DNA of 42,496 nucleotides from the IMG/VR virus record IMGVR_UViG_3300028423_001131, positions 1-42,496 of that record, one strand, 5' to 3'. The notes under the pieces were generated by a model. It made no database searches, was not told the DNA's origin, and saw only the letters and a list, made by a program, of their open reading frames with translations. Numbering within the stretch: the stretch's first letter is position 1; each line of letters starts with the position of its first letter. The DNA comes from a virus. Both the position numbers and the translations under genes were made by a program. Shown in pieces: positions 1 to 42,496 of this stretch.

Positions 1-1
1 T

Positions 2-103
2 ATACAAATTACTGTACAACCAACTTACAGCAGAGCAAAGGTTGAAAGTTTCAGCTTAGACAAATTTGTCAACGGAGATTTACTCGACAAAGGATTCATG
101 TAA
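2..103 (+). CDS. C-terminal end of an upstream structural gene (partial)
   Basis: An open frame enters from the left edge and gives 33 residues ending in DLLDKGFM before a TAA. The stop overlaps the ATG of gp53 as TAATG, so translation of the two is probably coupled. In T4-like phages the neighbours of gp53 are baseplate or tail-tube-end proteins such as gp48 and gp54, so a baseplate role is likely by position. The fragment is too short to name the family. The piece is hydrophilic, with no motif I can assign. Confidence 0.7.
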   Translation: MQITVQPTYSRAKVESFSLDKFVNGDLLDKGFM

Positions 104-405
104 TGGCCACATACACCAAAAGCAGTCCGTATTTTAATACACAAATTACCGAAAGCGGCGAATTGGGGTTTTTAAAAATTAGACCAGTGCCAGCAGAGGA
201 CGATGATGTGTTGTATACCATTGAATCACAATTTCAACATCGTCCAGATTTGTTATCGTATGTGCTCTATGGTAGCAGAAACCTATGGTGGGTGTTTGCA
301 CAGAGAAATTTGGATGTAATTCAAGATCCAGTGTATGATATTGAGCCTGGTACAAAAATTTATCTGCCCAAAAGCAGTTCACTGAAATCCGTGTTAGGAT
401 TGTAA
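103..405 (+). CDS. gp53: Baseplate wedge protein gp53
   Basis: At 100 residues this is a short gp53-family protein. In T4, gp53 clamps neighbouring baseplate wedges together around the hub. The family signature is clear: an HRPDLLSYVLYG stretch near residues 46-57, then LWWVFAQRN, then a C-terminal segment with PGTKIYLPK. The WWVFA and GTKIYLP pieces match the LysM-like fold of the family. The start overlaps the previous stop (TAATG) and its own stop overlaps the next start in the same way. The 3' neighbours are hub and spike genes, the usual setting for gp53. Confidence 0.92.
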   Translation: MATYTKSSPYFNTQITESGELGFLKIRPVPAEDDDVLYTIESQFQHRPDLLSYVLYGSRNLWWVFAQRNLDVIQDPVYDIEPGTKIYLPKSSSLKSVLGL

Positions 406-2984
406 TGGCAATACAACCAAATCCACTAAGAAGATACAGCAGTTACAATACAGTTTTTACTCTCAGTGTGCTCACAGCTGAAGAAATAAATCTTCCTGAC
501 GAGACATATCGAGTAACCAATCCTGCATTGACAATCTTACGCAGCGGTGGCGGAGTAGAAAACAAAGTAACCACTGTTTATGAAGATGCAATAGGCGCAA
601 AGCTGGAATATTTTATAAACAATGTGGAAATTGATGCTATCATTGCTCCTACTGGAAAAACTAGAGTAACTAATGCAACAAATATAACAATGAATGTGCA
701 AGAACCTTACAGTATGGGTTTATTTTTACAAACTTTGCACATTGCAGCAACACAAGCAGGTTACACCAATTATATCCAGGCACCTTTTTTGCTCACAGTG
801 GAATTCATTGGTTGGGACGACAACGGTCAAGCTGTGAGCATAGAAGAACAGAATTACAAAAGAATGATTCCACTGAAATTTACCAATATTGAGTTTGATA
901 TTGGTAACAATGGAACTTCGTATGAAATACAAGCAATACCTTGGAATGAACAAGCCAACATTGATCAAGTTGAAATGGCAAAAACTGACATTAATATATC
1001 TGGTGCAACTGTGGCAGAAATATTGCAAAACGGCGAAAAAAGTTTAACCACAGTAATTAATGGCAGATACGAGGAATTGCGCAACGAAAACAAATTGAAA
1101 TCTTCGGATGAAATTGTAATAACATTCCCACAAGAGATCTCCACAGCAGTTCAGAATTCAGTGCAAGACATAGACAACGACACTGGAGCAACAACAGTTT
1201 CTGGTACACAGCGCAGCGGTGTAAACAATGTTCTAGGCAGTGTGGTCAAAGGAGTAGTCGGCGGAGTGGTTTCCAATGCAATCAACGGAACACTGGAATC
1301 CAGCGTCAACAACTTGCTTACCAGTTTTCAAAGCGGTGATGTGAATCAAATATATCAGAGTATAACAGGTTTTCTGGGTGCACAAGCACCACAAAATTTT
1401 GAAGCATTCCTCAGCAGTATAACCGGACTGATAATGAGCAAAAGCAGCATCGGTGAAGGTCTAAGCAGAATATCACAGGATATTGCCAGTTTGAATTCAG
1501 TGGGAAATGCAAGCATTGTTGAAAATTTTGCAGACGCAGGCCGAGCACCTATGGGAAACAGCGGATTACAATATGATTCGAAAAACAAAGTCTACAGCAG
1601 AGGCAAAAATGTAGTCAGCAACAATAATAGAAGTTTTCAGTTTTCATCAGGCACAAAAATTACAAGAATGATTGAAGAAGTTGTGCTGACCAGTGATTGG
1701 GCAAAACAACTGAGGCAGAGATCACCCGACGAAAATGGCATGATTGATTGGTTTAAAATTGAAAGCCAAACTTTTGTAAAACAGGATCCTGCACAAGAAT
1801 TACAAGATGGTCAAACAGCAAAAACCTATCATTATAGAGTAGTTCCTTACAAAGTACACAGCAACACTTTGCAGCAACCCACAGACCCTGGATTAAATTA
1901 TGACAATTTAAAAAAAGCTGCACTGAGAGAATACAACTATATCTACACTGGCGAAAACACCGAAATAATCAACTTTGACATAAAAATCAATGCTGCATTT
2001 TTCTCAGCTACTATGCCTGATCGCGGACAGAATAACATAGATTACAAATCTGGCGGTAGTCAAAACAGATTAACACAACAGGATTCACAATTAGAAACAA
2101 ACGAAGACCCTGCAAATGCTATAAGTTCAACTGGGCATATATTACAAGTTGAAAATATCAACACTTCTACCCAAGGTGGCGGCGGCGCCGGCATAGACAA
2201 CAACAAAATTAGAACTGCAAGATTGTTTCATGATACAATTATAAACAGCAATGTTGATTTGGTAAGCTTAGAGTTGGAAATTCACGGCGATCCGTATTTC
2301 ATGTTTGACAGCGGGCTAGGAAATTACACTGCTGGCACATTAGACACTAACCAAACAACTGATGGCACAATGGAATATCAGCGCAGCGAAGTAGATGTAA
2401 TAGTTAATTTTAGAACACCAGTAGATTACAATGAAAAATCAGGAGGAATGCATTTTCCTGAAGACACTATTCCAGTTGATGCATTCAGCGGATTGTATCG
2501 TGTTACTACACTTACAAACAGAATAAGAGACAACAAGTTTACGCAAACACTGCAATTGTTGCGAAGAAGAAATCAAGATGGCAACGATGTCACAGTGGAA
2601 CAACCTACCAAAGTAACTGATGCGCCCGAAGATGAACAATCGCACAGTCCATATCCGGGCAGTGCATCCAGTTCGCCGAGCATAGATATTGGACAAATTT
2701 TTGGACAATTAATAGATGCTGCACTGGAAGAAGCTTTACAAGACGAAGGTGCTACAACTGAATCCGAAACAGGCACAGCAAATTCTGACAATGTAACTTC
2801 TGCTGCACCTGAAACATCACCAAGACCGCGTGCAAGACCAGATCAAACAACCAGTGCAGCACAGAGAAGAATTGATGCCGGCGGAACAGCATTCAGTAAT
2901 TCGTCTGCAATTCGTCCTACACAGCGTGGCGGTACTGGTGCTGCTGCTTCTGGTCGCCGCGGCGATGGCACAAGAGGTACATAA
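405..2984 (+). CDS. Baseplate hub protein (gp27-type, large marine form)
   Basis: An 859-residue protein next to gp53 and the gp5-type spike. Residues about 95-200 (NVQEPYSMGLFLQTLH, PFLLTVEFIGWDD) and about 455-545 (KTYHYRVVPYKVHSN, then REYNYIYTGENTEIINFDIK) look like the conserved parts of hub proteins in marine T4-like phages. The hub would form the ring on which the spike sits and to which the tail tube docks. Residues about 265-370 are a small-residue-rich insertion with a glycine-zipper run (VVKGVVGGVVSNAI). The last 55-60 residues are rich in Arg, Gly, Thr and Ala and probably disordered. The gp27 equivalence rests on context and remembered family pattern. No detailed T4 gp27 similarity is visible. 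Confidence 0.75.
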   Translation: MAIQPNPLRRYSSYNTVFTLSVLTAEEINLPDETYRVTNPALTILRSGGGVENKVTTVYEDAIGAKLEYFINNVEIDAIIAPTGKTRVTNATNITMNVQEPYSMGLFLQTLHIAATQAGYTNYIQAPFLLTVEFIGWDDNGQAVSIEEQNYKRMIPLKFTNIEFDIGNNGTSYEIQAIPWNEQANIDQVEMAKTDINISGATVAEILQNGEKSLTTVINGRYEELRNENKLKSSDEIVITFPQEISTAVQNSVQDIDNDTGATTVSGTQRSGVNNVLGSVVKGVVGGVVSNAINGTLESSVNNLLTSFQSGDVNQIYQSITGFLGAQAPQNFEAFLSSITGLIMSKSSIGEGLSRISQDIASLNSVGNASIVENFADAGRAPMGNSGLQYDSKNKVYSRGKNVVSNNNRSFQFSSGTKITRMIEEVVLTSDWAKQLRQRSPDENGMIDWFKIESQTFVKQDPAQELQDGQTAKTYHYRVVPYKVHSNTLQQPTDPGLNYDNLKKAALREYNYIYTGENTEIINFDIKINAAFFSATMPDRGQNNIDYKSGGSQNRLTQQDSQLETNEDPANAISSTGHILQVENINTSTQGGGGAGIDNNKIRTARLFHDTIINSNVDLVSLELEIHGDPYFMFDSGLGNYTAGTLDTNQTTDGTMEYQRSEVDVIVNFRTPVDYNEKSGGMHFPEDTIPVDAFSGLYRVTTLTNRIRDNKFTQTLQLLRRRNQDGNDVTVEQPTKVTDAPEDEQSHSPYPGSASSSPSIDIGQIFGQLIDAALEEALQDEGATTESETGTANSDNVTSAAPETSPRPRARPDQTTSAAQRRIDAGGTAFSNSSAIRPTQRGGTGAAASGRRGDGTRGT

Positions 2985-2987
2985 TTC

Positions 2988-4373
2988 ATGGATGAAAACA
3001 ACGCAAGCAAAAATCAACAGTCAAGAACAGCAGACAATGCCACTGATACAAGACGCCCGGGTCCGTATCTGGCAAGAGTAATTGAACATCTTGACAGTTA
3101 TTATTCTGGCGGTTTAAAAGTAGAACTGTTGAAAACAGGAGAGTCGGGCAATATAAGCGAAACACTAGGACAAACAGTTGAAGTTTTTTATGCCAGTCCA
3201 TTCTACGGATTAACCAACAGCCAGCGCGGCCCTGGCAGCAATGACAATTATGCAGATACACAAAAAAGCTACGGTTGGTGGGCAGTGCCTCCTGATCCAG
3301 GTTCTATAGTGTTGGTTATTTTTGTAGAAGGCAGCAGAGATTACGGATATTGGTTTGCATGTGTGCCTGAAAGAGGCATGACTTTTATGTTGCCTGATGG
3401 TCATCCTTCAACAGAGCAGTTGTCAGGCGATGTACCCGGTGATCTTCGAGGAAAAAAGCTGCCCGGCGGAGAATACAATAAAAAAATAACCAAACCTAGA
3501 ACCAACAATGTTGTAAAATACAAGAGACCCTACAACAAAGATTATGTGGATTTTCTCTTAGCACAGGGATTAGTTGACGACGAAGTAAGAGGATTAACCA
3601 CCAGCAGTGCTCAAAGAGAAACACCCAGTGCAGTTATAGGATTTAGCAGTCCCGGGCCGTTGGACAAAAGAGGTGGCAGTCCTACAGCAGAAGTGGGATT
3701 AAAAGAAAGCAAAGCTACTATGCATACCAGCAGACTAGGAAGTAGCAGCATATTGATTGACGACGGTGATGACAAGCTGATAAGGGAAGGTCCTCCTGGA
3801 ACTACACCGTACAAGTATATCAACAAAGAAGCAAGCGAGAGCGGCGGCGATGTAACATTGCCGCAAAATGAATTAGTGCGACTGAGAACCAGGACAGGTA
3901 TGCAAATTGTTTTGCATACATCTGAAGATCTAATTTATTTAAACAACAGTAGAGGAACAGCCTGGCTGGAAATGACCAGCAATGGCAAAATTGATGTGTA
4001 TGCACAGGACAGCATCAGTTTTCACACCGACAATGATTTTAATTTTGATGCAGGCAGAGATATAAACTTCAATGCCCAGGGCAATGTTAATATAAACGCT
4101 GCTGCAAATATATTTCAAACTGCGGCTGCAAATTTAGAAATAAAAGCCGGCGATGACGGCAAGATTACCTGTGGCGGCACCAGCAATATCAAAAGTTCTT
4201 ATCACAAAGAAACAGCTGATAGAATTGACATGAACGGCCCAGAAGCAGCAGCCGAAGCTGCCCCGGCAAATATTCCAGTGAGAATTCCGCAACACGAACC
4301 GTGGAACGGACATGAAAATTGGAATCCGTTGGAAACAGCACCGGATAAAACTGTAGCAAAACCGCCAGAGTAA
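2988..4373 (+). CDS. gp5: Baseplate central spike, gp5/VgrG-like, without a lysozyme domain
   Basis: A 461-residue protein. Residues about 25-135 look like the OB-fold of gp5/VgrG proteins (PGPYLARVIEHLDS, WWAVPPDPGSIVLVIFVEG). A linker follows, and residues about 280-395 form a beta-helix needle. The needle part has RTGMQIVLHTSEDLIYLNN and then short repeats alternating Asn/Asp with hydrophobics (FNFDAGRDINFNAQGNVNIN), typical of trimeric spikes. T4 gp5 carries a lysozyme domain between OB-fold and needle. Here I see no catalytic lysozyme block, so this is a piercing spike rather than a wall hydrolase. The ATG follows the hub stop by a few bases and an AGAGG ribosome site lies upstream. Confidence 0.85.
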   Translation: MDENNASKNQQSRTADNATDTRRPGPYLARVIEHLDSYYSGGLKVELLKTGESGNISETLGQTVEVFYASPFYGLTNSQRGPGSNDNYADTQKSYGWWAVPPDPGSIVLVIFVEGSRDYGYWFACVPERGMTFMLPDGHPSTEQLSGDVPGDLRGKKLPGGEYNKKITKPRTNNVVKYKRPYNKDYVDFLLAQGLVDDEVRGLTTSSAQRETPSAVIGFSSPGPLDKRGGSPTAEVGLKESKATMHTSRLGSSSILIDDGDDKLIREGPPGTTPYKYINKEASESGGDVTLPQNELVRLRTRTGMQIVLHTSEDLIYLNNSRGTAWLEMTSNGKIDVYAQDSISFHTDNDFNFDAGRDINFNAQGNVNINAAANIFQTAAANLEIKAGDDGKITCGGTSNIKSSYHKETADRIDMNGPEAAAEAAPANIPVRIPQHEPWNGHENWNPLETAPDKTVAKPPE

Positions 4374-4389
4374 ACTAGAGGAGATAATC

Positions 4390-5298
4390 ATGAGCACATT
4401 TCCAGTAGACAACGGATCTCTTGGAACGCAGAATAGTAGAAACACTGTCAACACGGGCTCTGATACACAAACATCTCAGTCCACTGGCATTGTAGATGTT
4501 GTTGGTCGCGAAATACCATTTACTATAGATACTTTCCTACAAAGTCTTCCAGGCAGTCTCAGTACAATTCTAGCAGATTTAGCAAACAATATCATTGGAC
4601 AGTTGCCACAGATTGCACAGGATCTTTTATCCAGTACTGCTTTGTCAGGTGTGCTCGGCGGAGCAATAGGTGAACTTAGCAATGTTATTGCTGAATCAGT
4701 TGGAAATTTAGCAGGCGCATTACAAGATGCTGCTGGATCACTGTTAAATGAAATCGGAGAAGCAATAACAGAAATACCAGGCATTGGACCTGTTATACAG
4801 GATTTTGCTAAAGCCACAGGTGATTTTGCAAATAATCTCAGTCGGGCATATTCTGATCTTCCTTCTGATGTTCAAGCAGTTATACAGGATGCAACTGTGC
4901 AAATTGGTGCTGGCATACTAAACGATAATGAGAATTTGCGAAATTTGTCATCCTTGTTTACACTGACGCAAGCAGAACAGATACGAAAAAATATCAATTT
5001 TGCTGATAATCCTGCAAATGACATGCAACAAATTGCAACACAGGCTAGAAATCTTGACCAAGTGGTTTTCCAAGCAACAGGAAATGCAGTTTTTGCAAAT
5101 CTCAGTTCAAAAGCTCAGGAAGGCGCAACTCAAATAGCCAGGGCGTTGCAAGGATCCGACAATGGATTCAGCTTTAAAAATGTAATTCCTCAAGCAAATC
5201 GTGAAAACATACAGGTTGTTATAAACGGAGAACTGGCTGATCAAACACAATTGCGTGCCCTGCGTGAAGACACAAGCACATATTTAAACAGAGAGTAA
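4390..5298 (+). CDS. Hypothetical Gly/Ala-rich baseplate-region protein
   Basis: A 302-residue protein I do not recognise. The N-terminal 35 residues are polar and Ser/Thr/Asn-rich. Residues about 45-165 are a long series of amphipathic or hydrophobic helices rich in Ala, Gly, Ile and Leu, with glycine-zipper-like spacing (SGVLGGAIGELSNVIAESVG). The C-terminal half is ordinary and soluble-looking, ending in LREDTSTYLNRE. A strong AGAGGAG ribosome site precedes the ATG. It sits between the spike and gp25, so a virion role is likely: a spike-associated, membrane-active or chaperone-like part. The zipper pattern also occurs in the hub insertion, hinting that the two helical segments may pack together. 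Confidence 0.7.
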   Translation: MSTFPVDNGSLGTQNSRNTVNTGSDTQTSQSTGIVDVVGREIPFTIDTFLQSLPGSLSTILADLANNIIGQLPQIAQDLLSSTALSGVLGGAIGELSNVIAESVGNLAGALQDAAGSLLNEIGEAITEIPGIGPVIQDFAKATGDFANNLSRAYSDLPSDVQAVIQDATVQIGAGILNDNENLRNLSSLFTLTQAEQIRKNINFADNPANDMQQIATQARNLDQVVFQATGNAVFANLSSKAQEGATQIARALQGSDNGFSFKNVIPQANRENIQVVINGELADQTQLRALREDTSTYLNRE

Positions 5299-5305
5299 AT
5301 ACAAT

Positions 5306-5743
5306 ATGTCAACAGATAATAGATTATACAAAAATGTAACAGTGAAAAATGACAGTGCTCCGGATAGACCTGTGTCAAAACAGTATCGAGGAATCAGCAC
5401 CATTGACAAAAATCGTCGCAGTTACAACCTCTATGATCTAGACTTGATAAAGCAGGACATTATCAATCATTTTCATATACGTCAAGGTGAAAAACTCAGC
5501 GATCCTGAGTTTGGAACAATAATCTGGGATGTGCTGTTTGATCCGTTAACTGACAGTTTAAAAGAAGCTATTATTGAAAATGTCACAGAAATAATCAATT
5601 ATGATCCTAGAGTAGGAGTCAACAGTGTGACAATTGATACCTTTGAAAGTGGTATACAAATAGAAGCAGAATTGATATATTTGCCATACAATATATCTGA
5701 ATCCTTGCGTTTGAGATTTGACCAAAGTGCTGGTCTACTTTAA
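5306..5743 (+). CDS. gp25: Baseplate wedge protein gp25
   Basis: A 145-residue gp25/W-family protein, part of the inner baseplate that joins the wedge to the sheath. The core shows the order expected for this family: DLDLIKQDIINHFHIRQGEKLSDPEFGT near residues 48-75, IIWDVLFDPLT, then IENVTEIINYDPRVGVNSVTI and a final beta-rich RLRFD. The SDPEFG stretch is in the place of the conserved EPR-like turn. Older annotation calls this family lysozyme-like, but it is now regarded as structural. The ATG lies 7 bases after the preceding stop, and gp6 follows after a 52-base gap holding a late-type promoter. Confidence 0.93.
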   Translation: MSTDNRLYKNVTVKNDSAPDRPVSKQYRGISTIDKNRRSYNLYDLDLIKQDIINHFHIRQGEKLSDPEFGTIIWDVLFDPLTDSLKEAIIENVTEIINYDPRVGVNSVTIDTFESGIQIEAELIYLPYNISESLRLRFDQSAGLL

Positions 5744-5763
5744 ATACGCAGTTAATAGCTACA

Positions 5764-5771
5764 GATAAATA
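5764..5771 (+). promoter_or_regulatory. Late-type promoter GATAAATA before gp6
   Basis: The octamer GATAAATA differs from the T4 late -10 (TATAAATA) only at its first base and ends 24 bases before the gp6 ATG. It lies in one of the few gaps in this region. The same octamer recurs before three other virion genes in the window, which is the main support. It would be read by host RNA polymerase carrying a gp55-type late sigma. Confidence 0.6.
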
Positions 5772-5795
5772 TTACAATAAAACAAGGAATGCATA

Positions 5796-8700
5796 ATGGC
5801 AAATACTGAACGTCAGAATAGACTTCTATTAGCTGAAGACTGGAAAAGAATTTATCAAAGTTTCAAGTATGCAGATTTTCAAAGTTATGATTTTGACAAT
5901 TTGCGTCGTACAATGATAAACTATATCAGACAAAACTATCCTGAGGATTTCAACGATTATATTGAAAGTTCAGAGTATCTTGCATTGATTGATCTTATTG
6001 CATTTCTTGGTCAAAACTTGGCATTCCGCACGGATCTCAATGCAAGAGAAAACTTCATAGAAACAGCAGAGCGCAGAGAATCAGTGCTGCGTTTGGCAAG
6101 ATTGCTCAGTTATAATCCCAAAAGAAATATTCCGGCAAACGGTTTATTGAAATTGGAAAGTGTCAGTACCACAGAAGATATCATTGACAGCAACGGAGTC
6201 AACTTAGCCAACCAAACTGTGTTGTGGAATGACAATACCAACAGCAACTGGTTTGAACAATTTGTGAAAATTCTCAATGCTGGTTTGCCAGTGAACAACA
6301 CATTTGGCAGACCTGTTAAACGATCTAACATACAAGGTGTAAACACAGAACAGTATAGATTCAACGGTGCTAATCAAAATTTAGCAGTGTACAATTTTTC
6401 AAAAAGCATAGACAGCGTGTCTACTACTTTTGAGGTTGTTAGCGCAAATTTTGACGATGCAATTATTTTTGAAGAAGATCCATTTCCAGGAAATCAGTTG
6501 GCGTTTCTTTATAGAGACGACGGCCGTGGTTCTGGCAGCAACAACACTGGATTCTTTTTTCATTTCAGACAAGGCACTATACAAAGCAATACATTTGAAG
6601 TGAACAGTGCTTCGCCTAACACTGTTGTCAACATAGACACTAACAATATCAACAACAGTGACCTTTGGCTGTACAAACTAGACAGCAACAATTTTGAAAC
6701 CGAACTGTGGACCAAAGTAGACAGTGTTGAAGGCAACAACATTATCTACAACAGCATTGACAGAAATATCAGAAATATCTACAGTGTTCTCAGTAGAATA
6801 AACGACAAAATAAGTTTAATATTCAGCGACGGAACCTTTGGAGAATTGCCCAAAGGCAAATTCAAGGTATATTATAGAACCAGCGCAAATAGAAACTACA
6901 AAATTACACCCGATAATCTATTTGGTATAAATGTGCAAATTCCTTATATCAGCAGAAACGGAAAAAGAGAAACTCTTAATTTAATTTTGGAACTAAAAGA
7001 AACTGTTGAAAATGCCAGTACCAGTGAAGACAATGACAGTATCAAAGCCAATGCGCCTGCTACATATTATACTCAAAACAGATTAATCACAGGCGAAGAC
7101 TACAATGTAGGAACATTGGGTGTATCACAGGAAATTGTCAAGGCCAAAGCAGTTAATAGAACATCCAGTGGCATAAGCAGATATTTTGATCTACGAGATG
7201 CCACTGGCAAATACAGCAATACTCTTATATTCAGCGACGACGGTGTGATTTATAAAGAAAGCATTGAGGATATAAAGAGTTTTGAATTCAGTTCAAAAAA
7301 CGATATACAATTTGTAATCAGAAATGTAGTCGAACCGTTGATAAAAGACGACAGAACCAAAAACTTTTACTATGAGCAATTTCCTAGAAATAAAGAAATT
7401 TCCAATTTAGGAATATCGTGGGTTCAAACCACTGCTGATACCAACAGATCAACAGGTTATTTTGCTGATGAAAACGAATTGCCAGTTACAGTAGGAAGTT
7501 TTACACAAAGCATATTAAAATTCATTGAACCTGGCAGCTTTTTGAAATTCACAGCGCCTTCAGGCTCGCATTTTATGCCAGACGGTACTTTGATGTCCGG
7601 ACCTGCTACACATGTAGGATCAAGAACTTATGTGTGGACCAAAGTAGTAAGCATTGACGACACAGGCACTGAAGTAAATGTTGATACTGGGTTAGGGCCA
7701 ATTGTGTTAAATGATGTAATACCACAAACCAGTTTACTGGAGGAAATAATACCAGTGTTCAACAATCAGATTTCCGCTGATGTCACAAGACAAATGATAG
7801 ATCAAGTTTTTGCTTTTAAAACATTTGGACTGCGCTATGATTATAATCAAAGACAGTGGCGGGTGATTTTTAACAACAATTTAAACACAGTTAGCAATTT
7901 CAGTTTGGGTAAACAAGGTGACGGCAGCAATCAACAGCTGGACAGCAGTTGGATATTGTTGTTTGAAACCGACGGCGAAGTTTACACAGTGAAAAGCAGA
8001 GGTTTAAGATATATTTTTGAAAGCAACGATCAAACACGATTCTTTTTTGACAGCAAAGACAAAATCTACAACAGCAAAACAGGAAAAATTGTAAACGATA
8101 CAATAAAAGTTTTGAGTAACAACAACAGGCCAAATTCGTTGGATGCATTCACAGTAGACTGGATCTGGCAGATATCAAAAGAATTTGAAAATCAAGCAGG
8201 ATACATTGACAGCAAAAAAGTAGAAATTGCATTTTTTGACAGTGATGCAGATGGTGTAGTTGATGATCCTGATCTTTTCACTCAGATTGTGGACAGTGAA
8301 AATATACCACAAACAGACAGATATATTTTCCAAAAAAAGTCATTTTTAAATAAAACAGAAATATACAATTATGTTGATGCAGACAAGGAAAATATTGTTC
8401 CAATTCTCACTGAATCAAATGCTCAGCCGTTTTCCAATTACAACAATGGCACAGTTTTTTATATCATTGACAAAGATATATTCAAAAAACTAAATTCAGA
8501 AAAACAGCAGTTGAATCTTGTAACTGATTACAAAGCATTTGTGGGCAGAGAATTGTTAAAATTTGAATACAGTCATGCTGCTGACGAAAATGCAAGAATA
8601 GATCCAAGCAGCAGCAATTTAATTGATGTGTATCTTCTTACAAGACAGTATGATATTGCATTTAGAAATTATCTGCAGAATAGAACTTCGCAAAAACCTC

Positions 8701-9272
8701 TTCCGCCCAGCAATGATCAGTTATTTTTAAGTTACGGAAGTGAAATTGAAAAGATAAAGAGTATCAGCGATGATCTAATATATCATCCTGTAAAATACAA
8801 GCCGCTGTTTGGTAGTAAATCCAATGTTGATTTACAAGCAGTTTTCAAGGTTGTAAAAAATCCTGACAGAGTAGTAAATGACAATGATGTTAAAAGTCGA
8901 ATTATAACAGGCATAAATCAATACTTTAGTTTAGATAACTGGGACTTTGGAGAAACTTTCTATTTCAGTGAACTGGCTGCTTATTTGTTTAACAGTTTAG
9001 CACCAGATATAGTAAGCATCGTTTTAGTTCCTAGAGACGAAACTCAGAGTTTTGGCAGTCTGTACGAAATCAAAAGCGAAAACGACGAAATTTTTGTGAG
9101 TTCTGCTATAGTAAGCGATGTTGAAATAATTGATTCGATTACAGCCAGTCGATTAAGAGCCAGTGGCGCTGTTGTTACAGAAAGTGCAGATTTGAATACC
9201 GGAATACAGAGTAGTGAACCAAGCACAAACATAATTATTACTGACAGCACTAGCGGAGGAACAAGTTACTAA
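5796..9272 (+). CDS. gp6: Baseplate wedge protein gp6
   Basis: A 1158-residue protein of the gp6/baseplate J family, which forms the inner iris-like ring of the baseplate and triggers sheath contraction. The N-terminal 110 residues are the best match: WKRIYQSFKYADFQSYDFD, INYIRQNYPEDFNDYIESSE, LALIDLIAFLGQNLAFRTDLN and RLARLLSYNPKRN. The remainder is beta-rich with segments such as YYTQNRLITGEDYNV, typical of J-type domains, and a C-terminal region including FGETFYFSELAAYL. It is longer than T4 gp6 (about 660 residues), as is usual in marine relatives. Its TAA overlaps the ATG of the next gene. Confidence 0.9.
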   Translation: MANTERQNRLLLAEDWKRIYQSFKYADFQSYDFDNLRRTMINYIRQNYPEDFNDYIESSEYLALIDLIAFLGQNLAFRTDLNARENFIETAERRESVLRLARLLSYNPKRNIPANGLLKLESVSTTEDIIDSNGVNLANQTVLWNDNTNSNWFEQFVKILNAGLPVNNTFGRPVKRSNIQGVNTEQYRFNGANQNLAVYNFSKSIDSVSTTFEVVSANFDDAIIFEEDPFPGNQLAFLYRDDGRGSGSNNTGFFFHFRQGTIQSNTFEVNSASPNTVVNIDTNNINNSDLWLYKLDSNNFETELWTKVDSVEGNNIIYNSIDRNIRNIYSVLSRINDKISLIFSDGTFGELPKGKFKVYYRTSANRNYKITPDNLFGINVQIPYISRNGKRETLNLILELKETVENASTSEDNDSIKANAPATYYTQNRLITGEDYNVGTLGVSQEIVKAKAVNRTSSGISRYFDLRDATGKYSNTLIFSDDGVIYKESIEDIKSFEFSSKNDIQFVIRNVVEPLIKDDRTKNFYYEQFPRNKEISNLGISWVQTTADTNRSTGYFADENELPVTVGSFTQSILKFIEPGSFLKFTAPSGSHFMPDGTLMSGPATHVGSRTYVWTKVVSIDDTGTEVNVDTGLGPIVLNDVIPQTSLLEEIIPVFNNQISADVTRQMIDQVFAFKTFGLRYDYNQRQWRVIFNNNLNTVSNFSLGKQGDGSNQQLDSSWILLFETDGEVYTVKSRGLRYIFESNDQTRFFFDSKDKIYNSKTGKIVNDTIKVLSNNNRPNSLDAFTVDWIWQISKEFENQAGYIDSKKVEIAFFDSDADGVVDDPDLFTQIVDSENIPQTDRYIFQKKSFLNKTEIYNYVDADKENIVPILTESNAQPFSNYNNGTVFYIIDKDIFKKLNSEKQQLNLVTDYKAFVGRELLKFEYSHAADENARIDPSSSNLIDVYLLTRQYDIAFRNYLQNRTSQKPLPPSNDQLFLSYGSEIEKIKSISDDLIYHPVKYKPLFGSKSNVDLQAVFKVVKNPDRVVNDNDVKSRIITGINQYFSLDNWDFGETFYFSELAAYLFNSLAPDIVSIVLVPRDETQSFGSLYEIKSENDEIFVSSAIVSDVEIIDSITASRLRASGAVVTESADLNTGIQSSEPSTNIIITDSTSGGTSY

Positions 9273-12200
9273 TGGCATACGAAGATAACCAAAATGATTT
9301 TCCATTACCAGGCGGCAAAAAGTCTCCAAAGCAAGGCGCTGAATTTTTACCCAAATATTTTAGAACCAACACAAATAGGAAATTCCTCGATGCTACTATA
9401 GATCAGTTTAACAGTGACGGTGTTGCAGAAAAAATTGATGCATTTGTAGGCAAGCGTGAAGCTAAAGCTGTTGATATCAATGACAACTATTTAGATGAAA
9501 TATCATCTTTGAGAAAAAACTACCAGTTTGATCCAGTGAGTGTTTATCGTGATGAAATTGGAAATATAACTTACAGCAAAGATTATGTTGATTATTTAGG
9601 ATTAGTTAAATCTTATAGAGGATCAACAGCAAACCAAAGCCTGCTTAACAGTCAGGAGTTTTATGCATGGAATCCTAGATTTGATTTTGATAAATTTGTA
9701 AACTTTAGAGAATATTATTGGCTACCCAATGGCCCTCAGGAAGTTGCAGTTCAGGGTCAAGCTAGAGACATTGTGAGTACCTATACTGTTACAACTGTTG
9801 TGGATGATAACAACACAGCGTTGGTGTTTACACCTGACGGTACAACTCGTAATCCGCGTTTGAAACTGTATAGAGGACAAACATACAGATTTGAAGTAAG
9901 CACCGACGGCGATCCAATTAGTATTGCAGTGAACAGAAGTGTTAAGCCAGCGCCGCGTGAACAAGCAACCAGTCTCACAAATAACACACTATACACCGAT
10001 GGAGTGACAATTCAGCAAACTGAAGTTGAAAACACATTAGAGGATGTGAATCAGTTTGTCAACCAAGGCTTTGTGGAAAACGGAATATTGGAATTTGCTA
10101 TTCCTGACAATGCACCGGATACACTGTATTTTGTAAGTCAATTTGATTTAAATGTTAGCTGTTCTATAGAGATAGCAAACATTGAAGAAAACACTGTGAT
10201 TGATGTAGACAACGAAATAATAGGAAAAAAGACATACACTACTTCTCAGGGTTGGAGTTTTTCAAATGGCATGAAGGTATATTTTCAAGGCCGTGTATCG
10301 CCGCAAAAATACAAGGAAGGTCTTTTTTATGTAGAAGGTGTAGGCGAAGCAATAAAACTAGTGCCAGTAAACAATTTGGAAGTGCCTGCTATATTCACAC
10401 AGGATACAAAAGTGCCTTTTGATGATAACGGGTTTGACAGAGTGCCATTCAGTGATGCATTAAGCTTTGCAGGAACCAAAGATTATATTGTCATCAATAG
10501 ATCCAGTGCAGACAGAAACAGCTGGTCAAGATACAATAGATGGTTTCATGTTGATGTAATCAACAAAAGTGCAGAAATTAACAATCAGCCAGTTGAAATA
10601 GATCAAAACTTTAGAGCAAAAAGACCAATAATTGAGTTTGAAGCAGGTCTCAAGTTGTACAATCATGGCACTATTGCAAAAGACAACATTGATCTTGTAG
10701 ATACTTTCTGCAATGATGTATTCAGCAAAATCGAAGGATCGTCTGATTATTATGTCGACGGTATAAAAATTGCAGATGGTATGAGAATACTGTTTTTAGG
10801 CGACGACGATCCTTTTGTATACGGAAAGATTTTTGAAGTAAAGCTGTTTACATTTAAAAATAATCAGCAAATCAGCTTAGTGGAAACAGCCGACACAGAT
10901 CCTGTGGAAAATCAAACTGTGCTGGTTAAACTGGGCAATGATAATACAGGCAACATGTTTTGGTACAATAGCATAGAATGGAATCCGGCTCAAGACAAGA
11001 ATAAATTAAATCAACCTCCGCTGTTTGATTTATTTGACGCAGACGGCCAAAGTCTAGCCGATAATACCATTTACACAAATACAGAATTCAAAGGTAATAA
11101 AATATTTTCTTACAAAGTCGGCGAAGGATTGAATGATCCAGAGTTGGGCTTTCCGCTGGTGTATAAAAATATACAAAACACAGGCGATATCACATTTGAG
11201 TTTAATCTTTTAAACGAGTTATACACTTATGAAGAATTGAATCAATCTGCTGAAATACGCAGCGACAATGCTTTTGCAAAACGATACGACAAATTCGGCG
11301 ACCTTTTTGAATTTGTAAACGGGTGGACCAAAGCAAATAAAAAAAGTGTTCAGTATGTGATTAGACAATTCTTTGGCAATGAAAGTGTAAACAATTTTCC
11401 TATTGATGTATATGACAATTCAGCTGATATTTCTGATTTGAAAGTGGTTGTGTATGTTGACAATCAGTTACAAAAACCAAATGAAGATTACACATTTTTT
11501 AACATAAACAATCAAAAACGAATCAGTTTCAAAGAAGACATAAATCGAAACAGCATTGTTCTTATAAAAACACTAAGTGATACACCTAAGAACCAAAATG
11601 GCTATTACGAAGTACCACACAACTTTGAGAGAAATCCGCTCAATGACAACATTGTTGAATTCACATTAGGTCAAGTGAACGATCATGTTGGCAGTATTGT
11701 AATTGAAGCAGATGCTTTTGAAGGCTCGCAGCCGGGCAACAACAATCTACGCGACATAGGACCAATTGCGCAGTTTGGTAGAAAATTTGTTCAGCACAGC
11801 GGACCTTTAAATCTTGCATTGTATCATTTGGCAAACAAAGACAGCAATGCTATAAATTCAATCAAATTTGCACGCAACGAATACGCTAAATTCAAAAGAG
11901 TGTTTCTACAAACAGCCGAAACGCTGGGCTTTGACGGCCCTGTAAAAAAGCATGTAGATCTTATATTGGAGACAATTAACAAAGACAAAACCTCCAATAT
12001 GCCTTTCTTTAGCACTGATATGATAGGTATAGGAGCTGCTAAAAAATTAGAATATACTGTGCTTGACAATAGAAATAAATTTTACGCACTGTCAACACCG
12101 TTTGATTTGCAAGAACTGTCTAACAAAGCAGTTAGCGTATATGTGAACAGTGTCCAGTTGGTGTTTGAGAAAGATTATGTGTTTACATCAGCAGGATTTG

Positions 12201-15200
12201 TAAATGTTTTAGCTGATTTAGATAACAATGATACGATAGAAATATATGAATATGAAACCACCGAAGGGTGCTTTATTCCTCCTACACCTAGCAGCCTAGG
12301 AATTTATCCAAAATATATTCCTGAAAAATATTTTGACAGCACATACAAAGAGCCTACAGATGTAATCAGAGGTCACGACGGAAGCATCACTGTCGCTTAT
12401 GGCGATTTTCGTGACGATTTGATGTTGGAATTGGAAAAAAGAATATTCAACAATATCAAAGTAGAGTATGATCCGGATATTTTTGACATAAACGATTATG
12501 TAGGAGGAGATTTTAGAAATACAAAAATTTCCAAGGCACAGCTAGACAATATAACAATTGGTGATTTTGTTGAATGGTCGAAAAAAGCCGGCGATCCTGA
12601 TTACACAGACAATGATTTCCTTGTGCAAACAGAAAGTTTTACTTACAATTATTCCAACAGCATTGGTCCTAATGGAAAAGCACTGCCAGGTTTTTGGCGT
12701 GCTGTTTATAAGCAAGCTTATGACACAGACAGTCCGCATACAAGACCTTGGGAAATGCTAGGATTCACTATCAAGCCCGGCTGGTGGGAACAGCAGTACG
12801 GTCCTGCGCCTTATACCAGTGATAACTTGATTTTGTGGAAGGATATTGAAAACGGTATAATAAATGAACCTGGAAAACAGCCACGGAGATTGAAAAAGTA
12901 CATTAGACCAGGGTTGACTCAACATTTACCAGTGGATCAAAGTGGCAATTTGATTAGCCCTCTGGACAGCAGTTATGCTCAAGAGTTTAGCTACATCACA
13001 CAAAGAGATTTGCAATACGATTTTGGTGATCAAGCACCGGTTGAATCGGCATGGAGACGCAGCAGCGAATATCCTTTTAGCTTGTTATCGGCGTTGATGA
13101 TTCTCAGACCAGCAGATGTAATAGGAAAAATATTTGATCGCAGTCGTATTGCTAGAGGTATCAACAGTGACCTTTTATACACCGACACTGGCAAACGAAT
13201 AAAACTCAGCGATTTGTCGTTTCCTGCAACAGTTGTTGATAACGAAAATATTCTCACATCTGGTATAGTAAATTACATACAAAATTATATGACCAGCAAT
13301 GTCAAAACAAATTATGCCAATTATATTGAAGATTTACCTAAACTGGATCATCAGCTAGGGTTTAAATTAGCAGGATTCACTGATAAAAGTAAATTGAATC
13401 TTGTGCTGGATAGCAGAACTCCGTCCAACAAAGGCAACATTTTTGTGCCTAAAGAAAATTACAATGTGATTCTGACCACTTCCAGTGTGCAAGATGTTGT
13501 GAGATACAGCGGTATAATAATTGAAAAAATTGGCAAAGGATATCGAGTAAAAGGATACGACAACGAAGACACTTATTTCGATTACTTTAAACCTATATCT
13601 GCAGACAGTGATCCTAGTATAAATGTTGGCGGAATCAGCGAAAGCTTCATTGAATGGGGCGAAAACCGCAATTATGTCACTGGAAAAATTGTGAGATTTC
13701 AAAAGAACTTCTATAGAGTAGTTACAACACACACTTCCAGCGACACCTTTGATTTAGAAAACTTTAGACTATTGTCAGAGTTGCCTGTGGCAGGAGGCGC
13801 CACTGCAACTATTAAGAAAAACTTTGAATCTGTGCCCAGCAGAGTCAACTATGGAAAAGTATACACTGATATACAACAGGTAGTTGACTTTATTATAGGA
13901 TATGGAGAATATTTAAAATCAATTGGGTTTGAATTTGAATTTTTCAACAGAACCACAGAAGCAATTGAAAATTTCCAACAGGCTGTGAGAGAATTCCTAT
14001 TTTGGACAACGCAAAACTGGGCTGCTGGCACAGTTATTACTATAAGTCCTGGCGCAAATGAATGTAAATTTTCAAGAGATTTTTATACCGTACAGGATAT
14101 TTACAATGGTTTTTATGATTACAATATTTTAAAAAGTGATGGAAATACTCTCAAAACTGACTTTACAAATACTGTAAGAGAAAACGGAAATCAGTTTTCT
14201 ATAGTTCCAATTAACACCGAGGATGGAATATATTTTGCTAAATTTGCACTGGTACAAACAGAACACAGTGTATTAATAGACAACACAACAGTATTCAATG
14301 ACACCATATACGATCCTGAACCTGGTTATAGACAGGAAAGAATACGCATCATTGGTTATAGAACCACGGACTGGAATGGCACCCTTAACATACCAGGATT
14401 CATATACGACGATGCTAAAGTAACAGAATGGACACCTTGGCAAGATTATCGCATTGGCGATTTAGTAAAATACAAAGAATTTTATTACAGCGCTGATAAA
14501 GATATTTCAGGATCAAATACATTTGATGCATCAAATTGGAATAGACTCAGTGAAAAGCCAGAGTCGACTCTAAAACCAAACTGGGATTACAGAGCAAAAC
14601 AGTTTACTGATTTTTACGATTTAGACACAGACAATTTTGACAGTGAACAACAAAAGCTGGCTCAACATCTTATTGGTTATCAAAAGAGAAACTATTTGTC
14701 TAATATCATAACAGATGATGTGAGTCAATACAAATTCTATCAAGGCTTTATACAAGACAAAGGCACCAACAATGCTTTAACAAAATTGTTTGACAAATTA
14801 GGCAGTGCCAACAAGGACAGTTTGGAATTTTTTGAAGAATGGGCAGTCAGAAAAGGGCAATACGGTGCAACAGATCAATTTGACGAAGTTGAGTATGTGT
14901 TAGACGAGAAACTGTTTAGAATAGAACCGCAACTGGTTGAACTGGTAAATTCGGTTGACAACACCAGAACAGATTTAGTTCATCAATATCCTCTAAAGGA
15001 TGTGTATGTAAAACCAAAAGATTATGATCACAAACCGTTTCCGGTTACTTATTCAGATAAAAACTTCAGTAAAACTGGCGGATATCTAAAACTGGATCAA
15101 GTGAATTTTATTGCAAAAACAATAGATGATATTTTGGCACTGGATATACAATTTGTAGAAATAGGAAATATTATATGGGTTCCGCAATTTAAAAATTCTT

Positions 15201-18200
15201 GGGATGTGTTTGAACACATTGAAACAGACAAAAAAATTGTTTCAATTGAACGAACCGACACTGGATTTACAGCATTTTTTGATAAAAATATCAATTTCCT
15301 ATCAGGCTCGATTATCGGAATAGAAAACATTGACAGTGAAATCAATGGTTTTCACATTGTAAAAAACAGCACATTGAACAGTATTGATGTTGATCTCAAC
15401 CGACCTCTCAGCAGCGAATCATATGATTTTGAAGACAGCACACTTGGTTTTGTTAGCGAAATAGCCAGTAAGCGTGTTGCAAATGCTGACCAAATGAATC
15501 TTCTTGTAAATGATCTTGGTCTAACACCCGGAGAAAAGATTTGGGTAGACAACATAAACAACAGATTTGCAGTTTTACAAAATTCCAAAATTTACAAGCA
15601 ACAACAAGAAATCGAAAACCCTGACACCGGCGATGGATTGTTTGGTATAGGAATTGATACCAATGCCAGCAACAACACCATGGCAGTGGGCAGACCATAC
15701 GACAACAAAGTTTATGTTTACAACAGAGTAAGTGATTCACAGGATTATGCACTGACACAAACAATAGATCCACAATTTATTAAAACAATTGATGTAAACG
15801 GTGTAACATTGGATAATCCAACAGTGTTGCAAACCAGTGTTTCTCATGAGCTTTCAGACAGTGATCAAATATCAATAACTGGAATTGTCGGCACCACTGA
15901 ACTAAACGAAAACACTTATTTTGTAAAAACTACATCGCTGGAAAATCAAGTAGAATTGTACGAAGATTTTGAATTAACAAAACCAGTGGATTCAACAGGA
16001 TTTACAGCATATGTCAAAGGCGGAAATGTTACCCACGGAAGCAGTTTCAATATCACTTCAAACTTTGGTACTGCTGTGGAAATCACCGATGACGGGAATT
16101 ACCTAGTTGTAGGTGCACCAGCTGCATCAAATGTTAAAACAAGATACATTGGATTATTGGAAGATGTAAGAGGTAATATATCAGCAGGCGATATTGTAAA
16201 TGACAGAGGAACATTATGGCAAGCACAAGTGGATTCGCCTGCTGACGGAAGCACAATAGACTACGAACTTGAAGACTGGAAACAGGTATACAATATTCCA
16301 GTGGATTCTGCTGGCAGCGCTAGCGGTCTAAAAGATCAAGGACTTGTACAAGTATACGAAAAGAAAGTTAACAATAGATTTGAATTGTTAAACAGTTTTG
16401 TTTCTGTGTCTCCTTCGCAAGATGAAAAATTTGGAATAGAAATCAAGAGCTCTATTGATGCAGCACTTGATAACAAGCTGTATATCAAAAGCAAAAAGCA
16501 TGGCGGCAGAATATATCTTTTTGAAAAAATCAACACTGAATTTGGTTCTGCTGCTGATCCGTTGTATAGAGGTACATTCAATCCTAACTTCAAATATGAG
16601 CAAAACGAAATCGTGTATTACGAAGGACTTCTTTACAGTGCAATCACCACTGTTCCAAAAAACACAGGATTTAGAGGTTCCGTAGACTGGAATCAAATAG
16701 ATTTAAATTTTGACAGAGTAGGATATTTGCCTTATCTCAGCGATGTAGTAGAAGGCGACAGTGACAGCAGCGGATTTACAAACTCAACAAACATAGCAGA
16801 TATATTTGATGTCAGCAGAGATACCAATACATTGGTTATAAGTTCGTTCGATACTGTTCAATCAATTACCAAGTTGGCAATTTATAAAATAAACAATGGC
16901 AGATATCAGTTTCAAGAAACAATTGATAGCAGTGGAGATTTGTGGAACACTGGATTGGCAGTGGACTCAACTGGTGCTAATATTGCAGTAGGCGATGTAT
17001 ACAACGATGACAACGGCATTGACACTGGCAGAGTATTGATATACACATATGATGCTGCACAGCAAACCTATAATTTAGACCAAACTTTGTATCCTCCTCG
17101 TGGATTGAAAAATGAATTGTTTGGATACAAAGTAGAATTCAATCTCAATGACCGTTTGGCAATTCTCAGTATAAATGGCAAGGCTGAACAAAATGTAAAT
17201 TTTGACAATGGTACAACATTTTTTGACAACAGCACAACAGAATTTAAAAAAGTGCTGAAAAAACAGAATCAAATTTATGTGTTTGAAAAACTCAGTGACA
17301 AATACATCATTGGCGAAATTGCTGATTATGCAAGTTATTCTGTTGACATCAACGGCACAAGAACTCTGAGAAATCTTGGCAACACATATAAACCAACTTT
17401 GATATTCAAAAATAATCACATAACACTGTCGTTGCCCAGCGTGAATTATACCAATGACAAAAAAGGATTGATTTTTGATTTGCGCAGTGACAGAAATGTA
17501 AGCAATTGGAAAGCAATCGGCACCGCAAAGGATCATGTGGATTATGATCTCATGAAAACTGCATTTTTATACGACAGACCGACCAATGATTTAATTACAT
17601 ATTTGGATGTGATAGACCCAATCAAGGGAAAAATTGCAAATCCTGCAGAGCAAGAAATAAGTTACAAGCTGTATTATGATCCTGCTGTATACAATGTAGG
17701 ATCGACCAATACAGGAACAGTAAATCCTTGGGATTCTGCTGCTGTAGGAAAACTATGGTGGGATCTCAGCGCATCTAAATGGTTTAATCCATATCAAGGC
17801 AATATAGAATACAGTGCAAACAACTGGAATAAATTGATACCTGGGTTTGATGTGGAAGTTTACGAATGGGTAGAAAGTGATATTCCGCCCTCGGAGTGGG
17901 ATCAATTAGCCGATACAACTGCTGGCGTAGTAGACGGCATCAGCGGTCAAAGCAAGTATGGTGATAGTCAATACAGCAGAGCCGATGTGTATGATCCTAT
18001 CTCGGACACCTTTAGCAGCAAGTATTATTTTTGGGTCAAAGACAAGCAGACAATTCCGGCTATTAACAATAGACAGCTTGCTAGTAGCGAAGTTACCAGT
18101 CTCATAAAAGACCCAGCAGGCACAGGATACAGATTTGTTGCTGTATTTGGTAATGATCAGTATGCTGTATACAATTGCAGAAGTTTAATAAAGGACAAAG

Positions 18201-21200
18201 ACACTGTAATACATTTTGAATATTACAACACAGTTGACAACGACAAGAATATTCACACAGAATACGAACTGTTGTCAGAAGGCCTTGAAACAAGCATGCC
18301 AAATGAATATGTGGTTAACAAGTGGATAGACAGTCTTGTGGGTTATGATCAAGAAAGAAATCAGTTGCCTGATTTAAATCTCAGCCCTGCTAGAAGATAT
18401 GGTATTCTCAATGATCCGAATCAAAGCATGTTTGTAAACAATAATGAAGCATTGAAACAAATCGTTGAGAGAGTAAACAGAGTTCTTGAACGAAACTTGA
18501 TTGTAGACGATTTTGATCTGTCACCGCTTACAAAGATAGATCCCCAGCCGTCAAGTGTTTCTAGAAAATACGACGTTAAAATAGAAACAGAATCTCAATT
18601 GAGATTTGTTGGCACTGCAAAAATTTCTAGAGCAGTGTTGGAACCAGTTATTCAAGACGGAAAAATTGTAGATATCAAAATTGTTAAGTCAGGAAGAGGT
18701 TATGTAGACCCGTCTTACGATAGCAAAAATGATACATTTAGAAAAGGACCTCGTGTAAACATTACAGGCACAGGCAAAAATGCTGTGATTGAAACCGAAA
18801 TCAATAATCTAGGTCAGGTAATAAACGCCACTGTGAAAAATTCTGGTTTTGATTACGATGACAACACAATTGTATCTGTTAGAAAATTCAGTGTTCTAGT
18901 TGAAAATGACAGTGAAATCAGCGGATTCTGGTCCTTGTATAATTTCAATGATATAACCAATGAGTGGTTTAGAATTGATAACCAAGATTATGATACAAAT
19001 CTATATTGGCAATACAAGGATTGGTATGCTGACGGATTTGACAATCTCACGCCCATTGATTATCTGATTACTGCCAGTTATGAAATTGATTCGCTGAATA
19101 ACAGAATAGGTGATGTTGTTAAAATTGAAAACATAGGCAGCGGCGGCTGGTTACTGTTGCAAAAAATTGACGAACAACCACAGGTTGATTACACTGTGAA
19201 CTATAAAACCATTGGTAGACAAAACGGAACAATACAATTCAGCAAGCTTTTGTATAACAATATCACAAGTGGGTTTGATAATCAAGATTATGATTCTCTA
19301 TTGTACGACAGAGAAGCCATTGAAGAAACTAGAATTATATTAAAAGCACTGAGAGACAATATTTTTGTAGACCAGCTAGCAGTTGAATACAATAGACTAT
19401 TCTTTAGCAGTGTTAGATATGCATTGTCTGAACAACCATCTGTGGACTGGATATTCAAAACCAGTTTTATAAAAGCCAAGCATAATGTAGGCGAATTAGA
19501 ACAAAAAGTTACATTCAAAAACGATAATTTAGAAAATTATCAAGATTATGTCGACGAAGTTAAACCGTATAAAACCAAAGTAAGAGAATATGTGAGCAGC
19601 TACGAAAAAGTTGATCCAACAAATACCACTGTTACTGATTTTGATTTACCACCTCGATACGACGAAATTGCAAAAAGAATCGTCACAGAGGATGTCAAAG
19701 CAGTGAATTCACAAATAACCGGGGTCAATGATTTTGTAAAAACTCCTCCGCAAAAGTCTTGGTTAGACAATGTTGGCTTTGAAATCAAAGACATAGTAAT
19801 CAGCAACGGCGGCACAGGTTGGTCTTCAGGACCGCTTGTGACTATTTCAGGCGGCGGCGGACCTACATTAACAGGCAGAGCTACTATTGCTAGAGGATCT
19901 GTAAACAGTATTGATGTTGATACTTCAAATGCAACTTATATAAGTGCACCGATGGTGACATTTGATGGATCGCAAGCAGAGGACAGCAAACCAGCTAAAG
20001 CAAATGTAATATTAGGATACAGCAAAACAAGAAGCAGTCATGTTACTGTAAAGTTTGATAGAATAACAGGAAATTATCTGTTTACAAAATTAGACGAAAC
20101 AGATACCTTTGTAGGCTCGGGCTCACAACAGGAGTTTGTGCTGGAATATCCTGCAGATACAAACAGAGACACATTTACAGTGTTTATAGACAATGTTGAG
20201 ATGCTGTCAAGTGAATTTGTAATTGATAATATTGTTGATAACACAAAAACATATCAAAGAAAATTAGGAAGAATCACTTTTGAAACTGCCCCTGCATTAA
20301 ATGCAGAAATAATAATCAACTATAAAAAGTCTGTTGAAATGTTGTCTGCTGCGGATAGAATAAACTTCTTCTACAATCCTACTACTGGAATGGCAGGAAA
20401 TGATTTGGCACAGTTAATGGATGGCATTGATTACGGTGGCGTTCAAGTTGACAGTATTGACTTTGGCAACGAACAAGGGTTTGAAAGCAGCGCGTATGGA
20501 ACAACCAGTTTTGATACATTTGATCAAGTGTTTGACGATCAAATCTTTGTGTTGGATGGCAGCACACAAACACTGGAACTAAAGGCACCACTGGAAGCCG
20601 GAGTAGTTTATAATCTTTACAAAAATAATGTGAGACTGGATGATCCGAATTTTGATGGCAGCAGTGCAGTGACCAACGACAATGCAGTTATAAACAGCAT
20701 CATCGGCGATGGCATCACTAACACAATTGATATTGACGAAGAAGCAATACCAACGCAAGACGGCGATGTAATTGTAATTAGAAAATCAACCAGCGACGGC
20801 AGCTTTTTACCCAGCGGCGCTGCGCTTGACACCGAACTCACTGGTGGCAATTTCCAGTATAGCACTGCCAAAGGAATAGACAGCGGTGAGATAGTAGTCG
20901 ATGGTGACGGATTTGTAACAGAAACAACCAGTAAAGGTCCAGAAGAACTAGTTCCTGGTCAAGTAGCCGATACCATGGATATACAGGTATATCACAAAGT
21001 TCCAGACGGTCAAGGATTAATCACGGTTCAAAATTATATCACAGACGGCAATACTTCTGTGTATTCATTTGAAGATTATCCTATGACTACTGACACTACT
21101 ATAGTAAAAATAGATAACCGTGTATTGCACGCAGACGAGTATGAAATTGATTTTGAAAACAAAACAGTGATTTTTGATAGTGTGCCCGATGCTGATAAAA

Positions 21201-23218
21201 TACTGAGTATTTTGACCATTGGTGTAAATGGTACAAGCATTGTTGATGCAGACTTTTTGAACGGCGACGGCAGCACAGAAAACTTTGTTTTAGGTGTTAA
21301 CTATCAAGAACCAATCAGTGCATTTGTTACAATAAACGGTATACAAACAGAAAGCTTTGTACTGGAAAAAGCTGACAGCAGTTACGGAATCAAGGAAAAC
21401 AGACTGATAATAAATTTTGATAATGCTCCGGACAATGGTTCTGTTATAAATTACACAATTTACAGCGCTGAAAGTCAAACTTACAGTCAAATGATAATTG
21501 ATCAAACATTCAATCAAGATGGAATAAACAAGGCTCACGAGTTTGACACTGAAAGCAATCCAACTCCTTATCCGTTTAATGAAAAACCAATAGCCAGATA
21601 TATATTGGTCAAAGATGGCAATAGATTCTTAAATCCTGGGTATGCTGTTAAGTATACCATGACCACAAGTAGTCAATATGATGTACAAGCTTGGCAATTT
21701 GATAATCCAGCTGAGTTAATGACAGATGATATTGTTGTGCACATCAACGGAGAGCAATTAGACAGCAGTAGATATTCTTATGACAGTGTTAATTACAGAG
21801 TAATACTAAACAAGCAAGAAGATATTAGTCCTGGAAGTGAGTTAATCGTCAATGTAATAAAAGATGCCGAGTATACCACAGTAGACACTGAATTGGAAAT
21901 TGAGCTTGCAAACGGAGTAGAATGGCCAATTGAACCCGTTGATGAATTTTTAATCACAGCCGATGACGGAACTGAAATACCTGTTGTGCTGCAAGAATAC
22001 GAACAAACAGGAAACATTGTAAAACTGATATTGCAAGGATATGTGAGAGAGATATTCAAACTGTTGTATGCCAGTGACACCACCACAGTCTTCTACAACA
22101 ACGACAGTACAACATTCACAGTGAAATCGTTTGATGTGGTAAAAAGCGAAAGATTAAATCTGCGCAACAACGATTACACAGACATCAAAATTTATGTGTT
22201 TGGCAATCATGATGTAAACGATTTTGAAAGACAAACACTCACTGTTATAAATGATCCTACTACACCGCTGGTAGATGCTGAACAAATACAGATTAGGAAC
22301 AACCTAACTAGAGGTGTTGTAAATCTAAGAAAGCCTGCTGCTGGAGCAGAATATGTTTGGGTCATGCTCAACGGTACTTTGCTAACTGCTGGTGCCGATT
22401 ACAAACTTGTAGGCAAAACACAATTGGATATCAAACAGGAGTTGCAGGAGCAAGATATTGTAGATATCCTGCACTTCACAGCACCGGCTGCTAGATCCAA
22501 GTATGCATTTAGAATTTTCAAAGACATAATCAACAGATTCCATTACAAGAGATTGTCTGATAAAAATTCATACACATTGTCTAAAGATCTAAAATATTAC
22601 GATAACATAATTGAATTGGAAGATGCAACCGGAATTGACGAGCCCAATAGATTACAGGGTATTCCTGGAGTTGTATGGATAGGCAAAGAAAGAATAGAAT
22701 ATTTTGTAAAGCAAGGAAATCTCTTAAGACAATTGAGAAGAGGCACACTGGGCACAGGTATAAAAACTGTGCATTTGTCAGGCGAAACAGTATTGGGTCA
22801 AGGAGCGTCAGAAAATATACCATACAAAGATCAAATTATAAACGATATCAAAATCGGTGATGGTTCTTCTGCCGATTATATTCTAGATTATACACCTGAT
22901 TCAACAAAAGAAATAGAAGTATTTGTAGGCGGCAGAAGACTGAGAGATCACGAATTGCCAGTTTACAACGCAAATCTAAGTCTTGACAGTCCTGAAGCTG
23001 ACACCGTTTCTCCTGCAGAATACTCTGTTGAAAACAACATTATTACATTTAATATTCAAGACGAGTTGCACAGCAATCAGGTTCCGTTGAGCAATGAAAA
23101 AATACAAATTGTTCGCAAAATAGGAAAAATTTGGAACGACAAAGGCAAAAGTTTAAGTGACAGTGAAAATCAAATTGCTAAATTTCTAACAAGCAGCTCG
23201 ATACAGTTACCACGATAA
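9272..23218 (+). CDS. Giant 4648-residue baseplate/peripheral structural protein in the gp7 position
   Basis: One uninterrupted frame of almost 14 kb, translationally coupled to gp6. Synteny (25-6-here) points to the gp7 wedge initiator, but T4 gp7 has only about 1030 residues. Visible parts, in order: an N-terminal block with FYAWNPRFDFDKFVNFREYYWLP (about 128-150); a conserved-looking IRGHDGSITVAYGDFRDD region (about 1030-1065); short aromatic modules near 1458, 1723, 2308 and 2442; a propeller-like region at about 2110-2700 with FG-GAP-type motifs (FGTAVEITDDG, LVVGAPA); many Ig-like units of the pattern V-x-hydrophobic-N-G-x-x-L (3500-4400); and a terminal IPGVVWIGKERIEYF / RRGTLGT unit (about 4463-4490). 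It is probably a large scaffold radiating from the baseplate to carry fibres and bind surface polymers. Domain names here are pattern-based inference. Confidence 0.8.
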   Translation: MAYEDNQNDFPLPGGKKSPKQGAEFLPKYFRTNTNRKFLDATIDQFNSDGVAEKIDAFVGKREAKAVDINDNYLDEISSLRKNYQFDPVSVYRDEIGNITYSKDYVDYLGLVKSYRGSTANQSLLNSQEFYAWNPRFDFDKFVNFREYYWLPNGPQEVAVQGQARDIVSTYTVTTVVDDNNTALVFTPDGTTRNPRLKLYRGQTYRFEVSTDGDPISIAVNRSVKPAPREQATSLTNNTLYTDGVTIQQTEVENTLEDVNQFVNQGFVENGILEFAIPDNAPDTLYFVSQFDLNVSCSIEIANIEENTVIDVDNEIIGKKTYTTSQGWSFSNGMKVYFQGRVSPQKYKEGLFYVEGVGEAIKLVPVNNLEVPAIFTQDTKVPFDDNGFDRVPFSDALSFAGTKDYIVINRSSADRNSWSRYNRWFHVDVINKSAEINNQPVEIDQNFRAKRPIIEFEAGLKLYNHGTIAKDNIDLVDTFCNDVFSKIEGSSDYYVDGIKIADGMRILFLGDDDPFVYGKIFEVKLFTFKNNQQISLVETADTDPVENQTVLVKLGNDNTGNMFWYNSIEWNPAQDKNKLNQPPLFDLFDADGQSLADNTIYTNTEFKGNKIFSYKVGEGLNDPELGFPLVYKNIQNTGDITFEFNLLNELYTYEELNQSAEIRSDNAFAKRYDKFGDLFEFVNGWTKANKKSVQYVIRQFFGNESVNNFPIDVYDNSADISDLKVVVYVDNQLQKPNEDYTFFNINNQKRISFKEDINRNSIVLIKTLSDTPKNQNGYYEVPHNFERNPLNDNIVEFTLGQVNDHVGSIVIEADAFEGSQPGNNNLRDIGPIAQFGRKFVQHSGPLNLALYHLANKDSNAINSIKFARNEYAKFKRVFLQTAETLGFDGPVKKHVDLILETINKDKTSNMPFFSTDMIGIGAAKKLEYTVLDNRNKFYALSTPFDLQELSNKAVSVYVNSVQLVFEKDYVFTSAGFVNVLADLDNNDTIEIYEYETTEGCFIPPTPSSLGIYPKYIPEKYFDSTYKEPTDVIRGHDGSITVAYGDFRDDLMLELEKRIFNNIKVEYDPDIFDINDYVGGDFRNTKISKAQLDNITIGDFVEWSKKAGDPDYTDNDFLVQTESFTYNYSNSIGPNGKALPGFWRAVYKQAYDTDSPHTRPWEMLGFTIKPGWWEQQYGPAPYTSDNLILWKDIENGIINEPGKQPRRLKKYIRPGLTQHLPVDQSGNLISPLDSSYAQEFSYITQRDLQYDFGDQAPVESAWRRSSEYPFSLLSALMILRPADVIGKIFDRSRIARGINSDLLYTDTGKRIKLSDLSFPATVVDNENILTSGIVNYIQNYMTSNVKTNYANYIEDLPKLDHQLGFKLAGFTDKSKLNLVLDSRTPSNKGNIFVPKENYNVILTTSSVQDVVRYSGIIIEKIGKGYRVKGYDNEDTYFDYFKPISADSDPSINVGGISESFIEWGENRNYVTGKIVRFQKNFYRVVTTHTSSDTFDLENFRLLSELPVAGGATATIKKNFESVPSRVNYGKVYTDIQQVVDFIIGYGEYLKSIGFEFEFFNRTTEAIENFQQAVREFLFWTTQNWAAGTVITISPGANECKFSRDFYTVQDIYNGFYDYNILKSDGNTLKTDFTNTVRENGNQFSIVPINTEDGIYFAKFALVQTEHSVLIDNTTVFNDTIYDPEPGYRQERIRIIGYRTTDWNGTLNIPGFIYDDAKVTEWTPWQDYRIGDLVKYKEFYYSADKDISGSNTFDASNWNRLSEKPESTLKPNWDYRAKQFTDFYDLDTDNFDSEQQKLAQHLIGYQKRNYLSNIITDDVSQYKFYQGFIQDKGTNNALTKLFDKLGSANKDSLEFFEEWAVRKGQYGATDQFDEVEYVLDEKLFRIEPQLVELVNSVDNTRTDLVHQYPLKDVYVKPKDYDHKPFPVTYSDKNFSKTGGYLKLDQVNFIAKTIDDILALDIQFVEIGNIIWVPQFKNSWDVFEHIETDKKIVSIERTDTGFTAFFDKNINFLSGSIIGIENIDSEINGFHIVKNSTLNSIDVDLNRPLSSESYDFEDSTLGFVSEIASKRVANADQMNLLVNDLGLTPGEKIWVDNINNRFAVLQNSKIYKQQQEIENPDTGDGLFGIGIDTNASNNTMAVGRPYDNKVYVYNRVSDSQDYALTQTIDPQFIKTIDVNGVTLDNPTVLQTSVSHELSDSDQISITGIVGTTELNENTYFVKTTSLENQVELYEDFELTKPVDSTGFTAYVKGGNVTHGSSFNITSNFGTAVEITDDGNYLVVGAPAASNVKTRYIGLLEDVRGNISAGDIVNDRGTLWQAQVDSPADGSTIDYELEDWKQVYNIPVDSAGSASGLKDQGLVQVYEKKVNNRFELLNSFVSVSPSQDEKFGIEIKSSIDAALDNKLYIKSKKHGGRIYLFEKINTEFGSAADPLYRGTFNPNFKYEQNEIVYYEGLLYSAITTVPKNTGFRGSVDWNQIDLNFDRVGYLPYLSDVVEGDSDSSGFTNSTNIADIFDVSRDTNTLVISSFDTVQSITKLAIYKINNGRYQFQETIDSSGDLWNTGLAVDSTGANIAVGDVYNDDNGIDTGRVLIYTYDAAQQTYNLDQTLYPPRGLKNELFGYKVEFNLNDRLAILSINGKAEQNVNFDNGTTFFDNSTTEFKKVLKKQNQIYVFEKLSDKYIIGEIADYASYSVDINGTRTLRNLGNTYKPTLIFKNNHITLSLPSVNYTNDKKGLIFDLRSDRNVSNWKAIGTAKDHVDYDLMKTAFLYDRPTNDLITYLDVIDPIKGKIANPAEQEISYKLYYDPAVYNVGSTNTGTVNPWDSAAVGKLWWDLSASKWFNPYQGNIEYSANNWNKLIPGFDVEVYEWVESDIPPSEWDQLADTTAGVVDGISGQSKYGDSQYSRADVYDPISDTFSSKYYFWVKDKQTIPAINNRQLASSEVTSLIKDPAGTGYRFVAVFGNDQYAVYNCRSLIKDKDTVIHFEYYNTVDNDKNIHTEYELLSEGLETSMPNEYVVNKWIDSLVGYDQERNQLPDLNLSPARRYGILNDPNQSMFVNNNEALKQIVERVNRVLERNLIVDDFDLSPLTKIDPQPSSVSRKYDVKIETESQLRFVGTAKISRAVLEPVIQDGKIVDIKIVKSGRGYVDPSYDSKNDTFRKGPRVNITGTGKNAVIETEINNLGQVINATVKNSGFDYDDNTIVSVRKFSVLVENDSEISGFWSLYNFNDITNEWFRIDNQDYDTNLYWQYKDWYADGFDNLTPIDYLITASYEIDSLNNRIGDVVKIENIGSGGWLLLQKIDEQPQVDYTVNYKTIGRQNGTIQFSKLLYNNITSGFDNQDYDSLLYDREAIEETRIILKALRDNIFVDQLAVEYNRLFFSSVRYALSEQPSVDWIFKTSFIKAKHNVGELEQKVTFKNDNLENYQDYVDEVKPYKTKVREYVSSYEKVDPTNTTVTDFDLPPRYDEIAKRIVTEDVKAVNSQITGVNDFVKTPPQKSWLDNVGFEIKDIVISNGGTGWSSGPLVTISGGGGPTLTGRATIARGSVNSIDVDTSNATYISAPMVTFDGSQAEDSKPAKANVILGYSKTRSSHVTVKFDRITGNYLFTKLDETDTFVGSGSQQEFVLEYPADTNRDTFTVFIDNVEMLSSEFVIDNIVDNTKTYQRKLGRITFETAPALNAEIIINYKKSVEMLSAADRINFFYNPTTGMAGNDLAQLMDGIDYGGVQVDSIDFGNEQGFESSAYGTTSFDTFDQVFDDQIFVLDGSTQTLELKAPLEAGVVYNLYKNNVRLDDPNFDGSSAVTNDNAVINSIIGDGITNTIDIDEEAIPTQDGDVIVIRKSTSDGSFLPSGAALDTELTGGNFQYSTAKGIDSGEIVVDGDGFVTETTSKGPEELVPGQVADTMDIQVYHKVPDGQGLITVQNYITDGNTSVYSFEDYPMTTDTTIVKIDNRVLHADEYEIDFENKTVIFDSVPDADKILSILTIGVNGTSIVDADFLNGDGSTENFVLGVNYQEPISAFVTINGIQTESFVLEKADSSYGIKENRLIINFDNAPDNGSVINYTIYSAESQTYSQMIIDQTFNQDGINKAHEFDTESNPTPYPFNEKPIARYILVKDGNRFLNPGYAVKYTMTTSSQYDVQAWQFDNPAELMTDDIVVHINGEQLDSSRYSYDSVNYRVILNKQEDISPGSELIVNVIKDAEYTTVDTELEIELANGVEWPIEPVDEFLITADDGTEIPVVLQEYEQTGNIVKLILQGYVREIFKLLYASDTTTVFYNNDSTTFTVKSFDVVKSERLNLRNNDYTDIKIYVFGNHDVNDFERQTLTVINDPTTPLVDAEQIQIRNNLTRGVVNLRKPAAGAEYVWVMLNGTLLTAGADYKLVGKTQLDIKQELQEQDIVDILHFTAPAARSKYAFRIFKDIINRFHYKRLSDKNSYTLSKDLKYYDNIIELEDATGIDEPNRLQGIPGVVWIGKERIEYFVKQGNLLRQLRRGTLGTGIKTVHLSGETVLGQGASENIPYKDQIINDIKIGDGSSADYILDYTPDSTKEIEVFVGGRRLRDHELPVYNANLSLDSPEADTVSPAEYSVENNIITFNIQDELHSNQVPLSNEKIQIVRKIGKIWNDKGKSLSDSENQIAKFLTSSSIQLPR

Positions 23219-23221
23219 ATA
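23214..23221 (+). promoter_or_regulatory. Late-type promoter GATAAATA before the 203-aa gene
   Basis: The octamer overlaps the last codons and stop of the giant gene and ends 18 bases before the next ATG, with a GGTGGAG ribosome site between. It is identical to the octamers before gp6 and the third fibre gene. Confidence 0.6.
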
Positions 23222-23239
23222 TAGTATAGGTGGAGTCAA

Positions 23240-23851
23240 ATGAAAAAAACAGATGAAATAAACAGTATGCATGTCGAAGGACATATAAAAATTTACAACC
23301 CTGACAGCGGTTTTGTGTTTGTAAACAAAAGGAATGCAATTCATTACGAAAATATGAGTATTGCTATGGCGGAAAGTTTAGCAAATGCAGGCCGCGGATT
23401 TATAAATGAAATGGCGTTTGGCAACGGTGGCACAGTTGTTGATCCAACTGGAATAATCACATATTTGACTCCAAACAGCACAGGAACCAATGCTAGTCTT
23501 TACAATCAAACATATAAAAAGGTAGTCGATGACAACAGTGTAGACAATTTAGATCCTACAAGGAATAAACTGGAAACCAGGCATGTCAGCGGAACCAATT
23601 ACACTGATATTGTAGTGAGTTGTTTGTTGGATTACGGCGAGCCCGACGGCCAAGATGCATTTGACACAGCCAGCGACACAGAGCAAAATTTTGTATTTGA
23701 TGAATTAGGATTGGTTAGCTTTGCAGATACTCCTGAGCAATCAAGATTGTTAACACATGTTATATTTCATCCAGTGCAAAAATCACTCAACAGACTAATC
23801 CAAATTGACTACACTGTGAGAATTCAAAGTCTTAGTGGAGGTAACAGTTAA
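23240..23851 (+). CDS. Conserved virion protein of unknown function, 203 aa
   Basis: A soluble 203-residue protein with no signal or membrane segment. The N-terminal part has VEGHIKIYNPDSGFVFVNKRNAIHYENMS, and the middle has FINEMAFGNGGTVVDPTGI. The second half ends with a beta-rich HVIFHPVQKSLNRLIQIDYT. I cannot assign a named T4 family. Position between the giant wedge protein and the fibre set suggests a baseplate or fibre-attachment part, where T4 has gp8-gp9. It has its own late-type promoter and good ribosome site. Its TAA overlaps the ATG of the next gene. Confidence 0.75.
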   Translation: MKKTDEINSMHVEGHIKIYNPDSGFVFVNKRNAIHYENMSIAMAESLANAGRGFINEMAFGNGGTVVDPTGIITYLTPNSTGTNASLYNQTYKKVVDDNSVDNLDPTRNKLETRHVSGTNYTDIVVSCLLDYGEPDGQDAFDTASDTEQNFVFDELGLVSFADTPEQSRLLTHVIFHPVQKSLNRLIQIDYTVRIQSLSGGNS

Positions 23852-25842
23852 TGCCTTATGAAATTGTTTTCTCTGATCAAATAAACAAAGGATCAATAAT
23901 TCTCGAAGATGCCACGCTGAATACCGAAACCAGTTTAAAACTGATTGGCAGAAATACCAGTGATTTTGGCGAAGCATTAAACGAAAATCTATTGAGACTA
24001 ATGGAAAATTTTGCTAACAATGTACCGCCATTGAATCCTGTGGAAGGTCAGCTTTGGTACGATACCACTGCAAATGTTGACCAATTGAAAATTTATGATG
24101 GAACAAATTGGGTTGCAGCAGGCGGATTAAAGAAAGCCAGTTCACAACCTGAAGTTGCAAACAGTGTAATTGGCGATCTATGGATAGATACTACAAATTC
24201 TCAGTTGTACATCTACACTGGCAGCGGTTGGATATTAGTAGGCCCAGAATACAGCAATGGAGTAAAAACCGGCGCGATAGCCGAAACACTGGTAGGCACA
24301 GATAATCTAGAAAAACTCACAGTTATAAATTATATAAATGATGTTGCAGTTGCTATAATAGCCGATTCTGATTTTATGCCTAACCCGCCTATACCAGGGT
24401 TTGGTGAACTTGCCAAAGGCATAAATCTCAGCAGCACTGCTAAACTCAATGGCACTGCTACAAATTCGCAAAAATTAGACAATGTTGATGCTGTAAACTT
24501 TCCACAGCTGAACAAAGAAAACATTTTTACCAAAAAAATTAGAATAAGAAACAATTCCGGTATTGAAATCGGTGGAACTACCAGCAATGTGAGATTATCA
24601 GTTAACAATGCTGACAGTATAGTTGAACATTTAGGCACCGGCACATTTGACTTAAAAACTGTTGAATATGCAAAACCGGCAATAAGAATCAATGCCAGCA
24701 CTGCAAACAATGTAATAGGTATAAACAATTTATCTCCAGACGAAGCACTTGATGTTGTTGGGAATATAAAATCCAGTGGTCAGGTTCTTGTAAATGCAGG
24801 AATAGAAAGCACCGGTGCGTCATCAGGTAGTTTGTTGGTCACAGGCGGCGCTGGATTTACAGGTAATGTAAATATCAGCGGCTCAGTAGATATTGACGAA
24901 ACTTTGCAAGTTTCGGGCAATATAACAGTATCAAACATACTGCCCACTTTTGCTGATTCGATAAACATTGGGTCGTCGTCGACTAAATTTAACCAAATAT
25001 ATGCAAATACTGTAACTGCTGATGTTGTAGGGAATATCAGCGGCAAGGCCAGCAGCGCAGACAAACTCAGTAGTCCTACTACATTTAGCCTAACCGGTGA
25101 TGTTAGCAGTAACAGTATATCGTTTACTGGTCAGCAAACTGGAAACCTTGCTACATTTACTACCAGTATCAGCGGCAGTTTTATAGACAACAAACCCGAA
25201 ACCAGCACAACAGATCCTGACGATTTGCTTTTGACATATAGAGAATCAGATGGCACATTGTACAAGCAAAAGCAATCCACACTGATTTCAGGACTTCCTA
25301 TCATACCTGTAGGAACAGTGGTTCCGTTTGCTGGTGTTGTCGCGCCACCGGGTTGGAAAATATGTGACGGCGATGAACTCAATTTAAGCACATATTCAAC
25401 ATTGGCAAATGTTTTGGGTTATAGCGCAGGTGATAACAACACCTACTATTATGGCACTCCTAGCAATCCAAACAGTGTTTTTAAAATACCCGACTTGAGA
25501 GGCCGCAATCCTGTTGGTATAAACGACTTGAATGAAGCAAATAGAATTACCAGCGGAGCCGATACACTGGGCAACGTCAACGGAAATCAGTTTATAACAT
25601 TGGATGCTGACAACTTGCCTGAACACACACACGACTTGCAAGGCGCAACAGGCGATCAGTTTTATGCTGTTACAAATGCCACAGTTGACGATGGTTCTGC
25701 AGGAGGTGCCACAGACGGCAGCACTGGCAGAAAGTTGGATAATAGCGGCGGTCTAGAAGGCGGCGCTGCTAATACACCAGTTGATGTTTCCAATCCGTTT
25801 GTTGCAATGAATTATATAATATACACAGGAGTAATAGAATAA
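23851..25842 (+). CDS. Tail fibre protein 1 with C-terminal tail-collar domain
   Basis: A 663-residue fibre, first of three tandem paralogues. The N-terminal module (about 10-140) has FGEALNENLLRLMENFA, a GQLWYDTT motif, LKIYDGTNWVAAGG and a second LWIDTTNSQLYIYTGSGWILVGP. The middle is a beta-rich shaft including DEALDVVGNIKSSGQVLV. The C-terminal 180 residues form a phage tail-collar (gp12-type) domain: VGTVVPFAGVVAPPGWKICDG, then IPDLRGRNPVG near 546-556, then LPEHTHDLQG and a final NPFVAMNYIIYTG. In related fibres the collar domain supports trimer folding and metal-bound receptor-binding tips. A GGAGG ribosome site overlaps the upstream gene's 3' end. Confidence 0.88.
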   Translation: MPYEIVFSDQINKGSIILEDATLNTETSLKLIGRNTSDFGEALNENLLRLMENFANNVPPLNPVEGQLWYDTTANVDQLKIYDGTNWVAAGGLKKASSQPEVANSVIGDLWIDTTNSQLYIYTGSGWILVGPEYSNGVKTGAIAETLVGTDNLEKLTVINYINDVAVAIIADSDFMPNPPIPGFGELAKGINLSSTAKLNGTATNSQKLDNVDAVNFPQLNKENIFTKKIRIRNNSGIEIGGTTSNVRLSVNNADSIVEHLGTGTFDLKTVEYAKPAIRINASTANNVIGINNLSPDEALDVVGNIKSSGQVLVNAGIESTGASSGSLLVTGGAGFTGNVNISGSVDIDETLQVSGNITVSNILPTFADSINIGSSSTKFNQIYANTVTADVVGNISGKASSADKLSSPTTFSLTGDVSSNSISFTGQQTGNLATFTTSISGSFIDNKPETSTTDPDDLLLTYRESDGTLYKQKQSTLISGLPIIPVGTVVPFAGVVAPPGWKICDGDELNLSTYSTLANVLGYSAGDNNTYYYGTPSNPNSVFKIPDLRGRNPVGINDLNEANRITSGADTLGNVNGNQFITLDADNLPEHTHDLQGATGDQFYAVTNATVDDGSAGGATDGSTGRKLDNSGGLEGGAANTPVDVSNPFVAMNYIIYTGVIE

Positions 25843-27749
25843 TGACCTATGCCTTAAACAAAACCGACGGTACTTTGCTGATAGAGTTAGTTGATGGCAA
25901 GGTGGACTCCGACACAACAGATCTAACATTTATAGGAAAAAACTATCAAGGTTTTGGCGAATTTTTAAATGAAAATTTTATTAAATTATTGGAAAACTTT
26001 TCGAGCAGCGCACCTCCTGGTAATCCACTGCAAGGACAAACTTGGTATGACCGTAGCACAGATAGACTTAAAGTGTATGACGGCAGCGCATGGAGAAACA
26101 CAGACAACAGTTCAATTTCCAGCACACAGCCTCTAGACAAAGTTGATGGAGATATTTGGATCGATAGCAGAAACGATCAGCTGTATTTTTGGAACGGAAC
26201 TGCGTGGATATTAGTTGGACCTAATTACACATCTTCTCAAGGCGAATCAGGATTTAAAACGGAAACAGTCAAAGATCGCAACGGACAAAATAAGAATATT
26301 CTCAAAATATTGTTAGGCAACAGTTTGTTGGCTATTATTAGCAAAGAACAGTTTACTCCTTTTCCTGGAATTACTGGGTTTGGTACATTAGAGCAAGGAG
26401 TAAACATCAGCAGTGTGTTCTCTAATTTTGCATTTCTTGGCCAAGCCAACAGTGCGCTTAAAATTATAAATTCTGCACAAACGCAGGAATACGATGCTGA
26501 TGACTTTCTGTTAAAAAACACAGGAAGTTTGCAGGTTATCAAAGACAATATTTGGATTGAAAACAACAGCGGATTGCAAATTGGCAAAGGCAATCAAGCT
26601 CTTCTCTACACACAAGGCAATAAAATAATCACAGAAAATTTACAGGAAAATGTTGATTATGAGATAAGAGTAAGCGACGGCACCGGCAGCGCTGCAAAAT
26701 ATCCTGCACTGCATGTTGATGCATCTGATAGACATATAGGAATTTTGACAGACACACCTGCGTATACATTGGATGTAAATGGAGATATGCGTGTAGCTGG
26801 CAATTTGCTTATACAAGGCGAAGCAGTGAACTTTGAAATACAAAACCTAAGAGTAGAAGATTTCACAATCGAGTTAGGCAATTCTGCAGACAGTACTATA
26901 TTAGGCGAAGACAGCACTGCAATTGTGTCGTCTCTTAACGGCGCAGGAATTGTTATCAAAAGTCCATCTGAGGACAAACTATGGGTCTACGACGAAACAA
27001 TTGTAGGATGGAGTACAAAAGAGAACATCGACCTTGACAACGATTTAGCAGCATACAAGATCAGCGGCAACGATGTGCTTACCAAAGACACACTAGGATC
27101 AACAATTACCAGTGCTCCGGGTTTAAACAGCATAGGCAAACTGGATTCACTTGAAGTTGACGATATTACCATTGACAGCAATAGAATCACTGCTGGTCAG
27201 AGTCTTGATATATTTTCCACAGCAGGCAATATACGAATTAACCCTGGCATTACTCCAGTAAAAATTCTCAATGTAGCAACACCCGTTAGTCCTAGAGATT
27301 CAGGTACCGAAGATCCCGGCGACGCAGTTACAACCAAAGATTATGTAGAAAATGCAATTTCAAGTCAAGAAGAAATTATAAGCATTGATGCTACAAATTT
27401 GGGCACAGGACAGGCTTTGGAAATAGCAATAGCAGATATTATAGAAGCCCTTAAACCAGCCAGCTCACAATTGGTAGGCAAAGTTATCAAGGTTCTAGCT
27501 ACACAAACAGCATCATCAGGTACAGACACAGTTAATATATCTCCTCAGATATCAAAAACTTTTGTAGCAGTTGACAGTGCAGGTGTGCAAAATGAAAATG
27601 TAGTAAAAGATTTTGGTATATCACAGACTCCAGTTTCAGTAACATTTGACATTACACGGACTATTGTGCATTTACAAGTAACCGATGATCCTAAACAATG
27701 GACATATGGATCGGCCTTGCCGACTCAAATTCCTCCGGTGGTATTGTAA
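25842..27749 (+). CDS. Tail fibre protein 2 (paralogue of its neighbours)
   Basis: A 635-residue fibre sharing the N-terminal module with the genes on both sides: FIGKNYQGFGEFLNENFIKLLENFS, GQTWYDRSTDRLKVYDGSAW, then DIWIDSRNDQLYFWNGTAWILVGP. A central segment (IGILTDTPAYTLDVNGDMRVAG) matches the equivalent shaft of fibre 1. The C-terminal 130 residues (TKDYVENAISSQEE onward) differ, with no collar domain and no recognised receptor-binding fold. The start overlaps the previous stop (TAATGA). The N-terminal module probably attaches all three fibres to the same or equivalent baseplate sites, while the C-termini give different targets. Confidence 0.82.
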   Translation: MTYALNKTDGTLLIELVDGKVDSDTTDLTFIGKNYQGFGEFLNENFIKLLENFSSSAPPGNPLQGQTWYDRSTDRLKVYDGSAWRNTDNSSISSTQPLDKVDGDIWIDSRNDQLYFWNGTAWILVGPNYTSSQGESGFKTETVKDRNGQNKNILKILLGNSLLAIISKEQFTPFPGITGFGTLEQGVNISSVFSNFAFLGQANSALKIINSAQTQEYDADDFLLKNTGSLQVIKDNIWIENNSGLQIGKGNQALLYTQGNKIITENLQENVDYEIRVSDGTGSAAKYPALHVDASDRHIGILTDTPAYTLDVNGDMRVAGNLLIQGEAVNFEIQNLRVEDFTIELGNSADSTILGEDSTAIVSSLNGAGIVIKSPSEDKLWVYDETIVGWSTKENIDLDNDLAAYKISGNDVLTKDTLGSTITSAPGLNSIGKLDSLEVDDITIDSNRITAGQSLDIFSTAGNIRINPGITPVKILNVATPVSPRDSGTEDPGDAVTTKDYVENAISSQEEIISIDATNLGTGQALEIAIADIIEALKPASSQLVGKVIKVLATQTASSGTDTVNISPQISKTFVAVDSAGVQNENVVKDFGISQTPVSVTFDITRTIVHLQVTDDPKQWTYGSALPTQIPPVVL

Positions 27750-27762
27750 CTTAGTAAATTAC

Positions 27763-27770
27763 GATAAATA
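27763..27770 (+). promoter_or_regulatory. Late-type promoter GATAAATA before fibre 3
   Basis: The octamer lies in a 42-base gap and ends 21 bases before the ATG, followed by a GAGGAG ribosome site. It is identical to the octamers before gp6 and the 203-aa gene. Confidence 0.62.
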
Positions 27771-27791
27771 AATTTATACAGAGGAGCAACA

Positions 27792-29309
27792 ATGGCTTAC
27801 GTAATTAATAGATTTTCTGGAGCCCAACTTACAGCAGTAGAAGACGGCACAGTTGACCAGACCACAGATATCAAATTCATCGGAAAAAACTTCAGCGGAT
27901 ACGGTGAAGCACAAAATGAAAACTTTTTGTTTTTATTAGAAAATTTTTCCAGTCCTACTTCACCTACAAAACCACTGGATGGTCAGGTGTGGTACGACAG
28001 CGGAACAACCAAATTAAAATTTTATGACGGCGTAAGATGGAAAAATGCCGGCGGCGCCGAAGTATCGCCTACCCAACCGGCAGGACTTGGCGCAGGCGAC
28101 CTATGGTGGAGCACCACAGGAAATCAACTCTACGGAAGAACCTCTGACGGCGAATTTCTATTAATTGGTCCACAGGCAGCAGGCAATGGCGAAACACAGA
28201 TGCAAAGTGTTGACATCCTTGCTGTTGGCAATATTTCTAAATCTGTTATAATTGCTCTCATAAACAGTGAACCTGTGTATATCATCAGCAATGAAGAATT
28301 TACTCCTTTGTCAACCGAAAACCAGCCTGCAGACATACAGGATTACAATATACAAACAAATTTTCCTGTGATAAAAAAAGGAATAACACTGTCGGGCGCT
28401 GATTCCGACGGTGTCACAGTAGATGACAGCACAGCAGATACAGAAAGTGTTCTCTGGGGCACTGCTGCTGATTCTTTACTGCTGGGCGGTAGACCTGCTT
28501 CTGATTTTGCGCTTGCTGCACAGTTAAATTTTCTTGACGGTGGATTCACAGTTGGTGACAACGGCGGCGTGTATACAAATAAATTAAAAGTTGATATAAT
28601 TTCAGGGTCTAACAATGCTAGAATTTTCAACAATGTTGGAAACGAAATTCAACTTGGTTCCAGTGCAAATGGTGTATCTGCTGTACACATTGCCAGCGTA
28701 ATTAACTCTTCGGGTTCAGTGGGAATTGTACCAGGTATTGACAATGGATCGACTACTGTGGCGACATTGGGTACACAATCTCGTGCATGGCAAAATGTTT
28801 ACGCTAACACATTCACAGGCGATGCAACCAATGCATTGAAACTGGATTCCAAATCACCGTCTACAATCAGCACGCCCAACACGGTAGCTGTGCGAGACAC
28901 CAATGGTAATTTAACAGCAAATGTGTTCAACGGTACAGCAACCAAAGCAAGATATGCAGATTTGGCCGAAAAATATACCACATATACAGACTATACTGTG
29001 GGCACAGTAATGACAGTTTGCAGTCACAGAGATCACGAAACCTGTGCCTGCAATACAAATGACACTGCAATAGGTGTTATATCGGAAAACCCTGCGTATT
29101 TGATGAATTCAGAATCCAGTGGTCAAGCTATAGCACTAAAAGGAAGAGTTCCAGTGAGAATAACAGGGCCGATTAAAAAAGGTGAAAAGGTTTACACTGG
29201 GACAAATGGCACTGCTTCAGCAGGAGTAACCAGCAGTCTTGTAGGAATTGCGTTGGAATCCAGTGACGATTTAGAAGAAAAATTAATTGAATGCGTTCTA
29301 AAAGTATAA
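27792..29309 (+). CDS. Tail fibre protein 3 with ADLAEKY-type C-terminal domain and a Cys/His cluster
   Basis: A 505-residue fibre, third of the tandem paralogues. The N-terminal module repeats FIGKNFSGYGEAQNENFLFLLENFS, GQVWYDSGTTKLKFYDG and GDLWW. The C-terminal domain begins at RYADLAEKYTTYTDYTVGTVM and continues with IGVISENPAYLMNSESSGQAIALKGRVPVRITGPIKKGE (quoted here in pieces: ISENPAYLMN, ALKGRVPVRI), a fold common at fibre ends. Between the two lies C410-S-H412-R-D-H415-E-T-C418-A-C420, a dense cysteine/histidine cluster that could bind a metal. I do not recall this cluster as a usual family feature. The gene has its own late-type promoter. Confidence 0.83.
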   Translation: MAYVINRFSGAQLTAVEDGTVDQTTDIKFIGKNFSGYGEAQNENFLFLLENFSSPTSPTKPLDGQVWYDSGTTKLKFYDGVRWKNAGGAEVSPTQPAGLGAGDLWWSTTGNQLYGRTSDGEFLLIGPQAAGNGETQMQSVDILAVGNISKSVIIALINSEPVYIISNEEFTPLSTENQPADIQDYNIQTNFPVIKKGITLSGADSDGVTVDDSTADTESVLWGTAADSLLLGGRPASDFALAAQLNFLDGGFTVGDNGGVYTNKLKVDIISGSNNARIFNNVGNEIQLGSSANGVSAVHIASVINSSGSVGIVPGIDNGSTTVATLGTQSRAWQNVYANTFTGDATNALKLDSKSPSTISTPNTVAVRDTNGNLTANVFNGTATKARYADLAEKYTTYTDYTVGTVMTVCSHRDHETCACNTNDTAIGVISENPAYLMNSESSGQAIALKGRVPVRITGPIKKGEKVYTGTNGTASAGVTSSLVGIALESSDDLEEKLIECVLKV

Positions 29310-29312
29310 GTA
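29305..29312 (+). promoter_or_regulatory. Possible late-type promoter TATAAGTA
   Basis: TATAAGTA matches the T4 late -10 at seven of eight positions and ends 16 bases before the next ATG. It is a different variant from the repeated GATAAATA and overlaps the end of fibre 3, so support is weak. Confidence 0.3.
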
Positions 29313-29328
29313 ACAACAAGGACACATT

Positions 29329-30792
29329 ATGGCAAATCAAAATATCACAGCAGCAAAGTACAATTTCCTACAAGGCAGAATACAAAATATTCTAGGCGTT
29401 GGCAGCGGAACCAGTGGATACAATCAAAGTGTACAAAGCTATTCTGTGAACGTATCGGGTGACATTACTGCAACACACCTCAACAATTTGCATGTGGACA
29501 TGACCAAGGCTAGAGCACATCAAACCGGTGTCCAGCCAACAGAAATCAGTCAAGTGATAAAAGATTTGAATGTGGTTACCGACGACAATGACAGCTTTTT
29601 TGTATCAGACCAAGGTACACAGAGCAGTGATCCTGATGGAGACACAAAAAAGATTCAGGCATTTGAAGATTTAATGACACTGATTGAACAGGACAAATTT
29701 GTAATTGATTCTACTCAAGCAGGATTTAGCAGTGCTGGTGTTAACAGCAGCAGAACACAAATTTGGGGCGGCACTGCACTTCCACAGATCATTGTTCATG
29801 AATTCACAGTCAAGTTTGGCAATGAAAATCAACGTAGAGCTTTTTTCAACAGCGGCGGCGAAATAAGGCTGGAAGCATCAGTTATACACAATCTTTCACC
29901 CGGCGACAACAATTATGCTAAAACCAATGACTGGAGCAATATGTTGTCTGCTATGAAAACAATTAAATTTAATTATAATAGCACCGACAGCTTTGAATTA
30001 GGGTCATCGGATGGCAATGCCAGTCAACCAACCAACAACGGAACAGGCTCGGCAATTGGAAATTATCAACTCACTGGCAATTACCAAACTGTGTATACTA
30101 AAACTGGCAGTGGTTTATACGAAGACAACGAATATGTTGTCAAAGCCAAGGAAAATAACAGCAGAGAAATCAGTTTTAGAATAGAATTCATTGACGATGC
30201 CAATGGCGCAGGCAGCGCCGATGAAGCAGTGCAAGGTTCAACTGCCAGCCAAGTCAGTGTATTTCGTGCAGAAGGTATATATGTTGAAGTTCCGTATCCT
30301 GCCTTTCAAAATTTGAATACTTTAGATCAGGCAACAGTGTCTATACCAGACAGTTCAAATATCACCTGTATAAGCGTAATTGACGAATGTTCTAGATCAG
30401 AATCAGAAGTTAGAACTGACTGGCTTAATTTTAGAAATGGATATCCTAATAGACCATTTTATGCTTTACAACCAGGCGGATCGTCTAGAGGTTCGCTAAA
30501 AGAACCTGCAGAATATCAAAATGATTCCAATGCTTTTGGGCCTGTCCAAGTTAACAGGGACAACAACAACAGTGCAGATGCAAGCAATTGGTTTAATATT
30601 TGCAATTTAGGTTCGTTGCCTACTGGCAGTAGCATAGCACTCAGCATTGATAACAGCGGCAGTATGACAGACTCTACTGTACAAGCAAGCATAGATCTGT
30701 TATACTCGGATTGTGCATCAGCAAATATAAACATTAACAGATTATCCATGTCTGCAGAACGATGGATATTACCATTTGACAGAGATTTATAA
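29329..30792 (+). CDS. Fibre/adhesion structural protein ending in a partial vWA-like segment
   Basis: A 487-residue virion-type protein, paralogous to the next gene. The first 90 residues (ITAAKYNFLQGRIQNILGVG, HLNNLHVDMTKARAHQTG) are helical and probably an attachment module. The middle has SSRTQIWGG, RRAFFNSGGEIRLEAS and YEDNEYVVKAKEN, motifs shared with its neighbour. The last 60 residues read as the first strand and helix of a von Willebrand A domain: IALSIDNSGSM (D441-x-S-x-S) followed by a helix and a second strand. A full vWA domain needs about 120 more residues, so the MIDAS metal site cannot be complete. There is no internal stop or frameshift sign. A receptor-binding or fibre role is inferred. 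Confidence 0.75.
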   Translation: MANQNITAAKYNFLQGRIQNILGVGSGTSGYNQSVQSYSVNVSGDITATHLNNLHVDMTKARAHQTGVQPTEISQVIKDLNVVTDDNDSFFVSDQGTQSSDPDGDTKKIQAFEDLMTLIEQDKFVIDSTQAGFSSAGVNSSRTQIWGGTALPQIIVHEFTVKFGNENQRRAFFNSGGEIRLEASVIHNLSPGDNNYAKTNDWSNMLSAMKTIKFNYNSTDSFELGSSDGNASQPTNNGTGSAIGNYQLTGNYQTVYTKTGSGLYEDNEYVVKAKENNSREISFRIEFIDDANGAGSADEAVQGSTASQVSVFRAEGIYVEVPYPAFQNLNTLDQATVSIPDSSNITCISVIDECSRSESEVRTDWLNFRNGYPNRPFYALQPGGSSRGSLKEPAEYQNDSNAFGPVQVNRDNNNSADASNWFNICNLGSLPTGSSIALSIDNSGSMTDSTVQASIDLLYSDCASANININRLSMSAERWILPFDRDL

Positions 30793-30797
30793 ATTAC

Positions 30798-31865
30798 ATG
30801 GCTCAAAATGACCCAATAACAGCATTAGAATACAACAATGTTTTTAACTTGATCGACCCTATTGTTGGCAAGAATTCCAATGGATATGGCAGAACCATGC
30901 TGAGCAGCACAGTTACTGGCGGAAGTACCCTTGGAGTAAGTGACACAGTTACATCACAACAACAACTGGATCTGTTTATTGACCTACAATCGGCATATGT
31001 TCATCAAACTGGCACAGTGAGCAACAGTATATCCATAACAGATTTTGAACCTTCGTCACTGGTAGAATTCAGTGACATAAGCGGATTAGGAACAATAAGC
31101 ACAGATGTAGCCAATTTTAGTCCTAGTTTTTCTCAAGATTTCCCTTCAGGAAATTTTTTACAAGAACTTTTAGTAACCACTAGCGGCGTAGGTGTTACTA
31201 GTACACGATCATCCAGCTGGGGAACATCCACTGAGCCGAGGATAAATCACAGGATTACTATTACATGGCCCAGCGCTGACGACAGGAATTATTTTTTCAA
31301 CAGCGGCGGCCAGATAAGATTTGAAGCCAACCTCACAGGTGGAACCAGCAGCACAACTGACAGCAAAGACTGGGATTGGCAAAGAATTCTCGACAACATG
31401 GGACAAATACAATTTGGAAAAAGATACAGCGATGATGCCTGGAGAACTGTTAGCACAGGCACTGGCACAGGCAGTGTAAACACAACACTGAGCAATGACA
31501 GCACAGTATCTGGTGGATTTCTTGCAAACGCAACTAAGATTTTTTCACAGTTTGGCGGCGGCACCAGCGGCGGCAATACAGGAACAGTGCCTACCACTGA
31601 GATTTATTCAGACAACGAATATTTTATTCAAGCTGTAGAGCCTAACAGTTCTTCTCTTATTTTTGAAATTGTGTTTGATGATGGTGATACAGGCACTGGC
31701 GGACAGGTCGAAGGCGTTAACGATCCAGTTGATGAGCCAGTTACTGGCACAATTACCAGTTTTGTGCGCACTTTCACAGCAGACAGTGAGTTTACCATAG
31801 GCACTACAACCTATCCAGCAGTGAAATTGACTGCACCGCCTGGCACTATTAATAGCCAATTATAA
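30798..31865 (+). CDS. Fibre/adhesion structural protein, paralogue of the previous gene
   Basis: A 355-residue protein aligned by eye with the preceding one: YNNVFNLIDPIVGKNSNGYGRT at the N-terminus, LDLFIDLQSAYVHQTG, SSSWGTSTEPRINHRITI, RNYFFNSGGQIRFEAN and IYSDNEYFIQAVEPNSS. It lacks the vWA-like ending and instead finishes with TFTIGTTTYPAVKL-type beta sequence (actual: EFTIGTTTYPAVKL). It is rich in Ser, Thr and Gly, as expected for a fibre shaft. The ATG lies 5 bases after the previous stop. It is the last gene of the plus-strand late block, and the next gene starts from a sigma70-type promoter 12 bases beyond its stop. Confidence 0.75.
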   Translation: MAQNDPITALEYNNVFNLIDPIVGKNSNGYGRTMLSSTVTGGSTLGVSDTVTSQQQLDLFIDLQSAYVHQTGTVSNSISITDFEPSSLVEFSDISGLGTISTDVANFSPSFSQDFPSGNFLQELLVTTSGVGVTSTRSSSWGTSTEPRINHRITITWPSADDRNYFFNSGGQIRFEANLTGGTSSTTDSKDWDWQRILDNMGQIQFGKRYSDDAWRTVSTGTGTGSVNTTLSNDSTVSGGFLANATKIFSQFGGGTSGGNTGTVPTTEIYSDNEYFIQAVEPNSSSLIFEIVFDDGDTGTGGQVEGVNDPVDEPVTGTITSFVRTFTADSEFTIGTTTYPAVKLTAPPGTINSQL

Positions 31866-31876
31866 TCAAAAAAACA

Positions 31877-31905
31877 TTGACAGATTGACTTAGGCAATAT
31901 ATACT
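31877..31905 (+). promoter_or_regulatory. Sigma70-type promoter of the transferase/radical SAM operon
   Basis: TTGACA at 31877-31882, a 17-base spacer, and TATACT at 31900-31905, which is 11 of 12 consensus positions at ideal spacing. The expected start of transcription is near 31912, giving a leader of about 19 bases with AGGAGG at 31921-31926 just before the ATG. This differs from the late-type octamer used by the virion genes and implies early transcription by the host holoenzyme. Confidence 0.8.
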
Positions 31906-31918
31906 AAAAAATATTGCC
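31893..31918 (+). promoter_or_regulatory. Inverted repeat over the -10 and start site (possible operator)
   Basis: GGCAATAT at 31893-31900 is repeated inverted as ATATTGCC at 31911-31918, with a 10-base centre holding most of the -10. No U-tract follows, and the left arm would not be transcribed, so a DNA operator is likelier than a terminator or leader hairpin. Confidence 0.45.
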
Positions 31919-31930
31919 ATAGGAGGAATT

Positions 31931-32278
31931 ATGGACGAGAGATTAGAAAAAGCTCTTGATGTAAGCAATTACATGGTAGTACTGAATAATCAAAAAAGGC
32001 TGCTAAAAGAACAATACTATGAAAACACTGTGTATTATCACAACGGCGGCCAATTCACAATTACCAAAGAATTGATTAGTTTTTGCCAAAGCCTAATTGA
32101 TATGCATCAAACAGAAACAATTTTAATTGATGACAACGACATTCCTGTTGAAATTGAAGATTTAAAAACCTTTTCGCAGGAATTGTGTACTAACTATTTC
32201 GAAGCAGCAAACCGATATTTTGTTGAATATAATAAATTAAAGAAAAACAGAAGTGTTGAAAGTATAATGAATCTATGA
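31931..32278 (+). CDS. Conserved small phage protein, 115 aa
   Basis: A soluble, mostly helical 115-residue protein. It begins MDERLEKALDVSNYMVVLNNQKRLL and continues with YHNGGQFTITKELISFCQSLI, then an acidic IDDNDIPVEIEDLKTFSQEL and a Lys-rich end. I recognise it as resembling a small protein family conserved in marine T4-like phages, but no function is known to me. It is the first gene of the sigma70-driven operon and has the strongest ribosome site there (AGGAGG). Its stop overlaps the next ATG (ATGA), so it is coupled to the transferase genes. Confidence 0.72.
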   Translation: MDERLEKALDVSNYMVVLNNQKRLLKEQYYENTVYYHNGGQFTITKELISFCQSLIDMHQTETILIDDNDIPVEIEDLKTFSQELCTNYFEAANRYFVEYNKLKKNRSVESIMNL

Positions 32279-33111
32279 GCAAAGGTGTTTTACTTTTTGC
32301 ATTCAACAATGAAAGTGTAAACTATGTTAAACAAGCACACTTTTTAGCACAGAGAATCTCTAAAGTTCTCTGTCTACCCACCACAGTGATAACTGATGTG
32401 GATATTTCCACAAAGTATCCTCAGTACGCTGCAAGTTTTGACAATGTTGTCAACTGCAATGCCGAATCTTTGAGCAAAAAAAGATACAACGACGGCACAA
32501 TGCATAAGAGATATCTTAATTTTAAAAATCTTGGCAGAGAAAACAGCTTTGATCTTTCTCCGTACAACGAAACATTGGTATTAGATACTGATTTTATTGT
32601 TGCAAATGATTGTTTATTGCAGTGTTTTGAGCAAAACAAAAATCTTCTCATGTACAAAGATGCTGTTCATGTTGGAATGAATAAAAATCTAGACGAAATT
32701 GATAGAATCAGTGACACAGGTGTTGATTTTGTCTGGGCTACTGCAATTTTCTTTAGAAAAACCAAAGAGAATCGCGTATTTTTTGATCTTGTAAAGCATG
32801 TCAAAGAAAATTATTGGCATTATCGCAGCGTATTTCAGTTTAAAAGTCCAGTGTACCGCAACGATTTTGCTTTTAGTATTGCATTACACATTATAAATGG
32901 ATATCAACATGGTAATTTTGCAGGATCGCTACCAGGAAAAAAGTTTTTTGCCACAGACAAAGACATATTAATAGAAATAAAAGACAACAGATTTAAATTA
33001 CTGGTAGAAAAAACAGACCGTTTAGGGGAATACAATGCTGTGACAATACAAAACAGCAATGTGCATGTTATGAACAAGTTCAGTTTGGAGAGAGCAATTG
33101 ACCAACCCTAA
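32275..33111 (+). CDS. GT-A-like glycosyltransferase (GT8-like), DTD motif
   Basis: A 278-residue protein with a glycosyltransferase-A appearance. The N-terminus is a beta-strand start, GVLLFAFNNESVNYVKQA, followed by a strand ending VITDVD. The DxD-type metal motif is LVLDTDFIV (D104-T-D106), which in the family holds Mn or Mg and the nucleotide sugar. Later segments (VDFVWATAIFFRKTK, RNDFAFSIALHI) look like acceptor-binding parts. Such enzymes move a sugar from a nucleotide donor to a glycan, protein or small molecule; the acceptor is unknown. ATGA overlap joins it to the gene before, and the next gene is a paralogue overlapping its 3' end. Confidence 0.68.
   Translation: MSKGVLLFAFNNESVNYVKQAHFLAQRISKVLCLPTTVITDVDISTKYPQYAASFDNVVNCNAESLSKKRYNDGTMHKRYLNFKNLGRENSFDLSPYNETLVLDTDFIVANDCLLQCFEQNKNLLMYKDAVHVGMNKNLDEIDRISDTGVDFVWATAIFFRKTKENRVFFDLVKHVKENYWHYRSVFQFKSPVYRNDFAFSIALHIINGYQHGNFAGSLPGKKFFATDKDILIEIKDNRFKLLVEKTDRLGEYNAVTIQNSNVHVMNKFSLERAIDQP
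33087..33090 (+). promoter_or_regulatory. Ribosome site GGAG deciding a TTG start
   Basis: GGAG lies 7 bases before TTG at 33098, while the alternative ATG at 33119 has no ribosome site. The TTG start also keeps the N-terminal strand seen in the upstream paralogue. Confidence 0.55.
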
Positions 33112-33943
33112 TTTTACCATGCTTGCCCAGAATACCAGTGTGGATTATGTAAGGCAGGCCTGCGTTGCTGCAATGAGTATAAAGGCAACAAACAGCAATG
33201 CCAAAATCTGTTTAATTACCAATGATGCTGTGCCCGGCCGGTACATAGAACTGTTTGATCATATTGTGTCTATACCTTGGGGAGACCATGCAGCACACGA
33301 AGATTGGAAAGTCAGCAACAGGTGGAAAATCTACCATGCTACTCCGTTTAATCAAACCGCAGTAATAGACACAGATATGCTGGTGTTGCAGGATCTCACA
33401 GCTTGGTTTGACTTTCTTGACAACTATGATTTGTTTTATACCAGTTGTGTGTTTACATACCGAGGAGAAGTTGTTGACAACACATACTATAGAAGAGCAT
33501 TTGAACAATTCAATTTGCCAAATCTCTACAGCGGATTTCACTATTTCAAAAAAGGAGATCTGCCTCATGAATTTTATACATGGTTAGAAATGATTACAAA
33601 CAACTGGCAACAGTTTTACAAGCAGCACGCCGGAGGAAAAATTTATCAAAAAACATGCAGCATGGATCTCAGTGCAGCAATAACAGCAAAAATAATGAAT
33701 TGTGAATATCAAATAACAAATCAACGCGCAACATATCCTAGTTTTGTGCACATGAAGCCAAAAGTACAAAACTGGAACTACAATTTAAACAGCAGATGGC
33801 AAGATAAGATAGATCATTATCTTGATGAAAATCTCAATTTAATGATAGGCAACTATTTACAATCTGGTGTTTTCCATTACACTGAAAAAGACTTTTTATC
33901 CGAAAGGATTGAAAGCACATACTGTAATTTTTTAGGAATATGA
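33098..33943 (+). CDS. GT-A-like glycosyltransferase (GT8-like), DTD motif, TTG start
   Basis: A 281-residue paralogue of the preceding gene. The two share the N-terminal strand and helix (here FTMLAQNTSVDYVRQACVAA), an ICLITNDA strand, and the DxD motif AVIDTDMLVLQDL (D91-T-D93). The C-terminal half (LYSGFHYFKKGDLPHEF, CSMDLSAAITAKIMN) resembles the acceptor side of such enzymes. It starts at TTG, overlapping the previous gene by 14 bases, with GGAG ahead of it. The two tandem transferases may add successive sugars to one acceptor, or one may be the more specialised copy. Function beyond sugar transfer is not readable. Confidence 0.66.
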   Translation: MTNPNFTMLAQNTSVDYVRQACVAAMSIKATNSNAKICLITNDAVPGRYIELFDHIVSIPWGDHAAHEDWKVSNRWKIYHATPFNQTAVIDTDMLVLQDLTAWFDFLDNYDLFYTSCVFTYRGEVVDNTYYRRAFEQFNLPNLYSGFHYFKKGDLPHEFYTWLEMITNNWQQFYKQHAGGKIYQKTCSMDLSAAITAKIMNCEYQITNQRATYPSFVHMKPKVQNWNYNLNSRWQDKIDHYLDENLNLMIGNYLQSGVFHYTEKDFLSERIESTYCNFLGI

Positions 33944-33944
33944 C

Positions 33945-34508
33945 ATGTCAGTTTTCATGGGTGTAAACAATGATAGATTTGTTGTGTTCGACGACCAAGG
34001 CGACATACAGTCAATTGGCAGATACGAAGACGCAGCCTATAATAATTTAAAAGTGGATTTTGAACAAGTAAGGAACTTGGTCGAGGGCAGAGAATCGTTA
34101 TTCAACTTCAAAGTTGAGTATGATTTTATAGAAAAACGTTATGTTCTCAAGAACAAGCATGATCATGAACAAGATCAATTAAAAGAATCTTTTTTGTATG
34201 AAATACCCTATACCAAATCACAGACAGAAGTAAAAATCATAAAAGATAATGTAAATCAGGTATGGAAACTTTTGATAGATCCAAAAATACTCGAAGGTAT
34301 ACAAACAGGGTCGCTGCATGCAGATCCAAGGGATCAATACTACAGTGTAACAAGAAAATACAATGCCAACTTTTTGCATCGTGTTTTAAAATTCGACGAA
34401 ACTAGTGAAATACCGTTTGAGTATAATTTCGAATTTGACAATATACCTACAAGCGTTTACACTGTAAGGAAGTTTTCCACATATTCTATTGAGGTTATTG
34501 ATGAATAA
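33945..34508 (+). CDS. Hypothetical operon protein, 187 aa
   Basis: A 187-residue soluble protein that I do not recognise. It begins FMGVNNDRFVVFDDQGDIQSIG, a strand-turn-strand pattern, and is rich in charged and aromatic residues throughout. Later parts are VWKLLIDPKILEGIQTG and FEYNFEFDNIPTSVYTVRKF. No catalytic motif, signal peptide or membrane segment is visible. It starts one base after the previous stop and overlaps the next gene by 8 bases, so it belongs to the transferase/radical SAM operon and may be a partner or substrate protein. Confidence 0.65.
   Translation: MSVFMGVNNDRFVVFDDQGDIQSIGRYEDAAYNNLKVDFEQVRNLVEGRESLFNFKVEYDFIEKRYVLKNKHDHEQDQLKESFLYEIPYTKSQTEVKIIKDNVNQVWKLLIDPKILEGIQTGSLHADPRDQYYSVTRKYNANFLHRVLKFDETSEIPFEYNFEFDNIPTSVYTVRKFSTYSIEVIDE
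34491..34494 (+). promoter_or_regulatory. Ribosome site GAGG deciding the start at 34501
   Basis: GAGG lies 6 bases before ATG 34501, which overlaps the upstream stop. The longer frame from TTG 34489 has no comparable site. Confidence 0.5.
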
Positions 34509-35430
34509 ATTTAAAGTAATTGACTGCGATATCATATATCTAAGCTATGATGAACCCAATGCTGAACGCAATTATGCTGATTTGTGCAAAAAAGTACCTT
34601 GGGCAGAGCGCGTGCACGGTGTTAAGGGCAGCGATAGTGCACACAAAGCAGCAGCAAAACTCAGTAACACTGATAGATTTATAACAATCGACGGCGATAA
34701 TAGAATTCGCGATAACTTTCTCACACAGTCAATTGATTTTGACAAAGACATTGATCTCACAAACAAAGTAATCAGTTGGACAGCCAACAACACCATCAAC
34801 GGTCTGTCATACGGCAATGGTGGCATCAAGTGCTGGCCAAAAAAGCATGTGCTTGAAATGCGAACACATGAAAATGCAGATCCTAACAATCCGCATGCGC
34901 AGGTAGATTTTTGTTGGGACACAGAATATGTACAAATGAATGGCACATTCAGTGATATTTACAATAATGCTACTCCGCATCAAGCATGGCGTGCCGGCTT
35001 TAGAGAAGGTGTTAAAATGGCATTGGATAGAGGATTGCGTGTTACGCCGGAACAATTTTATACAAATCATTGGAAAAATCTACATCGTTTGTATATCTGG
35101 TTAATGGTAGGTGCAGATGTAGAGAACGGAAACTATGCAATCCACGGTGCAAGAGAAGGTTTGTACAAGACCATGTGCACAGATTGGGATTTTGTCAATG
35201 TTAGAGATTTTGATTGGCTAAACACATACTGGAATGAATCAAATATTCAACAGGATAGCCAGCTCGAATTACTGGAAAAAACCGAAGAACTTGGTGTAAG
35301 TTTGAGAATGCATTTGGATTTGCCTATTTCTATAAGCCCACTTGACAGCGAACAAAGTAATTTCTTCAAAACAGTGTATCAAAATCCAACAAGAGATAAC
35401 AGTAAAAAGTTTTTAGATAGAGAGCAATAA
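34501..35430 (+). CDS. Transferase-like protein with DGD motif (YDEPNAE/RVHGVKG family)
   Basis: A 309-residue protein. Its N-terminus reads IIYLSYDEPNAERNYADL, then WAERVHGVKGSDSAHKAAAKL, then DRFITIDGDNRI with D64-G-D66, a DxD-like metal site. This layout (start strand, conserved helix, DxD after about 60 residues) suggests a GT-A-like nucleotide-sugar enzyme. Further conserved-looking parts are GLSYGNGGIKCWPKKHV and HQAWRAGFREGVKMAL. The same module occurs as the last of three copies in the gene at 41099. No substrate can be named. The short start at ATG is preferred over an upstream TTG. TAATG overlap couples it to the radical SAM gene. Confidence 0.65.
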   Translation: MNKFKVIDCDIIYLSYDEPNAERNYADLCKKVPWAERVHGVKGSDSAHKAAAKLSNTDRFITIDGDNRIRDNFLTQSIDFDKDIDLTNKVISWTANNTINGLSYGNGGIKCWPKKHVLEMRTHENADPNNPHAQVDFCWDTEYVQMNGTFSDIYNNATPHQAWRAGFREGVKMALDRGLRVTPEQFYTNHWKNLHRLYIWLMVGADVENGNYAIHGAREGLYKTMCTDWDFVNVRDFDWLNTYWNESNIQQDSQLELLEKTEELGVSLRMHLDLPISISPLDSEQSNFFKTVYQNPTRDNSKKFLDREQ

Positions 35431-36803
35431 TGCAACGCAGCGAATCAGAAGAAATCAAACGCATAAACGAGCTAACAAAAGAGATATCGCCTACATTTTG
35501 TTTTGCCAAATGGTATCATGCAAATATATATTTCCAAACAGGCGAAACTCACAGTTGTTATCACCCTGCTCCTCATAAAATCAACGCAGATGCACTAAAG
35601 GACAATCCCAGTGCAATACACAATACAGCACAAAAGAAAGAAGAACGGGCTGCTATGATGCGTGGAGAACAGCCTTTGGGTTGCCAATATTGCTGGAATA
35701 TTGAAAACATGGGTTCTGACTACATCAGCGATAGAAAACAGAGAAACCAAACAATATTCAAAAAGAACAGATTAAATGAAGTTAAACAAGGCGGCGCTGA
35801 ATTTGATGTTAATCCGGAATACTTAGAAGTCAGTTTTGGCAACGAATGCAATTTTCGTTGTGGATATTGTCATCCCAAAGCCAGTAGCAGATATCTTAAC
35901 GAAATCAAGCAGCACGGCCCGTATACCAATGTGAAAAACCACAGGTGTGATATTGATTGGTTTAAAATATACGAAGAGGAAAACAATCCATATTTAGATG
36001 CATTTTGGCGTTGGTGGCCTGAACTCAGCAAAGACCTCAACATACTGAGAATCACCGGCGGCGAACCTACTATACAACAAAGCACTTACAAATTGTTTGA
36101 TATTCTAGATGCCGATCCTAAACCTAATCTTGAACTAAACTGTAACAGCAATCTAGGCGGCAAACCCAAACAACTGGAAAAGTTCACAAATCGTGTTAAC
36201 GATTTGCTGATACACAACAAGATTCGTCAATTCAAGTTGTTCAGTAGTATTGATACTTGGAGTAAACGAGCAGAATACATTCGCGATGGTCTAGATATTG
36301 ATGTTTTTGAAAGAAATTTAGATTACTGGATGTGTAATACCAGTGCGCCCATGACACTGATGATCACATTCAACATTTTCAGTGTAACCACATTCCGTAG
36401 TTTGTTGGAAAAAATACTTGAATGGCGCAGCAAGTACAATGATATAGAAACACATCGGTGGCAACGACTAGGATTTGATACTCCTTATCTCAAAGAACCG
36501 TTGCAATACGACATGAATATACTGCCAAAGAACTATGTCAGCTACATGAAAGATCATCTACAATTTATCAAAGAAAATGTTAACGACAACAGTAAAGATG
36601 CGTTTAGTACCATTGAGTATGAAAAATTTCGCAGAGTAGTAGACTATATGGAAAACACTGAGTACCCAGAAGACAAGATCATACAAGGAAGAACCGATTT
36701 TCACAACTTCTTTACAGAGCAAGACCGCCGTCGTGGTAACGATTTTACTGAGAGTTTTCCTGAAATGGCAGACTTTTTTGAATTATGTAAAAAATATACT
36801 TAA
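35430..36803 (+). CDS. Radical SAM enzyme with N-terminal twitch-type cysteine cluster
   Basis: A 457-residue radical SAM protein. The 4Fe-4S motif is C140-N-F-R-C144-G-Y-C147, and the SAM-binding ITGGEP lies at 208-213. Ahead of the barrel are C24, C43 and C85-Q-Y-C88-W, arranged like a twitch/SPASM auxiliary-cluster domain but placed N-terminally, as in the N-terminal-twitch radical SAM family known from phages and bacteria. Twitch/SPASM enzymes often modify peptides or sugars through radical chemistry. It is the last gene of an operon of sugar-transferase-like genes, so a carbohydrate or glycoprotein substrate is possible. Its 3' end overlaps the convergent GNAT-like gene by 21 bases. Confidence 0.85.
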   Translation: MQRSESEEIKRINELTKEISPTFCFAKWYHANIYFQTGETHSCYHPAPHKINADALKDNPSAIHNTAQKKEERAAMMRGEQPLGCQYCWNIENMGSDYISDRKQRNQTIFKKNRLNEVKQGGAEFDVNPEYLEVSFGNECNFRCGYCHPKASSRYLNEIKQHGPYTNVKNHRCDIDWFKIYEEENNPYLDAFWRWWPELSKDLNILRITGGEPTIQQSTYKLFDILDADPKPNLELNCNSNLGGKPKQLEKFTNRVNDLLIHNKIRQFKLFSSIDTWSKRAEYIRDGLDIDVFERNLDYWMCNTSAPMTLMITFNIFSVTTFRSLLEKILEWRSKYNDIETHRWQRLGFDTPYLKEPLQYDMNILPKNYVSYMKDHLQFIKENVNDNSKDAFSTIEYEKFRRVVDYMENTEYPEDKIIQGRTDFHNFFTEQDRRRGNDFTESFPEMADFFELCKKYT

Positions 36804-37376
36804 TACGTCTTTAGCTTTTTTCCAGCCGTGTTGCTCTAACTGCTTATAGTATTCATCTACATTTACTCGCCAGAAACACTGAAAAGTTCCTTTATACTCT
36901 AATTCAATAGGATCTTCTAGCACACCAATTTTCCTCATTAGTGGACAATATAATCGATGAACGCTTTGTTGGCTTCCAATTTCGTTTTCATTACTGCTTA
37001 TGTACATTGGATTTTCTTTTCCAACATGTTCGATACAAACCGGAATTAGCATTTGTGGTGCCGGCCCTTGGTGAGTTTTTATTTGATTGTATGTATAGAT
37101 TCTAGTGATATTGCTATGAGGTATTAAACAAGTTCTTGCTGCAATCCTATAAGCATTTTTTCCTAATATGCCTAGTTCTTTTAAACTATGGCTTACGCTA
37201 GTACCTACTATTTTATCTTTATAATAAAGAAGAAACAGTGTGCTATCTTCATATTTTGAAATATAATCAATAAGCATTTCTTTGCTATTGTTGTTGTAAA
37301 ATCCTCTTTCCTTGGCACTCTTGAAGAACTCGGTTAAGTCTTGACTGCCGTTATAAATTTCTAACTTATAATCCAT
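36783..37376 (-). CDS. Small GNAT-like protein downstream of the halogenase
   Basis: A 197-residue protein, last in the minus-strand cassette, with its start overlapping the halogenase 3' end by 11 bases. A strand pair FLLYYKDKIVGTSVSHSL followed by AYRIAARTCLIP looks like the central sheet of an N-acyltransferase (GNAT) fold, but the acetyl-CoA pyrophosphate loop (Q/R-x-x-G-x-G/A) is not clear. The C-terminal half has RLYCPLMRKIGV and FQCFWRVNVDEYYKQLEQHGW. Coupling to an AMP-forming ligase and a halogenase would suit a protein that transfers or binds an acyl or aminoacyl group. The GNAT call is tentative. The stop lies inside the radical SAM 3' end, with no terminator visible. Confidence 0.6.
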   Translation of the reverse strand: MDYKLEIYNGSQDLTEFFKSAKERGFYNNNSKEMLIDYISKYEDSTLFLLYYKDKIVGTSVSHSLKELGILGKNAYRIAARTCLIPHSNITRIYTYNQIKTHQGPAPQMLIPVCIEHVGKENPMYISSNENEIGSQQSVHRLYCPLMRKIGVLEDPIELEYKGTFQCFWRVNVDEYYKQLEQHGWKKAKDVLSIFFT

Positions 37377-38886
37377 GAAAATCTTTCATAAAATCTAAAT
37401 AATCTCTAGATTGATTGCATTGTAAATATAATTTGTTTTTTCTATCGTTTAAATATTTCAAATACTTGTTTTGAACGTCTTTATCTATGTTTTTGCTCCA
37501 ACTGCCTAAATCACCAATCCAAGTACTGGCTAATTCCAACCACATGTATTCAGGAAACATAGTGTATTGTTGTGTTGCAGAGTACAGTGTGGCTAATTTG
37601 TGATTGTACTTGTCTTTAATTAACTGAGTATGGTTGTTCTTGGCGCCGCGCGTCCGTTGCTCTTCCCAAAAATAATCTCCTCTTGGACACAATGTATAAT
37701 GCACGTCGATAAAATCTGCAATATCGTCTATAGTATAAGACACTCTGTGATTAAAATCATCGATGTTGTTTTCATTTAGATAACGTTCAAAACATTTAAT
37801 ACTTGACCAAATTATATAAAGAGCATTTGCTTCCAGTGGTTCTACAAATCCTGCTGTCATGCCTATAGGAAATACGTTGCCTACAGCTGGCGTTTTTAAT
37901 CTAGCAGGTGTCCATTTTAAATTTCTCGGCTCCGCAATATTTTGATCATCGATTATTTGTAAAAATTCTTTTTTTGCTCGATTGTCATTGAAGTATTTGT
38001 CGCTGTATACTAGACCGCAACCCATTCGATCTATTAATCCAATTTTAAAAATCCAGCCCTTTTCATTCCAAATACTTCTAGTATAGTTTTTCATCTCATT
38101 TTCTTGATCTACATAACGCAATGGCGCCACCCATGCACTATTACATGGTGTGTCATATAACTTTAATTCTGTGTTTACATAGTTAATTAAAATTCTATGC
38201 TGACCGCTTGCATCTAACCAATAATCACTAGTATGAATGTCGCCGTTTTCTAGTTTTACAGATAGTATACAATCGTCTTTTATTTCTGCATTTACTATTT
38301 TTTGTTTAATAGTTTTTACACCTAATTTTTTACAAAAATTGTCTTTTAAATAATTGCAAATTTTTTCAGCGTCTACATGATATGCATAACTAAATTTATG
38401 ATGGATATATTGATTATTATCAAACGGAGATTTTAAACTTTCCATAAATTCATGATTAACATTAAAATCTTTTGAAAAATTAGTAGACAAATTATTGTTA
38501 AAAAGATCTATCCACACATCAGTTGATCTAAAATCGTTAGTTCCTAAATTTCTCATGTCTTCCCAAGATACTGATTTGTTGGCTAAAATTTTATTCATAG
38601 GCTCGTTATATGAAAATGCAAAAAATTGTTTTGTATCTTTATCTGTCCAGTTCTCAAAACAGTTAGCATATTTGTAAATGCTTCCAGTTTCTAGCATCCA
38701 TTCCGATTCGGGTATCTCTAAATCATTAAAAAATACAGATATATACGGAGTTACACTTTCACCTACTCCTATAGCAGGTATACTATCGGTGTAGATCATA
38801 CAAACTTCGTATTCAGGAAACTTTTTTTTAACATATGCGGCGGCCATCGACCCGGCTGCACCGCCGCCGACAACGGTAATTTTCAA
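37366..38886 (-). CDS. Flavin-dependent halogenase (tryptophan-halogenase superfamily)
   Basis: A 506-residue enzyme expected to use FADH2, oxygen and halide to halogenate an electron-rich substrate. The FAD-binding GGGAAG is at 7-12 and GVGESVTP at 40-47. K72 in SIYKYANCFENW aligns with the catalytic lysine of PrnA-type enzymes, and FVEPLEA (347-353) holds E352 in the place of the catalytic glutamate. LDASGQ (225-229) is also typical. The W-x-W-x-I-P motif is changed to WIFKIG (278-283). Viral halogenases are known (VirX1 of a cyanophage prefers iodide), and this may be a relative. It starts at TTG inside a TTGA overlap with the ligase gene. A flavin reductase is not in the window and would come from the host. 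Confidence 0.87.
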   Translation of the reverse strand: MKITVVGGGAAGSMAAAYVKKKFPEYEVCMIYTDSIPAIGVGESVTPYISVFFNDLEIPESEWMLETGSIYKYANCFENWTDKDTKQFFAFSYNEPMNKILANKSVSWEDMRNLGTNDFRSTDVWIDLFNNNLSTNFSKDFNVNHEFMESLKSPFDNNQYIHHKFSYAYHVDAEKICNYLKDNFCKKLGVKTIKQKIVNAEIKDDCILSVKLENGDIHTSDYWLDASGQHRILINYVNTELKLYDTPCNSAWVAPLRYVDQENEMKNYTRSIWNEKGWIFKIGLIDRMGCGLVYSDKYFNDNRAKKEFLQIIDDQNIAEPRNLKWTPARLKTPAVGNVFPIGMTAGFVEPLEANALYIIWSSIKCFERYLNENNIDDFNHRVSYTIDDIADFIDVHYTLCPRGDYFWEEQRTRGAKNNHTQLIKDKYNHKLATLYSATQQYTMFPEYMWLELASTWIGDLGSWSKNIDKDVQNKYLKYLNDRKNKLYLQCNQSRDYLDFMKDFHGL

Positions 38887-39941
38887 AATGTTTGTGTCCT
38901 TATAATTTTCTTTAAATTATCATCTACTTTTATTTCGTTTACTACTTTTAATCTAAAACGAGGAATATGTCTGTGCTGATCTACAAACAATTTTGTATTG
39001 TTTAGGTTCCCTGTATAATACACCATACATTGATTGCCCGCTTGTTGACATAGCGCCAGATCGGCACCGGCTTCTACTGCTGACTTTTCAATTTGTTCAG
39101 GATATACTCTAACTGTATCTTGTTTAAACATATTGTGTACGCGCCCATTTAACGTGAATCTATCATAATTGCCATCTACACAATCACCGCTAATCCACAT
39201 ATCAGACTGACTACTCCAACGACAGTGTATTTGACCGTCAACAATATCTAGCTCGACGCCCGGCGCTATACTATCTTTTGTATAAGTGTTTTCTTCTTCG
39301 CTGTATAGTACAATAGGAGGGACTTCTGTACTGCCGTATACATTATATACTTTGTTAGGACGATGTTCTCTTAATTCATCTAACATTCCGCTCGGAGTAA
39401 AATCACTGCCGGTGATTAATGTATCAATACTGCTATAGTCTAAATTTTTCCAATTATTGTGTTTATGTAGAGTTTTCCATACGTTTGGCAATATAAGCGT
39501 ATGAGTTGGGCGTATTTTGTGTACTCTATTAATATAATCAATACCTTTAAAAGTTTCTATGTAAAGTTCGCAATCTAATTTAAGTGCAATATATACACTT
39601 AATACACTAAACGCAATTCCTTTTGGGCTATAGTAACTTAATATTTTGCTATTTTTATCTAAATTTAAAATTTTTATATTTGAATTTACAACTTGTTCAA
39701 TGGTTTCTCGACTGTGCTCAATCCGTTGAGGAAATCCTGTTGTACCGCTTGTAGATAAGTTAAGAAATTTACTACCTTTGTGTCCGTAGCTATAGCCATT
39801 TTGCCAATGCCAGTTGTTTAGCAATTTAAGAACATTTTGTTCCCAGTCAAGACAATTGCTGTAACAATCTATAGGATTACTTGTAACATAATCTTTAACA
39901 TATTGCTCAGAGATTTTCTCACCGTTGATAAAAATTTTCAT
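38883..39941 (-). CDS. Compact AMP-forming (ANL superfamily) adenylating enzyme
   Basis: A 352-residue adenylate-forming ligase, about 150-200 residues shorter than usual. The core motifs are in order: P-loop LSTSGTTGFPQRIEHS (A3, 62-77), VYGSTE (A5, 201-206), SGD (A7, 251-253), GRVHNMFKQDTVRVYPEQIE (A8, 266-285) and DNLKKIIRT (A10 lysine at 344 or 345). The N-terminal subdomain is what is reduced: the P-loop falls near 65 instead of about 150-200. It should activate a carboxylic acid as acyl-AMP; the substrate cannot be read. It has a sigma70-type promoter and AGGAG ribosome site, and is first in the cassette with the halogenase and GNAT-like protein. Confidence 0.83.
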   Translation of the reverse strand: MKIFINGEKISEQYVKDYVTSNPIDCYSNCLDWEQNVLKLLNNWHWQNGYSYGHKGSKFLNLSTSGTTGFPQRIEHSRETIEQVVNSNIKILNLDKNSKILSYYSPKGIAFSVLSVYIALKLDCELYIETFKGIDYINRVHKIRPTHTLILPNVWKTLHKHNNWKNLDYSSIDTLITGSDFTPSGMLDELREHRPNKVYNVYGSTEVPPIVLYSEEENTYTKDSIAPGVELDIVDGQIHCRWSSQSDMWISGDCVDGNYDRFTLNGRVHNMFKQDTVRVYPEQIEKSAVEAGADLALCQQAGNQCMVYYTGNLNNTKLFVDQHRHIPRFRLKVVNEIKVDDNLKKIIRTQTF

Positions 39942-39950
39942 ACCTACTCC

Positions 39951-39979
39951 TAACTGGATATATTATAACATAACAGTTA
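39951..39979 (-). promoter_or_regulatory. Short inverted repeat flanking the -10 of the ligase promoter
   Basis: TAACTG at 39951-39956 is mirrored as CAGTTA at 39974-39979 with 17 bases between, enclosing the -10. It is only 6 bp per arm, so an operator role is a weak inference supported by a similar arrangement at 31893-31918. Confidence 0.3.
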
Positions 39980-39990
39980 GTGCAAGTCAA
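39962..39990 (-). promoter_or_regulatory. Sigma70-type promoter of the ligase-halogenase cassette
   Basis: Read on the minus strand: TTGACT (39990-39985), a 17-base spacer ending in TGT, then TATAAT (39967-39962). The TGn makes an extended -10. Transcription should begin near 39955, about 14 bases before the ATG. The -35 lies within the last codons of the upstream fibre gene. Confidence 0.82.
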
Positions 39991-41026
39991 TCCATTTGTT
40001 GCCGTCGAATCCTTGAAATTTTTTACTGCTTTCGTTAAACACAATCATTCCAGCTTTGGTTGGCAAACTATCCCTCTGTGCAAGATTTATTCCTCTTGCT
40101 TGTAGCACAGGCACACTGAGAATGCCTTTGCCGTCCAATTCCAGTCTTGTTGAAGTTATAGCAGATGGCATTTTAACTCCGTCACTGACACTGATAAAAA
40201 ACTTTGAAGGCATGTAATCATTGACTGTACCGTTGTCCATGGCAAACCCATAAATGCCAGAATCTCTAAATTCATTTTCATGGTATGCATATGATGTATG
40301 GGCAACAAAAACCTCATTGGGTTCGAAGGTTTCACTGACAGTTGACAAAAAATTGTTGCCTTTGAATGTTCTATAAATAATTGCAGGATCGAGTTGTGTG
40401 TCTCTCAATAGTTTATAACTTAATAATTTACCTACTGCATGTATTTCGTGATCGTTGTCACCGATTTGTATTTGTTTATTTGTTCCTAGAATCTTTGTTT
40501 TTTTCAGTGACGTATCGATTATGGTTTCCAAAGTAACAGGATCAATAACATTTCCGTAAAGATTGCCGATGAAATTTGTTTCAGGGTTGCTGTTTAATGA
40601 ATCGTCTGTAATCAGTGTGCCATGAAATTCACCATAGAATCTTCCTTCAAAATAGTCTGCTCGTATACTGCTGTTTTGAGTATCAACGATACATTCGCCG
40701 TTTGTGTCAAGAATATTTCCAAAAACATCGCCGTAAAACGCTTTGCTATCTGAATCTAATACTAATTCATTGTCATTGTTGAATAAATTGCCCATTAGAT
40801 TCGCAGTTACTATACTGTTTTCAGTGTCTACAATTATGTTACCACTGATATCTTCCAAGTTGCCAACCAAAGGTCCGTACAATTTTTCATTTGCTGTATC
40901 AACCATAAGAGTGTCGTTGTCAGACACTATGTCTGTCTTTATACAGCTGGACCAGCTGTCAACAAGCAATTTGCCATCGGCGCCAACTACGTCTATTCTA
41001 TATTGATCACCTGGTATGAAATCCAT
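39977..41026 (-). CDS. Fibre-like virion protein with about 25-residue repeats
   Basis: A 349-residue protein. Residues about 8-130 contain five imperfect repeats of some 24-26 residues with a GN-x-x-(D/N)-x-x-(G/N)-x-x-V-(V/L)-D-(T/S) core (for example VGNLEDISGNIIVDTENSIV, then FGNILDTNGECIVDTQNSSI). This is a repeat pattern typical of beta-structured fibre stalks. The C-terminus ends AGMIVFNESSKKFQGFDGNKWIDLH (key part: KKFQGFDGNKWIDLH), a common end of phage fibre proteins. It has a late-type promoter and a GGAGG ribosome site. It is the only virion-type gene on the minus strand here, wedged between early-type operons, so it may be an exchangeable host-range fibre. Confidence 0.75.
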   Translation of the reverse strand: MDFIPGDQYRIDVVGADGKLLVDSWSSCIKTDIVSDNDTLMVDTANEKLYGPLVGNLEDISGNIIVDTENSIVTANLMGNLFNNDNELVLDSDSKAFYGDVFGNILDTNGECIVDTQNSSIRADYFEGRFYGEFHGTLITDDSLNSNPETNFIGNLYGNVIDPVTLETIIDTSLKKTKILGTNKQIQIGDNDHEIHAVGKLLSYKLLRDTQLDPAIIYRTFKGNNFLSTVSETFEPNEVFVAHTSYAYHENEFRDSGIYGFAMDNGTVNDYMPSKFFISVSDGVKMPSAITSTRLELDGKGILSVPVLQARGINLAQRDSLPTKAGMIVFNESSKKFQGFDGNKWIDLH

Positions 41027-41044
41027 TACATTCCTCCGCTTGTG

Positions 41045-41052
41045 TATTTATC
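41045..41052 (-). promoter_or_regulatory. Late-type promoter GATAAATA of the minus-strand fibre gene
   Basis: On the minus strand GATAAATA ends 18 bases before the fibre ATG and is followed by GGAGG (41037-41033). It is identical to three plus-strand octamers before virion genes. Confidence 0.65.
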
Positions 41053-41063
41053 TAAATTATGCA

Positions 41064-41092
41064 TTGACAAGTTTTTGATATTGCTATATAAT
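41064..41092 (+). promoter_or_regulatory. Perfect-consensus sigma70 promoter
   Basis: TTGACA at 41064-41069, 17 bases, TATAAT at 41087-41092: all 12 consensus positions at ideal spacing. Transcription should start at about 41098-41100, on or next to the ATG at 41099. It is divergent from the late-type promoter only 11 bases away. Confidence 0.88.
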
Positions 41093-41098
41093 CTTTTT

Positions 41099-42427
41099 AT
41101 GTATGATATATTCTTTATTGACGAAAAACAAAAATTTACACAAAAATGGTTACATTTTAAACAAGATTATCCATTTGCTAAAAATGTATCGTCATTTAGG
41201 GATGCTCAACTTAAATCAGTTACCAAGTTTTTTTGGGTAGTATGGTCAGATATTAATATCAGTGACGAGTTTGATTTCTCCTATACTCCAGATTCTGGAA
41301 GTCAAGAATATGTGCATGTATTTCTCAATGGTGAATCATACGATGGTGTTTGTTTAGTACCAAAAAAATCTGAAATTTCAGAAAATGAAATAAAAACTAG
41401 ATTTTTCGCATCAAAAAAAACAATGCAAATACAAGCAAGTTGTCCTACAAAATACGATGTATTTGAAATAGACAGCTATGAGGAATATTTAGAAGCACAC
41501 AAGAAAAGTAAAACAGAACTGTTTTACGCTATACCTTCGTCTGTAACAGTGAATCCTGATTTTAATTTTGATATATATTTCTCTCATCACAATCAATACG
41601 ATAGAAGAACGAATCATGTACTATTGAACGGTAAGTATCACGATGGCATTATACTATGCAGCACGCAGACGAAAATCAGTGCTAAAGAATGGAAATTTAA
41701 ATTTATTGCTGCAAAAAAAGAACACGATATTTTAGCTAGTTGGCCGAAATCCTATGACACAGTGTATATCAGTTACAATGAACCAAATGCAGATAAAAAC
41801 TATCAAACACTGTTAGAAAAAGTGCCAGATGCCAAAAGAGTGCATGGCGTCAAAGGAATTCATCAAGCACATATAGAAGCAGCAAAATTAGCAAATACAG
41901 ATATGTTTTGGGTGGTCGACGGAGACGCAGAAATTTTAGATGATTTTAATTTTGACTATCAAGTTCCAAAATGGCAGTTAAACCATGTGCACGTATGGCG
42001 TAGTAAGAATCCTGTCAATGACTTGGTTTATGGCTATGGCGGTGTAAAGTTGCTTCCAAGACAGCAAACTATTGACATGGATATTTCAAAACCTGACATG
42101 ACAACTAGTATCAGTAATAAATTTGTAGCAGTAAAAGAAATCTCAAATGTCACATGTTTTAACACTGATCCATTTAGCACATGGCGTAGTGCATTTAGAG
42201 AATGTTGTAAATTAGCATCTAAAACAATTGATAGACAGAAAGACAACGAAACAGATTATCGTTTGAAAATTTGGCAAACAGAGGGTAAAGATAAACCATA
42301 CGGCGAATATGCAATTGCCGGTGCAAAAGCAGGAGCCAGTTATGGTAAAAAATATAAAAATTCACCTGAAGATTTGTATAAAATAAACGACTTTGAATGG
42401 CTAAAGGAACAATTTAATGACTCGTAA
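41099..42427 (+). CDS. Triplicated transferase-like protein, last copy with DGD motif; leaderless start
   Basis: A 442-residue protein starting MYDIFFIDEK at 41099. A longer frame exists from 41003, but it would cross the promoter. No ribosome site precedes the ATG, and it falls on the predicted transcription start. Three tandem modules begin at Y2-D, Y119-D and Y219-D. Each has a start strand, an aromatic strand (KFFWVVWSD at 43-51, LFYAIPSSV at 141-149, MFWVVDGDA at 269-277) and a DFNFD-like segment followed by NHV. Only the third keeps the full helix (RVHGVKGIHQAHIEAAKL) and D274-G-D276. It is therefore a paralogue of the protein at 34501 with two degenerate copies in front. A GT-A-like catalytic role for module 3 is inferred; modules 1 and 2 may bind substrate. 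Confidence 0.68.
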   Translation: MYDIFFIDEKQKFTQKWLHFKQDYPFAKNVSSFRDAQLKSVTKFFWVVWSDINISDEFDFSYTPDSGSQEYVHVFLNGESYDGVCLVPKKSEISENEIKTRFFASKKTMQIQASCPTKYDVFEIDSYEEYLEAHKKSKTELFYAIPSSVTVNPDFNFDIYFSHHNQYDRRTNHVLLNGKYHDGIILCSTQTKISAKEWKFKFIAAKKEHDILASWPKSYDTVYISYNEPNADKNYQTLLEKVPDAKRVHGVKGIHQAHIEAAKLANTDMFWVVDGDAEILDDFNFDYQVPKWQLNHVHVWRSKNPVNDLVYGYGGVKLLPRQQTIDMDISKPDMTTSISNKFVAVKEISNVTCFNTDPFSTWRSAFRECCKLASKTIDRQKDNETDYRLKIWQTEGKDKPYGEYAIAGAKAGASYGKKYKNSPEDLYKINDFEWLKEQFNDS

Positions 42428-42496
42428 TACATTAAATGGACTAGAACTTCTATATCCTAATTCAGTTATTCCTCAACTAAAAAGAACATTGGATAA
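42417..42496 (+). CDS. N-terminus of a further gene (runs off the window)
   Basis: ATG at 42417 opens a frame with 26 residues (MTRNTLNGLELLYPNSVIPQ at the start) that stays open to the window edge. It overlaps the upstream gene by 11 bases, and an AAAGGA ribosome site lies 8 bases before the ATG. Too little remains to name it. It belongs to the same sigma70-driven transcript as the triplicated transferase-like gene. Confidence 0.6.
   Translation, partial: MTRNTLNGLELLYPNSVIPQLKRTLD

Follow-up and report, generated by a model that had tools for sequence, protein, structure and literature searches.

A predicted integrin-type beta-propeller inside a giant baseplate-region protein of uncultured aquatic phages

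Beta-propellers have been described in several phage devices for host recognition. The receptor-binding protein of Staphylococcus phage phi11, a baseplate host-recognition device, contains one, as does the P2 protein of PRD1 (PMC4901313), and at the baseplate periphery of a myophage, PhiKZ gp131C has a seven-bladed propeller suspected of receptor binding (cited in PMC4901313). Seven-bladed propellers are also found in the tail nozzles of T7 (gp12) and SU10, with domains inserted between or within the blades (PMC6702177, PMC9509320). Among viruses of eukaryotes, a role in attachment was suggested for the FG-GAP proteins of prasinovirus MntV1, an algal virus that a 2024 paper puts forward as possibly the first confirmed case (PMC11467894). 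Phage host-recognition devices and nozzles with propellers, and FG-GAP annotations in some viral proteins, are thus already known. A search of the open literature that combined FG-GAP with phage or baseplate terms returned no paper on a phage baseplate FG-GAP protein, and the integrin-type propeller reported here, in a family of giant proteins encoded in the baseplate region, appears to be undescribed.

The window analysed is a stretch of 42,496 nucleotides of viral DNA, and the propeller lies in its giant virion structural protein (9272-23218, plus strand like all propeller features given below; 4648 aa; phrog_10938 'virion structural protein', E~0). Compared with this propeller, that of the phi11 receptor-binding protein has five blades, belongs to a separate trimeric protein and has an enzyme, not integrins, as its best structural match (PMC4901313), and that of PhiKZ gp131C is the C-terminal domain of a different protein. 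The T7 and SU10 propellers, unlike the present one, build the DNA channel of short tails, a structural role (PMC6702177, PMC9509320). MntV1 shares the viral FG-GAP repeats, but carries them on separate proteins of a eukaryotic algal virus (PMC11467894). In contrast to other repeat proteins of the FG-GAP_2 family (PF14312), the phage propeller is embedded in a giant baseplate-region protein and bears CBM5/12- and FCCH-like inserts.

Pfam and PHROG matches of the neighbours place the phrog_10938 gene 3' of gp25- and gp6-like wedge genes and 5' of tail-collar-like genes. The giant protein and T4 gp7 have the same gene position, after gp6. No similarity between the two was found by profile comparison and their PHROGs differ, so that the label 'baseplate wedge' is a positional guess from gene order. 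The sequence-only reading of this DNA, which had called the propeller unexpected in a baseplate wedge, put this too strongly, as baseplate propellers are known from the phi11 receptor-binding protein and PhiKZ gp131C (PMC4901313). The giant protein family is common to many uncultured aquatic phages, and jumbo phages have giant virion proteins with homology to its N and C parts. The proteins of RaK2 (ORF070w), PA5oct/MIJ3 and Atu_ph07 share both parts with the window protein, and in most of them a gp6-like gene adjoins; unlike the window protein, they have no recognised propeller at the site where it is inserted in the window. Some homologs (L181 to L185) come from bacterial genome bins and name no host, since they are possibly phage contigs binned with bacteria; L181 and L182, one of them 335 kb long, are on MAG contigs labelled Neomarinimicrobiota and may be large phage genomes. 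In L003, a relative 84% identical, the giant gene is split into two overlapping ORFs near 15469-15499 (residue ~2826); either a frameshift or an error of assembly would explain this.

The repeated FG-x pattern described earlier for residues ~2110-2700 is present, the three strings quoted for it being found at residues 2124, 2265 and 2617 (window 15641, 16064 and 17120). The VY-type strands said to follow these motifs were recovered as well, as VYVYNR, VQVYEKK, IYLFEK, LAIYKI, VLIYTY, IYVFEK and LIFDLR. On the window alone, the Pfam profile FG-GAP_2 (PF14312) scored 22.2 bits (E 1.7e-4), 0.8 bits short of its cut-off of 23; it matched 31 of 32 homologs, with a best E of 9e-20. We then used a blade profile made from 30 other phages, from which the window and its nearest relative were excluded. 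The window scored 38.0 bits with this profile, and none of 500 shuffles exceeded 7.9; the reversed sequence gave no match, and the remainder of the giant protein 1.4 bits at most. Matches begin at residues 2124, 2264, 2385, 2509, 2561, 2615 and 2710, which makes seven blades in register; three of the seven are weak singly (-3.0 to 0.9 bits), and the weight comes from the register. A profile of the propeller family searched against the PDB retrieved integrin alpha-6 (E 0.0023). A single-protein scan found no relatives of the propeller alone, and relatives were therefore gathered via the flanks.

The structure of residues 2075-2755 was predicted with AF2 from 71 aligned sequences, those of the window and of 70 IMG/VR relatives. 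The model is a seven-bladed propeller with a mean pLDDT of 90.9 and a pTM of 0.91. The ten best solved matches are all heads of integrins alphaM, alphaL and alphaX (Z 29.2-31.1, 347-358 residues, 3.2-3.7 A, 11-14% identity), the best being alphaM/alphaL heads at Z 31.1 over 352 residues and 3.4 A, spanning model residues 32-675. Propellers of the WD40 type come close behind, with Z up to 28.9, and the integrin lead over other seven-bladed propellers is ~2 Z units; we assigned the domain to the FG-GAP type because of its sequence signature, namely the FG-GAP_2 matches of the homologs and the integrin alpha-6 profile match. Compared with a library of predicted viral structures, the model has FG-GAP proteins, both from giant viruses and from uncultured phages, among its nearest neighbours. 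The integrin-alpha-type propeller of the sequence-only reading is thus borne out by the model and its top structural matches; both the structure prediction and the propeller-profile search led to a propeller fold, and no other fold was seen. It might be argued that the FG-x pattern arose by chance, or is a generic beta pattern of a repetitive structural protein with no propeller at all, given that the Pfam score of the window is just below the curated cut-off and that AF2 run from the single sequence reached a pLDDT of only 29. This is contradicted by the alignment-based fold, the integrin matches, the presence of FG-GAP_2 in nearly all homologs and the shuffle control, and we regard it as extremely improbable.

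According to the model, residues ~2109-2739 form a complete seven-bladed FG-GAP, or integrin-alpha-type, beta-propeller (15596-17485). The location given earlier, 15600-17370, was right, and the real span is slightly wider. A strand at model residues 35-41 (QQEIENP, 15596-15616) lies ahead of blade 1 and is where the structural alignment sets in, opposite integrin residue 1; this N-terminal 'velcro' strand would close the ring by completing blade 7, as in integrins. The blades themselves were delimited with the AF2 model and the blade profile. Blade 1 (FGIGIDTNASNNTMAVGRPYDNKVYVYNR...LTQTID) extends over 15641-15766, and blade 2 (FGTAVEITDDGNYLVVGAPA ... QGLVQVYEKK..FELLNSFV), which contains the best FG-GAP_2 stretch, over 16064-16402. 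They are followed by blade 3 (FGIEIKSSID...KLYIKSKKHGGRIYLFEK, 16430-16549), blade 4 (16805-16927), blade 5 (WNTGLAVDSTGANIAVGDVYNDD..GRVLIYTYD, 16937-17089), blade 6 (FGYKVEFNLNDRLAILS...IYVFEKLSDKYIIGEIAD, 17120-17323), which has a long 2-3 hairpin, and strands 1-3 of blade 7 (LIFKNNHITLSLPSVNY..KGLIFDLRSD, 17396-17485). The phage domain shares with the integrin alpha head the seven blades, a putative N-terminal closing strand, the FG...GAP pattern and the placing of inserts in upper loops, as for the alphaI domain. It differs from it in having neither calcium loops nor a beta subunit, in its sequence (11-14% identity) and in its place inside a phage structural protein. Integrin alpha subunits are part of a transmembrane heterodimeric receptor, and the present domain is not, as it belongs to a phage structural ORF lying between gp6-like and tail-collar-like genes.

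The two faces of the propeller, assigned from strand order, differ strongly among the 32 aligned homologs. Lower loops (1-2 and 3-4) have a length SD of 0.45 and a maximum of 9 aa; for upper loops (2-3 and 4-1) the mean length SD is 7.9 and the maximum 159 aa. In integrins, the 2-3 and 4-1 loops make up the ligand face. Every insert of the window's propeller is in an upper loop. The 4-1 loop between blades 1 and 2 carries an E1_FCCH-like insert (15833-16036; Pfam E1_FCCH E 1e-4, under cut-off), a family matched in 8 of 32 homologs with a best E of 4.9e-8. Blade 2 has an insert that looks CBM5/12-like by eye in its 2-3 loop (16118-16339), a loop 7 to 159 long in relatives, and the 4-1 loop between blades 3 and 4, 10 to 146 long in relatives, holds a second CBM5/12-like insert (16550-16804; weak CBM_5_12 match, E 0.32). 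The fourth is the long hairpin of blade 6. CBM_5_12 was matched in 16 of the 32 homologs (E <= 0.01), the window's own insert reaching only 11.5 bits. In L002 (residues ~2265-2775) and many relatives, ~500 extra aa were seen by eye in the upper loop of blade 2, with no Pfam match. Outside the propeller, residues 1461-1489 of the giant protein (13652-13738) match a CBM5/12 module at 31.3 bits, which exceeds the Pfam cut-off.

Integrin heads bind calcium in their 1-2 loops, and many seven-bladed propellers are enzymes. On these general grounds the domain might resemble an enzyme and, for instance, cleave glycans, or might depend on a metal, as a calcium-bound adhesin of the integrin kind does. 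The integrin calcium-loop motif, D-x-D/N-x-D/N-G-x-x-D/E, was however found in 0 of the 32 aligned homologs. For want of this motif, the binding of divalent metals evoked in the sequence-only reading is unsupported, and the propeller probably works without integrin calcium loops. Pfam gives repeat and carbohydrate-binding families in the propeller region, and no convincing catalytic family, and the top structural matches are adhesion heads. We therefore consider an enzymatic or metal-dependent function quite improbable.

The propeller is inserted between two strands of one hairpin of the giant protein. On the N side, the strands of this host domain are IWVDN..RFAVLQNSK (15536-15583; model strands E15-21 and E24-30), the propeller being inserted after them; on the C side, the strand NWKAIGT (17507-17524; model E672-677) leads back to the conserved scaffold. 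Both sides are kept in the propeller-less relatives L008 and L187. In L008, L186 and L187 the flanks are directly joined, with zero residues at the propeller site. Their near relatives L188, L189, L191 and L195 still carry a propeller, diverged or not, and the propeller-less clade therefore looks like a case of clean loss. Another domain at the site was considered for L189, L191, L202 and L255; by eye, these look like diverged propellers. A propeller-sized insert was present in all 64 loci that were fetched via the N part and had both flanks. Among the 72 viral loci of the set fetched via L008, 3 had no insert, and some of those counted as propellers had few or no profile blade matches and were called by eye only. 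The propeller is thus nearly universal in uncultured aquatic relatives; one clade lacks it, as do jumbo-phage homologs, that of RaK2 among them. At the same site, XaC1 and RaK2 have 81-101 aa, Vibrio phage 2.275.O, MIJ3 and SCTP-2 have 222-507 aa with no assigned domain, and Phosso (L017) and Atu_ph07 (L014) have ~1400-1530 aa of glycine-rich repeats. A LamG-like domain suspected by eye in Salicola phage SCTP-2 had no Pfam match. When cultured phages were searched with insert-poor propellers, the only matches were a separate Phosso protein and one record of an uncultured phage; the FG-GAP-like protein of Phosso is encoded apart, at 67536-68627.

In comparisons with ten relatives, identity was 32-45% for the propeller and for the most part 48-79% in other parts of the giant protein. 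The protein sequence of the propeller changes about twice as fast as that of its flanks. A second fast-evolving stretch of the giant protein, with 26-43% identity to relatives, is at residues ~3900-4400 (~20970-22470). Against the nearest relative, dN/dS was 0.098 for the propeller and ~0.05 for the flanks, ratios that are rough because synonymous sites are near saturation; the propeller value corresponds to purifying, not positive, selection. Distances for blades 3-7 correlate with flank distances (r 0.87-0.88) nearly as flanks do with each other (0.90). As blade distances track the flanks, the propeller mostly follows the gene in its inheritance, and its variation is chiefly in the loops; frequent swapping of propellers between lineages is unsupported by these values.

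This vertical inheritance, together with the near-universal presence, favours a role as an internal docking platform, in which the upper face would hold a tail fibre, a collar-type fibre or a neighbouring copy of the protein, and would never touch the host. The nozzle propellers of T7 and SU10, which have structural or docking roles, offer a precedent (PMC6702177, PMC9509320). A platform should nevertheless be conserved, yet the propeller is among the faster-evolving parts and its upper-loop lengths vary widely; one clade appears to have cleanly lost it, and the jumbo-phage homologs are without it. We consider docking rather unlikely, although it is the leading alternative to an adhesive role.

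The computations establish the fold and its type, its insertion in the giant protein, the unequal loop variation of the two faces and the dispensability of the propeller in one clade. Adhesion agrees with this fold, with the CBM-like modules grafted onto it and with its faster change, and with moderate confidence we propose that the propeller probably serves for adhesion at the virion's tail end, binding a host surface or glycan. Lower-face loops are short and fixed; since the upper ones are variable and bear the CBM5/12- and FCCH-like modules, it is the upper face that would point outward. The giant protein would display this face, in several copies, to the host surface, where it might bind a glycan or an envelope protein, and such binding could strengthen or trigger attachment beside dedicated tail fibres. 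Some points speak against adhesion. Unlike many receptor-binding modules, the propeller does not seem to be freely swapped and, from the distances above, is inherited mainly with the gene. Its dN/dS suggests purifying selection, and one clade, as judged from its genes, does without it. Moreover, the CBM5/12-like modules may be structural, as they also occur elsewhere in the giant protein (residues 1461-1489) and in other virion proteins. An extended form of the adhesion proposal, which we put forward only tentatively, is that a widespread lineage of uncultured aquatic myophages carries an integrin-type head in every copy of its giant baseplate protein, and that this head, re-tooled by CBM grafts on the upper loops, serves for adhesion in general and helps to set host range.

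A large group of aquatic phages, most of them uncultured, has in its baseplate region a fold that also serves cell adhesion in animals. With more than 100 phage loci carrying the propeller, the range of viral FG-GAP proteins is widened beside the algal virus case (PMC11467894). The propeller is a compact, expressible domain which may govern attachment.

Elsewhere in the window, a gene for a flavin-dependent tryptophan halogenase was found on the minus strand (37366-38886; Pfam Trp_halogenase E 4e-76). The gene adjoining it at 38883-39941 is for a short AMP-binding enzyme (E 6e-17), and a radical SAM gene is nearby (35430-36803). Two ORFs, 34489-35430 and 41003-42427, have no Pfam match and are maybe paralogs, having in common the stretch YLSYDEPNA..NY..L..KVP.A.RVHGVKG...

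What the first reader, a model, noticed from the sequence alone, without database searches (positions are those of the whole stretch)
36783..39990. Viral ligase-halogenase-GNAT-like cassette with its own early promoter
Three overlapping genes on one sigma70-type promoter encode a compact AMP-forming ligase, a flavin-dependent halogenase and a small GNAT-like protein. Adenylation, halogenation and acyl transfer together are a logic seen in halogenated natural-product pathways. Single viral halogenases are known, but I know of no described phage unit pairing one with an ANL ligase. The product could be a halogenated acyl or aminoacyl compound, a modified virion or host molecule, or an iodide-detoxifying step.
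Basis: partly seen in the sequence, partly recalled or inferred. Interest (0 to 1): 0.88.

Follow-up and report, generated by a model that had tools for sequence, protein, structure and literature searches.

The report
Phage ligase–halogenase–acyltransferase gene cassette
Several unrelated groups of marine viruses that infect bacteria carry the same small set of enzyme genes (one that activates an acid, one of a halogen-attaching family, one that transfers acyl groups), shuffled in order but kept together, which suggests that these viruses make or attach a halogenated acyl compound nobody has described.

Summary
On the minus strand, genes for a compact ANL ligase (39941-38883), a flavin-dependent-halogenase-family protein (38886-37366) and a GNAT-fold protein (37376-36783) overlap behind a near-consensus sigma70 promoter (39990-39962) at the 3' end of a fibre-like gene.

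Ligase relatives lie on 86 other viral contigs fetched here; 32 have a halogenase and 52 the GNAT within 2.2 kb. The set recurs in three gene orders (LIG-HAL-GNAT, GNAT-LIG-HAL, HAL-LIG-third gene), in different genome positions and in two deeply separated T4-like lineages. Of 40 loci with relatives of the second halogenase subfamily, all 36 with readable flanks have a ligase close by. Four contigs carry a fuller cluster (full-length ligase, halogenase, homologous GNAT, ketoacyl synthase, desaturase-like gene); three of them also carry an acyl carrier protein elsewhere.

The unit is looser than claimed: the halogenase is often absent from the locus or sits beside gp46 instead. Two diagnostic halogenase motifs are altered, so halogenation is unproven. 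Best reading: a small acyl-amide tailoring pathway with a halogenated product. No isolate phage searched carries this ligase, and no paper found describes the unit.

The parts
39962..39990 (-). sigma70-type promoter TTGACT-17-TATAAT of the cassette
   Evidence: 11/12 match; same position before the ligase in ten related loci with 16-17 base spacers
39947..39951 (-). ribosome-binding site AGGAG before the ligase ATG
   Evidence: read directly in the sequence
38883..39941 (-). compact ANL (AMP-forming) ligase, 352 aa
   Evidence: PF00501 6e-17; core motifs and terminal lysine invariant in relatives; ANL fold by AlphaFold/Foldseek
37366..38886 (-). flavin-dependent-halogenase-family protein, 506 aa
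   Evidence: PF04820 4e-76; Lys72 and Glu352 kept, WxWxIP and FxxPxxSxG altered
36783..37376 (-). GNAT-fold protein, 197 aa
   Evidence: AlphaFold pLDDT 82, GNAT by Foldseek; family conserved in relatives
39977..41026 (-). fibre-like structural gene upstream (context, not part of the unit)
   Evidence: syntenic in fibre-locus relatives; identity as a fibre inferred from its C-terminal motif, no Pfam or PHROG match
35430..36803 (+). twitch-domain radical SAM gene, convergent neighbour (context)
   Evidence: NCBIfam NF033640 1.5e-88; 82-87% identical full-length relatives flank the GNAT in fibre-locus contigs

Best explanation
The three genes are one functional unit: a minimal phage-encoded acyl-amide tailoring pathway. 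SHOWN: the genes exist, can be co-transcribed, their families are under purifying selection, and the ligase recurrently travels with the halogenase and with the GNAT. INFERRED: the ligase activates a carboxylic acid without an alpha-amino group (a fatty or other acyl acid) as acyl-AMP, then probably as a CoA or carrier-protein thioester. The GNAT transfers that acyl group to an amine, in the manner of N-acyl amino acid synthases. The halogenase halogenates the aromatic part of acceptor or acid. The likeliest product is a halogenated N-acyl aromatic amine or amino acid; the acceptor could instead be an amine on the virion or cell surface.
For: Ligase-halogenase adjacency in different orders, genome positions and phage lineages; 36 of 36 readable loci of the second halogenase subfamily have a ligase within about 1.2 kb. 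Ligase replaced by a different clade while GNAT and halogenase stay (L109 vs L113). A divergent GNAT-HAL-LIG set beside a P450 and a B12 radical SAM (L156). L190-L193 join ligase, halogenase, homologous GNAT (hhalign E 1.5e-12), ketoacyl synthase and desaturase-family gene, with an ACP on three contigs. FeeM is the only Pfam hint and one of the fold hits for the GNAT; FeeM-type enzymes join acyl thioesters to aromatic amino acids (PMC8762209). Purifying selection.
Against: No carrier protein, ketoacyl synthase or desaturase in the contigs of the window's own LIG/HAL type. Halogenase motifs altered. GNAT lacks the canonical CoA loop and is below the FeeM cut-off. Some phages have ligase without halogenase or GNAT on the contig (L028, L106-L108) or HAL+GNAT without ligase (L097 contig). 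Substrates unknown.
Confidence: 0.42

Rival explanations
1. Virion modification: the cassette acylates and/or halogenates the neighbouring fibre-like protein, or sugars on it, changing adsorption, together with the flanking glycosyltransferase-like and radical-SAM genes.
For: Cassette sits directly behind the fibre-like gene in contexts A-D; in the isolate Sf-CH11 a halogenase lies among prolyl-hydroxylase-like genes next to structural genes.
Against: The same ligase-halogenase pair also lives in the replication module and other places far from fibre genes, and L190-L193 add ketoacyl synthase and ACP, which protein modification would not need.
Confidence: 0.25
2. Membrane-lipid or surface acylation: ligase, GNAT and (in relatives) a DUF6356 membrane protein and a desaturase-family gene modify host lipids or surface amines; the halogenase is a secondary add-on.
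For: DUF6356 small membrane protein adjoins the ligase on 29 of 86 contigs, in several contexts; desaturase-family genes adjoin in part of context E and in L190-L193.
Against: The window has no DUF6356 gene between fibre and ligase; halogenase association is too regular in contexts E and F for an add-on.
Confidence: 0.15
3. The 'halogenase' is really a flavin mono-oxygenase or other oxidase, so the pathway oxidises rather than halogenates.
For: WxWxIP and FxxPxxSxG are altered in the same way in the main ligase-linked members, while aligned cyanophage isolate enzymes are closer to the standard motifs; WxWxIP is thought to prevent mono-oxygenation (PMC8407142).
Against: Lys72 and Glu352 positions are kept in the main ligase-linked clades (some have Asp-Pro-x-Glu); active halogenases without WxWxIP, such as Bmp5, are known.
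Confidence: 0.12
4. Chance neighbours: unrelated metabolic genes gathered in a hypervariable region.
For: The flanking region is rich in such genes, and the halogenase is missing from many syntenic loci.
Against: Pairing repeats in unrelated positions, orders and lineages, with ligase replacement in the same slot.
Confidence: 0.06

Closest known systems
VirX1 and other cyanophage 'tryptophan halogenases' (Syn10; S-B64, P-TIM40, Sf-CH11, P-SSM2, Syn1)
   Same: PF04820 proteins in marine T4-like phages; catalytic Lys kept; VirX1 is a relative by phmmer; S-B64 also has its gene next to gp46.
   Different: 26-31% identity to the isolate genes; their annotated neighbourhoods show no ligase; different motif variants and a separate branch of the tree.
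Halogenated natural-product pathways with an adenylating enzyme plus flavin-dependent halogenase (pyoluteorin type: PltF, PltA, PltL)
   Same: An acid-activating ANL enzyme together with a halogenase of this family (pathway logic from general knowledge; PltF is among the ligase's fold hits).
   Different: No carrier protein found in the contigs of the window's own lineage; compact ligase; encoded by phages.
FeeM / N-acyl amino acid synthase pathways
   Same: GNAT-fold acyltransferase; in L190-L193 accompanied by ligase, ACP and ketoacyl synthase; acyl-ACP donors and aromatic amino acid acceptors are the known chemistry (PMC8762209).
   Different: Below the FeeM Pfam cut-off; about 11% identity in the fold match; no halogenase is mentioned in the pathway paper read (PMC12479983).
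MenE, 4-chlorobenzoyl-CoA ligase and 4-coumarate-CoA ligase (ANL superfamily)
   Same: Fold and core motifs.
   Different: About 150 N-terminal residues missing; no close bacterial relative found.

Membership tests
Flavin-dependent halogenase (PF04820) | family profile match | tested here: met
   4e-76, 257 bits against cut-off 21
Flavin-dependent halogenase (PF04820) | GxGxxG flavin motif | tested here: met
   GGGAAG at the N-terminus
Flavin-dependent halogenase (PF04820) | catalytic Lys and Glu | tested here: met
   Lys72 and Glu352 by alignment
Flavin-dependent halogenase (PF04820) | WxWxIP motif | tested here: not met
   WIFKIG; the motif is also absent from some proven halogenases
Flavin-dependent halogenase (PF04820) | FxxPxxSxG motif | tested here: not met
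   FVEPLEANA
Flavin-dependent halogenase (PF04820) | halide transfer activity | not testable with these tools
   needs an assay
ANL adenylating enzyme (PF00501) | profile match and fold | tested here: met
   6e-17; Foldseek to ANL enzymes at 6e-16
ANL adenylating enzyme (PF00501) | core motifs (TSGTTG, YGSTE, SGD, GR..K, terminal Lys) | tested here: met
   TSGTTG, YGS.E, D253, GR..N.FK and K345 invariant in the 14-member alignment; TE/SGD nearly so
ANL adenylating enzyme (PF00501) | complete N-terminal domain | tested here: not met
   match starts at profile position 170 of 384; the L191 relative is full length
GNAT superfamily | GNAT fold | tested here: met
   strand/helix order and Foldseek probability 1.0
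GNAT superfamily | (R/Q)xxGx(G/A) CoA-binding loop | tested here: not met
   not visible in the alignment; the loop is low-confidence in the model
N-acyl amino acid synthase (FeeM, PF21926) | family profile above cut-off | tested here: not met
   15.8 bits against 27; best 0.012 over 14 members
N-acyl amino acid synthase (FeeM, PF21926) | acyl transfer to an amino acid | not testable with these tools
   needs an assay

The most novel reading that the evidence does not exclude
Marine T4-like phages carry and shuffle genuine small biosynthetic gene clusters (acid-activating ligase, GNAT-type N-acyl synthase, halogenase; in some also ketoacyl synthase, ACP and a desaturase-family enzyme) and make a halogenated N-acyl compound during infection that acts on the host, on competing phages or on neighbouring cells.
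Probability: 0.28. Interest if true: 0.92.

Novelty: new variant of a known kind. Interest (0 to 1): 0.74.

Why it matters
Phage halogenases have been known for years without a known natural substrate. Recurrent ligase and GNAT partners turn that into a testable pathway: find the acid the ligase activates and the halogenase substrate should follow. If the reading is right, phages deploy natural-product logic of their own. The work also points to a compact ligase family seen here only in viruses and a distinct halogenase subfamily for enzymology.

Tried and rejected
Bacterial relatives: pattern-plus-tblastn scans of 84,980 species with the ligase and with the GNAT found none; sensitivity is limited, and plasmids gave only remote ANL hits. 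Third gene c12 (about 195 aa) of the HAL-LIG-c12 loci as a GNAT: hhalign not significant against the window GNAT family (prob 0.7%) or against the L190/L191/L156/L178 set (E 0.06); left unknown, although GNAT-like genes hold that slot in L178 and L190. Carrier protein in the window's lineage: none in 12 records. Co-inheritance as a fixed block: rejected, since ligase and halogenase trees disagree and L002 vs L015 have 99.8% identical HAL but 92% identical ligase. T4-type late promoter for the cassette: the only TATAAATA in the window (40372) is on the other strand inside the fibre gene. Two proteins beside the ligase that looked GNAT-like by eye (L112 172 aa, L114 146 aa) gave no Pfam or hhalign support and are not counted. 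The first single-sequence halogenase scan found nothing; the profile scans did.
Full report
OBSERVATION. A TTGACT-17-TATAAT promoter at 39990-39962 precedes them. It lies across the end of the fibre-like gene, and equivalents with 16-17 base spacers stand before the ligase in ten related loci. The window has seven sites of at least 11/12 where a Markov model gives about two. Two others stand at the start of neighbouring units: 41064 before the gene that starts near 41100, and 31877 before the 31931-36803 run. 'Early' timing is inference.

PROTEINS. Ligase: PF00501 6e-17; compact, the N-terminal subdomain missing but core motifs and the terminal lysine kept. The AlphaFold model (pLDDT 83) matches MenE, 4-coumarate- and 4-chlorobenzoyl-CoA ligases and adenylation domains at E 1e-14 to 1e-16. 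By hand alignment (from general knowledge of the A4 motif, not a tool result) the residue equivalent to the alpha-amino-anchoring Asp of amino-acid adenylation domains is Ala110, so an acid without an alpha-amino group is likelier. Halogenase: PF04820 4e-76; solved relatives include ThaL, RebH and VirX1. Lys72 and Glu352 are kept, but WxWxIP reads WIFKIG and FxxPxxSxG reads FVEPLEANA. The main ligase-linked halogenases share the W-x-F and EAN changes, unlike the aligned cyanophage isolate enzymes (motif definitions from PMC8407142; the spacing of the second motif is my reading of that text). In the divergent L156 member the Glu position is Ser. GNAT: fold confirmed by AlphaFold and Foldseek, with FeeM among many GNAT hits; no canonical CoA loop.

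RELATIVES AND SYNTENY. Eight IMG/VR scans gave these contexts. A: fibre locus LIG-HAL-GNAT, the window and six contigs. B: fibre locus LIG-GNAT without HAL, about 40 contigs, many with a DUF6356 small membrane gene before the ligase (PF19883). C: fibre locus GNAT-LIG-HAL (L109, L110, L113, L115). D: GNAT-HAL without ligase (L097). E: replication module, clamp loader-HAL-LIG-c12-RegA, 21 contigs plus partial ones. F: HAL-LIG-DUF6356 (L114; L116 with two ORFs between HAL and LIG). G: DUF6356-LIG near DNA polymerase, no HAL or GNAT on the contig (L028, L106-L108). H: L156, P450-GNAT-HAL-LIG-B12 radical SAM, all divergent (p450 2e-11, Trp_halogenase 6e-30, AMP-binding 6e-11). I: L190-L193, full-length ligase (1e-41), HAL (6e-90), desaturase-family gene, GNAT, ketoacyl synthase (2e-27), with an ACP (GIDSLD motif) elsewhere on three of the four contigs. 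The GNATs of L190, L191, L156 and L178 together align to the window GNAT family at hhalign 97.7%, E 1.5e-12.

COUNTS. Of 86 contigs with the ligase, 32 have HAL and 52 GNAT within 2.2 kb, 74 GNAT or c12, 29 DUF6356. Seeds and patterns came from the cassette itself, so these are not population frequencies. Reverse test: of 40 loci with relatives of the context-E halogenase, 36 have a ligase within about 1.2 kb, four end at the contig edge, none lacks it. The query alignment was built from ligase-linked members, so part of this is expected, but it reached L190-L193 with 46-47% identical HAL and an only 26% identical, full-length ligase. At contig level, the five window-lineage contigs that hold both gp46 and the ligase all carry a HAL: three at gp46 (one cut off by the contig end) and two at the fibre locus. 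The GNAT-bearing G015 (137 kb) has neither ligase nor HAL; G025 has HAL and GNAT without ligase. Numbers are small and contigs incomplete.

EVOLUTION. dN/dS is 0.04-0.12 in pairs with enough change. The halogenase tree separates the fibre/gp46 group with the window, the context E/F group, and the cyanophage isolates; the deepest joins are not all strongly supported. The ligase tree does not follow it: L109 and L113 have near-identical HAL but ligases of different clades, and the 329-aa ligases of some fibre loci fall with the context-E ligases. I read this as repeated replacement of the ligase in a kept functional slot. gp46 is 28-31% identical between the fibre-locus and context-E lineages. 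The former resembles jumbo myoviruses, the latter Melnitz, Pelagibacter phage HTVC008M and cyanomyoviruses. gp23 or a gp6-like baseplate gene confirms several contigs as T4-like, including a gp6-like gene on the L191 contig.

MECHANISM. Committed reading: the ligase makes an acyl adenylate or thioester, the GNAT makes an amide, the halogenase modifies the aromatic part. Enzyme activities are inferred from motifs and fold; halogenation is the weakest step because of the motif changes. L190-L193, with ketoacyl synthase and ACP, favour acyl chemistry; N-acyl amino acid synthases are the precedent (PMC8762209, PMC12479983). Whether the acceptor is a small molecule, a membrane lipid or a virion/surface amine is open. 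No carrier protein, ketoacyl synthase or desaturase was found in contigs of the window's own LIG/HAL type (two desaturase-family hits lie on one LIG-GNAT contig, G009), so CoA or host ACP would have to serve.

NOVELTY. Tblastn of two ligases against 50,697 phage records gives only weak matches to unannotated gut contigs. Five isolate halogenase neighbourhoods show no annotated ligase. Literature searches found no phage ligase-halogenase unit; the VirX1 paper itself was not held, and subscription journals are mostly outside the library. Component families are known; the recurrent unit in phages is not described as far as I could find.

CAVEATS. IMG/VR records are uncultured and fragmentary, hosts are unknown, and function is inferred from sequence and predicted structure only.

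Noticed in passing
window 41064-41092 (+): A perfect 12/12 sigma70 promoter (TTGACA-17-TATAAT) stands before the divergent gene that starts near 41100; another 11/12 site at 31877 precedes the 31931-36803 run.
   Followed up: partly
L156 1914-7671: A second, divergent cassette in a phage that also has the fibre-locus ligase-GNAT: cytochrome P450, GNAT, halogenase-family, small ligase, B12 radical SAM.
   Followed up: partly
L190-L193 (e.g. L191 2601-9341); ACP at L199 1444-1680: Phage cluster of full-length ANL ligase, halogenase, desaturase-family gene, GNAT and ketoacyl synthase, with an acyl carrier protein beside a radical SAM gene elsewhere on the contig.
   Followed up: partly
L028 7759-8004, L006 4514-4732, L114 8875-9141: DUF6356 small membrane protein adjoins the ligase in several unrelated contexts.
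   Followed up: partly
L154, L155, L157: Halogenase directly after gp46 in phages whose fibre locus has ligase-GNAT without it; the isolate S-B64 has its halogenase at the same place.
   Followed up: partly
L132 8896-9489 and relatives: An unknown protein of about 195 aa (c12) follows the ligase in the replication-module loci; a weak, unsupported resemblance to the GNAT family.
   Followed up: partly
L150 5001-8097: Cyanophage P-TIM40 carries two overlapping halogenase genes in tandem.
   Followed up: no
window 32275-36803 and 41003-42427: Glycosyltransferase-like genes (by eye, DxD-type motifs; no Pfam support) and a twitch-domain radical SAM gene flank the cassette and are syntenic in relatives.
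   Followed up: no
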